DNA of 41,563 nucleotides from a virus: positions 1 to 41,563 of the IMG/VR virus record IMGVR_UViG_3300032157_000369; one strand, given 5' to 3'. Below, in pieces: positions 1-41,563 of the stretch (its first letter is position 1; every line of letters begins with the position of its first letter). The notes beneath the pieces were generated by a model that saw only the letters and a program-made list of their open reading frames with translations, made no database searches and was not told the origin of the DNA. The position numbers and the translations under genes were made by a program.

Positions 1-333
1 TTATTTCTTCTGCATCGAGGGTGCCTCCGGTGTGGGAATCCTTGAGCAGCCCTCGACCACCGCCTCGACCTCGGCCGCGTAGGCCACCAGGCGCTCGAGG
101 TTGGCCCAGGCACGCAGCGTGCGCGTGCCCTTGTCCATCGCCAGCAGGTCGTCGATCGGCACGACGGCGGGCGGCTTCGGCCGCTTGGCGGCGTCGACGC
201 ACGGGATAGGCACCGGCAACCTCACTTCCTTCGGCACGTCGATCTTGGGGACGCTCGAGCAGGAGGCGAGGGCCAACGCCGCTATGACGATCCCACCACG
301 GAGGAGGAGGGAGACCGCGGAAGGTGCCTTCAC
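1..333 (-). CDS. Rz1-like outer-membrane spanin lipoprotein
   Basis: A 110-residue protein read from a GTG start at 333. The N-terminus has a hydrophobic stretch (about residues 10-24) ending in the lipobox ALASC, so Cys25 would be lipidated. The mature part begins with a proline-rich segment (residues 29-60), as is usual for Rz1-type o-spanins. It would join the inner-membrane spanin across the periplasm to break the outer membrane at the end of lysis. Its GTG overlaps the TGA of the i-spanin gene (GTGA). Unlike lambda Rz1 it is not embedded inside Rz but follows it. The reading frame stays open upstream to 807, but that part is a shadow of the neighbouring gene. Family assignment rests on lipobox, size, proline content and position. 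Confidence 0.8.
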   Translation of the reverse strand: MKAPSAVSLLLRGGIVIAALALASCSSVPKIDVPKEVRLPVPIPCVDAAKRPKPPAVVPIDDLLAMDKGTRTLRAWANLERLVAYAAEVEAVVEGCSRIPTPEAPSMQKK

Positions 334-746
334 GGCGTGGCCCTCGCTTTTCGTTTCTGCTGCTCGATCTGTTCCCAGGCCCAGTCGCAGCCCTCGCCCG
401 CCTTGCGGGTCTGCCGCGCGATCTCCTCGAGCGTGGCAGCCGTCTTGCCGCGATCCTGGTGCGCCTTCTTCGCCTCGGCCACCAAGCCGCCCATCGCGGC
501 GATCGCGGCGTCGCCCACGCGCTTGGTGTGGTCGGTGGCGGCGTTGCAGTTGCCGAGCGCATCGGCCAGCACCGTGCCCTGGGCGACGGCCGCCGTGAGC
601 TCGGCCTTCATGCCCTTGGCCTCCCCGCGCCACCAGAGCCCGTAGACGAGCAGCGCCGCGCAGGTGAGCGCCATGGCCAGCGCCGCGATCAGCATCGCCT
701 GGATGCGCGCCGGGCCGCCGGCGAAGAAGGAAACGAGCGCGCCCAT
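330..746 (-). CDS. Rz-like inner-membrane spanin
   Basis: A 138-residue protein with one N-terminal transmembrane segment (about residues 16-38) followed by a charged, helical periplasmic domain likely to form a coiled coil. This is the architecture of Rz i-spanins. The ATG at 746 is preferred over the upstream start at 812 because it overlaps the stop of the preceding gene as ATGA, the junction type used throughout this operon. It immediately precedes the lipoprotein spanin gene, so the two form a two-component spanin complex. Two cysteines near the C-terminal half (NCNAA and GCDWAW) could support dimerisation. The sequence itself is weakly conserved, so the call relies on topology and neighbours. 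Confidence 0.75.
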   Translation of the reverse strand: MGALVSFFAGGPARIQAMLIAALAMALTCAALLVYGLWWRGEAKGMKAELTAAVAQGTVLADALGNCNAATDHTKRVGDAAIAAMGGLVAEAKKAHQDRGKTAATLEEIARQTRKAGEGCDWAWEQIEQQKRKARATP

Positions 747-1264
747 CAGGCGGTTGCCTTGAACGGGAACGCCTGTACGAGCGCCAGCTGCTGCTCTGGC
801 AAAGCAATGCAAGTCGGTGGGTTTTTCACGAGATCCTGATAGGGAACGAAGAAGATGCCCCAGCGATGGAAGCCATCACCTGGCGGCAGGATCTGGCCGT
901 GCACCCAGGAGCGCGTCCACTGGGGATGCTCGAAATACATCCCGAGCGCCGCGGCACGCTCGAGGCCGTAGCTGAGCACCCAGCGCATGAACGCACGCGC
1001 GGGGTCGAATCTGTCCAGGGCCTGCAGATACTGGTGCTTCGAGCGGGTCGCGCCAACCTTGGACCCCTTCGGCCGTGCGCCACCGTTGCCGGCCCCTCCG
1101 ATCGCACTGCCGGTCGCCGGGTTGATCACCGCCGGTACCCCGTCGACAGCCGCCGCGGCCTCGAGCTCGTTCCACACACGGACGGTCTGGATACCATCAG
1201 CGATCTCCGCCTCGGTCCACGGCTCGCCGGCATACGGACCGAGCAGCTGCTGAAGCGAGATCAT
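746..1264 (-). CDS. M15-like peptidase endolysin
   Basis: A 172-residue protein carrying the zinc-ligand pattern of VanY/M15-type D-Ala or L-Ala-D-Glu peptidases. SxHxxxxAxD is present as S75-K76-H77 ... A82-L83-D84, and a later W120-V-H122 would provide the third ligand. The usual Gly at the fourth position of the first motif is Leu here. It would cleave peptide crosslinks or stems in peptidoglycan during lysis. There is no signal peptide, so it would need the neighbouring holin-like protein for release. The ATG at 1264 forms ATGA with the upstream gene; the frame is open to 1627 but that part is a shadow. Its place between holin-like and spanin genes supports a lysin role. The overall sequence is divergent and the fold is inferred from the motif only. 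Confidence 0.7.
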   Translation of the reverse strand: MISLQQLLGPYAGEPWTEAEIADGIQTVRVWNELEAAAAVDGVPAVINPATGSAIGGAGNGGARPKGSKVGATRSKHQYLQALDRFDPARAFMRWVLSYGLERAAALGMYFEHPQWTRSWVHGQILPPGDGFHRWGIFFVPYQDLVKNPPTCIALPEQQLALVQAFPFKATA

Positions 1265-1659
1265 CAGATCTCCTCGCCGCCGAGCGGCCCGGTCATGCAG
1301 CGGGTGAAGACGTCGAGCTCGAGCTGCTCGACCGGCAGTCCAGACGTAAAGACCAGCTTGATCTCGCGCAGCACGATGCGCCGGCCGGTTTCGGAAAGCC
1401 TGTTTTCGTCGAAGCGCCGGGCGAGATACGCGGCGTAGCGCTGGTGCTGGGCGCCCATGTCGCGCGCCTCGGCCGCCCTCACGACGATCTGCGCCAGGCT
1501 GCCGCAGGCCTCGGGCGTCAGCTGCACGGCCTGCGGCTGAGGCGACTGCGCGCGCGCGGCCTGGCTGACGGTGCAGGCGACTGGCAGCAGGATCAGCAGC
1601 AGCGCGATGATCCCGAAGCCGTACCAACCAGGCCGGCCGAAGGGATCGCGCGGGGTCAT
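1264..1659 (-). CDS. membrane-anchored lysis-region protein of unknown function
   Basis: 131 residues. One hydrophobic helix lies at about residues 13-30, followed by a soluble region predicted to be mainly helical. Cysteines occur at about residues 29, 52 and in the C-terminal FTRCMTG segment. The segment around LPVACTVS resembles a signal sequence or lipobox-like site but is not a clean lipobox. I do not recognise a family. It sits between a small membrane protein and the M15-like peptidase, with ATGA overlap on the downstream side, so a role in lysis control or membrane association of the lysis machinery is possible but unproven. Confidence 0.6.
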   Translation of the reverse strand: MTPRDPFGRPGWYGFGIIALLLILLPVACTVSQAARAQSPQPQAVQLTPEACGSLAQIVVRAAEARDMGAQHQRYAAYLARRFDENRLSETGRRIVLREIKLVFTSGLPVEQLELDVFTRCMTGPLGGEEI

Positions 1660-1660
1660 G

Positions 1661-1978
1661 TCAGCGCTTGCCGGTCACCGCTTCACGCCCGGCCGGCCGC
1701 CAGTCGTGCTCGCCGCATTTGCGCCAGCGCAGGAACCTGTACAGGTGCCGGGCAAGGAACATCGCCAGCCCGATCCAGAGCAGGAAGGCGATGCTATTGA
1801 AGGGCATGTACCAGCCGTCGTCGACGATCGCGAGGAACCGCGCCAACGCGGCCATCGCCATCATCGCGAGGCAAATCCGCCCGACCAGGCCGTCCTCGTA
1901 GTCTGGGTGCAGCACCAGGATCATGCAGATCATGAATACAAACAGCGCCGCGATTGCAACGATCACCGCGCCGGTCAT
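1661..1978 (-). CDS. small membrane protein, lysis region
   Basis: A 105-residue protein with about three hydrophobic segments (roughly residues 3-21, 33-48 and 59-78) and a basic, soluble C-terminal tail. Its ATG at 1978 overlaps the stop of the holin-like gene (ATGA), so the two are probably co-translated. Hydrophobic pattern and location suggest a second holin or an antiholin-type partner, but no family motif is recognisable. The frame is open upstream to 2194; that extension is a shadow of the neighbouring gene and has no membrane character. Confidence 0.6.
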   Translation of the reverse strand: MTGAVIVAIAALFVFMICMILVLHPDYEDGLVGRICLAMMAMAALARFLAIVDDGWYMPFNSIAFLLWIGLAMFLARHLYRFLRWRKCGEHDWRPAGREAVTGKR

Positions 1979-2319
1979 TGGCCACCTCCGCCCTTGCGAT
2001 TGAGGATCGCGGTCACCAGACCGCCCCAGTCGGTGTCGCGGATCACCTTGATCACCGCCGCCGCGATCGACATGCCGAACAGGCCGACGGCAAGCGAGAT
2101 CCCGGTTTCCAGCGCCGGCCGCAGCTCGAAGTAGGCCGTGAGCGGCGCGGCGAGGTACGCGGCCAGCCCCCAGCCGCCGATGAAGGTCGTCCACTTCTGC
2201 GCGGTCGTCAGACCGTCGAAGAAGCGCAGCGATATGAACGAGCCGACCGCGCCCGAGACGATGGTGGCCAGCTTCAGCCCCAGCGCCGCGAGCACGCCCG
2301 GATCCGCAGGTTGCTCCAT
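1975..2319 (-). CDS. holin-like membrane protein
   Basis: 114 residues with three or so hydrophobic segments (about residues 8-30, 46-60 and 76-92) and a short charged, glycine-rich C-terminus ending RKGGGGQ. Size and topology fit a class I type phage holin that would form the membrane lesion releasing the endolysin. It is the first membrane gene after the tail genes and begins the lysis block. No specific holin family signature is recognised, so the name rests on topology and position. Confidence 0.6.
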   Translation of the reverse strand: MEQPADPGVLAALGLKLATIVSGAVGSFISLRFFDGLTTAQKWTTFIGGWGLAAYLAAPLTAYFELRPALETGISLAVGLFGMSIAAAVIKVIRDTDWGGLVTAILNRKGGGGQ

Positions 2320-2321
2320 GC

Positions 2322-2594
2322 CTACCTCCCCTTTTGGGCCGCTACGGCGGCCGCGTAGTCCTTCACCGCCTGGTGCGCGTTCGGGTCCCTGGCCGCCTCG
2401 GCCAGCAGCTTCTCCTGCATCGCCGCGAGCGCCGCTTCTCGTTTGGCAACGGCCTCGATGCGCGCCGCGCGGGCTTCCTTGAGGGCGTTGCAGCGCGGAT
2501 CGTCGGCCGGCACTTTTTCATTGCTCCAGCCCGGCTGCGGGTTCTCGGCCGAGACGCCGACCACCACGCCATCCTTGATGTTCAGGTACGGCAT
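2322..2594 (-). CDS. small tail-fibre-adjacent protein of unknown function
   Basis: 90 residues. The N-terminal 35 residues look like a short beta-rich module (MPYLNIKDGVVVGVS), and the rest is strongly alpha-helical, alanine-rich and charged, probably coiled coil. The ATG at 2594 overlaps the stop of the fibre-like gene (ATGA). Small proteins here are often fibre-associated or fibre-assembly factors, but I recognise no family and assign none. Confidence 0.6.
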   Translation of the reverse strand: MPYLNIKDGVVVGVSAENPQPGWSNEKVPADDPRCNALKEARAARIEAVAKREAALAAMQEKLLAEAARDPNAHQAVKDYAAAVAAQKGR

Positions 2595-3814
2595 CAGTCC
2601 CTCCTTGCGTCGACGTAGCCCAGCGTGCAGATCTGGAAGTCGCTCGTGGCGGTGTCGTGCCTGGAAGCGATCAGCCGTGAGCTGTCTGTCATGACTTCGA
2701 AGTGCCCGCAGCCGGCCTCGGTGCCGCCGTAGTTCATGAGCGAGGCCCCGGGCACGGCGGTGAGGCTGGCCTGGGCGTCGGTCTCGGCGGTGCGCTGGAA
2801 CACGCAGAGCTTGTTCGAGGAGGTGGTGTCCTGCTTGTTGGCGCGGAAGAGCGCGAGCATGTCCGCCGGCACGGTCAGGGTGTGCGTCAACCGCGTCGTC
2901 GCGCCGGAGACGGCATCGACATCCTCGATGCTGGTGGTGTACATGACGCGCAGCCCGCCGCCCGCCATCTCGCTGGCCACGAACACGATGTTCGCCCCGC
3001 CGGCAGTGCGGTAGATCGCGCCGATGCGACGCTTGTAGGTGTAGTTCGACGGCATCGTCGGCGCGGTCTTCGATTCCGAGAACACGGCACAGACGACCCC
3101 GGTGTCCGGCCGCGCGATGAGCCAGAGGTAGTACCAGGTGCTGACGTCCGGCGTACCGCCCACGCTCTCGGTGCCGTCCAGGCCACCGTTGCCGCTACCG
3201 ACCGCGAAGGCCGCGTCCATGCGCTTGGTGAGCGTGGAGCTCAGCACCATGTTGTAGACGCCGGTGGAGTCCATGCAGCTGCCGGCGCTGATGTCGATGT
3301 CGTTGGTGGCGTCGCCGGCGTTGTTTGCCGGGACGAGGCCCTGGATCGCCTTGGGGACTTGCGGCGTCCACAGGGCGCGCTCGTCGGTGATCATCGCGTT
3401 GGTGATCGCGGTGTCGCCGGAGGTGATCAGCACCCGGCAGATCGGCATCATGTTGCCGGGGATCGAGGGCGCGGTGGCGCTCGGGCTGCCCGTCACCGCG
3501 GTGCCGGCGATGCGCCTGGCGGTGCCGCTGGCGAGATCGAGCACCACGCGATCGATGCGGTGCTGCCCCGCGCTGGGGATCGTGAAGCCGCTCACCGTCT
3601 GCGCGGCCACCTCTGTGAGCGTGGTACCGATCATGAGCCCGCCCGCATCGACGCGGACGGTGAGGTCCGGCGCCGGCGAGCCGCTGTTCTGCTCGTGCGC
3701 CGCGAACGCCACGCCCAGGCGCGTAAACACGGCGAGCGCGGCGTCGATCTTCAGCGGATACCCGGAGCCCAGGTCGGTCGTGTAATTGGGCTGCTCGAGC
3801 GTTGCGACGGTCAT
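2594..3814 (-). CDS. tail fibre-like minor tail protein
   Basis: 406 residues, rich in Thr, Ser, Ala and Gly with short beta-strand patterns and few charged helices, as in distal tail or fibre proteins. The first ~160 residues (TVRVDAGGLMIG, HRIDRVVLDLASG, CRVLITSGDT) resemble a module common at the N-terminus of phage appendage proteins that attach to the baseplate or tip. The C-terminal half would be the exposed part. It follows the tip protein gene, the usual place for side-fibre genes. No DGR variable repeat is present here. Receptor specificity cannot be read from the sequence. Confidence 0.65.
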   Translation of the reverse strand: MTVATLEQPNYTTDLGSGYPLKIDAALAVFTRLGVAFAAHEQNSGSPAPDLTVRVDAGGLMIGTTLTEVAAQTVSGFTIPSAGQHRIDRVVLDLASGTARRIAGTAVTGSPSATAPSIPGNMMPICRVLITSGDTAITNAMITDERALWTPQVPKAIQGLVPANNAGDATNDIDISAGSCMDSTGVYNMVLSSTLTKRMDAAFAVGSGNGGLDGTESVGGTPDVSTWYYLWLIARPDTGVVCAVFSESKTAPTMPSNYTYKRRIGAIYRTAGGANIVFVASEMAGGGLRVMYTTSIEDVDAVSGATTRLTHTLTVPADMLALFRANKQDTTSSNKLCVFQRTAETDAQASLTAVPGASLMNYGGTEAGCGHFEVMTDSSRLIASRHDTATSDFQICTLGYVDARRD

Positions 3815-3818
3815 AGGC

Positions 3819-6800
3819 TCAGACTCCGGTTACATCGATGTTGGCGACGCCGGCGGCGCCGGCGCCCGCGGTGTTGTAGAGGTGCGCGGTGAAGCCCGTG
3901 GTGGTCGGGCTCTCGGCCGAGGGAATCAGCGCCGTCGCCCCCACCGGCGTCATCTGGATCACCGGCACGCTGTGGAACTCCTCGGCAAATGCGATCGCCG
4001 TGCCGCTGGAGCCGATCGACTGGCTGGCAAAGGTTTCCGTGCGCGCCTCGGCGTCCACCGTCACCGTGAAGCCCGTGATCACCGGCTTGCCGAGATCCGT
4101 GTCGAGGAAGATGCGGCCCTTGGCGTAGCGGAAGGTGGCCACGCCCGTGGTCCAGGTCTCGAAGCCGTCGTACTCGCCGGCGTCGAGCCGGTAGTCGAGC
4201 TGGAAGTACGGCACCGGTTGCGGGCCGTCGTCATCGCGCCCGACCCGCGTCGAAATAGCCGACCACACCCGCGCCGAGGCGTCGATGTTCTTGTCGATCT
4301 CGGCCGCCGGCCAGAAACAGTAGCGCTCCGGGTAGGGAACGAACTGCTCGAAGAGCTCCTCGTTGGTGTGCTCGGAAGCGAGCTTGGTGGATTCCGGGAT
4401 CAGCACTCGCGTCCAGTGCATGACGAACCCGGAGGCCGCATCGACCGTGTCCTGCACCTGCCAGGTCGCGCCGCCGACGATCGTGCCATCGTTGCCGTAG
4501 CCCGAATCGTCGGCCACCGCCGTGCCCGAGCCCTCGCTGTAGCGGTGCCGCATCCGCAGCCCGCTGTTGACGTCGTTGCCGTTGTAGAGCTCCTCGACCT
4601 CGGCGGCCGTGAGCGCGCGGTTGTAGTACGCCGTGTCGTCCACCGAGCCGTAGAACTGGCTACTACCACCAGGCGTTCCATGGCCGATGAGCAGGTTGTT
4701 GCCGGCGGTCTGCAGCGCGCCAGACAGCGTGCCCGAAGTAAAGGTGCCGATCGACACGGCGTTGCGGTACACGGTCGACGTGCCGCCGCGGCGGAACGAC
4801 AGGACCACATGCTGCTCATCCCCGGTCGTCATCACCCCGGAGGTGGTCACAAGGCTGGAGAAGCCAGACGCAGCCACCACGGAAACAGAAATATTATTGG
4901 CGGACAGGGTCAGGACAAAGCCCGTGCCCTTCTTCATCAGGCTCTGGCTCGACAGCGCCGCGTTCGTCGGCACGATCCGGCACACGATGCTGAAGTCGCC
5001 GGTGCCAGGGTCGAGGTCGGTATCGTCGGCAACGGTGATGTACTGCTCGACGGTCGGCGAGCCGCCATCGCTCAGCAGCACGCCATAATCGGACGGCAGC
5101 CCCCAGCCGCCCATCCAGTTCGGGTCTTCCTGCTGCGCGACGATCTCGGCATAGCCGCTGGCCGTGACCGTGAGCTCGAACACCGCCGTGCCGTCGGAAT
5201 AGTTGCCAGAGGTGTCCAACGCCCGGAAGAGAAACGCCCAGTCGCCCGGCGGCGCCGCGGCGCTGCTCGAGGTCGATCCGCGCAGGATGTACGCGATCAC
5301 CGTGGCGTTGTCCCAGTCCGTCGTGCCCGGCGCGGCGAGGCGAATCTCGATCGCGTCCAGATCGGCGTCGGTGATGACGTCGCAATCGAAAATCACCAGC
5401 GTGCCCTGCTGCACCGCCGTGGCGCCGGTGACGTCCGAGGGCGCCTCGGTCTTGCCGACGACCGTGTGGGCGTAGACGTAAGCCCAGGCGCCGCCATTGC
5501 CGAGCGTGGTGACGGCGCGGATCCGCAGGTTGACGGTCTCGCCATCCTTGACCGGCAGAGCGAAGCCCTCGACCGCCGGCGCCACGACCTTCGGGCAGTC
5601 CGTCCATTCGGTGGGGCTGACGCTGCCCCGGTCCATCTGGATCTCGTATTCCTTGACGAACGGGTTCGAGGGCTGCGTCCAGCGCAGCCGCACGCGCGGC
5701 ACGACGGTGCCGTCGCCGTTAAGCAGCAGGTCGTCGGTGCCGGAGGTCGCCGTCAGGTCGGCGATGTCGAGATCGACAAACGGGTCCGGCAGGTTGGTGT
5801 CCGGGACTGTTTCTTCGAGCGCGAGGTCGTCCGCGTCGTAGACGGCCGCCTGGTACTCGCGCGCGGTGACTTCGACTTCGTCGTCGCCGCGCAGCTTCAG
5901 GTTGAGGATGCGGAACGGCTTTTCATCCCACCCCGGCGAGGAATGGGTGATCGGCACGACGTCGCCGATCTCGCAGCGCAGCCCCGCCACCGTGGCGCGG
6001 AACTGGCACATGAGCGCCTCGCGCGACTGCTTGACCTCGATCTGCCCGATCTGCTGGGCGCGGTACAGGTTCTTGGTGAACGGCAGCGACACCTCGCGAT
6101 CGAGCAGGATGCCGCCGTCCTGCGTGCGAAAGGCGCTGGAGTCCCAGAGCGCGACGTCGGGCTGGAAGTCGCGTGCCTCGTTGAAGATGCGGCAGCGGAT
6201 GCGATTGAGCTTCTCCGCTCGCCCCGGCTTCTTGATCTGCCAGGCGCCGGTGATGTTGTCTTCGTTGAACTCGAAGTCGCTGGCAGGCGTCTCGGGCTTG
6301 TCGATCATCAGCTTCCAGCGCCCGCCCGAGCGATTGAGCCAGCCCCGGCAGCTCGTCAGCAAGTCAAGCAGGTTGTCCAGCATCATGTTGTCGACGTTGA
6401 CCACGCCGTCGCAGGTGTAGCGCGCCTGCGTCGCCGTCGACGGGCTGCCGGCCGCCGGCACCGAGACCAGCTCGTCGCAGTAGTTCGCCGCCGCGATGAA
6501 GCTGGCGTCGTCGATCTTGTCCGACGTGTAGCCGCGCCCGTAGCGGGTGTTGGTCAGGTAGTCGCGAATCGCCAGGGCCGGGTTGCTGGAGAAGGCGGTC
6601 TGCGTCGGGCTGCCCAGGCGCGGATCCTCGAGCAGGCGGCCGTCGACGTCGGCGCTAACGGTCGGCGCGCCGGACCAGGCGTCCTGGTCCCACTGCAGCC
6701 GCACCCAGAGATAGGCCACGCCGCGCAGGCGGTGGTCCGTCGTCCAGACACCTGGAAAGGCCGTGATCAGCGAGGCATCGGCGGTCTGCGTGTCGGTGCC

Positions 6801-7286
6801 GACGTACTTCACCAGGTGCACCAGGCCCGCGAAGCGCGCGTCGGTGCTGGCCACGTCGTCCAGGTAGACGGTGTTGATGGCGCTGATCTCGCCCTCGCTG
6901 AAGGCGAACACCCGCACGAGGTACTGGTTGGTGTCGCCGTAGGACATCCACGGGCAGACCGGGACACCGGGCACCTTCTTGCGCCGCCCGTACACGACCG
7001 GGATCGGCTCAACCCCGCTCTGGGAGTTGACGATCGCGCCGCGCGCCAGGCCCTCGAACGTGCCAGAGCTGCCGCCCGGCGCGCTCGACGAAGGCGTCAG
7101 CGCATTTCGTATCAGCCCGCCGGCAATATTGCCGACGACGGCCCCGGCCACCCAGCCGATCGCCGAGGCGACGGTGCCGGTGATGACGGCGCCGAGGACC
7201 GCTTCGGCCAGCAGGGTGCCGACGACGTAGGTCGAAACGGCCTCGGCGACGAACGTGGCGGCGACCGCGGCGGCGATGGCTGGCAT
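3819..7286 (-). CDS. tail tip attachment protein, lambda gpJ-like, with LamG-like insert
   Basis: 1155 residues, the largest gene. The N-terminal ~90 residues are hydrophobic and Gly/Ala-rich. Residues about 90-500 carry the gpJ-type hub region, including a segment near 210-260 (RLLEDPRLGSP, LTNTRYGRGY) typical of phage tail protein J. Fibronectin-III-like sequence lies around 515-700. Residues about 745-910 look like a concanavalin A/LamG-like jelly roll (GTGDFSIVCRI, HVVLSFRRGG, GSVDDTAYYNRALTAAEV). The remaining C-terminus is beta-rich. It should form the central tip that contacts the receptor. ATG 7286 is chosen because it overlaps the stop of the NlpC-like gene. The long opposite-strand open frame (3786-7400) is a composition artefact. 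Confidence 0.9.
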   Translation of the reverse strand: MPAIAAAVAATFVAEAVSTYVVGTLLAEAVLGAVITGTVASAIGWVAGAVVGNIAGGLIRNALTPSSSAPGGSSGTFEGLARGAIVNSQSGVEPIPVVYGRRKKVPGVPVCPWMSYGDTNQYLVRVFAFSEGEISAINTVYLDDVASTDARFAGLVHLVKYVGTDTQTADASLITAFPGVWTTDHRLRGVAYLWVRLQWDQDAWSGAPTVSADVDGRLLEDPRLGSPTQTAFSSNPALAIRDYLTNTRYGRGYTSDKIDDASFIAAANYCDELVSVPAAGSPSTATQARYTCDGVVNVDNMMLDNLLDLLTSCRGWLNRSGGRWKLMIDKPETPASDFEFNEDNITGAWQIKKPGRAEKLNRIRCRIFNEARDFQPDVALWDSSAFRTQDGGILLDREVSLPFTKNLYRAQQIGQIEVKQSREALMCQFRATVAGLRCEIGDVVPITHSSPGWDEKPFRILNLKLRGDDEVEVTAREYQAAVYDADDLALEETVPDTNLPDPFVDLDIADLTATSGTDDLLLNGDGTVVPRVRLRWTQPSNPFVKEYEIQMDRGSVSPTEWTDCPKVVAPAVEGFALPVKDGETVNLRIRAVTTLGNGGAWAYVYAHTVVGKTEAPSDVTGATAVQQGTLVIFDCDVITDADLDAIEIRLAAPGTTDWDNATVIAYILRGSTSSSAAAPPGDWAFLFRALDTSGNYSDGTAVFELTVTASGYAEIVAQQEDPNWMGGWGLPSDYGVLLSDGGSPTVEQYITVADDTDLDPGTGDFSIVCRIVPTNAALSSQSLMKKGTGFVLTLSANNISVSVVAASGFSSLVTTSGVMTTGDEQHVVLSFRRGGTSTVYRNAVSIGTFTSGTLSGALQTAGNNLLIGHGTPGGSSQFYGSVDDTAYYNRALTAAEVEELYNGNDVNSGLRMRHRYSEGSGTAVADDSGYGNDGTIVGGATWQVQDTVDAASGFVMHWTRVLIPESTKLASEHTNEELFEQFVPYPERYCFWPAAEIDKNIDASARVWSAISTRVGRDDDGPQPVPYFQLDYRLDAGEYDGFETWTTGVATFRYAKGRIFLDTDLGKPVITGFTVTVDAEARTETFASQSIGSSGTAIAFAEEFHSVPVIQMTPVGATALIPSAESPTTTGFTAHLYNTAGAGAAGVANIDVTGV

Positions 7287-7711
7287 TACTTCTTCCTCCA
7301 GGCCTTGCAGGCGCGCTGCTGCAGCACGAAGCCGGTGTTGACGGCGATCACGCCGAGCCCGGGTTCGGAGGACAGGCACAGCTTGCCGAACACCACGTAG
7401 CCGCCCTCGAAATGGTCGGGGCGCGGATGGATCAGGATGTCGCCCGGCACCAGCACATTGCCGCCGGGCTGGCCGAGGCCGGCGCGCGCGAGTTCCTTGG
7501 ACAGGCTGACGTCATTGCGCCGCATGTACCGCCAGGCCCGCTTGGCGCTGTGGTAGCGGTCGCGGTGGCGATCGGCGAGCCGGGTACCGTTGACGATGTC
7601 GGCGGCCTCGAAGCACAGGATCGCGCAGTCGGTCTGGCCCCAGACAAAGGGCTTGCCTTGCCGCTGCCGCGCCCATTCGGTGAGGCGGATCACGACGCTG
7701 TCCGACTTCAC
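7286..7711 (-). CDS. NlpC/P60-like (DUF6950-type) tail-tip assembly protein, lambda gpK position
   Basis: 141 residues from a GTG start (7711) overlapping the preceding TGA. The motif PFVWGQTDCA with Cys29 matches the catalytic-cysteine region of phage NlpC/P60-like proteins. A later H-P-R-P-D-H-F-E-G-G segment (about residues 96-104) could supply the histidine. It would act as a cell-wall peptidase or structural plug at the tail tip during DNA entry. Order relative to the neighbours (tape measure, M-like, L-like, this gene, J) matches lambda. Confidence 0.8.
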   Translation of the reverse strand: MKSDSVVIRLTEWARQRQGKPFVWGQTDCAILCFEAADIVNGTRLADRHRDRYHSAKRAWRYMRRNDVSLSKELARAGLGQPGGNVLVPGDILIHPRPDHFEGGYVVFGKLCLSSEPGLGVIAVNTGFVLQQRACKAWRKK

Positions 7712-8277
7712 GCCGTGCGCCCCCAGAGAACCTGCTTCTGCCGATTGGTGGCGAGGAGATAGCTCTTGTCGCCCGGGAAGTGCGCCTGCTCTTCCTCGTG
7801 GTTGGTGTGGCGGCCGCGGCGCTGCTGGAAGTCGCTGAAGTTCGTGGCCGTCACCGAGATCGTGGAGGTGCCGGCCTCCGGATCCTCGGAGATGAACGGT
7901 TCATCCATCTCGCCCTGGAAGATCGGCCCCTCGACCAGCGGTGCTAGGCCCCCGGTGCGCCCAAAGAGCTTGTAGATCACCAGCTGGCGGCCGAGGAAGT
8001 CCTGCGTCAGCGCCGTGGCGTAGTTGGCCTTCGCCGGGTCGCAGCCCGAAAGCGTCACCGTGACTCGGTTGACCTGCGGCCGCGCGGTTTCCTCGATGCC
8101 GTCGAAGCCGAGGAAGTAGCCGACGGCGAGGTAGACATTGCCGCCGTACTCGACATTGCGGAAGTAATCGGTGAGATACACCGTGGCCGCATCGAGCCGG
8201 ATCTCGATCAGGTGGCCGGGACGGTTCCAGCGCTTCTCCAGCTCGACGAGAGCGTCGGCGGAAAAGTCACGATCCAT
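7708..8277 (-). CDS. minor tail protein in the lambda gpL position
   Basis: 189 residues with alternating beta strands in the first ~130 residues (HLIEIRLDAATVYLTDYF, RVTVTLSGCDP, TSTISVTATNF) and a basic C-terminal stretch (QQRRGRHTNHEEE). The C-terminal arrangement resembles the DUF2163/BR0599-like group of phage tail proteins, though I am not certain of the family. By position it would be part of the distal tail or tip complex. It overlaps both neighbours by four bases or more, so it belongs to a tightly coupled tail-tip operon. Confidence 0.7.
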   Translation of the reverse strand: MDRDFSADALVELEKRWNRPGHLIEIRLDAATVYLTDYFRNVEYGGNVYLAVGYFLGFDGIEETARPQVNRVTVTLSGCDPAKANYATALTQDFLGRQLVIYKLFGRTGGLAPLVEGPIFQGEMDEPFISEDPEAGTSTISVTATNFSDFQQRRGRHTNHEEEQAHFPGDKSYLLATNRQKQVLWGRTA

Positions 8278-8899
8278 CCGGCACCTCGATAAACTGGACG
8301 GAGAAGTCCTGGTAGTTGACGCCCGGCGTCATCAGGAAGGCGAGGGAATCCTGCGTCAGCGATACCGTCATGGACACGTTGGCGTAGGTAATTGCCTCGC
8401 CATGCGCCGGGGCTTGCATGAGATCAGGCTTGAACGAAAGCTGCGTGCGGCCGCCGCTATCCGTCATCGCCGCGTCGTCGGTCAGCATGTAGATCTTGGC
8501 GTGCCCGGCAAACTTGAAAAAATCCATCGCCAGCAGCGGGATGACGAACGGGGACCACGCCTTGGTGTAGATCGTCCGGCCCGCCGGCACGATGGTCGGC
8601 GAGCCGACTTCGTTGTCCACCACAGGCGCGCCGCCGCCGGTCCCACGCTGCGTGGCGAGTTCCCCGGGGAGGACGACGGTGAAGGTGTCAGCCTGACCAT
8701 ACTGCTTCGCCGCAAAAGCGAAGAGCGGCGCGAAATCGGCGCGCTCCATCGAGGCATATTTCAACTCGAGGCCAAAGCGCTCACCGCCGCGCGAGCGAAC
8801 CTGTCGGCGCAGGGAGTGGCCGAGCGACGAGAAGCTCGGCTCGTAGTCGATCAGCCGCGCCGACTGCGGCGCCGGCGAGGCAGGCCAGGTGCCGCTCAT
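8267..8899 (-). CDS. minor tail protein in the lambda gpM position
   Basis: 210 residues from ATG 8899, the first methionine after the tape-measure stop; the open frame to 8953 would overlap the tape-measure gene and lacks support. The sequence is beta-rich with a helical middle segment (LKYASMERADFAPLFAFAAKQYGQ). The ending WSP...FKFAGHAKIYMLTDD and the final ~40 residues are typical of distal tail subunits in form only. I name it from gene order (directly after tape measure, before the L/K/J-like genes), not from a recognised motif. There is no convincing Shine-Dalgarno before the ATG, so translation may depend on termination of the upstream gene 17 bases away. Confidence 0.65.
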   Translation of the reverse strand: MSGTWPASPAPQSARLIDYEPSFSSLGHSLRRQVRSRGGERFGLELKYASMERADFAPLFAFAAKQYGQADTFTVVLPGELATQRGTGGGAPVVDNEVGSPTIVPAGRTIYTKAWSPFVIPLLAMDFFKFAGHAKIYMLTDDAAMTDSGGRTQLSFKPDLMQAPAHGEAITYANVSMTVSLTQDSLAFLMTPGVNYQDFSVQFIEVPDGS

Positions 8900-8915
8900 C
8901 AGGATGACGCCTGCG

Positions 8916-10682
8916 TCATGCCGGCAACATCCCGGGCTGGCCGGACTTCTCAAGCGCCTGGTTGACGATCCCGATGATCAGGGACCTGTTCGACGCCATG
9001 CTCTGGGCAAAGCTGCGGCTGTCCATCGCGTTGACGGTGAAATTGATGTTCACCGGCGCGGCCGCCTTCTCGCTGCGGCCGCCCTTGGGAATGATCTCCT
9101 CGCCCTCGTGGATCTGCGCGATCATGTCGTGCGGCACGTAGCTGGTGCCGACGTCGAACGAGGGCAGGATTTTCTTCAGCCAGTCACCGATGCCGCTGCC
9201 GGTGACCGCGTTGCTCACTGCGTTACCGACCGGCTCGGTGATGCCTTTGCGCAGGATGATCCGCGCCACGTCCTGCTCGATACCCTTGAGGATTTCGCTG
9301 AACTTCTTGCCGCCGACGACTGCATCCTCGAAGGCAGAGGTGAACGTCAGACCGAGCTTCTTGCCGATGTCGTCGACCTCGGCGACCTTTTCCCCCACAC
9401 GGGCTGCGATCTGCTCACCCTTCATGAACGCTTCATCCTGGGCGTCACCGAACTCGTAGACCTGCTTCATCATCAGCTCGCGGTCGGCGATCTCCTTGGC
9501 GCGCGCCTCCTCCTTCTTCCTTCCTTCGTCTGCGTAATATTTCTGCGTCGCAGCGTCCGTCTCGCTCTCGATCGCCTTGATCTTCAGGAAAGCGGCGAAC
9601 TCGGCGTCGGCTTCCTTGCGCGCCTTCTTGATCTTGTCCACGGCGTCGAGCGCGGGCGCGGCGAGCTTCTTGCCGTTGGCCTCCGCGCCCGCCTGCGCCT
9701 TGTTGCCCGCCTCGTCCCAGATGCCCTGGATCTCGCCCACGGCCTCGCCGATCCGCCGCCCGGTAGCGACGACGGTGCCGCCGGCGGTCTTGGCCGCCTC
9801 GGTAAATTCGCCCTTGAGGACCAGGCTGGCAGTGGCGAACGCGGCGCCGATCTTGTCGCCCACGATGCCGAATACGGTGGCCACGATCGTGCCGGCCGTG
9901 GCGAAGAGCTTCAGGCCCGTGTCGGCGGCGCGGGTGACGGTGTCCAGACGTTCGGTATTCTTGGCGTTCTCGACCAGGTAGCCCGACAGCTTTTCCAGCG
10001 TCGGCAGGAGGACAGTCGCGATGCGGTTGCCCATCGCCTCCGAAGCGATGCGCCCGACCGTCATGTTGTCCTTGAAACGCTCGGCGGCCTCGGCGGTTTC
10101 CTTGTCCATCGTGATGCCGAGCTCGCGGGCCAGCGCCGTGGTCTTGCCCAGTTCGTTGATGAAGGGCGAGAGTTCCTTGCCCGCGGCCCCGAGGGTGGCG
10201 GTCTGGAGGGCCGCCCGGTTCGCGCCGTCGCCGTACTGGGCCAGCCGCTCGGTGACGGTCTTGAAGAGCTCGTCGGGCTTGAGGGCGCGCAGCTTCTCGA
10301 CATCCAGGCCGATCGCTTCGAACGCGGACCGGGACTTGCCGTCAACGCGCCCCGCCTGGGAGATCTTCTCGTAGAGGCCGGCCACGCCGCCCTTCAGCGT
10401 GTTCAGCGAGACGTTGGAGAGTTCCGCCGCCACCCTCAGCTCCGAGAGGTTCTCGACCGACATGCCGGTCTTCTGGCTGAGCTTGTTGAGCTCGTCGCCG
10501 ACCTCGATGGACGTGTTGACCATGTGCCGGAGCTTGTCGATACCGGCGCTGATCCCCTGGCCGATTACGGTGCCGATGGCGGTGCCCATCGCCGCCGCCT
10601 GGGTGACGGCGCGGCCGAGGTCCTGCTCGAGCTTCGCCGAGTCGGCGTTCAGTTCAAGCGTGGCGGCGCCGAGGACGGGCAT
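8916..10682 (-). CDS. tail tape measure protein
   Basis: 588 residues, mostly alpha-helical and alanine-rich with coiled-coil stretches, one central hydrophobic region (about residues 260-285, LKLFATAGTIVATVFGIVG), and a C-terminal segment (IIPKGGRSEKAAAPVNINF) characteristic of lambda-family tape measures. It sets tail length, scaffolds tube assembly and is ejected ahead of DNA. Using about 0.15 nm per residue, a tail near 90 nm would follow, on the short side for siphoviruses. It directly follows the G/GT chaperone genes, as expected. Confidence 0.92.
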   Translation of the reverse strand: MPVLGAATLELNADSAKLEQDLGRAVTQAAAMGTAIGTVIGQGISAGIDKLRHMVNTSIEVGDELNKLSQKTGMSVENLSELRVAAELSNVSLNTLKGGVAGLYEKISQAGRVDGKSRSAFEAIGLDVEKLRALKPDELFKTVTERLAQYGDGANRAALQTATLGAAGKELSPFINELGKTTALARELGITMDKETAEAAERFKDNMTVGRIASEAMGNRIATVLLPTLEKLSGYLVENAKNTERLDTVTRAADTGLKLFATAGTIVATVFGIVGDKIGAAFATASLVLKGEFTEAAKTAGGTVVATGRRIGEAVGEIQGIWDEAGNKAQAGAEANGKKLAAPALDAVDKIKKARKEADAEFAAFLKIKAIESETDAATQKYYADEGRKKEEARAKEIADRELMMKQVYEFGDAQDEAFMKGEQIAARVGEKVAEVDDIGKKLGLTFTSAFEDAVVGGKKFSEILKGIEQDVARIILRKGITEPVGNAVSNAVTGSGIGDWLKKILPSFDVGTSYVPHDMIAQIHEGEEIIPKGGRSEKAAAPVNINFTVNAMDSRSFAQSMASNRSLIIGIVNQALEKSGQPGMLPA

Positions 10683-10685
10683 GGG

Positions 10686-11018
10686 TTACCTCTTCCGTTG
10701 CTTTGCAAGGGCAGTCAGGCCCGCGCGCAGGCGCTTCGTCCCGGCACCAGCTGGCCGCTCTATCCACGGCATGAACTCCGACGCCTTGAACGGCTGCGTG
10801 CGCTTCTTCTTGTCGCGGTTCACTTCCGCGTAGAGCGCCAGCATGTTCGCCATGCGATCCCAGGCAGCCCGATCTCCGAAGCCACCCTCGATCCGCTCAA
10901 AGGCATCCCATTCGGCAAGCTGCCGCGAACTGAGACTCGCCAGCACTGCATCAACGTCAAGGCGGCCGGTTGCCAAAGCCAGGCGCATGGCGAAGCGCCT
11001 GGTGGGCCGGCCCTTCAG
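10686..11018 (-). CDS. T-domain of tail assembly chaperone GT, reached by -1 frameshift
   Basis: About 110 residues that would be translated as the C-terminal part of a G-T fusion. An ATG inside it at 10988 (MRLALATGRLDVD) would give a free 100-residue form, but no clear Shine-Dalgarno precedes it. The frame is continuous with the -1 frame from the slippery site at 11018-11024, so the fusion product would be about 230 residues. GT binds the tape measure and tail tube subunits during assembly and is absent from the virion. The segment VLASLSSRQLAEWDAFE matches the typical T-domain style of short helical proteins found in this position. Confidence 0.8.
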   Translation of the reverse strand: MKGRPTRRFAMRLALATGRLDVDAVLASLSSRQLAEWDAFERIEGGFGDRAAWDRMANMLALYAEVNRDKKKRTQPFKASEFMPWIERPAGAGTKRLRAGLTALAKQRKR

Positions 11019-11377
11019 TTTTTTTTGACTTCCTCGATTTCGGCCGCGGTGAGTTTGTTCAGCTTCTCCGCGGCGTCCCAGATCCGGTCCAGCGCCTTGC
11101 CCGACTTCGCGCTGAGGGCCGGAATGTCAGCCTCGGTGAACAGGAACGCTCCGGCGTCGTCAACGATCGAATACACCGCCTTGCGCGCGCGTACGTCGCG
11201 CACATTGCGCCGTTCCGCTTTTGCGGCTTCCCGTTCGAGGTGCACCGAAGTCTCGAATGCATCACGGACCGCGCCCGACATCTCCTTCAGACGCACCACC
11301 ATCCCACCCCACTCGGGCAAGGCGACCTCCACGAACGCGAGGTCGCTCTGCCCGAGGATCTCCTCCTTCGTGGCCAC
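11015..11377 (-). CDS. tail assembly chaperone G-like protein
   Basis: 120 residues from a GTG start (11377) that overlaps the TAG of the tail tube gene. It lies between tail tube and tape measure, the place of lambda gpG. It is helical and charged after an N-terminal beta segment (SDLAFVEVALPEWGGMVVRL). The last codons are AAA AAA AAC before TGA, a canonical slippery run, so a fraction of ribosomes should shift to make the GT fusion. The alternative upstream extension to 11941 is a shadow of the tail tube frame. Confidence 0.85.
   Translation of the reverse strand: MATKEEILGQSDLAFVEVALPEWGGMVVRLKEMSGAVRDAFETSVHLEREAAKAERRNVRDVRARKAVYSIVDDAGAFLFTEADIPALSAKSGKALDRIWDAAEKLNKLTAAEIEEVKKN
11018..11024 (-). 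promoter_or_regulatory. -1 programmed frameshift heptamer A_AAA_AAC in G/GT
   Basis: Read on the minus strand the end of the G gene is GTC AAA AAA AAC TGA. The heptamer A AAA AAC is in the right phase for -1 slippage, and the new frame (CTG AAG GGC ...) runs without a stop into the T domain ending at 10686. The G stop codon follows directly. The position and product agree with the conserved tail-chaperone frameshift of tailed phages. Confidence 0.85.
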
Positions 11378-11802
11378 TACTGCACCTGCGTGACGGCTTC
11401 GGTGATGCGGATCGTGACGTCCACCATCGCCGGATTGTCGACGTCGAAGCCCGGCGCGAAGCCGATGACGTAGCCGCTGAACTCGAAGATGCTGATCGGC
11501 GTGGCGTCGGTGAGCTCGATCTTGAACGCCTTCTTGGTCCGCGCCGCCCAGGCGGTGCGCAGCGCCATGTGCGACGCGGCGTCGGGAACATAGAAGCAGC
11601 GCAGCCGGATCTGGCCTTCGTCCGGCAGGCCGGGACGGCCTTCCTTGCGGGTCGAGGCGAGGTCGGTGGTGTCCTGCCAGCTCGACTGGCCGTCCGGGCC
11701 GTTGATCGAGCGCACCTCGATGATCTCGACGAACGCGGGCGGCGAACCGGTGTCGCCAACATAGATTTTGGTACCTTGGGAATCGACAGCAGCGTCGGAC
11801 AT
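11377..11802 (-). CDS. major tail tube protein, gpV-like
   Basis: 141 residues with the beta-strand pattern of tail tube subunits: an N-terminal TKIYVGDTGSPPAFVEI, a central RLRCFYVPD and a C-terminal FSGYVIGFAPGFDV...VDVTIRITEAV that resembles the end of the tail tube fold. It would stack in rings around the tape measure. It lies between the terminator/completion protein gene and the chaperones, as in lambda (V before G). A short leader of 14 bases separates it from the upstream stop, with a purine-rich AAGGATC sequence before ATG 11802. Confidence 0.85.
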   Translation of the reverse strand: MSDAAVDSQGTKIYVGDTGSPPAFVEIIEVRSINGPDGQSSWQDTTDLASTRKEGRPGLPDEGQIRLRCFYVPDAASHMALRTAWAARTKKAFKIELTDATPISIFEFSGYVIGFAPGFDVDNPAMVDVTIRITEAVTQVQ

Positions 11803-11816
11803 GGCGAGATCCTTTC

Positions 11817-12194
11817 TTAGGAACGGAACGAAACGGAGGCTTCGACGACGGATGAATAGAGCTTCGTCTCCGGGTCGAAGCCATCGGCCGGAGGGCGGGG
11901 GATGATGCGAAGAGTGGTTGCGCCGGCAGCCAGCGCATCAACGACCAGGTCGGCGAGGTCGGCCGCCTGGTCGTAGGTTTCGGCGTAGCAGCCGACGAGC
12001 ATGTCGTATTTCAGCCGCGCGCGCGAGACGGCGGTCGGTGAAAGCGTGGCCTGCGGATCGCCGCCATTGCGGCGCCAGACGATGTAGGGCGCCGCCGATC
12101 CTTGCTTGGCAGAGCCAGGGAAAATCTTCTCTCCCACGATCGCGTTGACCGCTGTCGTGGCCAACACCGCGGCAAAATCGGCCTTGAACGTCAC
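11817..12194 (-). CDS. DUF3168-type tail completion/terminator protein
   Basis: 125 residues from a GTG start overlapping the TGA of the upstream gene. The sequence fits the DUF3168 family in form: helical N-terminus (FAAVLATTAVNAIVGEKIFPG), then PYIVWRRNGG, a strand-rich core (RLKYDMLVGCYAETYDQAADLADLV) and a final edge strand (SVVEASVSFRS). This family caps the tail tube or joins tail to head (equivalent to lambda gpU or SPP1 gp17). Gene order, between the HK97 gp10-like protein and tail tube, agrees. Confidence 0.85.
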   Translation of the reverse strand: MTFKADFAAVLATTAVNAIVGEKIFPGSAKQGSAAPYIVWRRNGGDPQATLSPTAVSRARLKYDMLVGCYAETYDQAADLADLVVDALAAGATTLRIIPRPPADGFDPETKLYSSVVEASVSFRS

Positions 12195-12733
12195 GGTTTC
12201 TGCGCCCCGAGGCGGCGGATTTCGGCGTCGGTGAATTCGCCGAGTTTCTGGCCGGCGAGCCTGACGGCAGGTTCGGCGGACGCCTGGAACCCGGGCTTCA
12301 GGAACGGATGCCGCGTGCGGTCGGTCTTGCCGAGCTCGAGCACCGGGCCGTAGAACGGATCGTCCGGGTTGTTCTTGGCGTTTCGGCCGGTCTTGCGCTT
12401 GAACGCGCCGATCGCTCGGGAGGCCAGGAGCTTGATCCCGACAACGAAGGTCACCGCATATTTCTTCGGTTCGACCCGCATGGCGCGAATGGCGTTGCGC
12501 AGGGTGCCGGGCTTGCGCCGCGGATCGGGGATCTGCAGCACGGGCGCCCGCGCCCGCGCGGCGTTACGCATCAGGTCGGCGCCGGGCCCCAGGGCCGCGA
12601 CGCAGCCCTTGGTGATCATGCCTTCTCCGAGCATCACCAGCTTGTCCTGGTACTCGCGCAGGCCCTTGATCTGCACGTGGTCGGTGGTGCGCAGGTTCGA
12701 GGCCCGTGGAGCGGCGGCGATTCGTCTAGCCAT
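12191..12733 (-). CDS. HK97 gp10-like head-tail/tail completion protein
   Basis: 180 residues. The core has the HK97 gp10 pattern: HVQIKGLREYQDKL near the start, then a helix (LGPGADLMRNAARARAPV), PGTLRNAIR, a strand (VTFVVGI), and a C-terminal PFLKPGFQASAEPAVRLAGQKL. These proteins sit at the neck or tail end and stop premature assembly. It overlaps the head-tail adaptor gene upstream and the DUF3168 gene downstream by a few bases. Confidence 0.85.
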   Translation of the reverse strand: MARRIAAAPRASNLRTTDHVQIKGLREYQDKLVMLGEGMITKGCVAALGPGADLMRNAARARAPVLQIPDPRRKPGTLRNAIRAMRVEPKKYAVTFVVGIKLLASRAIGAFKRKTGRNAKNNPDDPFYGPVLELGKTDRTRHPFLKPGFQASAEPAVRLAGQKLGEFTDAEIRRLGAQKP

Positions 12734-13064
12734 TGTTCGCCCCCTGGCTGCACATCAGGTGCAGCTCGCGATCGCGCGTTTCGATGTTGAGCACGGCCTC
12801 GATCGAGTAGATCGTGGTGCCGTGCTTGACCCGCATCGTGGCGTCGATCCCGGCCTGGTACCGGATGCGTATGCGCACCGCGACCGCGCTGTTGACGGCC
12901 TGAGACTCCATGAATTCCTTGCCGCGCAGCGGCTCGATCGCAGCCCAGACGCCGGTGAAGAGATCGGTCCAGGCCTCGTCCGGCGCGCCGGAAGGCGTGC
13001 GCTGCGGGCTGGCCGCGGCGCGCTGCTGGATCGTCACCTGGTGGCGCAGCTGCCCCGCTTCCAT
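12726..13064 (-). CDS. head-tail adaptor, SPP1 gp16-like
   Basis: 112 residues beginning MEAGQLRHQVTIQQR, the typical opening of the phage head-tail joining family (SPP1 gp16/HK97 gp7 type), followed by WTDLFTGVWAAIEPLRGKEF and strands such as VRIRIRYQAGI. It would form the ring below the connector that gates DNA. The ATG at 13064 overlaps the stop of the connector gene (ATGA); the longer open frame up to 13475 is a shadow. Confidence 0.88.
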   Translation of the reverse strand: MEAGQLRHQVTIQQRAAASPQRTPSGAPDEAWTDLFTGVWAAIEPLRGKEFMESQAVNSAVAVRIRIRYQAGIDATMRVKHGTTIYSIEAVLNIETRDRELHLMCSQGANNG

Positions 13065-13675
13065 CAGAAGAGCCTCGAGCCAATCACCAGGCTGTCGAGC
13101 AAGCCGTCCGCGAAATCGTGCGGGATCTTGACGCGGTTGCTGAGGATGATCTGCTCGCGGTTCTCGTGAAACGTCGCCGCGCGCGCGTGCAGCCAGAGCT
13201 TGAGCTTCGCCGGGATGGCCGCCTGGAATGCCGACTCGTCCTCCGGCGAACCGATCGCCGCGTAGCCGGCGCGGTAGTTCACGCGCACGGCATCGATCAC
13301 GTTGCGGACCGCGGGCCACGCTACCTGCCAGGCCGGCACGACGACACCCGGTTCGCGATCCGAGTGCACGACATACTGATCCGCAGCGAGAGTCTGCTGC
13401 ACGCCGTCCAGATCGACGTACGTGATCGACGTGACCTCGAGCAGTGGCGGCTGCGGCAGCTCGATCCAGCCGCATTGCCAGCCCGGCAGGATCAGCTGCA
13501 GGCTGCGCGGAATGAAAGCGCGGCCGGTCAGGTTTTCCGCGTATTCGCGCATCGCCTGGATGAGCAGAGTGGCGAGCCCGGCCTGGCTGTCGGCGGAACT
13601 GATACGCGCCCAGCTCTCGAACTCGGAGACCTTGACCGGCTCGTAGACCGGGGCAGTGACGACTTTGAGTGTCAT
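13064..13675 (-). CDS. head-tail connector, HK97 gp6-like
   Basis: 203 residues. The start MTLKVVTAPVYEPVKVSEFE, the helical segment (LATLLIQAMREYAENLTGRAF), the central IELPQPPLLEVTSITYVD, and the C-terminal AIPAKLKLWLHARAATFHENRE are hallmarks of the gp6-like connector family, which docks onto the portal. It is the first head gene after the glycosyl-transfer cassette and overlaps its last member (ATGA at 13675), so connector translation appears coupled to a sugar-modification gene. That is unusual, because in related phages this gene normally follows the capsid gene closely. Confidence 0.88.
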   Translation of the reverse strand: MTLKVVTAPVYEPVKVSEFESWARISSADSQAGLATLLIQAMREYAENLTGRAFIPRSLQLILPGWQCGWIELPQPPLLEVTSITYVDLDGVQQTLAADQYVVHSDREPGVVVPAWQVAWPAVRNVIDAVRVNYRAGYAAIGSPEDESAFQAAIPAKLKLWLHARAATFHENREQIILSNRVKIPHDFADGLLDSLVIGSRLF

Positions 13676-14955
13676 GCGTCGAGCACCTTGAATTTGGGCA
13701 GCGGCACGACCATCCGCCCGCGCAGGCCTTCGTTGCGCAAGCGCTTGGCGATGAAGTCTCCGTAGTGCCAGGAGAACAGCAGCAGGTAGTCGGGCTGCTC
13801 TTCGAGCAGGCGCCGGTTCTCGACGATCGGCAGGTGCTTGCCAGGCACGAACTGGCCGAGCTTCAGGCTGGTCGGCAACTCGCCCAGGTACGGCACCAGG
13901 TCGGGCGTGATGCCGTAGAAGTTGATGAGCGGCGTCGCGCGGCCCGGCGCCGACACGCCGGCGACGCTCGCGCCCTCGCGGCACGCCCGGTGCAGGAATT
14001 CCATGCAGTGGTCGCGCTGCTCCAGCACCCGGCTGCGAAACGCAGCCCACGACGCCGGGTCATGCAGGCCGACACGGTCTTCCTCCTGCAGGATCCAACA
14101 CACATTGGGCGTCACCTGGCAGGTCCCGCGCCGGGCAACATAGGCGCGGATGTTGCCGCCGTACCGATCGGCGCGCTCGGCGTCGAAGACTTCCAGCCCG
14201 TACTGGCCGAACAGCACGCACAGCGCCTTCAGGCTGTAGGTGCGCAGGTGCTCGTGGTAGATCGAGTCGAACTGGTTTTTCTCCTGCAGGGCGAGCAGGT
14301 AATGGTTCTCGATGACGAGCACGCCGTCGCTGGCCAGCAGCTCGAGCACGCCGCGCATCACTTCGCCCAGCGGCGCCATGTGCGCGAAAACGTGCGTCAT
14401 GGTGATCAGGCGGGCCCGGCCGCGATCCTTGGCGATGTCGCGCGCCAGCGCCTGCGTGAAGAAGGCCTGCAAGGTAGGCACATGGTTCTCATCGCGCGCG
14501 ATCTGCGCGATGCCGGTCGGCTCGACCCCGAGCACCGTCCCGCCGCGGCGCGCGAAGGCGGCGAGCAGCGTGCCGTCGTTGGAGCCGATGTCGACGATGA
14601 GCCGGCCGTCCAGCGGGCCGAATCGCCCGGCCAGGTTCGCGGCCAACGCATCCTGCGCCTCGACCACGGGGCTGGAAATGCCCGCGCGATACGGATACGC
14701 CGCCGGGTACAACTGTTCGCCCGGGACGACGTAGTCCAGCTGCGCGAGGCCAGATTCCGGGCAGTGCATGAGCCGCAGCGGATAGCTGACTTCGGGCGCA
14801 TCCAGCGTTTCGCGCGTGCGCAGCGCGGCGCAGGGCGGCTGGTGGCCGAGGTCGATGACCAGGTCCAGGCGCCTGGACCCGGAGATCTGGCACCGCTTGA
14901 GCGGCCCGGCCGCGACGTCGTGGTCGACGACCAACGGTTCGTGCAGGTTTCCCAT
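13672..14955 (-). CDS. NovU/TylC3-like C-methyltransferase
   Basis: 427 residues. The N-terminal ~85 residues resemble the putative zinc-binding domain of deoxysugar C-methyltransferases (CQISGS ... LVIDLGHQP ... RLMHCPESGLAQLDYVV), but the usual first CxxC is reduced to one Cys. A SAM-binding motif LIVDIGSNDGTLLAAF follows at about residues 119-134, and the C-terminal domain has GVSAPGRATPLINFYGI, the typical Methyltransf_14-like motif. Members methylate carbon 3 or 5 of NDP-sugars. It closes a string of sugar genes beginning near 20.3 kb and overlaps both neighbours by ATGA. Substrate unknown. Confidence 0.85.
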   Translation of the reverse strand: MGNLHEPLVVDHDVAAGPLKRCQISGSRRLDLVIDLGHQPPCAALRTRETLDAPEVSYPLRLMHCPESGLAQLDYVVPGEQLYPAAYPYRAGISSPVVEAQDALAANLAGRFGPLDGRLIVDIGSNDGTLLAAFARRGGTVLGVEPTGIAQIARDENHVPTLQAFFTQALARDIAKDRGRARLITMTHVFAHMAPLGEVMRGVLELLASDGVLVIENHYLLALQEKNQFDSIYHEHLRTYSLKALCVLFGQYGLEVFDAERADRYGGNIRAYVARRGTCQVTPNVCWILQEEDRVGLHDPASWAAFRSRVLEQRDHCMEFLHRACREGASVAGVSAPGRATPLINFYGITPDLVPYLGELPTSLKLGQFVPGKHLPIVENRRLLEEQPDYLLLFSWHYGDFIAKRLRNEGLRGRMVVPLPKFKVLDA

Positions 14956-15602
14956 CACCCCTCCCACGAAAGGACGTAGACGCCGTTCATGCAGTCGCGC
15001 ACCACCGCGCCCAGCCATTGCAGATAGAGCACGGCGCCGTTCTCCGGTAGCCCGAAGCGCTGCGCCCGGCCGGGCTTCTGCTCCACCACCACACAGGGCC
15101 GGCAGCGCTGAAGCGTGGCTTGCGCGCCGCGCAGCGCATGCAGCTCGTACCCGTTGCAGTCGACTTTCAGGTAGTCGACGTGCGCGAGCTCGAAGTCGTC
15201 CAGGCGTCGCATCTCGATGTCGCCATTGCCATTCATGTCGATGCGCGCGTCGCAGTTCAGGCCAGCCGGCGCGCTGAACGCCACGCGGCCCGGCCACTCG
15301 CCCAGCGCGCACGGATAGAGCTGCACACCGAGGCCTTCGGTGTTCTTGACGAAGCACTCCTGGTGCTCGAGGACGGGCTCGAAGGCGTGCACCTTCGCGA
15401 ACATCCGGGACAGCGGCAGCGTCCACAGGCCGACATGCGCGCCGGCGTCGACCGCCGTGCGCCATTTCTTCACCCACACCAGCGAATGCCGCAGCTTGTC
15501 GGCCTGGTATTCGGGCACACCCTCTGCGAGCCGCGCACGCTCGAGGATCTGCGGCAGGTGCTCTTCGCCGTCCGGCAGCCAGATCCCGCGCACCTGTTTC
15601 AT
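14955..15602 (-). CDS. FkbM-family SAM-dependent methyltransferase
   Basis: 215 residues with the FkbM pattern: TAVDAGAHVGLWTLPLSRMF (motif I, about residues 49-68), HAFEPVLEHQECF, and DYLKVDCNGYELHALRGA near residue 140-160, where family members usually have KIDVEG. These enzymes O-methylate sugars or polyketides. It lies between a glycosyltransferase-like gene and the C-methyltransferase, with ATGA overlaps on both sides. It probably acts on the same glycan as its neighbours. Confidence 0.85.
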   Translation of the reverse strand: MKQVRGIWLPDGEEHLPQILERARLAEGVPEYQADKLRHSLVWVKKWRTAVDAGAHVGLWTLPLSRMFAKVHAFEPVLEHQECFVKNTEGLGVQLYPCALGEWPGRVAFSAPAGLNCDARIDMNGNGDIEMRRLDDFELAHVDYLKVDCNGYELHALRGAQATLQRCRPCVVVEQKPGRAQRFGLPENGAVLYLQWLGAVVRDCMNGVYVLSWEG

Positions 15603-16378
15603 TCACCCTCCAGCACCACCGCGCGCGCGATGCCGCGGCGGATCTCTTCGGTCGTGAACTGCCCCCAGGCGAGCGATGCCGCCCAGGCCTCGCGATCGGG
15701 CCGCGGCGGCTGCTCGATGTCGCCGCGCTCGTTGTGCAGCAGATCCGCGACGCTGCCCGCCACCGGCGCCGCAGCAGCGAACCAGGCCGTGAACGCCGGC
15801 ACGCCGGCGCAGACCGCCTCTACCGCGACGTTGCTGGTGTAGGTCACCACGCACCAGCAATCGCGCAGACGCTCGGCCAGCGGCACCGGATCGCCCTTGT
15901 GGCTGATGCGGATCTGCCGCTCGGTGCGCGTGCGCAAGGCCGCGAGCATCGAATCCAGCCAGGTCGCGCCGCAGAACAGCTGCTGGATCGCCTCGCCTGG
16001 CGGCACCAGCAGGATGTGCGACCCGCCCCTGCGCCACGGCTCGAGGCGCCCGCCGACGGCCTCGAAGCGCGCGAGGCTGCGGCCGGCGTCCACGACCAGC
16101 TTCTGGTAGCCGTTGCGCGTGATGCGCAGCCGGTCGGTGTGCGTGCCGCCGCCGAAATAGGCGCGATCCCAGAACACGTAGTCCAGACGTCCAGACAGGA
16201 TCTGCCGCATCAGCCCGAGGCAGCCGAACTGCAGGCCGCCGAGGATGTGCAGGTCCGCCGACAGGTCGAGCTGCTCGGCCTCGCAGCCCATCTGCGCCGC
16301 CGGGAATCCGGCGACCATCGCCTCGGTGAAGTGCCGCGCCTTGCGCCGCTGCGTATAGATCGCGGCGCCGGGGATCAC
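15599..16378 (-). CDS. glycosyltransferase-like protein, paralogue of the 19.5-20.3 kb gene
   Basis: 259 residues from a GTG start (16378, GTGA overlap). The C-terminal half looks like a GT-B nucleotide-sugar binding domain: IRISHKGDPVPLAERLRDC, then CVVTYTSNVAVEAVCAGVPAF, and a closing WAASLAWGQFTTEEIRRG. The protein encoded at 19539-20351 has matching segments ([19 protein letters not shown] and [15 protein letters not shown]), so the two appear to be paralogues flanking the rest of the cassette. It may transfer or process a sugar; the donor and acceptor are unknown. Confidence 0.7.
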   Translation of the reverse strand: MIPGAAIYTQRRKARHFTEAMVAGFPAAQMGCEAEQLDLSADLHILGGLQFGCLGLMRQILSGRLDYVFWDRAYFGGGTHTDRLRITRNGYQKLVVDAGRSLARFEAVGGRLEPWRRGGSHILLVPPGEAIQQLFCGATWLDSMLAALRTRTERQIRISHKGDPVPLAERLRDCWCVVTYTSNVAVEAVCAGVPAFTAWFAAAAPVAGSVADLLHNERGDIEQPPRPDREAWAASLAWGQFTTEEIRRGIARAVVLEGE

Positions 16379-17058
16379 GCGCCGATCCGTGCCTTCAGCG
16401 CCGCCAGCCCCGCCGCGCGCTCGGCGCCGAGCGTGGCGTACAGCAGGTTGTCGGCCTCGCTCGTCTTCGTGACGCCACGCACCAGGCGGTACGTGTCGTC
16501 GTCCGGCGCCTTGCCGTATTTCTTGTGCATGTGCTCGGTGACAACATGCCGCAGGAACTCCAGCCTGCCGAGGTCCTTGGCGAGCTCTTCGACCCACTGG
16601 TCGACGCAGAAATGGCGGAACTCCGTGCGCACCATGTAGCCGAGCGCGTCGACCCAGCGCCGCGTGGTGAAAAAGTGCTCGCACTTCTCGCGGTCCAGGC
16701 CGTTGTTGCTGTAGGCCACGAGCAGGCCATCCGGTACCGCGGCGAAGGCGGCGCGCACCTGGTCGTCCCAGCCCTGCGTGCGGAACAGGATGTCGTCGGC
16801 GCCGGCGAACAGGATGTCGCCCGCCGCGCGGTTCTGCAGGAACTCGATGCCCAGGCCGTAGCTCTGCATGCGCCACGCCGGGAACAGCTTCGCGCCGCTC
16901 GGCGGCTCGGCGAAGTACTGCGCGGCGCAGGCGTCCTCTTCGGACACTCGCACCAGGACCTCGATGTCGGCTGGCCGCGATGCGGTACCGAACACTGAGG
17001 ACACCATCTCCTCGAGCCGCGCGGGGCGGCCCCACGTCGGCACCAGGATGGAAATCAT
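16375..17058 (-). CDS. GT-A (family 2-like) glycosyltransferase
   Basis: 227 residues opening with MISILVPTWGRPARLEEMV, the characteristic N-terminus of family 2 glycosyltransferases, followed by a GADDILF segment (about residues 89-95) in the place of the metal-binding DxD. The later VRTEFRHFCVDQWVEEL probably contributes to acceptor binding. It is coupled to the upstream GT9-like gene by ATGA and to the downstream gene by GTGA. Likely a cytoplasmic transferase with no membrane segment. Confidence 0.8.
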   Translation of the reverse strand: MISILVPTWGRPARLEEMVSSVFGTASRPADIEVLVRVSEEDACAAQYFAEPPSGAKLFPAWRMQSYGLGIEFLQNRAAGDILFAGADDILFRTQGWDDQVRAAFAAVPDGLLVAYSNNGLDREKCEHFFTTRRWVDALGYMVRTEFRHFCVDQWVEELAKDLGRLEFLRHVVTEHMHKKYGKAPDDDTYRLVRGVTKTSEADNLLYATLGAERAAGLAALKARIGA

Positions 17059-17819
17059 GCGGCTTTCCTCAGCAGATTGCGCAATGCGGCGGCGACCTTC
17101 TCGGGCGTGATCTCGTTCATGGCCTCGGCGCAGTGCGGACAACGCACGCGCGAACCGCAGCCCAGCGGAAAGCGTTCGTCTTCGACGTAGAAATCGACCT
17201 GCCCCGCGTAGCCCGTCACCTTCGGGCTGATGTAGCCGCCGCGGATCACGATCGCCGGCACATTTAGCGCCGCCGCCGCGTGGTGCAGCGCGCCCTCATG
17301 CACGACTGCCGCGCGCGCGCCGGCGAGCAGCCCGCAGGCATCCATGAAACTCGAGGTCGGGATATGGCGCACCTTGTGCAATCGCGGTCCGGTGTGCTCG
17401 CCGATCTGCACCCAGTTCACGTCCGGCATGAGCGTGAGCAGCGCCTTCCACCGCTCGATGCCCCATACCTTGTTCGGCGGCGCCTTCGCCTTGATGCTCG
17501 GGTTGAACACCACCGCACCCTGCGTCTCCCGCATCAGCGCACGTGCCGAGGACGTGAGGTGAAGCTCCGCGGGCTCAGGCTGGTACGCTCTGAAGGTGCG
17601 TGCGATCGCGGTCTCATCGACCAGGTAGTGGCGACGGCCGTTGACGTAGCCCACTAGCGCATCGCATTCCTCACCGGGCCGCGCCATGTACGCGATGCCC
17701 TCCCAGGCGTAGTGCCAGCGCCGCACCCCGTGCTTGTCCAGTATGCCGACCTTGCACGCGCCGGCGCGCGCCATCCGCCGCGCCTCGCCGGCCACCATCA
17801 ACTCGTCTCCGATGCCCAT
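17055..17819 (-). CDS. GT9-like (heptosyltransferase-type) glycosyltransferase
   Basis: 254 residues. Residues about 98-200 match the GT9 C-terminal domain: VVFNPSIKAKA, WKALLTLMPDVNWVQIGEH, SFMDACGLLAGARAAVVHEG, then HHAAAALNVPAIVIRGG. The C-terminus carries a Cys cluster (GCGSRVRCPHC) seen in some members. GT9 enzymes transfer heptose or related sugars in lipopolysaccharide synthesis. Start at ATG 17819 overlaps the upstream stop; the longer frame to 18056 is a shadow. Confidence 0.8.
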   Translation of the reverse strand: MGIGDELMVAGEARRMARAGACKVGILDKHGVRRWHYAWEGIAYMARPGEECDALVGYVNGRRHYLVDETAIARTFRAYQPEPAELHLTSSARALMRETQGAVVFNPSIKAKAPPNKVWGIERWKALLTLMPDVNWVQIGEHTGPRLHKVRHIPTSSFMDACGLLAGARAAVVHEGALHHAAAALNVPAIVIRGGYISPKVTGYAGQVDFYVEDERFPLGCGSRVRCPHCAEAMNEITPEKVAAALRNLLRKAA

Positions 17820-18499
17820 CAGCGCAGGACGAAGGCGTCCGCAAAGGCCTGCATCTGGTGCTTGCGCTTGCCCTTGAAATGCACGGCGAACGGGTTGCCC
17901 TTGCCAGCGATGCCGTTGACGCCGGGCGTCATGTTGAAGCGCTTGCACGGAAGAAACCGGATCCGCGCGCCCTGCCGCATCCAGTCGCCGTTTTCGTGCA
18001 CCGGCGCCGCCGCCTTGCTGACAGCCTGCTGGTCGCCGCCCCAGTGCCCCTGGCACAGCTCGTAGGCGGCGCGGAAGAACTTGAGCGCGGCCTCGCGCGC
18101 ACCCGCGGAGACGTACATGACGCCGTTGTTGATGGGCGAGTCAGGCTCGATACGGCTCGTCAGCCCGATATCGAAACCATCCCCGAAGGCACCGGCCAGG
18201 TCGCGGGCAATGACGACATCGCAATCGGCCAGCACCAGGTGATCCTTGTTGTCCCACTGCTCAAGGGCCGCGATCTGGCCCGCGACCATGGCGAACGAAA
18301 ACTTTTCCGGCAGCTCGGCCTTGATCACGTCGAACGCGGGCAGATCCTGATCGCTCACCACCCGGTGCCGGTGGCCGAAGCGCTCGCAGCTGCGGCGCTG
18401 CAAATCCATCAGCTGCAGATACTTCGCCATTTCCAGCGTCGCGCTCCGGACCGCACGGTCGTTCGGACGCGGCGCCCAGACTGGGATGACGTCGATCAC
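17819..18499 (-). CDS. glycosyltransferase-like protein with DCD motif
   Basis: 226 residues from a GTG start (18499, GTGA). It has the layout of GT-A, family 8-like transferases: [27 protein letters not shown] provides a hydrophobic strand ending in D-C-D (about residues 92-94), followed by [13 protein letters not shown] and HWGGDQQAV motifs typical of the nucleotide-sugar pocket, and a late [14 protein letters not shown] am fairly confident of the fold but not of the sugar. It is in the same coupled run of genes. Confidence 0.7.
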
Positions 18500-19542
18500 C
18501 GCAGCCCGTTCTTGACGGCGTCGCACACCTGGTCGACCTCCGCCAACGTCATTTGCGGCCAGAGCGGCAGGCTCAGAACCTCGTCGGACTGGCGCTCCGC
18601 GAGCGGGAAATCGCCGCGCTCCCAACCAAGGCGCGCATAGGCCGGCTGCAGGTGCGGCGGGACCGGGTAATGCACCATCGTCGGAATGCCGGCGTTCTGC
18701 AGCACCTCCCGGAAGCGATCGCGATCGCCGTAACGAATCACGAACTGATGCCAGACGCGGCCCGGCGTGTCCGAAGGCAGCTGCAGGTCCTCGTCCAGCA
18801 GGTTCTCTATGTAGCGGCGCGCCAAGGCTTCGCGCTGCGCGTTGTGCCGGTCCAGGTGCCGCAGCTTCACGCGCAAGATCGCCGCCTGCAGCTCGTCCAG
18901 CCGGGAGTTGATCCCGCGCTCGACATGGCTGTTCTTGAATTTCGACCCGTAGTTCGCGAGCACCCGCACGCGTTCGGCGAGCTCATCGTCGTTGGTCGTC
19001 ACCGCTCCGCCGTCGCCGTAGCAGCCGAGGTTCTTGGTGGGGTAGAAGCTGAATGCCCCAGCCAGCCCCAACGATCCGACCCTGCGCCCATTCACCATCG
19101 CGCCATGCGCCTGGGCGCAGTCCTCGATGACAGGCAGTTCCTCGATCTCCTCCTCGCCTGCCGGTACCGGCTGCCCGAACAGATGCACCGCGAGCAGCGC
19201 GCGAGTCCGGCCGGTGACCACGTCGGACACGCCCGGCTCGAACGGCACGGGCATCGCCCCGACCGCGCTCACCGCGAGCCAGTCCGCGATATAGCCGTTC
19301 GACGGCACCAGGACCTCGTCGCCGTCGGCCACGTCCAGCGCCATCAGGATCAGGCGCATCGCGTCGAGGCAGTTGCCGACTCCGATGCAATGTTTCACGC
19401 CGATGTAGGCGGCGAACTCTTGCTCGAAGGCCTCGACCTCGGGGCCCAGGATGTACTGTCCAGACGTCAAGACCCGGCGCACGGCGCCATCGATCTCATC
19501 GCGCAATTCCAGATAGCCGGCCTGCGCGTCGAAGAATTTCAT
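18496..19542 (-). CDS. DegT/DnrJ/EryC1/StrS-type sugar aminotransferase
   Basis: 348 residues. The family's landmarks are all visible: [16 protein letters not shown] (PLP phosphate region), [11 protein letters not shown] (Asp141 to the pyridine nitrogen), [17 protein letters not shown] with Lys170 as Schiff-base lysine, and the [11 protein letters not shown] and [10 protein letters not shown] segments. These PLP enzymes make 3- or 4-amino-deoxy NDP-sugars. In a phage, this suggests that the cassette makes an unusual amino-sugar itself. No NDP-sugar dehydratase or reductase is present in the window, so the ketosugar substrate would have to come from the host. Confidence 0.93.
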
Positions 19543-20351
19543 GCAAGCAACCTCTTGAACGGCTCGCCGCTGGAGATCTCCGCCAGCGTCCACTGCGCCC
19601 AGGCCAGGCGCTCGAAGGCGGGCTCGCGCTCGCCGATGGAGATCTGGTCGACCTCCTCGATCCGCCCCGGCGCGGCGCCCTTGAGGATCCAGAACGGCGC
19701 CGTGCAGATCACCTGGACGCCGGCGACGAGCGCGTGCACGCCGGCTGAGCTCGCCCAAATGACCATCGCGTGCGCGCCCTCGAGGTCCGCCGACAGCGGC
19801 ACCTTCGGCGGATTGCTCTGCCAGTTGCCCGGGTGCGGCCGGATGCGGATCGGCCGGTCGGTGAATTTCTTCAGGTGCTCGGCCGTGCGTTCGGCCCAGT
19901 CGGTGGGCATGATGAAATCGGGCCGCCCGAAGGACCGATTCGGGCAGACCAGGATGTGTTTGCCACCGGACTGGATGCGTCCCAGCTCGATGCCCAGCGC
20001 GCGCCACCGCGCACCATAGGTTTCGGTCTCGGCGAGCCAGCTGCCGCCTGCGCGGTCAGGCCACTTGCCGGAGCCGTTGTGCCCGCCTTCCGCGATCGCG
20101 TACAGCTGGTGCCCGTTCGCGTCCCTGCCGACGTAGCCGTTTTCCGCCACGATCACCCGCCCGCCGCCCGCTTCGACGCGGCAGGCCAGGTTGTGGTTGT
20201 CGCCGTAGCGATTCCAGATGACGAGCACGTCGCACTTGTCGCCGTGCATCGGGCTGCCCTTGCGCAGATCCAGTCCGGCCGCCTTGAGGCCGGCATCGAA
20301 GGCCTCGCGCCTGTAGATCGGGCCCGGGCGAATGAGGCTATAGGCTCGCAA
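19539..20351 (-). CDS. glycosyltransferase-like (GT-B, capsule-type) protein
   Basis: 270 residues from a TTG start at 20351, 14 bases inside the upstream gene; no better start is visible and the first residues ([17 protein letters not shown]) look conserved. Segments [26 protein letters not shown] and [16 protein letters not shown] fit capsule-polysaccharide-type GT-B enzymes. It is a paralogue of the 15599-16378 gene. Its stop overlaps the aminotransferase start (ATGA). Confidence 0.7.
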
Positions 20352-21191
20352 GGAACTCCTCGATCGTGGAGCGCGGAAAACAGTCGATGGCGCTTCCCGG
20401 GCTGCAGTTGACGACGCGCACGCCCAACTCGGTGAGCCGCGGCGTGGTGGTGCGCATCGTCAGGACCATGTCCTTGTACGTAGGCGCCGTCTTGTCCGGG
20501 TGGTCGCCGAACCAGTGCTTCTTGCGGTTGACGCCTTCCTTGGCGTCGTAGCCCAGCAATCCGATCGGCCCGCCACCCGCGAGCACCGCGATGTTCAGCG
20601 CCATGTGCCCGCTGTTGCCGCCGGTGATGATCTCCTCCGGTTTCGCTGACAAGCCCTCACGGCCGCCGTTGCGCAGCATGTGGATCTCGTCGTCGCCGAC
20701 GTCTGCGCCGGTGTTCTGGATCGTGCATTTCTGCCCGGCGAACGTGATGAACCCCGGCTTCTCCCTGTGCCAGGTCCACCACTTCGAATCGGCGAAAAAC
20801 AGTAGATCGGCGAACGGCGCGAGGCGGTAGGCGTCGTTTATTGCGACGACTTTGCAGCGCCCTTTTTCGTGCGCCGATTTGACCGCCCCGACCTGACCTT
20901 CGGTGAGGCTGGAACCTCCGGCAATGCAGACGACAGCGGCGCCGCGCCAGGACTCAGGATCGACTTCCGAAAACCGATCCGCCGGTCGAACTGGACGGCG
21001 CCGAAGAACTTTTTTTCCGGAAGCTCCCTTGCCGCGCCCTCTGCAGGGCCGGTGACCGCTTCGACTACCTGCGCATCGATGAGATCGCGCGCGCGTGACG
21101 TGCGCAGCCACAGCACCTGGCCGGGCCGCATGCGCCCTTCCTCGATGATGTGGCGGCCGAGCGCGCGCACCTGGACATGGTCAGGACTCAA
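20338..21191 (-). CDS. possible frameshift-fusion gene: small phage domain plus DUF115/Maf-like domain
   Basis: Two frames appear to encode one product. The first, from ATG 21191, gives MSPDHVQVRALGRHIIEEG ... LPEKK (61 residues, resembling a small conserved head-region protein). The second starts near VLRRRPVRPADRFSEV and continues to 20338, with AAVVCIAGGSSLT near its start, as in DUF115/Maf-like or 6-hydroxymethylpterin-type folds. The second frame has no ATG, GTG or TTG between the slippery site and its conserved core; its only upstream start is GTG 21111 with a poor ribosome site. A -1 shift at A_AAA_AAG (21009-21015) would make a 284-residue protein. Alternatives are a homopolymer sequencing error or two separate genes (20838-21191 and 20338-21111). 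Confidence 0.55.
21009..21015 (-). promoter_or_regulatory. candidate -1 frameshift heptamer A_AAA_AAG
   Basis: On the minus strand the upstream frame reads CCG GAA AAA AAG TTC. The heptamer A AAA AAG is in -1 phase and is the sequence used at the Escherichia coli dnaX site. After slippage the next codon, GTT at 21009, is in frame with the downstream conserved domain. I see no obvious downstream pseudoknot. Confidence 0.45.
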
Positions 21192-21202
21192 GGGAACCTC
21201 TG

Positions 21203-21236
21203 GAAAAAAATCCCGGGGACCGAAGCCCCCGGGAAA
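21203..21236 (-). terminator. intrinsic terminator after the major capsid gene
   Basis: Minus-strand transcript: a strong GC stem (TCCCGGGG / CCCCGGGA type, 21211-21234) with a CTTCGG loop, then seven U residues (21210-21204). It lies 20 bases past the capsid stop and before the next gene at 21191. It should limit transcription into the sugar cassette and connector genes unless antitermination is active. Confidence 0.88.
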
Positions 21237-21253
21237 ACAGGGAAGAAAAAAGC

Positions 21254-22516
21254 TCAGCCGGCGAAGCTGATGTTGCCTTTCACCACCGCCGCGGCGCGCA
21301 GCATGCAGAACGCGAGCCGCTCTTCGGCGAGGATCGCCACCATGTTGCGGGTGAAGAAGTCCGCGTGCTGGTCGGAGACCCGCACCGTGGCGTCTTCGCG
21401 GTCCACGATCTCGCAGCCCAGGAGGAAGTTCCCCGCGGTGAACGTGCCGGCGGTCTGGCTCTGCGTCGCGACCACGTCCTTGGCCCAGACCATCGGCCGC
21501 GTCATGCCGTGCGGATCCGAGAACAGGTAGCGGCCCTGCGTGTCCTTCAGCAGGAGGATGTCGCGCCAGTCGTTCGGGTGCAGGATCACCGCCGTCGCGT
21601 CGAACTCCGACAGGCTGATCTGCACGAACGCCTTGAGCAGCGTGTCGAGCGCCGTCTGGTTGGTGACGCCGCCGGTGAAGGCGGTAGCTTGGTTGTTGAT
21701 GCCGTTCAGCTCGCCGTTGGCACCGGACGAGTTGAGCAGCTCGTCCTCTTCCTCGAGCGCCAGGCCATAACGCAGCCGGCCGTCGATGTAGCCCTGCAGG
21801 CCGGGGGCGTCGGCAAGGATCTGGCGCGAAGCCGGGACCCAGTGCGCGAGCGTGGTGACCGCGACCTGCGAGAGCGAGAAGGTGATGCCCGACTCGTTCT
21901 TGGGCGCGCCTTCCTGCCCGGGCGTCGGCGACGTGGTGTCGTACTGCGGGCCGGCGTTGTTCGTGAAGACGTTCTCTTTCACGAACTCGACCATGTTGCT
22001 GTTGGTCGTGCGCTTGGCGCAGATATCGCGGATCGTCAGCCGGCGAAGGCCCGGCATGATGATGCCTTCCCGACGGTCGGCCGGCACGAGCGGATACAGC
22101 GTGCCCGTGGTGCTCTGCGCCGACTCGGTGATCGCCACGTTGTGGAAGCTGCCGATCGTGACCGCGGCCATCTTGCGATCGCCCAGGTTCTTCAGCGCTG
22201 CCGCATATTCCGGCGACTCGATGACCTTGGCGCCGATCGACTTCTGCGCTTCCGGGCCCGACCGGCGGTCGGCCTTCTGCTCGAGATCGCGCATGCGGTC
22301 CTTCATGTCCTTCAGGCCTTCGCTCAGCTGGTTGCCCAGCGTGCCCAGGTCGGTGAGCTTCTTGTTGGTTTCGGCGTGGATCGTGCCTTCCCGGCGCGCT
22401 TCCTCGAGGGCCGCCGTGGCGGTGTCCTGGATGCGCTTGACGTTGTCGCCCATCTCCGCGAAGGCTTTCTCGCAGGCGGCGTTGAGCTCCTTGAGCTCGG
22501 TAGCATTGAATTTCAT
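21254..22516 (-). CDS. HK97-family major capsid protein with N-terminal delta domain
   Basis: 420 residues. Residues 1-100 are a charged coiled coil, the scaffold-like delta domain normally removed by the protease. From about residue 115 the HK97 fold follows (AITESAQSTTGTLYPLVPADRREGI, VEFVKENVFTNNAGPQYD, AHWVPASRQILADAPGLQGYI, GLALEEEDELLNSSG) and ends with the axial/P-domain strands (VAILAEERLAFCMLRAAAVVKGN). About 300 residues would remain after cleavage. ATG 22516 is preceded by AGAGAGG at good spacing, the clearest ribosome site in the head operon. Followed by a terminator, which suits a gene needing high expression. Confidence 0.95.
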   Translation of the reverse strand: MKFNATELKELNAACEKAFAEMGDNVKRIQDTATAALEEARREGTIHAETNKKLTDLGTLGNQLSEGLKDMKDRMRDLEQKADRRSGPEAQKSIGAKVIESPEYAAALKNLGDRKMAAVTIGSFHNVAITESAQSTTGTLYPLVPADRREGIIMPGLRRLTIRDICAKRTTNSNMVEFVKENVFTNNAGPQYDTTSPTPGQEGAPKNESGITFSLSQVAVTTLAHWVPASRQILADAPGLQGYIDGRLRYGLALEEEDELLNSSGANGELNGINNQATAFTGGVTNQTALDTLLKAFVQISLSEFDATAVILHPNDWRDILLLKDTQGRYLFSDPHGMTRPMVWAKDVVATQSQTAGTFTAGNFLLGCEIVDREDATVRVSDQHADFFTRNMVAILAEERLAFCMLRAAAVVKGNISFAG

Positions 22517-22530
22517 CGGATTACCTCTCT
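22517..22530 (-). promoter_or_regulatory. strong ribosome binding site of the capsid gene
   Basis: Minus-strand sequence AGAGAGGTAATCCG directly before ATG 22516 gives a purine-rich Shine-Dalgarno with seven bases spacing. Most neighbours depend on overlap coupling instead, so this site singles out the capsid gene for independent, high initiation. It selects this ATG over the long upstream open frame. Confidence 0.6.
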
Positions 22531-23384
22531 GAGTGGATGGATTTGACCCACGAGCTGCTGCTCGCGGCGAATGCTGCGACTTCTGGTGAAACAACATTCC
22601 CAGCGCTCGGCGTGGGTTCGGGGGCAGCGCCCGGCGTGCTCCCGAGGGTGCGAAGCAGTGCGCGCCGCTCGGAACGCGGCATGCCTTGCTTCGCGAGTAA
22701 AGCGTCCACGCGGCGCATCGCCGCCGCACTGGTCGCGGTGTTCGTGTCTTTTTCCTCCACCTGGTCGGCGGGCAGGAGCTCGTCGGCGAATCCCTCGTCG
22801 ACGGCTTGAGAACCGTTCAGCCAGAGCTCCTGGTTGAGCATGTCGGCGATCGCGGCCTTGTCGCCGCCGGATCGCAGGGCGTAGATCTCGGCCAGGGCGT
22901 CGTCGAAGGGCTCCATCATGTCGGCCAGGGCACGCAGGTCGTGCCGGTTGCCGATCGCAACCGTCCAGGTGTTGTGCATCATCAGGAAGCCGGCGCGCGC
23001 TATCTGGATGTTGTCGCCCGCCATGGCCACCACCGAGGCGGCCGACGCCGCGATGCCGATCACGCGGACGTTGACCTTGCGCGGGTGGTCGCGCAGCAGG
23101 TTGTAGATCGCGAAGCCTTCGAAGACGTTGCCGCCCGGGGAGTTGATGTCGACGGTTACCTGGTTGTCGCCGATGTCGCGCAGCTGCGCGGCGACGCGCT
23201 TGGCGGTGACGCCTGAGCCATCCCAAGACTCACCGATCGGATCGTAGATGCCGATGGTGTTCTCGGACTGGCGTGCCTGCACGCCGGCGTTCCAGCGCGC
23301 GAGGACCGATTTCGGGATATCCCATTCGGTCCGCGGGGCGGTGCCAGCGACGATGGGAAGCTTGGGCAGCGCGCGTTTGCTCAT
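22521..23384 (-). CDS. ClpP-like head maturation protease
   Basis: 287 residues. The ClpP-type fold is evident: VDINSPGGNVFEGFAIYNLL (oxyanion strand region), IGIAASAASVVAMAGD with nucleophile Ser114, and LMMHNTW with His137. The ~90 C-terminal residues are a helical linker typical of phage protease-scaffold proteins. It would cleave the delta domain of the capsid protein inside the procapsid. ATG 23384 overlaps the portal stop (ATGA). Confidence 0.93.
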   Translation of the reverse strand: MSKRALPKLPIVAGTAPRTEWDIPKSVLARWNAGVQARQSENTIGIYDPIGESWDGSGVTAKRVAAQLRDIGDNQVTVDINSPGGNVFEGFAIYNLLRDHPRKVNVRVIGIAASAASVVAMAGDNIQIARAGFLMMHNTWTVAIGNRHDLRALADMMEPFDDALAEIYALRSGGDKAAIADMLNQELWLNGSQAVDEGFADELLPADQVEEKDTNTATSAAAMRRVDALLAKQGMPRSERRALLRTLGSTPGAAPEPTPSAGNVVSPEVAAFAASSSSWVKSIHSER

Positions 23385-24667
23385 TGCGTTCCTTTCGCTT
23401 GCGAGCGTTGCATGGTCTCCAGCAGCTGCAGGAGCGCCATGTTCGATTGCACCGTGTAGTCGTCCATGCCTTCCTCGTCCACGCGGTTGCGGTTCTCGAG
23501 CGCGCGCACCTCGTTGCGGCTGAAGACGCCGTTCTGCAGGAGGATCGAGTACAGCTGGGCCCGCGCCTGGGAATCGGCGCGCAGCAGGCTTTCGAAGTTG
23601 AACTGCACGAAGTACTTGCGCCGGTCGGAGGGCTTGAAGAGGTCGCTCGCCTTGCGCTCGATGCGCCGGAAATACGGCAGCATCGTGTACATGATGAACT
23701 CGAGCGACAGCTGCTCGATGTTGTTGTTGGTTGCGCGCTCGAGGTCCGCGACCATGTGCGGCGAGATCCGCCACAGCCGGCAGATCTCCGGCACCTGCAT
23801 CTTGCGCAGCTCGAGGAACTGGGCGTCCTTAGGCGCGAAGACGCCGTCGTCCAGCTCCATCCCGCCCTCGAGCAGGTAGGGCTTGCCGTAGTTGGTCAGG
23901 CCCTGGTGCAGTTTCGCGAGCTTCTCTTCCGCCAGCTTGCGCTGGTCGGTGGTCAGCCAGCCCGGGATCTTGACCAGCGCCGTCGGCGCCAAGCCGTTGG
24001 CGAACAGCTTCGCCTGCGCCTCCTCGCCAGCGAGCGCCAGGCCAAGCGCCTGGCGCGCGTAGCTGATCGGCGAAAGGCCGACCAGCCCGGTGTAGCCGAA
24101 GCCTTTCAGGTGCCAGATCTTTTCCTGCGGATATTCCTCGTACCGCCCGCGGTCGTTGACCTTGTAGTAGATCGATCCGTCCGTTTCGCGACGCTTGGGC
24201 TCGCAGCGCGCAGCGCGCACCGGCAACAGCGTCCGCGCCTCGCCGCTCGGCTTGCGGGTGACGATCGCGTAGCCGTTGCCACGCGCCGCAAGATTGGTGA
24301 GCCCGGCCTCGATGAACTCGACGCCGTTCATGTCGGCGTTCGGCTGGTTGAAGAGCAGGTCGCCGACCTCGTGGTCGACCTTGACCGCGTTGCCGTTCGC
24401 CTGGCGCTCGTAGACGGCGCCGGAGACCGAGCCGCCGGTTTCCGCGATCGTGCGCACGCACGCGAAGGCGGTGGTCACCGCCAGGGCGCTGTCGTCGTTG
24501 ATGACGGGCCCGGCACTCGACAGCTGGTTGTTGCCCCGGGCCCAGTTGCCGCCGTTGTCCTCCAGCAGGTTCAGCGTGACGCCGCCGCCCATGCTGGCCA
24601 GGAACGACCCTGCGCGAAGGGCGGCGCGGCGGAACAGATTCAGGCGGGTACCGGAGCTTTGAGCCAT
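23381..24667 (-). CDS. HK97-type portal protein
   Basis: 428 residues with the classic portal segments: AVTTAFACVRTIAETGGSV near residue 65, ARGNGYAIVTRKPSG (about 130), YEEYPQEKIWHLKGFGYTGLVGLSPISYA (about 185-210), VPEICRLWRISPHMVADLERATNNNIEQLSLEF (about 295-330), and FNFESLLRADSQARAQLY. It forms the dodecameric DNA channel at one capsid vertex. Its 5' end overlaps the large terminase by 28 bases. Confidence 0.95.
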   Translation of the reverse strand: MAQSSGTRLNLFRRAALRAGSFLASMGGGVTLNLLEDNGGNWARGNNQLSSAGPVINDDSALAVTTAFACVRTIAETGGSVSGAVYERQANGNAVKVDHEVGDLLFNQPNADMNGVEFIEAGLTNLAARGNGYAIVTRKPSGEARTLLPVRAARCEPKRRETDGSIYYKVNDRGRYEEYPQEKIWHLKGFGYTGLVGLSPISYARQALGLALAGEEAQAKLFANGLAPTALVKIPGWLTTDQRKLAEEKLAKLHQGLTNYGKPYLLEGGMELDDGVFAPKDAQFLELRKMQVPEICRLWRISPHMVADLERATNNNIEQLSLEFIMYTMLPYFRRIERKASDLFKPSDRRKYFVQFNFESLLRADSQARAQLYSILLQNGVFSRNEVRALENRNRVDEEGMDDYTVQSNMALLQLLETMQRSQAKGTQ

Positions 24668-26376
24668 TCGTCGATGCTCCCTGTCGGCTGCGCCGTCATG
24701 GCCCGCGCCATCGCCATGAAGAGCGCGATCGCGGGGTCGATTTTCTTGGCCAGGTCGTTCTTTTCCCGGCGCGGGTAGATGTTTTCCTTGGCGTCGCGGT
24801 GGCAGACCACGTTGGCGATCGCCCAGCCCAGCACCGGATCGCAGGCGTGGTGCAGACGTCTGGACGCCACCAGCTGCTCGACCTCTTTCATGGCCGGCGA
24901 GAAGTTCATCACCGTCGGCCGCAGCTCGACCATCGGAACGCCCTGCTCGACCATCTCGATCGAGAACTGCTGCAGCTGGAACGGGTCGTACGGCACCTCG
25001 ATGACCTGGAAGGCCTTGGTGTCTGCGAGCAGCTCCTCGCGCACCGCCTCGATGTCGAGCACGTTGCCCGGGGTGGTCCGGATCCAGCCTTCCTTCACCC
25101 AGGCGGCCAGGTGCTCGTTGCCCTTCTGTTGCGTCAACTCGGCGTTGATGTAGTAGCGGCCGAAAATGTAGTAGTCCGGGCCCTCGCGGAACAGCCTGAT
25201 CTTCGCGAACAGGTCCTTCTTGAACGCAGCGTCCAGCGAGGCGACGCAGGCCTTGCCGGCGAATCGCTCGATCTGGAGCTCCGGATCGCCGCAGGCATCC
25301 CACTGCAGCATGTTCATCCAGGCAGAGTCGGCGTTGACCCAGACGTTCAGGTGCTTGGTCAGGAACTCGTTGAGGGCCTGCGCCTGGACGCTCGCAATCC
25401 GGGCGGCCGCGCGGAGTTTCTCGGGGTAGACCGAGACGCCGTAGTTCGGGTTGGCCTTGCGCCAGCTTTTCTCGTCGAGGGGATCATCGCCATCGTCGAT
25501 GGTGTAGATAATCCCCCAATAGGACTCGTCCTCTGCGACCTCGCCGGTCACCGGATGGCCCATCCCGCCGTGGCGCTTGAGCACCGCGTTCAGGATCTTG
25601 GTCAGGTAGTTGCGCTGGTCGTAGCACACGCCGGCGCGATTCGATCCCGCCGTCGTGATCTTCCAGACCAGGGGCTGGGCACGGGCGCCAGTCGCCGAGT
25701 CCAGCACGTCGTGCACCACGCGGGTCTTGTGCGCGTGGAGCTCGTCGATCAGGGCGGTGCTGACGTTCAGCCCGTCCAGGCCATCGCTCGCCGCCAGCGG
25801 CACGAACTTCGAGCCGGTGTCGCGCACGATGATTGCCTTGCGGAGCAGCTCCACACCGAAGCGCTGCCGGAACTGCGGCTGCATGCGCGCCATCTGGTGC
25901 GCAATGTCGAAAACGATGCGGGCCTGCTCTTCCTTCGTCGCCGCGCTGTAGACCTCGGCGCCGATCTCGTCGTCGTCGGTCAGCTGCGCCAGGCCGATGG
26001 CCGCCAGCTTGGTGGTCTTCGCGTTCTTGCGCGGTACCTCCTCATAGACGGTACTGAAGCGGCGCCGGCCGTCGACCTTGTGCACCCACCCGAACACGCA
26101 CACGATGCCGAACTTCTGCCAGCGCTCGAGGCGCAGCAAACTGCCGGCCAGCTCGCCTTTGACATGGACGTGCAGCTCTATGAAACGGATCCGGCGCTCC
26201 GCCAGGTCCGGACGCCACTCATAGGGCCAGGTTGGATCGTTCTGCCAGCGATCCAGGTCATCCAGCTGGCGGCGGCACGCCGCCTTGACCCACTTGCATG
26301 CCGGGATCAGCCCGGCGACGACGTCCTGCGCGTACTCGATCGCCTCGGCAACATGGTCTACTTGTACGTTCCCCAT
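24640..26376 (-). CDS. large terminase subunit (HK97/Terminase_1 type)
   Basis: 578 residues. The ATPase domain has an adenine-motif LRLERWQKFGIVCVFGW (about 81-97), a Walker A variant VPRKNAKT (114-121), and a Walker B TALIDE (207-212). The nuclease domain follows, with CVASLDAAFKKD near residue 375 giving the first metal-binding Asp. It powers DNA packaging and cuts concatemers. It overlaps the small subunit gene at 26358-26376 and the portal gene at its 3' end. With HNH and P27-type small subunit nearby, this is the cos-type packaging set of HK97-like phages. Confidence 0.95.
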   Translation of the reverse strand: MGNVQVDHVAEAIEYAQDVVAGLIPACKWVKAACRRQLDDLDRWQNDPTWPYEWRPDLAERRIRFIELHVHVKGELAGSLLRLERWQKFGIVCVFGWVHKVDGRRRFSTVYEEVPRKNAKTTKLAAIGLAQLTDDDEIGAEVYSAATKEEQARIVFDIAHQMARMQPQFRQRFGVELLRKAIIVRDTGSKFVPLAASDGLDGLNVSTALIDELHAHKTRVVHDVLDSATGARAQPLVWKITTAGSNRAGVCYDQRNYLTKILNAVLKRHGGMGHPVTGEVAEDESYWGIIYTIDDGDDPLDEKSWRKANPNYGVSVYPEKLRAAARIASVQAQALNEFLTKHLNVWVNADSAWMNMLQWDACGDPELQIERFAGKACVASLDAAFKKDLFAKIRLFREGPDYYIFGRYYINAELTQQKGNEHLAAWVKEGWIRTTPGNVLDIEAVREELLADTKAFQVIEVPYDPFQLQQFSIEMVEQGVPMVELRPTVMNFSPAMKEVEQLVASRRLHHACDPVLGWAIANVVCHRDAKENIYPRREKNDLAKKIDPAIALFMAMARAMTAQPTGSIDEWLKAPVPA

Positions 26377-26894
26377 CCGCCCTCCTCGGGCTTCTCCATG
26401 CCGGGCAGCTGGCTCTGGCCTTCGCTCGGCGTGACGCGCGATCGCGCCGCCGGCGACAGGCCGAATTCCGCCAGGTAGGACTTGAGCATCGATGAGGCGC
26501 GATTCTTGATCTGCAGCCAGACGCCGATCTGCTTGTAGCCCGACGGCGTCTTCTCGATCAGCGCGGCGTCGCCCAGCTCGATCAATCGCTTCGCAGCCAG
26601 GACATCAAGCGCCCAGTAGAAGCAGTAGTTCGCCGCGGCCGCGCGGTCCAGGTCGGAAATCAGGCCCAGCTTGGCCAGGTGGGGCGTGATCCGCTCCCAC
26701 TCTGCCTTGGCCTCCATCGCCAGCTCGGGCCCGTCGCCGCCGTAACGGAGATAGGTCGGCAGCTCTGGGATAGCGACCGGGACGCGCAGCGTCTCGTCGA
26801 GCAGACGCGAAAGGTTGCCCTTGCCGAGCTTGCTGGGATCGCCCCGCAGGACGTGCAGCTGCGCCGGCTGAGGCGGACGACCTGGTTGACCCAT
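26358..26894 (-). CDS. small terminase subunit, P27 family
   Basis: 178 residues. MGQPGRPPQPAQLHVLRGDPSK at the N-terminus and the central AKAEWERITPHLAKLGLISDLDRAAAANYC are typical of the P27 family of phage small terminases. The C-terminal KNRASSMLKSYLAEFGLSPAARSRV is the other conserved block. It would recognise the packaging site and pass DNA to the large subunit. The 71 bases between it and the HNH gene (26895-26965) are a possible packaging-site region, but I can identify no cos overhang. Confidence 0.92.
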   Translation of the reverse strand: MGQPGRPPQPAQLHVLRGDPSKLGKGNLSRLLDETLRVPVAIPELPTYLRYGGDGPELAMEAKAEWERITPHLAKLGLISDLDRAAAANYCFYWALDVLAAKRLIELGDAALIEKTPSGYKQIGVWLQIKNRASSMLKSYLAEFGLSPAARSRVTPSEGQSQLPGMEKPEEGGWGTYK

Positions 26895-26965
26895 GAGCTA
26901 TACCCCTCTGCCGAGATACCCCCTCCCTTATTTCCCGGCTGCAAAAATCTCACTACGCACACGGT

Positions 26966-27373
26966 CTAGCGGGAAACGGCCGCAGAGATTTGACCCGCCC
27001 CTCCGGGGTTACCGAAGCCCCCGTCCTCGGTGGCCGTCTTCTTGTCGTGGCATTCCTTCGCCATCGACTGCCAGTTCGTGTTGTCCCAGAACAGCCGCAT
27101 GTCGCCACGATGGGGAATGCGGTGGTCGACAAGGACTGCTGCTGTTACTCGAACGCGGCCTTCGCCGCACTCAGGACAGGCACACAAGGGGTGCGCACGA
27201 AGCCATGCTTTGCTCGCCTTCTGCCAGCGCGATCCGTAACCACGCTGGGCAGAGGTGCCGCGCCGGGCATCCTGTTGCTTACGCTCCGCATGCAGGTGCT
27301 GGGGGCAGCGACCTGATTCGGTGAGAACTCCGCAGCCAGGGTAAGTGCAGGGTCGAAGCGCAGCACGGGGCAT
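26966..27373 (-). CDS. HNH endonuclease, packaging-associated
   Basis: 135 residues from ATG 27373, which has GGAG five bases upstream; GTG 27379 is an alternative two codons earlier. Cys pairs (CTYPGCG, CACPECG) form a zinc site, and the nuclease core is AVLVDHRIPHRGDMRLFWD...NWQSMAKECHDKKTATEDG, with the D-H, N and H of the HNH motif. In HK97-like phages such a protein works with the terminase in cos cleavage. It is the first gene after a terminator, so it probably opens the late operon. Confidence 0.92.
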   Translation of the reverse strand: MPRAALRPCTYPGCGVLTESGRCPQHLHAERKQQDARRGTSAQRGYGSRWQKASKAWLRAHPLCACPECGEGRVRVTAAVLVDHRIPHRGDMRLFWDNTNWQSMAKECHDKKTATEDGGFGNPGGAGQISAAVSR

Positions 27374-27388
27374 CTGCACTCCATGAAT

Positions 27389-27419
27389 GCAAAAGCCCGA
27401 GGTGGTTGGCCTCGGGCTT
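27389..27419 (-). terminator. intrinsic terminator between Q-like gene and late operon
   Basis: A perfect 10-bp stem (27393-27402 with 27410-27419) around a 7-base loop, followed on the minus strand by TTTT then GCATTC. It lies after the Q-like gene and 16 bases before the HNH start. This matches the place of a tR'-like terminator that Q would override to turn on the late genes. Confidence 0.85.
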
Positions 27420-27494
27420 GGGGTCCTGCAGGGCGAGCAAGGGCGTCCGACTCAACCGCGACACTGGCCCCGTACTACTGGCTGCTTCTTTTTA

Positions 27495-28142
27495 TTATTC
27501 GGGCCGCGGAGGTTGTCCTGCTACCACACGCTGCTGGACCGGGACTGTATCCCTAGAAAGCCGTCGACGCAAGTCGCGCTCAACACCAACCCAGCTCAAC
27601 CAGCCGTGCGCCTTCTCAAAACGCACCGCCCAACGCTTCTCGTAGACACTGAACGGGATCTCCAGGGCGGCCGCGCGCGCGGCCTGGTCACGGCGCCGCT
27701 GGCCTTTGCCGTCGCACCCATCGCAGTACTTGCGCCAGCCGCGGGGATTGGCGCGATCCGGGGCCTGAGGCACCGTGCCCTCACCGCCACAATGATCGCA
27801 GGACGAATGCTCCCATTCGAGCAGCAACATGGCCGCGAAACGCCGCAGCATCTGGCTTCCGCTTGCCTCGTGCCACTTGTCCCTGACCTCGCGCTTCGTG
27901 GCAAGCCAGGCTGCGAGCACGCCGACTGCCTCGACCCGCCGCTGCCGGTCACCGGCATCCAGACGTATGAACAGCACGCCGAGACGCTTTTGCAAGGATT
28001 CGCCAGCAACCCAGCCGAGGGCCACCAGGCGCTCGAGCGAATGCTGCTGATCCTCGTGGGGCGCCTCGGTCAAGTTCGTCGCGTTGACCGCGCGCGTCAT
28101 CGCCTCTTGCATGCCAGGCTTGGCTGCTGCTGCTGCGCTCAT
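27495..28142 (-). CDS. zinc-finger Q-like late antiterminator candidate
   Basis: 215 residues starting at ATG 28142 (ATGA with the upstream gene). A DnaJ-like zinc module is formed by CDHCGGEGTV ... CDGCDGKGQRRR (about residues 114-150), as in the 21/82-type Q antiterminators and related proteins. A helical N-terminus and a basic C-terminus with tryptophans (WLSWVGVERDLRRRL) surround it. Position at the end of the early operon, directly before a terminator and the late genes, supports the Q role. Family membership is inferred; a replication accessory role is the alternative. Confidence 0.65.
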   Translation of the reverse strand: MSAAAAAKPGMQEAMTRAVNATNLTEAPHEDQQHSLERLVALGWVAGESLQKRLGVLFIRLDAGDRQRRVEAVGVLAAWLATKREVRDKWHEASGSQMLRRFAAMLLLEWEHSSCDHCGGEGTVPQAPDRANPRGWRKYCDGCDGKGQRRRDQAARAAALEIPFSVYEKRWAVRFEKAHGWLSWVGVERDLRRRLSRDTVPVQQRVVAGQPPRPE

Positions 28143-29005
28143 GCCCTCGCTCCCTGTTGTTCGTTGCCATCCCGGCAGCCGTGGCAGCGCCACTTGCCGT
28201 CGGGCGATTTAAAGGAACCGGGCTTACCGCAGATGCCGCCGGCGATGACACCGACGCAGCTGCGGTCCTCGACCTGGCCGGGTTGCCCGCCGCCGGCACC
28301 GCCGTTCGCGCGGCGCTTGAGCGACAGCTGGTCCCACTTCTCGCGCAGCTTGCCCGGGCTGAGGATGTTGACCTGCCAGAAGCCGTCGGCATTCGCCCAG
28401 GCGAAGAGCTCGGCGATCTCCCGGTGCGTGCGCTTGTCTCGCTCGCGCATGAGCCGGATGTCGCGCAACCAGCCGATCCAGGACGGCTCGCGATGCTTCG
28501 GGTTGAGCGCGCGGATCTTCGCCAGCATCCATCGGCCGAGCCGCTCGTCGTCGGATTCGGCCGGAACCCGGTTCCCCGTTCCATCGCCGACAAGGTCTTT
28601 AAGATCTTTACTGCTTTTATATAGAGGGCCGGAAAACCCGGCACCAAAGCCCGGGTTATCGTCACCAGAACCCGGGCCTACGTTCCGGGTTATCCCGGGC
28701 CCTTGTTCCGGGTTATTGAGATTGATCAGCGCTGCCAGATCGAACTGGTAGAGGCTGAAATTGCCCGCCCCGCCGGCGGATTTTTGGACACATTTCAGCA
28801 CGCCGGAGTCCTCCATCGCCCGCAGCTGCTTGCGAACGGCCCGAGCGTGCTGGCGGGTCTTTGTCGCCAGCGCCTCGTTAGACTGGAAAATCCCGCCGCC
28901 CTGGTCGTTCGCTTCATCGGACAGCGCGATCGCCATAATCATCGGCGCACCGCAACGCTCGGGGGAGTAGTAATCCCAGACCAAAGCCCGCACCTTGTCG
29001 CTCAT
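28139..29005 (-). CDS. replication-initiator-like winged-helix protein
   Basis: 288 residues. The first ~90 residues form a helix-turn-helix module (LVWDYYSPERCGAPMIMAIAL, FQSNEALATKTRQHARAVRKQL, GVLKCVQ) like phage O/DnaD-type replication proteins. A linker of low complexity (GPGSGDDNPGFGAG) follows, then a helical region (REIAELFAWANADGFWQVNILSPGKLREKW). The C-terminus carries a four-Cys cluster (CVGVIAGGIC ... CHGC), probably zinc-binding. It sits directly downstream of the DnaB-like helicase with ATGA overlap, so it probably recruits that helicase to the origin. No iteron array is obvious inside the gene. Confidence 0.7.
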   Translation of the reverse strand: MSDKVRALVWDYYSPERCGAPMIMAIALSDEANDQGGGIFQSNEALATKTRQHARAVRKQLRAMEDSGVLKCVQKSAGGAGNFSLYQFDLAALINLNNPEQGPGITRNVGPGSGDDNPGFGAGFSGPLYKSSKDLKDLVGDGTGNRVPAESDDERLGRWMLAKIRALNPKHREPSWIGWLRDIRLMRERDKRTHREIAELFAWANADGFWQVNILSPGKLREKWDQLSLKRRANGGAGGGQPGQVEDRSCVGVIAGGICGKPGSFKSPDGKWRCHGCRDGNEQQGARA

Positions 29006-30375
29006 GCCGCACGGGCCTCCGGCAGGTGGTGCTCGTCTTCGAAGCGCGTCATGTCGGCGCGGAAATGCAGCCGCACGGTGCCGATCGGGCCGTTGCGCTG
29101 CTTCGAGACGATGATCTCGGCGACGCCCTTGTCGAGGGTGTTCGCGTTGTAGTACTCGTCGCGGTAGACGAAGAGGATGATGTCCGCGTCCTGCTCGATC
29201 GCACCCGAATCGCGCAGGTCGCTCATCACCGGTCGCTTGTTGCCGCGCTCCTCGCATTTACGGGAAAGTTGCGACAGCGCCAGCACGGGCACCTTCAGTT
29301 CCTTGGCCAGCAGCTTGAGGCCGCGCGTGATGCCGGCGAGCTCGTTGGCCCGGTTTGAGTCGGATTCCCCGGACAGCATCAACTGCAGGTAATCCAGCAC
29401 GATGACGGAAAGGCCGCCGTGCGCGCGAAAGGCCCGGCGCGCGAGGGTGCGCATCTCTCCAACCGTGAGGCCAGCGTCCTCGTTGAAGAGCAGCGGCAGA
29501 TCGTGCAGCTTTGCCATCGCCGTGGTGGCACGGGACCATTCCTGATCATTCAGCCTCCCCGTCACCAGGCGCTGCACGTTGATACCAGCCTTGGCGGCGA
29601 GGAGCCGGAGCCCGGTCTGGCGATTGCTCATTTCGAGATTGAAGAGCAGCGCAGGTTTACCCGTGGCGCGCGCGCCGTGTTCGGCAATGTTGAGAGACAG
29701 CGCGCTCTTGCCCATGCCGGGCCGGGCCGCGAGGATGATCAATTCCCCTTCTTGCATGCCCGTGGTCTGTATGTCCAGGTCGCGAAAGCCCGTCGGCACG
29801 CCGGTAACGACATCGTCGCCTTCCCGCCGGAATTGGTGATCGACGAACTCGAATACCTCCGACATCACGGAACGAAGGTCCCGGAAATCTTCCGCGCCGG
29901 CGCCGGCCTCGCCAACAGCCAGGATCCGCTCTTGTGCATCGTCCACCAGCTGGCGAATGTCGCGGCCGCCGCGATTGCGCACCGCAACGGCGGTTTCGTT
30001 GGCGGCGTGGAAAAGCTGCCGGCCTGTGGAGCGTTCCTTCACCAGCTCCGCATAGCGCCGGACGTTCAGCGCGCTTGGCGTGTTCTGCGCGAGCGTCCCC
30101 AGGTACGCCGGGCCACCCAAGGCCTCGAACGCCGCGGCATCCTCGCGCTGCAGATACTCGGCGACCGTGACAACGTCCGCCGCCTGGCTGTGCTCCACCA
30201 TGCCGCGAATGGCCCTGAAGATGCGCCGATGCCCATCGAGGTAGAAATCGGTTTCGGTCAACAGATCGCCGACGTTGTCGTAGGCGCTGTTGTCGAGGAG
30301 CAGCCCGCCGAGCACCGATTGCTCGGCCTCGATCGAGTGCGCCCAGGACAAATCCATCGGCTCGGGCGCCGTCAT
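29002..30375 (-). CDS. DnaB-like replicative helicase
   Basis: 457 residues, full length for the family. The N-terminal domain (SIEAEQSVLGGLLLDNSAYD) is the DnaB primase-binding domain. The RecA-like domain has Walker A ARPGMGKS (217-224), a Walker B VIVLDYLQLM, and ALSQLSRKCEERGNKRPVMSDLRDSGAIEQDADIILFVYRDEYY, the standard C-terminal motifs. It would unwind the phage origin as a hexamer. Encoding its own DnaB reduces reliance on host helicase loading. Confidence 0.97.
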   Translation of the reverse strand: MTAPEPMDLSWAHSIEAEQSVLGGLLLDNSAYDNVGDLLTETDFYLDGHRRIFRAIRGMVEHSQAADVVTVAEYLQREDAAAFEALGGPAYLGTLAQNTPSALNVRRYAELVKERSTGRQLFHAANETAVAVRNRGGRDIRQLVDDAQERILAVGEAGAGAEDFRDLRSVMSEVFEFVDHQFRREGDDVVTGVPTGFRDLDIQTTGMQEGELIILAARPGMGKSALSLNIAEHGARATGKPALLFNLEMSNRQTGLRLLAAKAGINVQRLVTGRLNDQEWSRATTAMAKLHDLPLLFNEDAGLTVGEMRTLARRAFRAHGGLSVIVLDYLQLMLSGESDSNRANELAGITRGLKLLAKELKVPVLALSQLSRKCEERGNKRPVMSDLRDSGAIEQDADIILFVYRDEYYNANTLDKGVAEIIVSKQRNGPIGTVRLHFRADMTRFEDEHHLPEARAA

Positions 30376-30641
30376 TTCATCCTCTCGTCCAAAGGCTTCA
30401 CCTTGGTCGCCGTCGCCAGATCCGGCAGGACATGCTCAGCCCAGCGGCGCACCTTGCCCTCTTGCCACAGGCGCAGATCGTCGACGCATAACGTGGCGTG
30501 GCCGGGCTCGCCCTCGAGCCATTGAATCAGCCGCATGTGGTGCGGCAGGATCTCCAGCACCTTCGCCAGGCGGCCGGAGGGCGTGATGACCAGATCCCGG
30601 GGCTTGATGATCGGCGGCGCGATTTTTGTTATCGCGGACAT
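30372..30641 (-). CDS. small early protein of unknown function
   Basis: 89 residues, no membrane segment, with a proline-rich start (KIAPPIIKPRDLVITPSG) and a strand-rich middle (LAKVLEILPHHMRLIQWLEG). I do not recognise a family. It lies between the CII-like regulator and the helicase gene, overlapping the latter by four bases, so it is an early-operon protein, possibly linked to replication. Confidence 0.65.
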   Translation of the reverse strand: MSAITKIAPPIIKPRDLVITPSGRLAKVLEILPHHMRLIQWLEGEPGHATLCVDDLRLWQEGKVRRWAEHVLPDLATATKVKPLDERMK

Positions 30642-30646
30642 GCGCG

Positions 30647-31105
30647 CTATTTCGCGACCTTGAGACCGGGCGGCTGCGGGATCTTCGCCTTCAGGGCGGA
30701 ACGCAGCCGCACCGCGGCGCCGAGGAACTCATTGAACTGCCGGTCGTAGTCCGCGAGCTCGCGATCGGTGACGCGGCCGTCCTCGATCGCCTTCAGCGTG
30801 GCCTGCATCACGTCGCCGAATTCCTTGCCGACCGAGGCGATCTCGCTGCCGAGCTCACCTTCGATGGCAGCCGGCGGGACCGGGATGCAGACATGCGCGC
30901 AGAGAAACGCCAGCGCCTGGGCGATTTCCGGATCCTGCGAATCGAGCGTCATCGCCTCAAGCTCGACTGCAAAGAGATTGTGACCGTTCTGCCGGCCGAG
31001 CTTATGCGCGAGCGTGTTCGGGTTCACCCCGATCCGCCCCGCCACCCCGTGCACCCCGCCCACTTGCCGCAGCGCCAGGCGCTTGGCGGCATCGATCACC
31101 GACAT
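30647..31105 (-). CDS. CII-like phage regulatory protein
   Basis: 152 residues. The N-terminus, ALRQVGGVHGVAGRIGVNPNTLAHKLGRQNGHNLFAVELEAM, is the HTH pattern of the Phage_CII_2-type regulators in Proteobacteria phages. The C-terminal half is helical and probably oligomerises. In lambda, CII activates repressor and integrase promoters; here the name indicates family and position rather than proven function. Preceded by AGGGAGAG. It is second in the leftward operon from pL, although 480 bases and an antisense lipoprotein gene separate it from the Cro-like gene. Confidence 0.8.
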   Translation of the reverse strand: MSVIDAAKRLALRQVGGVHGVAGRIGVNPNTLAHKLGRQNGHNLFAVELEAMTLDSQDPEIAQALAFLCAHVCIPVPPAAIEGELGSEIASVGKEFGDVMQATLKAIEDGRVTDRELADYDRQFNEFLGAAVRLRSALKAKIPQPPGLKVAK

Positions 31106-31128
31106 GGCAACTCTCCCTGAAACTCGCC

Positions 31129-31146
31129 GTAGCCCGCCCGGGCTAC
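31129..31146. repeat. perfect inverted repeat between CII-like and lipoprotein genes
   Basis: GTAGCCCG-CC-CGGGCTAC, an 8-bp stem with a 2-base spacer and no T-run on either side. It lies 24 bases upstream of the CII-like start. As RNA it could be a weak hairpin in the leader of the CII-like gene; as DNA it could be a protein-binding palindrome. The remaining ~60 bases up to 31210 hold only a possible weak promoter for the lipoprotein gene. Confidence 0.5.
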
Positions 31147-31210
31147 TCAGCGTTCAATGCCTGCATGGGACAAGTGATACCCTTCCGCCGAAGACGACCG
31201 GAGCCCACCC

Positions 31211-31579
31211 ATGCGCCTCGCCGCCGTACTCGCCCTTGCCTGCCTCGCCGGGTGCGCGTCGTACACGCCCCAGCAAATCGTCGAGCAAGGAAAGCAGCGC
31301 ACCCACAACAGCGCGGGACAGCCCGGCCAGGTGGCGGGCTGTATCGCGCGCAACCTGGAAAACTCCTCGGACGCCCTGCAAGCCAGCGTCCGCGAGGGGC
31401 CAACCAAGGGCAGCTTCGAAGTGGTGCTGCGTGTGCCGATCGCCAGGACCAAGCCGAACAACGCGATCTTCATCGTCGATCCGGCAGCGAGCGGATCGAG
31501 AACCACGATGTACATGAAGCCGGAAATCAGCGACCAGACCACCGACAAAGTGGCCGCGACCGCCTTCGCGGGCTGCTGA
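31211..31579 (+). CDS. phage-encoded lipoprotein antisense in the early operon
   Basis: 122 residues with a short signal peptide and lipobox LAGC (Cys15), so it should be lipidated and sent to the periplasm or outer membrane. The mature part is small and soluble, with a Cys at residue 44 and another at the C-terminus. It is on the plus strand, opposite the leftward operon, and converges on the Cro-like gene (stops at 31579 and 31582). Such an isolated gene in an immunity region is often a moron, expressed in the lysogen, for example for superinfection exclusion. No family recognised. Confidence 0.7.
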   Translation: MRLAAVLALACLAGCASYTPQQIVEQGKQRTHNSAGQPGQVAGCIARNLENSSDALQASVREGPTKGSFEVVLRVPIARTKPNNAIFIVDPAASGSRTTMYMKPEISDQTTDKVAATAFAGC

Positions 31580-31581
31580 CT

Positions 31582-31809
31582 TCACGCGACCCTTTCCAGC
31601 GGGTACAGATCCGGCCGCAGCTCATGCCGGCTGACCCGGCCGTCGACGGCGGTCTCGGCGGCGATGACGTACTTGTGGGAAATCATCCCCATCACATTCA
31701 GCCAGTAGTGGACGTGCTGTTGCTTGACCGTGCCGCCGAGGCGCCGGGCGAATTCCGACTGGCCGCCCGCAAGATCCACGGCCTTCTGTAGCGCTTCGAG
31801 CATCGACAT
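31582..31809 (-). CDS. Cro/YdaS-like regulator
   Basis: 75 residues: MLEALQKAVDLAGGQSEFARRLGGTVKQQHVHYWLN is the HTH of YdaS/Cro-like proteins, with the C-terminal KYVIAAETAVDGRVSRHELRPDLYP characteristic of that group. It is the first gene from pL and would counter the CI-like repressor at the shared operators. The ATG at 31809 lies only a few bases after the expected transcription start, so its mRNA may be leaderless. Confidence 0.9.
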   Translation of the reverse strand: MSMLEALQKAVDLAGGQSEFARRLGGTVKQQHVHYWLNVMGMISHKYVIAAETAVDGRVSRHELRPDLYPLERVA

Positions 31810-31818
31810 GGAGGTCGC

Positions 31819-31847
31819 AATTTACAAGTCCGCTTGTAGTCTGTCAA
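31819..31847 (-). promoter_or_regulatory. pL promoter of the leftward early operon
   Basis: On the minus strand: TTGACA (31847-31842), a 17-base spacer, then TAAATT (31824-31819). A perfect -35 box and a fair -10 box fire toward the Cro-like gene and the whole minus-strand programme. Operator 31823-31838 lies inside the spacer and operator 31846-31861 touches the -35, so bound repressor would block polymerase. Confidence 0.85.
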
Positions 31848-31886
31848 CAAGGCGTTTTGCATCGATAGCCAACAAACGGCTTTGTA
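31823..31886. promoter_or_regulatory. three-operator array between cro-like and cI-like genes
   Basis: Three 6-4-6 sites: TACAAG-TCCG-CTTGTA (31823-31838, perfect palindrome), AACAAG-GCGT-TTTGCA (31846-31861, weaker) and AACAAA-CGGC-TTTGTA (31871-31886). Start-to-start distances are 23 and 25 bases, about two helix turns, as in lambda operators. The third site lies directly before the repressor start codon and could give autoregulation. Confidence 0.75.
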
Positions 31887-31888
31887 AA

Positions 31889-32386
31889 ATGACGGACATG
31901 CCCACCTACGCCGCCCGGCTGAAGCGCGCGCGCAAGCACAAGGGCCTGAACCAGACCGAGCTCGCCGCCCTCCTCGGCCTGAAGCCCCAGGCGATCCAAT
32001 ATCTCGAGGAAGAGAAGAACGCCGCGCGCGGCAGCAAGCACACCGCGAACATCGCCAGGATCTGCGGGGTCGACGCGCACTGGCTGGCGAGCGGCGAAGG
32101 GCAAATGCTGCTCGCCGACAACAAGGTTCAGCAGCAGGAAGCCACGTACGGCCCCGGCGGCGCCAATGATGCGCGCGAAGTCGCCATCGCGTGGTCGAAG
32201 CTATCGCCCGGCAACCAGCAATGGGTTCGGGAAATGGTGTTCATCCTCGCCGCGGTCGATACGCGCTTCCCATGGTTTCGCCGCGGCCGACCCGCCGCGA
32301 AGAGCTACGACGTCTACGAACGCGGCATCGAAACCAACTACCAGGCCCAGATCGTGCTCGCCGCAGGAAAAATCAAAGGCAAGTGA
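31889..32386 (+). CDS. CI-like repressor
   Basis: 165 residues (157-ish if ATG 31898 is used). An XRE-type HTH, YAARLKRARKHKGLNQTELAALLGLKPQAIQYLEE, starts within the first residues and is followed by ARICGVDAHWLASGEG, typical of phage CI repressors. No LexA-like peptidase Ser/Lys pair is evident in the short C-terminal part, so induction may not depend on RecA self-cleavage. It should bind the TACAAG-N4-CTTGTA operators on both sides. There is no Shine-Dalgarno before either ATG, which hints at a leaderless lysogenic message. Confidence 0.88.
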   Translation: MTDMPTYAARLKRARKHKGLNQTELAALLGLKPQAIQYLEEEKNAARGSKHTANIARICGVDAHWLASGEGQMLLADNKVQQQEATYGPGGANDAREVAIAWSKLSPGNQQWVREMVFILAAVDTRFPWFRRGRPAAKSYDVYERGIETNYQAQIVLAAGKIKGK

Positions 32387-32760
32387 TGCGCGCCATCGCG
32401 CTCGCCACCCTTGCTGCGTGCGCGGATCTGCAGGCCGCCCCGAAGCTCAGCTGCACCCAGGACTCCACCCGCGCCTACTTCTGCATCGACGAAAATGGCG
32501 TCAGGAGCGGAACCGGCAAGAACATGGATCTGCGTGCGTCACGGCTTTACAACGGCACGCCGCAGAGTGTCAGCGACGCCGGCGTGAACCTGATCGTCAG
32601 CTGCCCCACCCGCATCACCGTTCTGCAGGATCTGCGCGGCATCAACATCGGCGGCGCCAAAAGCAACGCCACCGACGTCCTTAGAACGCTCAGCCAGTGG
32701 CTGTGCGATCACCCCAAACCCAGGCCCGACCCGAAATTGCGCCAGTTCGGGCCCGATTGA
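32386..32760 (+). CDS. small exported protein co-expressed with the repressor
   Basis: 124 residues, TGATG overlap with the repressor gene. The first ~18 residues (MRAIALATLAACADLQAA) look like a short signal peptide or lipobox (LAAC). The mature part has paired cysteines (CTQDSTRAYFC, and later SCPTRI, LCDH), suiting a periplasmic disulfide-bonded protein. By position it is comparable to lambda rex genes, that is, expressed in the lysogen together with CI. Superinfection exclusion is a reasonable but untested guess. The long open frame upstream (32191) is a shadow. Confidence 0.7.
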   Translation: MRAIALATLAACADLQAAPKLSCTQDSTRAYFCIDENGVRSGTGKNMDLRASRLYNGTPQSVSDAGVNLIVSCPTRITVLQDLRGINIGGAKSNATDVLRTLSQWLCDHPKPRPDPKLRQFGPD

Positions 32761-32765
32761 TTCTC

Positions 32766-32808
32766 TACAAACCCCCTTGTTGACAGACTACAAGTAGCCT
32801 TGTATTCT
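32766..32808 (+). promoter_or_regulatory. pR promoter of the rightward/DGR operon with two operators
   Basis: TTGACA (32780-32785), 17 bases, then TATTCT (32803-32808). Operators are TACAAA-CCCC-CTTGTT (32766-32781), which covers the -35 start, and TACAAG-TAGC-CTTGTA (32789-32804, perfect palindrome) in the spacer and -10. A 20-base core, CCTTGTTGACAGACTACAAG, is identical to pL on the opposite strand, so one repressor should control both. First gene at 32837 with GGAGG before it. Confidence 0.85.
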
Positions 32809-32836
32809 CCGCCCCGTTCACCCGAACGGAGGCGGT

Positions 32837-33037
32837 ATGGCCCGCAAGAGCACCACCCAGCACTACCTGATCCAGGAGCCCAGCACCGGGCTCTATGCCG
32901 CCTTTGGTCCCAAAGGTGCGCGCCTCACCTACGCCGCCCACGCAACGCGCTTCAGCACGGCGCGCGACGCCACCATCGCCGCCAGCACCAACATTAACGA
33001 CCAGCCGCACGAGCTGGTGCGGATCGACCGCGCGTGA
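32837..33037 (+). CDS. small early protein of unknown function
   Basis: 66 residues, basic with a beta-rich middle (YLIQEPSTGLYAAFGPKGARLTYAAHATRF). First gene of the rightward operon, with the strong ribosome site GGAGGCGGT. It overlaps the next gene by GTGA. No family is recognised; first genes of such operons are often host-takeover or anti-restriction proteins, but nothing in the sequence says so here. Confidence 0.7.
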   Translation: MARKSTTQHYLIQEPSTGLYAAFGPKGARLTYAAHATRFSTARDATIAASTNINDQPHELVRIDRA

Positions 33038-33324
33038 GACGCGTTCTCGGCAACTTCTGGTTTGTATGGACGCTCAGCCTGGGCGCCGCGCTCGCCATGG
33101 CCTGGTGGGGGTGGGGCGGACTGTGGGCCCGAGCGCAGGCCTTCGCCGATCGCACTTTCCAGACGTCCGGAATCCCGGAAACCGCCGTCAGTTGCACGCT
33201 GCCCACCGAACACGAGCAACTGGTGATCGTGATCGCGTGGCAGGACCGGAAGCTCCGCCACCGCTGCATGTACGTGGGCTCGCGCGGTACCTACAGCCCG
33301 AAGGCAAAGGGCACGACGCTGTGA
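33034..33324 (+). CDS. membrane protein of unknown function
   Basis: 96 residues from GTG 33034 (GTGA). A tryptophan-rich hydrophobic segment at about residues 8-28 (FWFVWTLSLGAALAMAWW) is a single transmembrane helix, with a soluble C-terminal domain containing two cysteines (SCTL, RCMY), likely periplasmic. No known family. One copy of the ACGTCTGGA motif (33158-33166) lies inside it. Confidence 0.65.
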   Translation: MRRVLGNFWFVWTLSLGAALAMAWWGWGGLWARAQAFADRTFQTSGIPETAVSCTLPTEHEQLVIVIAWQDRKLRHRCMYVGSRGTYSPKAKGTTL

Positions 33325-33551
33325 CCAACGTCGAGAAGCTCACCATGCAGATGCAGTTTGACGACGACTCGCGCCGGCGCCTGGCGCTTGAGTTCCTCAA
33401 GCTGCGCCGCATCGAAGCCGAGGCCCGCCGGCACCAGCGCCGGCTGCCGCACCAGGTCCAGACCGCGCTGCGCGTCGAGCCCACCGAATACGACATCGAC
33501 GCGCCGGCGATCGGCGCGCCAGACCTCTTTGCTGCCGGGAGAAACGCATGA
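33321..33551 (+). CDS. small basic helical protein
   Basis: 76 residues from GTG 33321 (GTGA with the previous stop). It is mostly helical and strongly charged, with RRRLALEFLKLRRIEAEARRHQRR as a likely amphipathic helix, and an acidic C-terminus (EYDIDAPAIGAPDLFAAGRNA). No domain is recognised. It is tightly packed in the operon, its stop overlapping the start of the next gene. Confidence 0.65.
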   Translation: MTNVEKLTMQMQFDDDSRRRLALEFLKLRRIEAEARRHQRRLPHQVQTALRVEPTEYDIDAPAIGAPDLFAAGRNA

Positions 33552-33703
33552 TCCGCCAATTGCTTCAATCTCTGCGCCTGCGCTTCGGCCTGCGCGTTCG
33601 CACCTGTGCACGCCGCAACCGCCAGCCCTACGGTCCGCGCTCGGCGTTCAAGGTCGTGAGCGACGACGGCATCCCGATGATCGTGCCGAGGGTCGCGCGG
33701 TGA
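33548..33703 (+). CDS. 51-residue basic protein
   Basis: A short gene from ATG 33548 (ATGA) to TGA 33703 giving MIRQLLQSLRLRFGLRVRT... and ending VPRVAR. It is very basic with a probable N-terminal helix. It is supported by overlap with both neighbours: ATGA upstream, GTGA with the kinase gene downstream. No function can be proposed beyond possible nucleic-acid binding because of charge. Confidence 0.55.
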   Translation: MIRQLLQSLRLRFGLRVRTCARRNRQPYGPRSAFKVVSDDGIPMIVPRVAR

Positions 33704-34266
33704 GCCGCCTCATCGGCCTCACCGGCCTGCCCGAATGCGGCAAGGACAGCATCGGCGACGACCTCGTGCGCACGCACGACTTCGCCAAGATGTCCTTCGC
33801 CGGTCCGATCAAGGACGGCCTTGCCCGAATGCTCGACATTCCGTGGCAGTCCTTCGAGGACCGCGCGGTCAAGGAACAGGAAATCCCCTGGATCGGGAAG
33901 TCGCCGCGCCAGCTGATGCAGACCCTCGGCACCGCCTGGGGCCGCGACACCGTGCGCGAGGACATCTGGATCCGCCACGCGCAGCGCCGCCTGGACAACT
34001 ACCGCCGGATCTCGACCAAGGTCGTCGTCACCGACGTGCGCTTCCCCAACGAGGCCGACTGGTTGCGCGCCAACGGCGGCGAACTGTGGCACGTCCTGCG
34101 CAAGGCCGCGCCGAACGTCGTCCACCTGCATGCGAGCAACATCCCGCTCGCCGTCCTGCCCGGCGCCGACAGCGTCATCACCAACGACGAAGGCCTCGAG
34201 CAGCTGCGCCACCAGGTCGCCCGCGCGCTCGCCGGCGACAGCCGCATCGAAACGCTCACCGCCTAA
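33700..34266 (+). CDS. deoxynucleoside monophosphate kinase-like protein
   Basis: 188 residues from GTG 33700. A Walker A P-loop, GLPECGKDS (residues 9-17), follows the first strand, and SPRQLMQTLGTAWGRDTVREDIWIRHAQ with VVVTDVRFPNEADWL are the signature segments of phage T4 gp1-like dNMP kinases. It would phosphorylate dNMPs, possibly unusual or recycled ones, for phage replication. The early operon of this phage otherwise carries no nucleotide metabolism. Confidence 0.88.
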   Translation: MSRLIGLTGLPECGKDSIGDDLVRTHDFAKMSFAGPIKDGLARMLDIPWQSFEDRAVKEQEIPWIGKSPRQLMQTLGTAWGRDTVREDIWIRHAQRRLDNYRRISTKVVVTDVRFPNEADWLRANGGELWHVLRKAAPNVVHLHASNIPLAVLPGADSVITNDEGLEQLRHQVARALAGDSRIETLTA

Positions 34267-34290
34267 CGAATTTCAGGAGGAGGAAACCCG

Positions 34291-34698
34291 ATGAACCAGA
34301 AACGCGAACAGATTCTTGCCGCCGTAAAGAAGCTCGGCCCGTCGTCACCGCTGCAGATCTCCGACCATACCGGCCTGAGTTCCAGCCTGTGCGGCTACCA
34401 CCTGCGCGGCCTGGTCGAGGCTGGCCTGGTGAAGGCAACCGGCAGCACGGCGAGCCGCAAGTACGAAGCGATCGACGGCGCCCCCCCCCAGGACCGCAAG
34501 CCGCCGGCGAAGCGCAAGAAGAAGCGCGCCTCGAAGAAGCCCCGCGCAGCGCGCCCGCGGCCCGCCGAGTCGGAATTCATTGCCGCCGTCACCCACGACG
34601 CGCGCATCGTGGTGATCGACGGCAACGCAATCAAGACGTATTCGCCCGAGCAGAGCTCCGCGATCGCGGATCTCGCGCTCACCCACTTCACCGCCTGA
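34291..34698 (+). CDS. winged-helix DNA-binding protein
   Basis: 135 residues. An N-terminal winged helix, REQILAAVKKLGPSSPLQISDHTGLSSSLCGYHLRGLVEAGLV, is followed by a Lys/Arg/Pro-rich linker (PPAKRKKKRASKKPRAARPRP) and a small C-terminal domain. Strong ribosome site AGGAGGAGG. It precedes the first DGR target gene by 13 bases, so it may regulate the DGR region or act with the ParB-like protein. The role is inference. Confidence 0.7.
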   Translation: MNQKREQILAAVKKLGPSSPLQISDHTGLSSSLCGYHLRGLVEAGLVKATGSTASRKYEAIDGAPPQDRKPPAKRKKKRASKKPRAARPRPAESEFIAAVTHDARIVVIDGNAIKTYSPEQSSAIADLALTHFTA

Positions 34699-34711
34699 CA
34701 GGAGGAACACC

Positions 34712-35089
34712 ATGAACGCAGCCGTACAAGCCACGCTCCCCGCCATTGGCGCCGCCTTCGAAGGCGGCACCTTCGCCGGCATCACGCTTCACAACGACCA
34801 GCTCGCCGCGCTGGTGCTGATGCCGGGCGACACGTCACGCGTCACTTGGGACCGGGCGGCCGAAGTTGCGAAGGAGCAAGGCGGCGAACTGCCGTCGCGC
34901 CACGACATGCTGGTGCTGCTCAAGAACGTGAAGTCTGAATTCCGGACCGATGACTGGTATTGGACGAATGAGGAAGTCGCCGGCGACGCCGACTGCGCGT
35001 GGGTCGCGGACTTCTACCACGGCGGCCAGAACTGGCTCCGCAAGAGCATCGGCTGCCGGTGCCGTGCCGTCCGCAGAGTCGCCATTTAG
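34712..35089 (+). CDS. DGR target protein 1 (C-type-lectin-like, DUF1566-like)
   Basis: 125 residues; ribosome site ACAGGAGG. The body GGTFAGITLHNDQLAALVLMPGD ... GGELPSRHDMLVLLKNVKSEFRTDDWYWTNEE has the DUF1566/formylglycine-generating-enzyme-like C-type lectin pattern of DGR targets. The last 37 residues are encoded by variable repeat 1. No signal peptide or membrane helix is present, so it is probably cytoplasmic or attached to something else. Fourteen of the 98 template positions differ, all template adenines. The protein would be a binding scaffold with about ten changeable residues. Confidence 0.93.
   Translation: MNAAVQATLPAIGAAFEGGTFAGITLHNDQLAALVLMPGDTSRVTWDRAAEVAKEQGGELPSRHDMLVLLKNVKSEFRTDDWYWTNEEVAGDADCAWVADFYHGGQNWLRKSIGCRCRAVRRVAI
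34979..35076 (+). repeat. DGR variable repeat VR1
   Basis: 98 bp aligned without gaps to the template repeat (38438-38535). It differs at 14 positions and all are A in the template. Changed codons: AAC at template codons 3, 11, 13, 14, 16, 20 and 24, plus TAC, ATC, CAC, GAC and TAC codons. Codon 18 (AAC) is unchanged. The block ends at CGCAG, after which template and target diverge. Confidence 0.96.
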
Positions 35090-35111
35090 CGATTCACCAA
35101 TTCAACCATTC
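35077..35111 (+). repeat. conserved block downstream of VR1
   Basis: AGTCGCCATTTAGCGATTCA and onward to about AACCATTCC, shared with the sequence after VR2 and, with changes, VR3, but not with the template. It holds the target stop codon and a short stem, TCGC (35079-35082) with GCGA (35089-35092), around a six-base loop. By analogy with Bordetella phage BPP-1 this is where an initiation-of-mutagenic-homing context or hairpin would lie. Confidence 0.65.
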
Positions 35112-35121
35112 CAGGACTGAC

Positions 35122-36894
35122 ATGAACGCACCGACGCAAGCCGCGCACGTGGCCGAACCGAATGTAAAGCTGGTTCCGCTCGCGCAGATCATCCTCAGCA
35201 CGACGCGCAGCCAGGAGCAACGGCGCAAGACGTATGACGCCGCAGCCCTGGCAGAACTCGCCACCAGCATCAAGGAAGACGGTGTGATGTTCGCGATTCT
35301 CGTGCGCCCGCTCGCCAGCCGCATCGGCGAAGCTCCCGCATACGAGATCATCGCCGGCGAGCGGCGCTTCCTTGCCAGCCAGCAGGCCGGTATCGAGAGT
35401 ATCCCCGCGCGGATCCTCGCGCTCACCGACGCCCAGGTGCAGAAGGCGCAGCTGGTCGAGAACATCCAGCGCGAGGCCCTGGATACGCTCGCGGAGGCGA
35501 TGGGGTACGAGGATCTGATCAAGGGCGGCATCGCGGCCGAGGTCATCGGCGACATGATCGGCAAGAGCCGCAGCTACGTCTACGCGCGCGTGCAGCTGCT
35601 CAAGGTGGCGCCCGGCGTGCGGAAGGCGCTCAGCGCCGGCGAACTCACGGCATCGCAGGCCCTGCTGTTCGCGCGCATTCCAAGCGAGAAGCTGCAGGAG
35701 GCCGCGCTCGGCACGCTGCGCAAGTGGGACTACCAGGGCCGTGGCGAGCCGCTCAGCTTCCGTCGCACCGCCTCGATCCTGAACGACAAGGCCAAGGGCA
35801 TCTTCATCCCCCTGGTCACGGTGCCGTTCAAGCTCGACGACGCGACCTACCACACCTTCGGCCCGAAGCAGGGCAAGAACCAGGCGCAGGACGTGATCGC
35901 CCTGCCGACCTGCATCGCCTGCCCGAAGCGCTCCGGCAACGACCCCGAGCTCCAGGCCGCGCTGGAAGATCCGAACGTCTGCACCGACAAGGCCTGCCAC
36001 GACGTCAAGGCCAAGCAGGCGCTCGAGCGCCGGCGCAAGGAGATCGAGGCTGACGGCATCGTAGTGCTGCGCGGCGAGGAAGCTGCCGCGATCATGCCTA
36101 CCGACTTCGGCACGCGCGGCTACGTCGACCTCGACAGCCAGTGCGACGCCGACGAATTCCCCGAGGCCGAACCCGACCAAGGGAAGGACGAGGATGACGA
36201 CGCGTTCGAGCGCCGCATGGGCACGTGGGAGGAACGCGCAGACAAGCACGTCTGCCGGACCTACCGCCAACTGCTAGGCGACGACATCGCGAAGCTTGAC
36301 ATCAGGGTCGTCGAGCACCAGAAGGGCAATCGCTTCATCGAGCTCGCGCCCGACAAGGCGGTGGCGAAGCTGCTCAAGGAAAAGGGCATCGAGGATCGCG
36401 TCCACCGCGACACCCGCCAGCCCTCGAAGCCTGTCAAAACGGCGGATCCCGAGACAGCGAAGCGCCAAGCCGAGAAGGAAGCGGCCGCGAAGGCGAAACA
36501 GGAACTCGAGCAGAAGATCACCCGCGAGGTGCAGTTGCTCGCGCTCAAAGGCGTGCACGACAAGTGGAAGGGCCCGCTCGATCGCGACGAGCTCGAAATC
36601 CTCTGGAACACGCTCTACGACAACAGCAACCACACCGAGAGCTTCGACTTCCTGTATCCGAAGCACCCGAAGGCCGGCGCGATGAACCTGCGCGATCTGG
36701 GCCGCGCCATGCTGATGCTCGTCGTCTGCGACACCCTGGAAGGCTGGAACGCCGACGCCAGCGCGAAGCTGCTCAAGGCCCTCGCCGCACGCCTGAAGGT
36801 TGACGTCAAGTCCATCGAGAAGAGCGTGCGAGCCGAGCTCGATCCCACTGCGGCGCCGAAGAAGCCCGCCGCCAAATCCAGCAAGAAGAAGTAA
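35122..36894 (+). CDS. ParB-like partition/nuclease-domain protein
   Basis: 590 residues. The ParB N-terminal domain shows KEDGVMFAILVRPL and EIIAGERRFLASQQAG with the GERR motif, followed by the KorB/ParB HTH region (LAEAMGYEDLIKGG, EVIGDMIGKSRSYVYARVQLLKVAPGVRKAL). The middle carries a Cys-rich segment, CIACPKRSGND ... CTDKACHDVKAKQ, resembling phage ParB proteins. The C-terminus has a Lys/Ala-rich coiled coil and a basic tail (KKPAAKSSKKK). No ParA is in the window. It lies between the first two DGR target genes. It may bind parS-like sites, segregate a plasmid-like form, or regulate early genes. Confidence 0.88.
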   Translation: MNAPTQAAHVAEPNVKLVPLAQIILSTTRSQEQRRKTYDAAALAELATSIKEDGVMFAILVRPLASRIGEAPAYEIIAGERRFLASQQAGIESIPARILALTDAQVQKAQLVENIQREALDTLAEAMGYEDLIKGGIAAEVIGDMIGKSRSYVYARVQLLKVAPGVRKALSAGELTASQALLFARIPSEKLQEAALGTLRKWDYQGRGEPLSFRRTASILNDKAKGIFIPLVTVPFKLDDATYHTFGPKQGKNQAQDVIALPTCIACPKRSGNDPELQAALEDPNVCTDKACHDVKAKQALERRRKEIEADGIVVLRGEEAAAIMPTDFGTRGYVDLDSQCDADEFPEAEPDQGKDEDDDAFERRMGTWEERADKHVCRTYRQLLGDDIAKLDIRVVEHQKGNRFIELAPDKAVAKLLKEKGIEDRVHRDTRQPSKPVKTADPETAKRQAEKEAAAKAKQELEQKITREVQLLALKGVHDKWKGPLDRDELEILWNTLYDNSNHTESFDFLYPKHPKAGAMNLRDLGRAMLMLVVCDTLEGWNADASAKLLKALAARLKVDVKSIEKSVRAELDPTAAPKKPAAKSSKKK

Positions 36895-36917
36895 CCCACC
36901 CACACGGAGGAACCACC

Positions 36918-37289
36918 ATGGCCAAGAAACCCGCCGCGAAAGCGGCCAAGCCCCCCACCCTGAAGAAGGGCGAAACCTACGTCGGCATCACGCTGCACGA
37001 CGACAAGCCGCACCACCTGATCCTGCTGCCCGGCACGGAGCGCAAGGTCTGGAAGGACGCCGTCGCCTGGGCGAAGAAACAGGGCGGCGTGCTGCCGTCG
37101 CGCATCGACATGATCGTGCTCTTCGAGAAGGCGAAGGACAAGTTCGAAGGCTACTGGTACTGGACCGGGCAGGAAGTCGCCGGCAACGCCGACTGCGCGT
37201 GGGTCGCGTTCTTCGACGACGGCTTCCAGAGCTGGTACCACAAGAGCAGCGTCTACCGGTGCCGTGCCGTCCGCAGAGTCGCCATTTAG
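36918..37289 (+). CDS. DGR target protein 2 (C-type-lectin-like, DUF1566-like)
   Basis: 123 residues with ribosome site CACGGAGG. N-terminus is Lys/Ala-rich (MAKKPAAKAAKPPTLKKGE), so it may bind nucleic acid or an acidic partner; this tail is echoed by the ParB-like C-terminus just upstream. The lectin-like body (TYVGITLHDDKPHHLILLPG ... GGVLPSRIDMIVLFEKAKDKFEGYWYWTGQE) matches targets 1 and 3 at moderate identity, whereas the variable repeat region is nearly the same outside adenine positions. That contrast is what retrohoming from one template predicts. Confidence 0.93.
   Translation: MAKKPAAKAAKPPTLKKGETYVGITLHDDKPHHLILLPGTERKVWKDAVAWAKKQGGVLPSRIDMIVLFEKAKDKFEGYWYWTGQEVAGNADCAWVAFFDDGFQSWYHKSSVYRCRAVRRVAI
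37179..37276 (+). repeat. DGR variable repeat VR2
   Basis: 98 bp, 12 differences from the template, all at template adenines. Codon changes include AAC to TTC (codons 11 and 16), AAC to GAC (13, 14), AAC to AGC (18, 24), AAC to TAC (20), plus ATC to GTC, TAC to TGC and GAC to GTC. Codon 3 (AAC) is unchanged. Confidence 0.96.
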
Positions 37290-37314
37290 CGATTCATCCA
37301 TTCAACCATTGAGA
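37277..37314 (+). repeat. conserved block downstream of VR2
   Basis: Same order as after VR1: AGTCGCCATTTAGCGATTCA, then a run ending TTCAACCATT. The TCGC/GCGA stem is conserved exactly (37279-37282 with 37289-37292). Only a few bases differ from the VR1 block. Confidence 0.65.
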
Positions 37315-37325
37315 GGAGTTTCGCC

Positions 37326-37835
37326 ATGAAAAACGATCTGACGACCGAGCAGTTGCTGCAGCCGGTCACGGTCACCATCAGCCTGGGCGCGGTGTTGCGC
37401 CTCGCGGAGCTCGACGCGCGCGGGCCGCACGCGGCGCCGCCGGCGGGCCGTTACGACATCCTTCCCGACTGCCTGCCGTCGATCGGCAGCCCCTGGGACG
37501 ACGCCAGCATCAAGGGCGGCATTTACGCCGGCATCACCGTGCACGACAACACGCCCATGGCCCTCGTGCTCCTGCCGGCGTCGGCCGAGCGGAAGACCTG
37601 GCAGGAGGCGCGCGAGTGGGTGCAGCTGCAGGGCGGTGAATTGCCCTCGCGATTCGATTCGCTGGTGCTGTTCAAGAATCTGAAGAGCGAATTCGAGGAG
37701 GCCTACTACTGGACGAGCGAGGAAGCCGGCAACGCCGACTGCGCGTGGATCGCGAGCTTCGGCTACGGCAGCCAGCGCTGGGGCCACAAGAGCTACGGCT
37801 ACCGGTGCCGTGCCGTCCGCAGAGTCGCCATTTAA
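37326..37835 (+). CDS. DGR target protein 3 (C-type-lectin-like, longer N-terminus)
   Basis: 169 residues, ribosome site GAGAGGAG. The N-terminal ~65 residues are unique (MKNDLTTEQLLQPVTVTISL, then a proline-rich linker), and the remainder repeats the family body (GGIYAGITVHDNTPMALVLLP ... GGELPSRFDSLVLFKNLKSEFEEAYYWTSEE). Variable repeat 3 encodes the C-terminal lectin face. The extra domain suggests that this copy binds another phage or host partner through its N-terminus. It is the target closest to the template and to avd. Confidence 0.93.
   Translation: MKNDLTTEQLLQPVTVTISLGAVLRLAELDARGPHAAPPAGRYDILPDCLPSIGSPWDDASIKGGIYAGITVHDNTPMALVLLPASAERKTWQEAREWVQLQGGELPSRFDSLVLFKNLKSEFEEAYYWTSEEAGNADCAWIASFGYGSQRWGHKSYGYRCRAVRRVAI
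37725..37822 (+). repeat. DGR variable repeat VR3
   Basis: 98 bp, 12 differences from the template, all at adenines: AAC to AGC, GGC, TAC, AGC, CGC, GGC and TAC at codons 11, 13, 14, 16, 18, 20 and 24, plus TAC to TGC and GAC to GGC. ATC at codon 9 is kept, unlike VR1 and VR2. Confidence 0.96.
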
Positions 37836-37860
37836 CGATTTAGCGATTCAACCATTCCAT
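37823..37860 (+). repeat. conserved block downstream of VR3
   Basis: Begins AGTCGCCATTTA like the other two but then has ACGATTTAGCGATTCAACC, so it contains a small insertion and two possible GCGA-type 3' arms. The target stop is TAA instead of TAG. It runs straight into the avd start at 37859. Confidence 0.6.
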
Positions 37861-38212
37861 GGCGCTGCACTTCGAAACTGACCTTTACAAGGCCGTCGTC
37901 GACCTCGGCAAGGCGGTGATCCCGGCCGTGCGCAGCATGCCGCGCGACGTGAAGCAGCTGCTCGGCGGCCGGATCCTCGACGAGGCGCTGTGGATGGGCG
38001 TGCTGGTCATGCGCATTAACAAGGCGAAGGACGCGGCCAAGCTGCCGGTGATCGACGATCTGCTCGAGCATCTGGAGCTCGCGCAGATGACGCTGCGCCT
38101 CAGCCGCGAGTCGAAGTTCATCGCCAACAAACACTTCGCCGATGCCCTGCCGCTGATCGCCTCGATCGGCAAGCAGGCGCATGGGCTGAGGAACCATTTT
38201 GCTCCCGCTTAG
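37859..38212 (+). CDS. avd: Avd accessory variability determinant
   Basis: 117 residues, all-helical and rich in basic residues: FETDLYKAVVDLGKAVIPAVRSMPRDVKQLLGGRILDEAL ... LLEHLELAQMTLRLSRESKFI ... LPLIASIGKQAHGLRNHF. This is the four-helix-bundle Avd (bAvd-like) that forms a pentamer, binds the reverse transcriptase and template RNA, and is required for cDNA synthesis and mutagenic homing in BPP-1. It starts right after the VR3 downstream block and ends ~225 bases before the template repeat, the standard order target-avd-TR-RT. The ATG at 37859 has no clear Shine-Dalgarno (CATTCC before it), so translation may be coupled to target 3. Confidence 0.93.
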   Translation: MALHFETDLYKAVVDLGKAVIPAVRSMPRDVKQLLGGRILDEALWMGVLVMRINKAKDAAKLPVIDDLLEHLELAQMTLRLSRESKFIANKHFADALPLIASIGKQAHGLRNHFAPA

Positions 38213-38437
38213 CTTCAGCACACAGCGCCTGTTGCACGAGCGGCAAGCCGCCCGTGCCCGTGCGCGTTTCTCTCTGGTCGCGCCGCTGGGCACCGCGATA
38301 TTCACGGGCGGACCCACCGACACGCGCACAACGGATACGGAGCAGCTCGACCTGTTCACGTCCGGCGCAGTCTCCCCGGCCAGCAATGGCCAGGGCGACG
38401 TAGATAGCGCGAATGGCGGCATCTTCGTTTTGTCGGC
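38213..38437 (+). other. leader between avd and template repeat
   Basis: 225 bases without a convincing gene. One frame is open right through from TTG 38199 into the reverse transcriptase, but the amino-acid sequence looks like translated GC-rich noncoding DNA. In BPP-1 the 5' part of the template RNA begins here and folds with Avd and RT. No promoter or terminator is obvious. Confidence 0.5.
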
Positions 38438-38535
38438 GCCGGCAACGCCGACTACGCGTGGATCGCGAACTTCAACAACGGCAACCAGAACTGGAACCAC
38501 AAGAGCAACGACTACCGGTGCCGTGCCGTCCGCAG
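38438..38535 (+). ncRNA. DGR template repeat (TR) and template RNA core
   Basis: 98 bp, template for adenine-specific mutagenesis. Read in the target frame it has eight AAC codons, which on adenine mutation can give 15 amino acids but no stop codon. There are 27 adenines in total. It ends in an adenine-free stretch (CCGGTGCCGTGCCGTCCGC) that is the same in all three targets, the expected homing-initiation side. RNA 3' of this point, inside the RT coding frame, would be the priming spacer by analogy with BPP-1. Confidence 0.96.
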
Positions 38536-39638
38536 CGGGATACCCGTTCGAGGGAGCCTTTTCTTACGATGATCTGGTCGCCGCCTGGCTTGAGTGCCGG
38601 CGCGCCAAGCGCACCACCGCCGCGGCGATCGCCTTCGAGCTCGACCTCGAGGCGAACCTCACCGCGCTCTACGATACGCTCCGGGGCGGCACCTGGCGGC
38701 CCGGGCGCTCGGTCTGCTTCCCGATCCACCGGCCGAAGAACCGCGAGGTCTGGGCCGCGGACTTCCCCGACCGCGTCGTGCACCACCTGCTCTACCGCCA
38801 CATCGGCCCGCGCTTCGAGCGCGCCTTCATCGCCGACAGCTGCGCCTGCATCAAGGGCCGCGGCACCCTCTACGGCGCCCGCCGCCTCAAGGCGAAGCTG
38901 CGCTCGATCACCCGCAACTGGACCCGCCGCGCCTGGTACCTCAAGTGCGACCTGGCCAACTTCTTCCCGAGCATCAAGAAGGACATCCTGTCCGCACGTC
39001 TGGACGCGAAAATCCCCGAGCCCTTCTGGCACGACCTCGCGCACCGCATCCTCTTCCACGACCCGCGCCCCACCGTCGACCTGCGCGGCGACCAGGCGCG
39101 CCTGGCGACCATCCCGCCAGCGAAGAGCCTCTTCCACCAGCCCGCCGACCACGGCCTGCCGATCGGCAACCTGCCCAGCCAGTTCGGCGCCAACGTCCTG
39201 CTCGACGTCCTCGACCAGCATGTAAAGCACCAGCTGCGCGTGCGGCACTACATCCGCTACGTCGACGACTTCATCCTCCTGCACGAAAGCCCGCAGCAGC
39301 TGAACGCCTGGCTGGCCGACATCGCCGCCTTCCTGCCCCGCGAACTCGGCGTCCGGCTCAACCCGGCCAAGACCATCCTGCAGCCCGTCGACCGCGGCGT
39401 CGACTTCGTCGGCCACGTCATCAAGCCCCACCGCACCACCCTGCGCCGGCGCACCCTCAACGACGCCCTGAACCGCCTGCAGACCATCCCCCGCGCCGAC
39501 GTCTACGCCGCCGCCAACAGCTACCTCGGCCTCGCCCGCCAGGCCTCGCACTCCCACCACGACCGCGCCCGGATCTGCAACGCCGTGCGGCGGCGTGGAT
39601 TCGCGGTCAACCATCAACTGACGAAGGTGTATCCATGA
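38523..39638 (+). CDS. DGR-type reverse transcriptase
   Basis: 371 residues if read from GTG 38523. RT motifs in order: RSVCFPIHRPKNREVWAADF (motif 1-2 region), YLKCDLANFFPSI with catalytic Asp143, GLPIGNLPSQ (211-220; the SQ form is typical of DGR and bacterial retroelement RTs), and RYVDDF with the YVDD catalytic pair at 246-249, then FVGHVI and a basic thumb. Size fits DGR RTs (about 330-400). The start is uncertain: GTG 38523 lies in the last codons of the template repeat, and the only other in-frame choices are TTG codons at 38199, 38232 and 38430. No Shine-Dalgarno precedes GTG. It should form a complex with Avd and copy template RNA with random incorporation opposite A. Confidence 0.95.
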   Translation: MPSAAGYPFEGAFSYDDLVAAWLECRRAKRTTAAAIAFELDLEANLTALYDTLRGGTWRPGRSVCFPIHRPKNREVWAADFPDRVVHHLLYRHIGPRFERAFIADSCACIKGRGTLYGARRLKAKLRSITRNWTRRAWYLKCDLANFFPSIKKDILSARLDAKIPEPFWHDLAHRILFHDPRPTVDLRGDQARLATIPPAKSLFHQPADHGLPIGNLPSQFGANVLLDVLDQHVKHQLRVRHYIRYVDDFILLHESPQQLNAWLADIAAFLPRELGVRLNPAKTILQPVDRGVDFVGHVIKPHRTTLRRRTLNDALNRLQTIPRADVYAAANSYLGLARQASHSHHDRARICNAVRRRGFAVNHQLTKVYP

Positions 39639-40117
39639 TCGGCATGAGCCACGACGAAAATGCGCGTCCTGATAACGGGCAGAGCAGATTGATTGCCATC
39701 GCTGCCGAACTTGCCAACGAGAACGAGCGGCTGCGTGGCGTGGTAGCGAGCCTGCTGAACGACAAGGGGTCAGTGCAATACCCGGCGCAGCATGAGCGCG
39801 TGGTGGCCGCAAGGAAGGCGCTGGACGGCCCCGCTGTTCCGCTGTCCGACATCACCAACGAAATGCGTCAGGCAGCGTGGACGAAGTTCACCAGCGCAGA
39901 CGTTCCGTACTCGGCCATCTACGCTGTCATGCACGCTTGCGCAGTGCCGGAAGGGACGCGCACGATACTGAAGCGGTACGACATGCGCGCAGAAATGGAC
40001 GGCGACCCCGAATTGTTCGGTGGCCCCGTGTGGATTCCAACCGAGGACGCAGACGGGGAGTGGGTTAAGTGGGCCGACATCGCTGCGCAGTATGGGCCGT
40101 CGCAGGCAAAGCCATGA
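39635..40117 (+). CDS. small phage protein of unknown function
   Basis: 160 residues from ATG 39635 (ATGA with the RT stop; ATG 39644 is the alternative). The N-terminal half is helical (LIAIAAELANENERLRGVVASLLN), with a coiled-coil look. The C-terminal half is mixed (EMRQAAWTKFTSADVPYSAIYAVMH ... GPVWIPTEDADGEWVKWADIAAQYG). Its tail resembles short phage early proteins of unknown role. The coupling to the RT means it is co-expressed with the DGR. Confidence 0.65.
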   Translation: MIGMSHDENARPDNGQSRLIAIAAELANENERLRGVVASLLNDKGSVQYPAQHERVVAARKALDGPAVPLSDITNEMRQAAWTKFTSADVPYSAIYAVMHACAVPEGTRTILKRYDMRAEMDGDPELFGGPVWIPTEDADGEWVKWADIAAQYGPSQAKP

Positions 40118-40263
40118 ATCAGCTGCTCGGCACCATCATTCTGACCGCCCTCCTCGCCGCGATCGACGCGGCTGGCTACTTCTACATTGTCGAGCGCACC
40201 GGCTTTTTAATCGTCGTCGGGACCGGTCTCCTGATCGTTGGCGAGTTCCGGCGGATTCCGTGA
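40114..40263 (+). CDS. 49-residue membrane peptide
   Basis: From ATG 40114 (ATGA). Two hydrophobic segments, LLGTIILTALLAAIDAAGYFYIV and FLIVVGTGLLIVG, cover nearly the whole peptide, so it is a small hairpin membrane protein. No function recognised. Possible roles are inner-membrane toxin, holin-like or sensor peptide; none is supported beyond topology. Confidence 0.6.
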   Translation: MNQLLGTIILTALLAAIDAAGYFYIVERTGFLIVVGTGLLIVGEFRRIP

Positions 40264-41354
40264 GCGGCACCAGCTCGATCGAGTGGACCGACAAATCCTG
40301 GAACCCGGTGCGCGGGTGCTCGATCGTCAGCCCGGGCTGCACGAACTGCTACGCCATGAAGTTCGCCCATCGGTTTAGCGGCACCGGACAGGCCTACGAG
40401 GGGCTCACCATGATGACCAAGGGCGGGCCTGTGTGGACCGGCAAGATGCGCCTAATTCAAGACGACCTGGTAGAGCCGATCACGTGGGTCAAGCCTTCCC
40501 GGGTCTTCGTCAACAGCATGAGCGACCTCTTCCACGAGGACTTGCCGTTTCAGTACATCGCCGATGTCTTCGCGGTCATGGCCTGCACTACGCGCCACAC
40601 CTACCAGGTCCTCACAAAGCGCCCGGCGCGAATGCTCGAATTCTTCAACTGGCTCAACCTCACCGCTCCATTTCAATGGCCAGAGCAAGTGCAACCCACG
40701 AAAGTCTGGCCGCAGTGGACGCCGTTGCGCGGGAAGCGAGGCGGTTACGACAACTGTGGTCCGCGCTGGCCGCTGAAAAACGTCTGGCTCGGGGTCAGCG
40801 TCGAGGACCAGGCCCGCGCTGACGAGCGAATACCGTTGCTCTTGAAGACGCCGGCAGCGGTCCGCTGGATCTCGGCAGAGCCGTTGCTTGGCCCCGTCTC
40901 CCTACTAGACGGTTACGTCGGCAAGTGGCCGACAGCTTGCAAGGTTGATGACAAGGGTTGGTGCCAAAAATGCCAGCTGGAACCGTTCAACGGCCTGTGC
41001 GACCAGGACGTGGAGCGGCTTGATTGGGTCGTCGCCGGCGGGGAGAGTGGCCCAGGCGCCCGCCCGTCGCACCCCGACTGGTTCCGCAAGTTACGCGACG
41101 AATGCAAGCTCGCCGGGGTACCGTTCTTCTTCAAACAGTGGGGCGGCCACCTTCCAGGCGAACTGAAGCGAGGCGAGCCGACAATCCGCTGGCAGGACGG
41201 TCGCACCGAATGGTATGGCGACCACGCCGACATCAAGTACCAGAACCACTGGCTGACGAATGACGAGGCCGGATTGGTCATCGCCTGGCCGACGGCGAAG
41301 AAGGCTGCTGGCCGCAAGCTCGACGGGCGCACGCACGACAAGTATCCGAGATGA
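40260..41354 (+). CDS. Gp37/Gp68 (DUF5131) family phage protein, radical-SAM-like Cys motif
   Basis: 364 residues from GTG 40260. WTDKSWNPVRGCSIVSPGCTNCYAMKFAHR is the family signature, with Cys residues spaced C-x7-C-x2-C, and WVAGGESGPGARPSHPDWFRKLRDEC later is its second conserved block. A four-Cys insert (CKVDDKGWCQKCQLEPFNGLC) is probably a zinc or iron-sulfur site. Related to spore photolyase/radical-SAM style proteins by pattern; the reaction is unknown. It is common in temperate phages near excisionase and integrase genes. Confidence 0.9.
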   Translation: MSGTSSIEWTDKSWNPVRGCSIVSPGCTNCYAMKFAHRFSGTGQAYEGLTMMTKGGPVWTGKMRLIQDDLVEPITWVKPSRVFVNSMSDLFHEDLPFQYIADVFAVMACTTRHTYQVLTKRPARMLEFFNWLNLTAPFQWPEQVQPTKVWPQWTPLRGKRGGYDNCGPRWPLKNVWLGVSVEDQARADERIPLLLKTPAAVRWISAEPLLGPVSLLDGYVGKWPTACKVDDKGWCQKCQLEPFNGLCDQDVERLDWVVAGGESGPGARPSHPDWFRKLRDECKLAGVPFFFKQWGGHLPGELKRGEPTIRWQDGRTEWYGDHADIKYQNHWLTNDEAGLVIAWPTAKKAAGRKLDGRTHDKYPR

Positions 41355-41563
41355 ACGCCGCCCTCCGCTACGTCCTGATCAAGGCGTTCTGCAATCCGGT
41401 GTCGGTCTACTACATGGGCTACACCGAGAAAGCATGCGAGCGGAAGATCGCAGACAGGGTCTGGCGGGAAGGCCGCGAGTGGAGGCGCGCGCCTGACGGG
41501 CATATCATGATCGACCTTCAAGGGGTCACGCGGTGGGTAGAAAATCACAAACTGGCGGCGTAG
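41351..41563 (+). CDS. excisionase-like protein
   Basis: 70 residues: YVLIKAFCNPVSVYYMGYTEKACERKIADRVWREGREWRRAPDGHIMIDLQGVTRWVEN is a small winged-helix DNA-binding fold of the phage excisionase type. It would bend attL/attR DNA and direct integrase toward excision. It is the last gene in the window, ending on the final base. Integrase and att sites would be expected just to the right. Confidence 0.85.
   Translation: MNAALRYVLIKAFCNPVSVYYMGYTEKACERKIADRVWREGREWRRAPDGHIMIDLQGVTRWVENHKLAA

Follow-up and report, generated by a model that had tools for sequence, protein, structure and literature searches.

The mechanism of diversity-generating retroelements (DGRs) is known mostly from one phage, BPP-1, whose target, Mtd, has a lectin fold. 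The viral record IMGVR_UViG_3300032157_000369, analysed here over its whole length of 41,563 nt (hereafter the window), carries at positions 34712-39638 an element in which a single template repeat (TR) is accompanied by three variable repeats (VRs). The locus raises the question of how one template could serve three genes and whether it does so by the arrangement found in BPP-1. A clade with its RNA scaffold on the opposite side of the template and with a different target mark would reveal which DGR features are essential. An initial annotation, made from the DNA alone, described the element as a complete DGR and considered it active at present or until recently. Described below are three features that it missed: an RNA element (RT-15) beside the TR, an array that follows every VR, and a TR that overlaps the reading frame of the reverse transcriptase (RT).

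Results

The TR is located on the plus strand at positions 38438-38535 (98 bp, 27 adenines) and is open both in the frame of the targets and in that of the RT. The VRs, also on the plus strand, lie at 34979-35076 (VR1), 37179-37276 (VR2) and 37725-37822 (VR3); the TR aligned with VR1 and VR2 over 99 bp and with VR3 over 98 bp. A DNA search of the 41.6-kb record with the TR (E <= 0.001) detected no copies besides the TR and these three VRs. VR1 differed from the TR at 14 positions, and VR2 and VR3 at 12 positions each. The initial annotation had counted these substitutions by hand and placed all of them on template adenines; our recount by alignment gave the same result, with all 38 mismatches at adenines of the TR and no change in any of the 213 non-adenine cells. 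With random placement, and with the VRs treated as independent, the chance of this adenine-only distribution is ~3e-25. Nineteen of the 27 TR adenines were altered in at least one VR, and the replacements across the three VRs comprised 24 G, 11 T and 3 C. The pattern is the signature of mutagenic retrohoming, as had been proposed. Further, when the VRs were compared pairwise, 13-16 sites differed, every one of them a TR adenine. Each VR was therefore rewritten separately and not merely duplicated.

The gene avd (accessory variability determinant; 37859..38212, plus strand, 117 aa) matched phrog_3206 (E 1.9e-15), and its score against Pfam bAvd, 31 bits, was under the 40-bit cut-off. The RT gene (38430..39638, plus strand, with a proposed TTG start at 38430 and the conserved domain from about 38556) matched phrog_1423 (E 6.6e-110) and was over the cut-off for Pfam RVT_1. 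IGNLPSQ, a form of the IGxxxSQ motif that we take to be a hallmark of DGR RTs, was present. Neither of the two features that the initial annotation had named as speaking against its reading was found, since no VR differed from the TR at a non-adenine position and the YVDD motif of the RT was intact (39258-39269). The window thus contains adenine-specific TR/VR differences, a DGR-type RT, avd and a lectin-fold target with a C-terminal VR. We concluded that the element is a complete DGR, in which avd and an intact RT accompany three C-type-lectin targets.

Target 1 (34712..35089, plus strand, 125 aa) is a stand-alone C-type-lectin protein of the Lcl_C/DUF1566 type. Its Lcl_C match (E 7.8e-5) was under the cut-off; its AlphaFold model had a pLDDT of 95.3, and the top PDB match of the model was 8q4e, the C-terminal domain of Lcl (E 7.5e-6). 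On this model, target 1 can be confidently assigned to the C-type lectin fold, nearest to the Lcl C-terminal domain. Target 2 (36918..37289, plus strand, 123 aa) and target 3 (37326..37835, plus strand, 169 aa, with an N-terminal extension) are 54% and 58% identical to target 1, respectively, and were assigned to the same fold family by homology only. All three are short stand-alone domains encoded on the plus strand, and their neighbours include genes of the winged-helix and ParB-like types. No VR lies in any recognised gene for tail or head, all of which are on the opposite strand.

The use of one template for three targets had been called uncommon, a view that was not supported among relatives of this element. 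For comparison we took 80 viral loci whose RT is related to that of the window, 62 of which had at least 4.5 kb upstream. Two VRs were found in 47 of these, three in 12, one in 2 and none in 1; thus, 59 of the 62 loci had at least two. Among 80 genome loci, 79 were analysed (L155, in which the match started inside the RT, was left out) and 70 had at least 4.5 kb of flank, with two VRs in 51, three in 11, one in 3 and none in 5. L137 and L144, which were among these five, had three and two VRs, respectively, once a displaced TR was recognised. Note that the TR/VR finder requires 70-75% of mismatches at A, and the A-fraction of 2017/2057 in the viral loci is partly circular. Several targets are the rule in the window clade, and a DGR with three targets is ordinary there. 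For DGRs at large, passages in two papers give multiple VRs in 28.6% (271/948), with a single TR in 216 of the 271 (PMC6642488), and in about one seventh (PMC3521204). The former lists DUF1566 as a common DGR target domain, and a passage in a third paper describes the available data as limited for phages with multiple targets (PMC10743442).

The gap between avd and the TR in the window measures 225 nt and is occupied, on the 5' side of the TR, by the structured RNA RT-15 (Rfam RF03018; 38223..38419, plus strand; 130.5 bits vs a gathering score of 82). RT-15 was over the cut-off in all 50 viral records scanned (from 80) and in 41 of 46 genomes scanned (from 80), the remaining five being distant RT outgroups (L160-L164, 40-45% RT identity), and was found in 0 of 14 controls. 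Among 102 non-redundant loci, five RT-15 helices covaried beyond all 200 column shuffles, which preserve column make-up but not relatedness, the relatives not being independent. The spacing from RT-15 to the TR was +17 nt in the window and in its closest relative, L085, and -8 nt (an overlap) in L144.

In most loci RT-15 is located on the 5' side of the RT frame, and it might accordingly be a cis-regulatory leader of the RT messenger, acting as an RNA switch or in translation control, instead of a part of the template RNA. In 67 of 102 loci, the 230 nt upstream of the TR contained an in-frame ATG that could serve as the RT start, and in Burkholderia phage Magia the annotated RT start (5782), with a ribosome-binding site before it, falls inside RT-15 (5697-5879). 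However, in 17 of 20 loci the end of RT-15 was no more than 3 nt away from the start of the TR, and the conserved nucleotides of RT-15 were found in varying frames relative to the RT. Further, in L137 and L144, where ~0.9-1.2 kb separate the TR from the RT downstream of it (in L144 this stretch contains a PAPS-reductase-like gene), RT-15 stays at the TR and not at the RT. We consider a leader function improbable; judged from these arrangements, RT-15 appears to belong to the template and not to the RT messenger.

A third reading, in which the RT-15 region is a conserved protein-coding N-terminus of the RT, was rejected because the same nucleotides were in different frames between loci and the helices covaried. 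Two pairings predicted by RNAalifold were also set aside. One, between RT-15 (38273-38278) and the TR (38484-38489), had 2 compensatory cells, a number reached by 4 of 200 shuffles; the other, between the end of the TR and RT codons (38527-38535/38594-38602), had 5, a number reached by 48 of 200.

Searches with RT-15 by itself recovered five loci beyond the results of the RT searches: L178 (G052 contig 29) and L326-L329. The latter four came from 250 genomes searched by RT-15, and a further 244 genomes added no new locus. Each of the five contained an RT, two or more VRs and a TR no further than 4 nt from RT-15; the array described below followed 9 of 9 VRs in L326-L329. Four of eleven sub-threshold RT-15 matches were checked, and none had an RT within 3 kb. 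In L047, RT-15 scored 182.9 bits, and no VR was found within 11 kb.

The start of the RT open reading frame listed at 38199 is mechanical, since no stop interrupts the frame across the RNA element and the TR. The RT of the window has no ATG start, and only TTG 38430 or GTG 38523 is available. The RT frame was fully open across the TR in 65 of 78 loci (77 viral loci and the window). When 102 loci were examined for in-frame starts, 93 had an ATG in the TR or in the 230 nt preceding it but not after the TR, 7 had an ATG after the TR, and 2 (the window and L085) had non-ATG starts only. The upstream ATG was retained in 35 of 39 loci without a TR-internal ATG vs 32 of 63 others (P 4e-5, ignoring kinship). 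The RT would be translated through the TR, with the TR encoding an N-terminal tail. Residues 1-37, which correspond to this tail, were predicted to be disordered (pLDDT < 50). The RT frame of L144 contains ATGs of its own apart from the TR; the TR-encoded tail is therefore not needed in that locus. An overlap of TR and RT was noted already in 2012 for DiGReF group 3, where it was stated from annotation (PMC3521204); the relevant section of that paper names no RNA element, whereas the window has RT-15.

The DGR of BPP-1 (NC_005357) resembles that of the window in the order avd, TR, RT, in TR-adenine-specific differences and in a target with a C-terminal VR. In BPP-1, however, avd and the TR are separated by 0 nt, and the 144-nt gap between the TR and brt holds the Rfam family Phage_DGR (RF03022), 3' of the TR; in the window the 225-nt gap with RT-15 lies 5' of the TR, and the TR is inside the RT frame. 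RT-15 was not found in the BPP-1 locus. Conversely, the window had no Rfam match 3' of the TR, where BPP-1 has its spacer RNA, and predicted pairs in the RT coding part were no better than shuffles. All of 10 further BPP-1-like loci scanned had RF03022 immediately ahead of the RT, and 0 of 10 Bise-like loci had an RT-associated Rfam match. Bacillus phage BalMu-1 has another RNA, RT-14, directly 3' of the TR. The median distance from TR to RT was 36 nt (24-58) in 102 loci of the window clade, measured to the conserved RT domain, and 151 nt (140-186) in 55 BPP-1-like and 139 nt (123-190) in 68 Bise-like loci, measured to the start of the RT query. Four BPP-1-like loci in which the match fell short of the RT start were dropped from the control set, and a TR/VR was absent from the contig in 8 of 63 BPP-1-like and 12 of 80 Bise-like loci.

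Within the 6 kb examined, BPP-1 has one VR, which is followed by a GAAA-loop hairpin; in the window, each of the three VRs is followed by an AT-rich array that repeats every 8 bp. The arrays are located on the plus strand at 35084..35110 (after VR1; ATTTAGCG ATTCACCA ATTCAACC ATT), 37284..37310 (after VR2) and 37830..37856 (after VR3). The strict array pattern was confined to the stretches after the three VRs when both strands of the window were scanned. The unit, approximately TTYANTMM in 3-4 copies, was derived from 147 segments selected for runs of three, and its TT is therefore fixed by selection. Among 102 loci, at least three TT at lag 8 were found in 184 of 212 VR-downstream segments vs 9 of 212 shuffled ones, in 10 of 102 segments after the TR and in 218 of 3091 AT-rich windows drawn from these loci, the arrays themselves possibly being among these windows. 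After removal of redundancy, 179 of 205 VR-downstream segments of the window clade had the array and 26 did not. The first TT was located 8 nt past CCGCAG in 110 of 190 anchored VRs; the anchor was absent in 22 of 212 VRs, and a run of three was absent in 20 of the 190.

No array was found after 41 BPP-1-like and 41 Bise-like VRs (VRs were counted in 3-kb flanks in these control clades and up to 6 kb in the window clade). The Bise-like VR-downstream segments had autocorrelations of 0.358 at lag 6 and 0.318 at lag 8 vs ~0.27, a signal weaker than that of the window clade. A repeat was also visible by eye in L175. Short-period repeats may therefore not be special to the window clade, and a looser form of the array may be distributed more widely.

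A hairpin with a GRNA loop has been proposed as a conserved requirement (PMC3240598). This hairpin was found after 0 of 3 VRs in the window and, with perfect stems only, after 3 of 205 VRs in the window clade, 32 of 41 in the BPP-1-like and 8 of 41 in the Bise-like loci. Stems of at least 7 with any loop of 3-5 nt were present within 70 nt of the VR in 38 of 212 VRs, and several of these resemble terminators. The array would stand in for the BPP-1-type hairpin in the window clade. A narrow literature search found no description of such an array, and the term 'AT-rich' was absent from PMC3240598 in a word search.

The array need not be a homing signal: it overlaps the stop codon of the target (ATTTAG or ATTTAA in the window), and in some relatives it is followed by a GC hairpin and a T-run. 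It could thus be linked to a terminator, provide stops in several frames or be a remnant of target gene duplication. This possibility deserves some weight but is unlikely, given that the array recurs behind the VRs of 102 diverged loci, in many cases in the same phase, is rare after the TR and was not seen in two other DGR clades. Further, its variable bases are unlike between the VRs of one genome.

Rewriting was examined in pairs of related loci, using collinear VR alignments only; this comparison is not circular. In eight pairs (16 VR comparisons), the VRs differed at 212 of 480 TR-adenine sites vs 3 of 1109 other sites, and the TR differed at 0 of 826. In one pair, L009 and L010, 17 of 33 VR adenines differed vs 2 of 4539 positions outside the VR and TR. 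When Shewanella phage vB_Sb_QDWS was compared with OP650936, a record of equal length that carries an UNVERIFIED flag, 14 of 26 adenines differed in one VR and none in the other, with 0 differences in 9876 positions outside the VRs and TR. The targets are therefore rewritable one at a time. These comparisons covered 16 of 17 RT pairs that were at least 93% identical and two phage pairs; L024/L091 was left out, L091 being the same as L046. No VR change was found in ten pairs. Eight of these consist of a viral and a genome contig that probably derive from one assembly; the other two, L057/L058 and L080/L083, came from different metagenomes and had identical VRs. Rewriting is therefore not constant. 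Thus, comparison of related genomes shows that adenine-specific rewriting of VRs occurs in relatives of this phage.

For the phage itself, an exact search with a 36-nt TR pattern gave 0 matches in the viral contigs, a set from which records very near the window may be absent. Megablast of 8 kb against phages, where near records may likewise be absent, gave only a 36-nt match, to six Streptomyces phage records. The ongoing or recent activity claimed by the initial annotation agrees with the adenine pattern and with the rewriting in relatives; because no near-identical relative was found, we infer the activity of this phage's own copy. A decayed or dormant DGR, with VRs that retain an old mutational pattern, would be compatible with the non-ATG start of the RT. 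Such decay is nevertheless very improbable in view of the unchanged non-adenine cells, the intact avd and RT and an RT-15 score over the cut-off, and the DGR of this phage is probably functional.

Discussion

We propose that the element is a complete and probably functional DGR of an RT-15 type. In this model, the template RNA would be a transcript with the RT-15 RNA followed by the TR, and RT-15 would be the structured part that engages the RT and Avd. The RT would copy the TR to cDNA, with errors opposite adenines, and the cDNA would replace the VR in any of the three small lectin-fold target genes. The recipient would be marked by the GC-rich end of the VR (CCGCAG) followed by the AT-rich 8-bp-period array, where BPP-1 has a hairpin instead. 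The sequences themselves establish the anatomy, the adenine-only differences, the covariation of the RNA, its adjacency to the TR, the association of array and VR and the adenine-specific rewriting in relatives; binding of RT-15 to RT-Avd, recognition of the array as the recipient mark and translation of the RT through the TR are putative steps of the model.

The RT-15 family reportedly derives from Weinberg et al. 2017. The Rfam name of RF03018 links the family to reverse transcriptases only, and here it is placed as the putative 5' domain of a DGR template RNA. A literature search of limited reach found no published link of RT-15/RF03018 to DGRs. If the model is true, an Rfam family that is named only for its association with RTs would gain a function; DGRs of this kind could be found by the RNA alone, and recorded phages carry the element. 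Further, directed protein evolution would benefit from a target tag that is portable and from a template shared by several genes.

The layout of the window clade, with RT-15 on the 5' side, an array after the VR and the TR in the RT frame, is a variant of the DGR. We see about even chances that RT-15 DGRs are a separate homing type, in which a 5' scaffold binds RT and Avd, the TR also codes for part of the RT, and recognition of recipients by the array instead of a hairpin eases the recruitment of several targets.

The clade consists mostly of phages and prophages of beta- and gammaproteobacteria and is common in loci of Pseudomonas and Burkholderiales. Magia (L166) and vB_Sb_QDWS (L167) belong to it, with RTs 64% and 62% identical to that of the window, respectively. 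In both, RT-15 touches the TR, compared with 17 nt in the window; avd is annotated in Magia. Their hosts differ, and each has two VRs in the stretch examined; L168, which is the twin of L167, contains a third in part. Several DUF1566 targets, as in the window, are also described for Stenotrophomonas sp. SKA14 in a passage of PMC6642488, where two TRs accompany six VRs.

A tyrosine/cysteine difference between the template and its variable repeats

At position 38454 of the window, TR carries A within a Tyr codon, whereas all three VRs carry G, giving a Cys codon. Consequently, every target of the window reads CAW, owing to the G at this site, while YAW is the consensus of 41 targets. This difference may reflect chance, selection or a recent change of the TR.

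RNA and repeat elements in other phage DGRs

In the DGR of Bacillus phage BalMu-1, the Rfam RT-14 RNA (positions 2726-2869 of locus L173) begins where the TR stops on its 3' side. Because of this starting point, RT-14 may, judging from its placement in the sequence, be a 3' DGR spacer RNA. The DGR of Bacteroides phage F2 has a gap of approximately 130 nt between avd and the TR, and 38 nt separate the TR from the annotated RT. A GAAA hairpin is present after its VR, and no Rfam match was found in this locus; this DGR is perhaps another of the 5' type that uses a different RNA. In Faecalibacterium phage Lagaffe, a repeat of AATCTG with a period of 8 was seen by eye after the VR, suggesting that short-period repeats after VRs may extend beyond the clade of the window.

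Over the 10 kb compared, OP650936 was the same as Shewanella phage vB_Sb_QDWS except in one VR. The OP650936 record is named Hujiaoplasma phage zrk29-1 and flagged UNVERIFIED; the host given there (Hujiaoplasma) is doubtful.

Neighboring and accessory genes

A ParB-like gene with ParB_N and HTH_ParB domains (35122-36894) lies between targets 1 and 2 of the window, and the record's right end carries a gene for a DUF5131/phrog_2045 protein (40020-41354). In L144, a compared DGR locus, a scan of part of the gene together with its ORF placed a PAPS-reductase-like gene (4853-5935) between the TR and RT. Further, the minus strand of the window at 13672-20007, flanked by head and tail genes, harbors sugar-modification genes: one matches DegT aminotransferase at E = 9e-96, another encodes a C-methyltransferase (Methyltransf_13/14), and a weak match points to a family 9 glycosyltransferase. 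These genes possibly act in glycan modification of the virion or host.

Follow-up and report, generated by a model that had tools for sequence, protein, structure and literature searches.

The 41,563-base record analysed here, a single linear IMG/VR sequence (the window, taken at its full length), contains a complete diversity-generating retroelement (DGR). The DGR lies in a cI-to-int gene run, and we lean towards a reading in which its targets are early, non-tail, variable protein binders that would act inside the cell, their likeliest use being counter-defence or exclusion.

A complete DGR with adenine-specific variation

The window has a lambda-like layout. Tail, head, packaging and replication genes are on the minus strand together with a CII-like gene, and the plus strand carries, in this order, genes for a putative CI-like helix-turn-helix protein, a nucleotide kinase, a winged-helix regulator, T1, a ParB-like protein, T2, T3 and avd, followed by the template repeat (TR), the reverse transcriptase (RT) gene and a phrog_2045 family gene (Table 1). 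The order T1-ParB-T2-T3 and the positions of these genes agree with the initial annotation. T1 to T3 are on the strand opposite to the structural genes and more than 20 kb from the tail genes. The RT reading frame is open from position 38199 through the TR, and its start codon is uncertain.

Table 1. Features of the DGR and of the surrounding gene run in the window.
Feature	Coordinates	Strand	Remarks
CII-like activator	30647..31105	-	Start of the divergent replication/late side
CI-like helix-turn-helix repressor	31889..32386	+	Heads the plus-strand gene run; CI-like from sequence and position, without HMM
Deoxynucleotide monophosphate kinase	33706..34266	+	Upstream of T1, same gene run
Winged-helix (ArsR-like) regulator	34291..34698	+	Immediately 5′ of T1
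T1, DGR target, 125 aa	34712..35089	+	Predicted DUF1566/Lcl_C C-type-lectin domain
VR1 (in T1)	34978..35076	+	14 differences from TR, 14/14 at TR adenines
ParB-like protein, 590 aa	35122..36894	+	ParB_N and HTH_ParB; neighbour, no conserved part of the cassette
T2, DGR target, 123 aa	36918..37289	+	Basic, Lys/Ala-rich N-terminus
VR2 (in T2)	37178..37276	+	12 differences from TR, 12/12 at TR adenines
T3, DGR target, 169 aa	37326..37835	+	AlphaFold2 model
VR3 (in T3)	37724..37822	+	13 differences from TR, 12/13 at TR adenines
avd, accessory variability determinant	37859..38212	+	phrog_3206, E 1.9e-15
RT-15 structured RNA	38223..38419	+	Rfam RF03018, 130.5 bits; fills the avd-TR interval
Template repeat (TR), 99 nt	38437..38535	+	27 adenines; 8 AAC codons in the target frame
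DGR-type reverse transcriptase	38556..39638	+	phrog_1423, E 7e-110; IGNLPSQ and YVDD motifs
phrog_2045 family gene	40263..41354	+	Downstream, same gene run

The 3′ ends of T1, T2 and T3 are variable repeats (VRs) of one common TR. Over these 99 nt, 38 of the 39 differences between the TR and the three VRs fall at TR adenines, the only exception being located in VR3, at the edge of the repeat; with adenine at 27 of the 99 TR positions, the probability of such a distribution by chance is about 4e-22. At each of the eight AAC codons of the TR, 15 residues are possible without generating a stop. A search of the entire record with the TR retrieved exactly one TR and three VRs and, because only these four copies were found, there is no VR in the J-like gene or in the gene at 2594–3814, as the initial annotation had maintained; this last gene, which had been described as fibre-like, matches PHROG head or virion proteins, not fibres. 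The RT is 58–70% identical to RTs from other loci bearing TR/VR pairs, and avd also matches Pfam bAvd (E 4e-7), but without reaching the cut-off of that model. The window combines several features of a DGR: a DGR-type RT, adenine-directed TR/VR pairs, Avd and a VR at the C-terminus of a target with a predicted lectin fold.

This cassette resembles that of Bordetella phage BPP-1 (mtd-avd-TR-brt) in its target(s)-avd-TR-RT order, in containing Avd, and in its C-type-lectin targets, whose genes carry adenine-specific VRs as their 3′ ends. Conversely, it has three small targets outside the tail module, whereas BPP-1 has a single one, the tail-fibre tip protein; neither in the window nor in ten whole relatives (see below) was a VR found in tail genes, the late-module location expected for the target of a BPP-1-type element.

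A structured RNA preceding the template repeat

The structured RNA upstream of the TR matches RT-15, a family listed in Rfam only as an sRNA. RT-15 ends at most 6 nt from the start of the TR in all 14 relatives tested, and the 3′ end of the TR is at a median of 15 nt before the conserved RT coding sequence, a figure that is bounded by the start of the RT query; the annotated RT starts in phages Haboob and phPA-G are consistent with a TR-RT gap of around 15 nt. Single-sequence folding of the avd-TR interval gave a z of -1.1, which is not significant by itself, and the support for this RNA comes from the Rfam model RF03018. RT-15 is thus probably the 5′ part of the template RNA of this clade. 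In BPP-1 there is a structured noncoding spacer 3′ of the TR (PMC12875486), whereas the clade shows no structured spacer between TR and RT and has the Rfam RNA upstream of the TR; since the RT frame follows the TR almost immediately, there would be no separate noncoding 3′ spacer. Our literature search retrieved no report of RT-15 as a DGR RNA. These results suggest a function for this Rfam family and point to a template-RNA layout unlike that of BPP-1.

Conservation of the cassette and of its genome position

An RT scan yielded 297 related loci from viruses and 85 from bacterial genomes, and the 80 best of each set were retained; Pseudomonas, Burkholderiales and other Proteobacteria predominate among the hosts named. 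A TR accompanied by at least one VR, and mostly by two or three, was identified by script in 157 of 168 related loci. Among the TR/VR pairs, which were pre-selected for having at least 70% of their mismatches at TR adenines, 95% of the pooled mismatches (4482/4726) were at these positions. Haboob and the IMG/VR locus L058 have identical TRs and only 2 differences outside the VRs over 3.3 kb, versus 18 and 21 differences in two VRs, 38 of these 39 at TR adenines. The contrast between 39 changes in the VRs and 2 elsewhere indicates, from comparison of these two related sequences, that mutagenic retrohoming is active in nature.

Typically, two targets are directly upstream of avd, those adjacent to avd having a median of around 197 aa (112–234 aa for the full-length targets kept by the script), and 47 loci contain an additional target more than 2 kb, and sometimes 9 kb, upstream of the RT. 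In 29 of the 37 records with an integrase, its gene follows the RT within 16 kb and in the same orientation, and in 25 of the 33 records with HTH_3 a gene of this family precedes the RT, also in the same orientation. This cI-DGR-int order is also present in the annotated phages Magia, Haboob and phPA-G. Ten whole relatives (Magia, QDWS, Haboob, phPA-G, Cruim01 and five IMG/VR records) were searched with the TR, and VRs appeared only in the early region, with none near the tail genes; in an eleventh record, LPPA56, the query TR was unmatched, and this record is hence uninformative on VR position. Only 10 of 40 records matched the terminase phrog_9, which precluded a systematic placement of the late modules. 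Together, the comparisons support that an early or lysogeny-side position and a small type of target are conserved clade-wide among temperate phages of Pseudomonas, Burkholderia and their relatives. That the targets are non-tail proteins, as first proposed from the window, is supported by their location on the strand opposite to the structural genes, by the conserved placement in the clade and by the lack of VRs in tail genes.

Eighteen records contain a C5 DNA methylase gene, which in 16 of them follows the RT at 1.1–3.6 kb and in the same orientation, so that a likely anti-restriction gene is often part of the gene run of the cassette. This association is weak support for an anti-defence role, because methylase genes are common in early regions in any case.

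The closest annotated relatives display the same scheme with different neighbours. Burkholderia phage Magia (RT 63.7% identical) has three small lectin-fold targets, a cI-to-int location and a remote first target but, unlike the window, its genome contains no ParB, and genes for RecT, a nuclease and an AAA ATPase lie between its targets; its authors, who named genes 47 and 57 but not the third target, suggested a change of host range (PMC7883833). Likewise, Pseudomonas phages Haboob, phPA-G and Cruim01 (RT 59–61% identical) contain avd, a TR beside the RT and two or three targets in a pL-like run, whereas their targets are longer (around 160–205 aa), there is no ParB and methyltransferase genes occur downstream.

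These differences bear on the ParB-like protein of the window, which matches PF02195 (ParB_N, E 1.6e-21) and PF17762 (HTH, E 4e-11). Being flanked by T1 and T2, and given that the Lys/Ala-rich start of T2 resembles its own C-terminus, it had been proposed as a possible functional partner of the targets. We consider this partnership highly improbable: only 6 of 57 relatives contain ParB_N and, by tblastn, ParB is upstream or downstream of the cassette depending on the locus, including downstream of the RT, so that neither a conserved target-ParB-target order nor a special link between both kinds of protein was sustained. Additionally, the targets closest to those of the window (53% and 45% identical to T3 in the alignment) are from locus L029, a 53-kb record with no ParB, and one of them has a Lys/Ala-rich start like that of T2. 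The basic start of T2 is real, but a shared ancestry with the ParB tail was discarded; their resemblance is best read as low-complexity similarity. As for the T1-ParB-T2 arrangement, the best reading is that ParB is among the many genes inserted between a remote first target and the two targets adjacent to avd.

Target homologs also occur in phages in which we found no related RT. Phage vB_Pae_U7 contains two targets close to those of Haboob, the one compared being 88% identical, and no related RT was found in it. The homologs from D3 (orf68), PMG1 (PMG1_00068), FBPa42 and PAN70 share the lectin-type C-terminal domain and are a short distance downstream of cI, on the same strand as cI; unlike the window, their genomes yielded no related DGR RT in a search that was positive in Haboob and QDWS, which suggests that they are not diversified by the RT route. 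The homolog from PA5oct is located in the long terminal repeat of this phage, whereas QHH_30, from Halomonas phage QHHSV-1, adjoins tail genes, indicating that the target domain is not confined to early proteins.

Predicted fold, location and possible role of the targets

An AlphaFold2 model of T3 showed a confident C-type-lectin domain at approximately residues 51–169 (pLDDT >90), preceded by a low-confidence N-terminus. The top PDB matches of the model are C-type lectin folds, with the C-terminal domain of Legionella Lcl (8q4e) as the best solved structure and also the best profile match, although Lcl is a collagen-like protein and the identity is around 20%. The targets from the window match DUF1566/Lcl_C (PF07603) with 23–25 bits, below the curated cut-off of 34.9, and we did not adopt a plain Pfam name for them; 51 of 52 family members match Lcl_C at E<=0.01 (best, 1e-12). 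A PDB sequence search with T2 alone retrieved only chance matches. Each target is thus predicted to consist of a short N-terminal segment and a C-type-lectin (DUF1566/Lcl_C) domain, one face of which is variable.

As initially noted, T1 to T3 have no apparent signal peptide or membrane helix (maximum 19-residue hydropathy of 1.08, 0.43 and 1.26, respectively). Secretion signals in relatives, regarded in the initial annotation as evidence against its reading, were also sought, and none of 286 targets from related loci contained a convincing signal peptide or anchor. A crude hydropathy rule flagged 13 targets, which we rejected as carrying signal peptides because their hydrophobic stretch, predicted to be a helix in the modelled family, comes after a charged hairpin. 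These observations weigh against the possibility that the targets reach the surface or periplasm of the lysogen by a non-classical route and exclude superinfecting phages from there; the cI-int position would suit expression in lysogens, and the two or three paralogs with differing N-termini would also fit, but overall we regard this possibility as improbable.

Most of the phage DGR targets characterised so far bind receptors, and phage DGRs have been read almost entirely as host-range switches. The main rival to an intracellular role is that of virion-associated adhesins: although encoded in the early region, the targets would dock on the particle via their N-terminal segments and would vary the recognition of hosts, as does Mtd from BPP-1. 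In the Bacuni phages of Bacteroides uniformis, whose targets are also DUF1566 proteins, host range differs along with the VRs (PMC8143477), so this alternative keeps some standing; also consistent with it are the linkage of viral DGR clades 1, 4, and 6 to tail proteins (Roux 2021), the tail-adjacent homolog of QHHSV-1 and the model of a long target, whose small beta-hairpin-plus-helix N-terminus could be a docking or oligomerization module. Nevertheless, we deem it unlikely, if by no means negligible, in view of the strand and distance separating the targets from the tail genes in the window, the early-region placement kept across the clade, and the cI-proximal position that the RT-less homologs share.

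We therefore favour an intracellular function. The DGR is located in the pL-like, early or lysogeny-side gene run of a lambda-like temperate phage. A template RNA, probably beginning with the RT-15 structure, would carry the TR, whose error-prone reverse transcription would overwrite the 3′ ends of the three small genes. Their products, most likely made early in infection or upon induction, would bind varied proteins inside the host cell; the ParB-like protein would merely be a neighbour that happens to sit between T1 and T2. Early expression and an intracellular location are what we infer for the targets, together with an anti-defence role; counter-defence, suggested by their position alone, would be the favoured use, or else the exclusion of competing phages. 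A partial parallel exists in Thiohalocapsa PB-PSB1, whose lectin-fold DGR targets are predicted to be cytoplasmic and were proposed as antigen sensors (PMC10907252); unlike the DGR of the window, this system belongs to a bacterium, is associated with NACHT and ternary conflict systems and has an RT from clade 5.

Earlier surveys noted multi-VR cassettes, listing one in Pseudomonas fluorescens WH6, as well as a multi-VR RT clade and the frequency of DGRs in Pseudomonas and Burkholderia, and mentioned non-structural viral targets only in passing; none of the papers retrieved by our literature search described early-operon targets as a feature of a clade. Tentatively, and as a possibility of wider scope, there may be a clade of temperate phages from Beta- and Gammaproteobacteria that hypermutate intracellular lectin-fold binders encoded in an early/lysogeny operon, constituting a variable counter-defence or anti-competitor system instead of a tropism switch. 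For genetic work, simple starting points are provided by the RT-less relatives beside cI in D3 and other classical phages. If this view is true, a widespread and naturally active clade places its variation in small early-operon proteins, and phages would hypermutate more than adsorption, most simply proteins that meet those of the host or of rival phages inside the cell.

Template RNA and reverse transcriptase relatives

A match to the Rfam RT-15 RNA lies immediately 5′ of the template repeat (TR) of the diversity-generating retroelement (DGR), and the same RNA just precedes the template repeat in 14 related loci; this RNA probably makes up the 5′ portion of the template transcript in this DGR clade. 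A script search gave no convincing pair of TR and variable repeat (VR) for the more distant reverse transcriptases (RTs; loci L165–L171, 40–45% identity), several of which come from Gastranaerophilales/Melainabacteria assemblies. One close RT relative, L050, yielded no TR/VR pair in the flanking sequence examined and is possibly degenerate.

Records OP650936.1 and OK094664.1 are those of Hujiaoplasma phage zrk29-1, for which a Tenericutes bacterium is stated as host, and Shewanella phage vB_Sb_QDWS. Both are 47902 long and share one RT match; they are probably one phage, which makes the host label of zrk29-1 doubtful.

Structural-side genes

The initial annotation described one gene as fibre-like, a label not borne out by its first 150 residues, which match PHROG head/virion proteins. 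Family matches to phage aminotransferases and alpha-2,3-sialyltransferases, inside the head-gene cluster, suggest glycan modification.

Target homologues in phages without a related RT

Phage vB_Pae_U7 carries two homologues of the lectin-fold targets, and no related RT was found in its whole genome; the pair are apparently former DGR targets, now frozen. Classical phage D3 also has a target relative without an RT, a short way 3′ of cI. QHH_30 is a target-like lectin protein adjoining tail genes in Halomonas phage QHHSV-1, which has no related RT; here the lectin domain of the targets occurs in what is probably a virion context.

Coordinates of the features discussed
Feature	Record	Positions	Strand
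RT-15 RNA match	window	38223–38419	
Aminotransferase- and alpha-2,3-sialyltransferase-family genes	window	18499–21111	minus
Gene called fibre-like	window	2594–3814	minus
Target homologue pair	vB_Pae_U7 (L009)	7003–8198	
orf68	D3 (L174)	5872–6432	
QHH_30	QHHSV-1 (L177)	5830–6459
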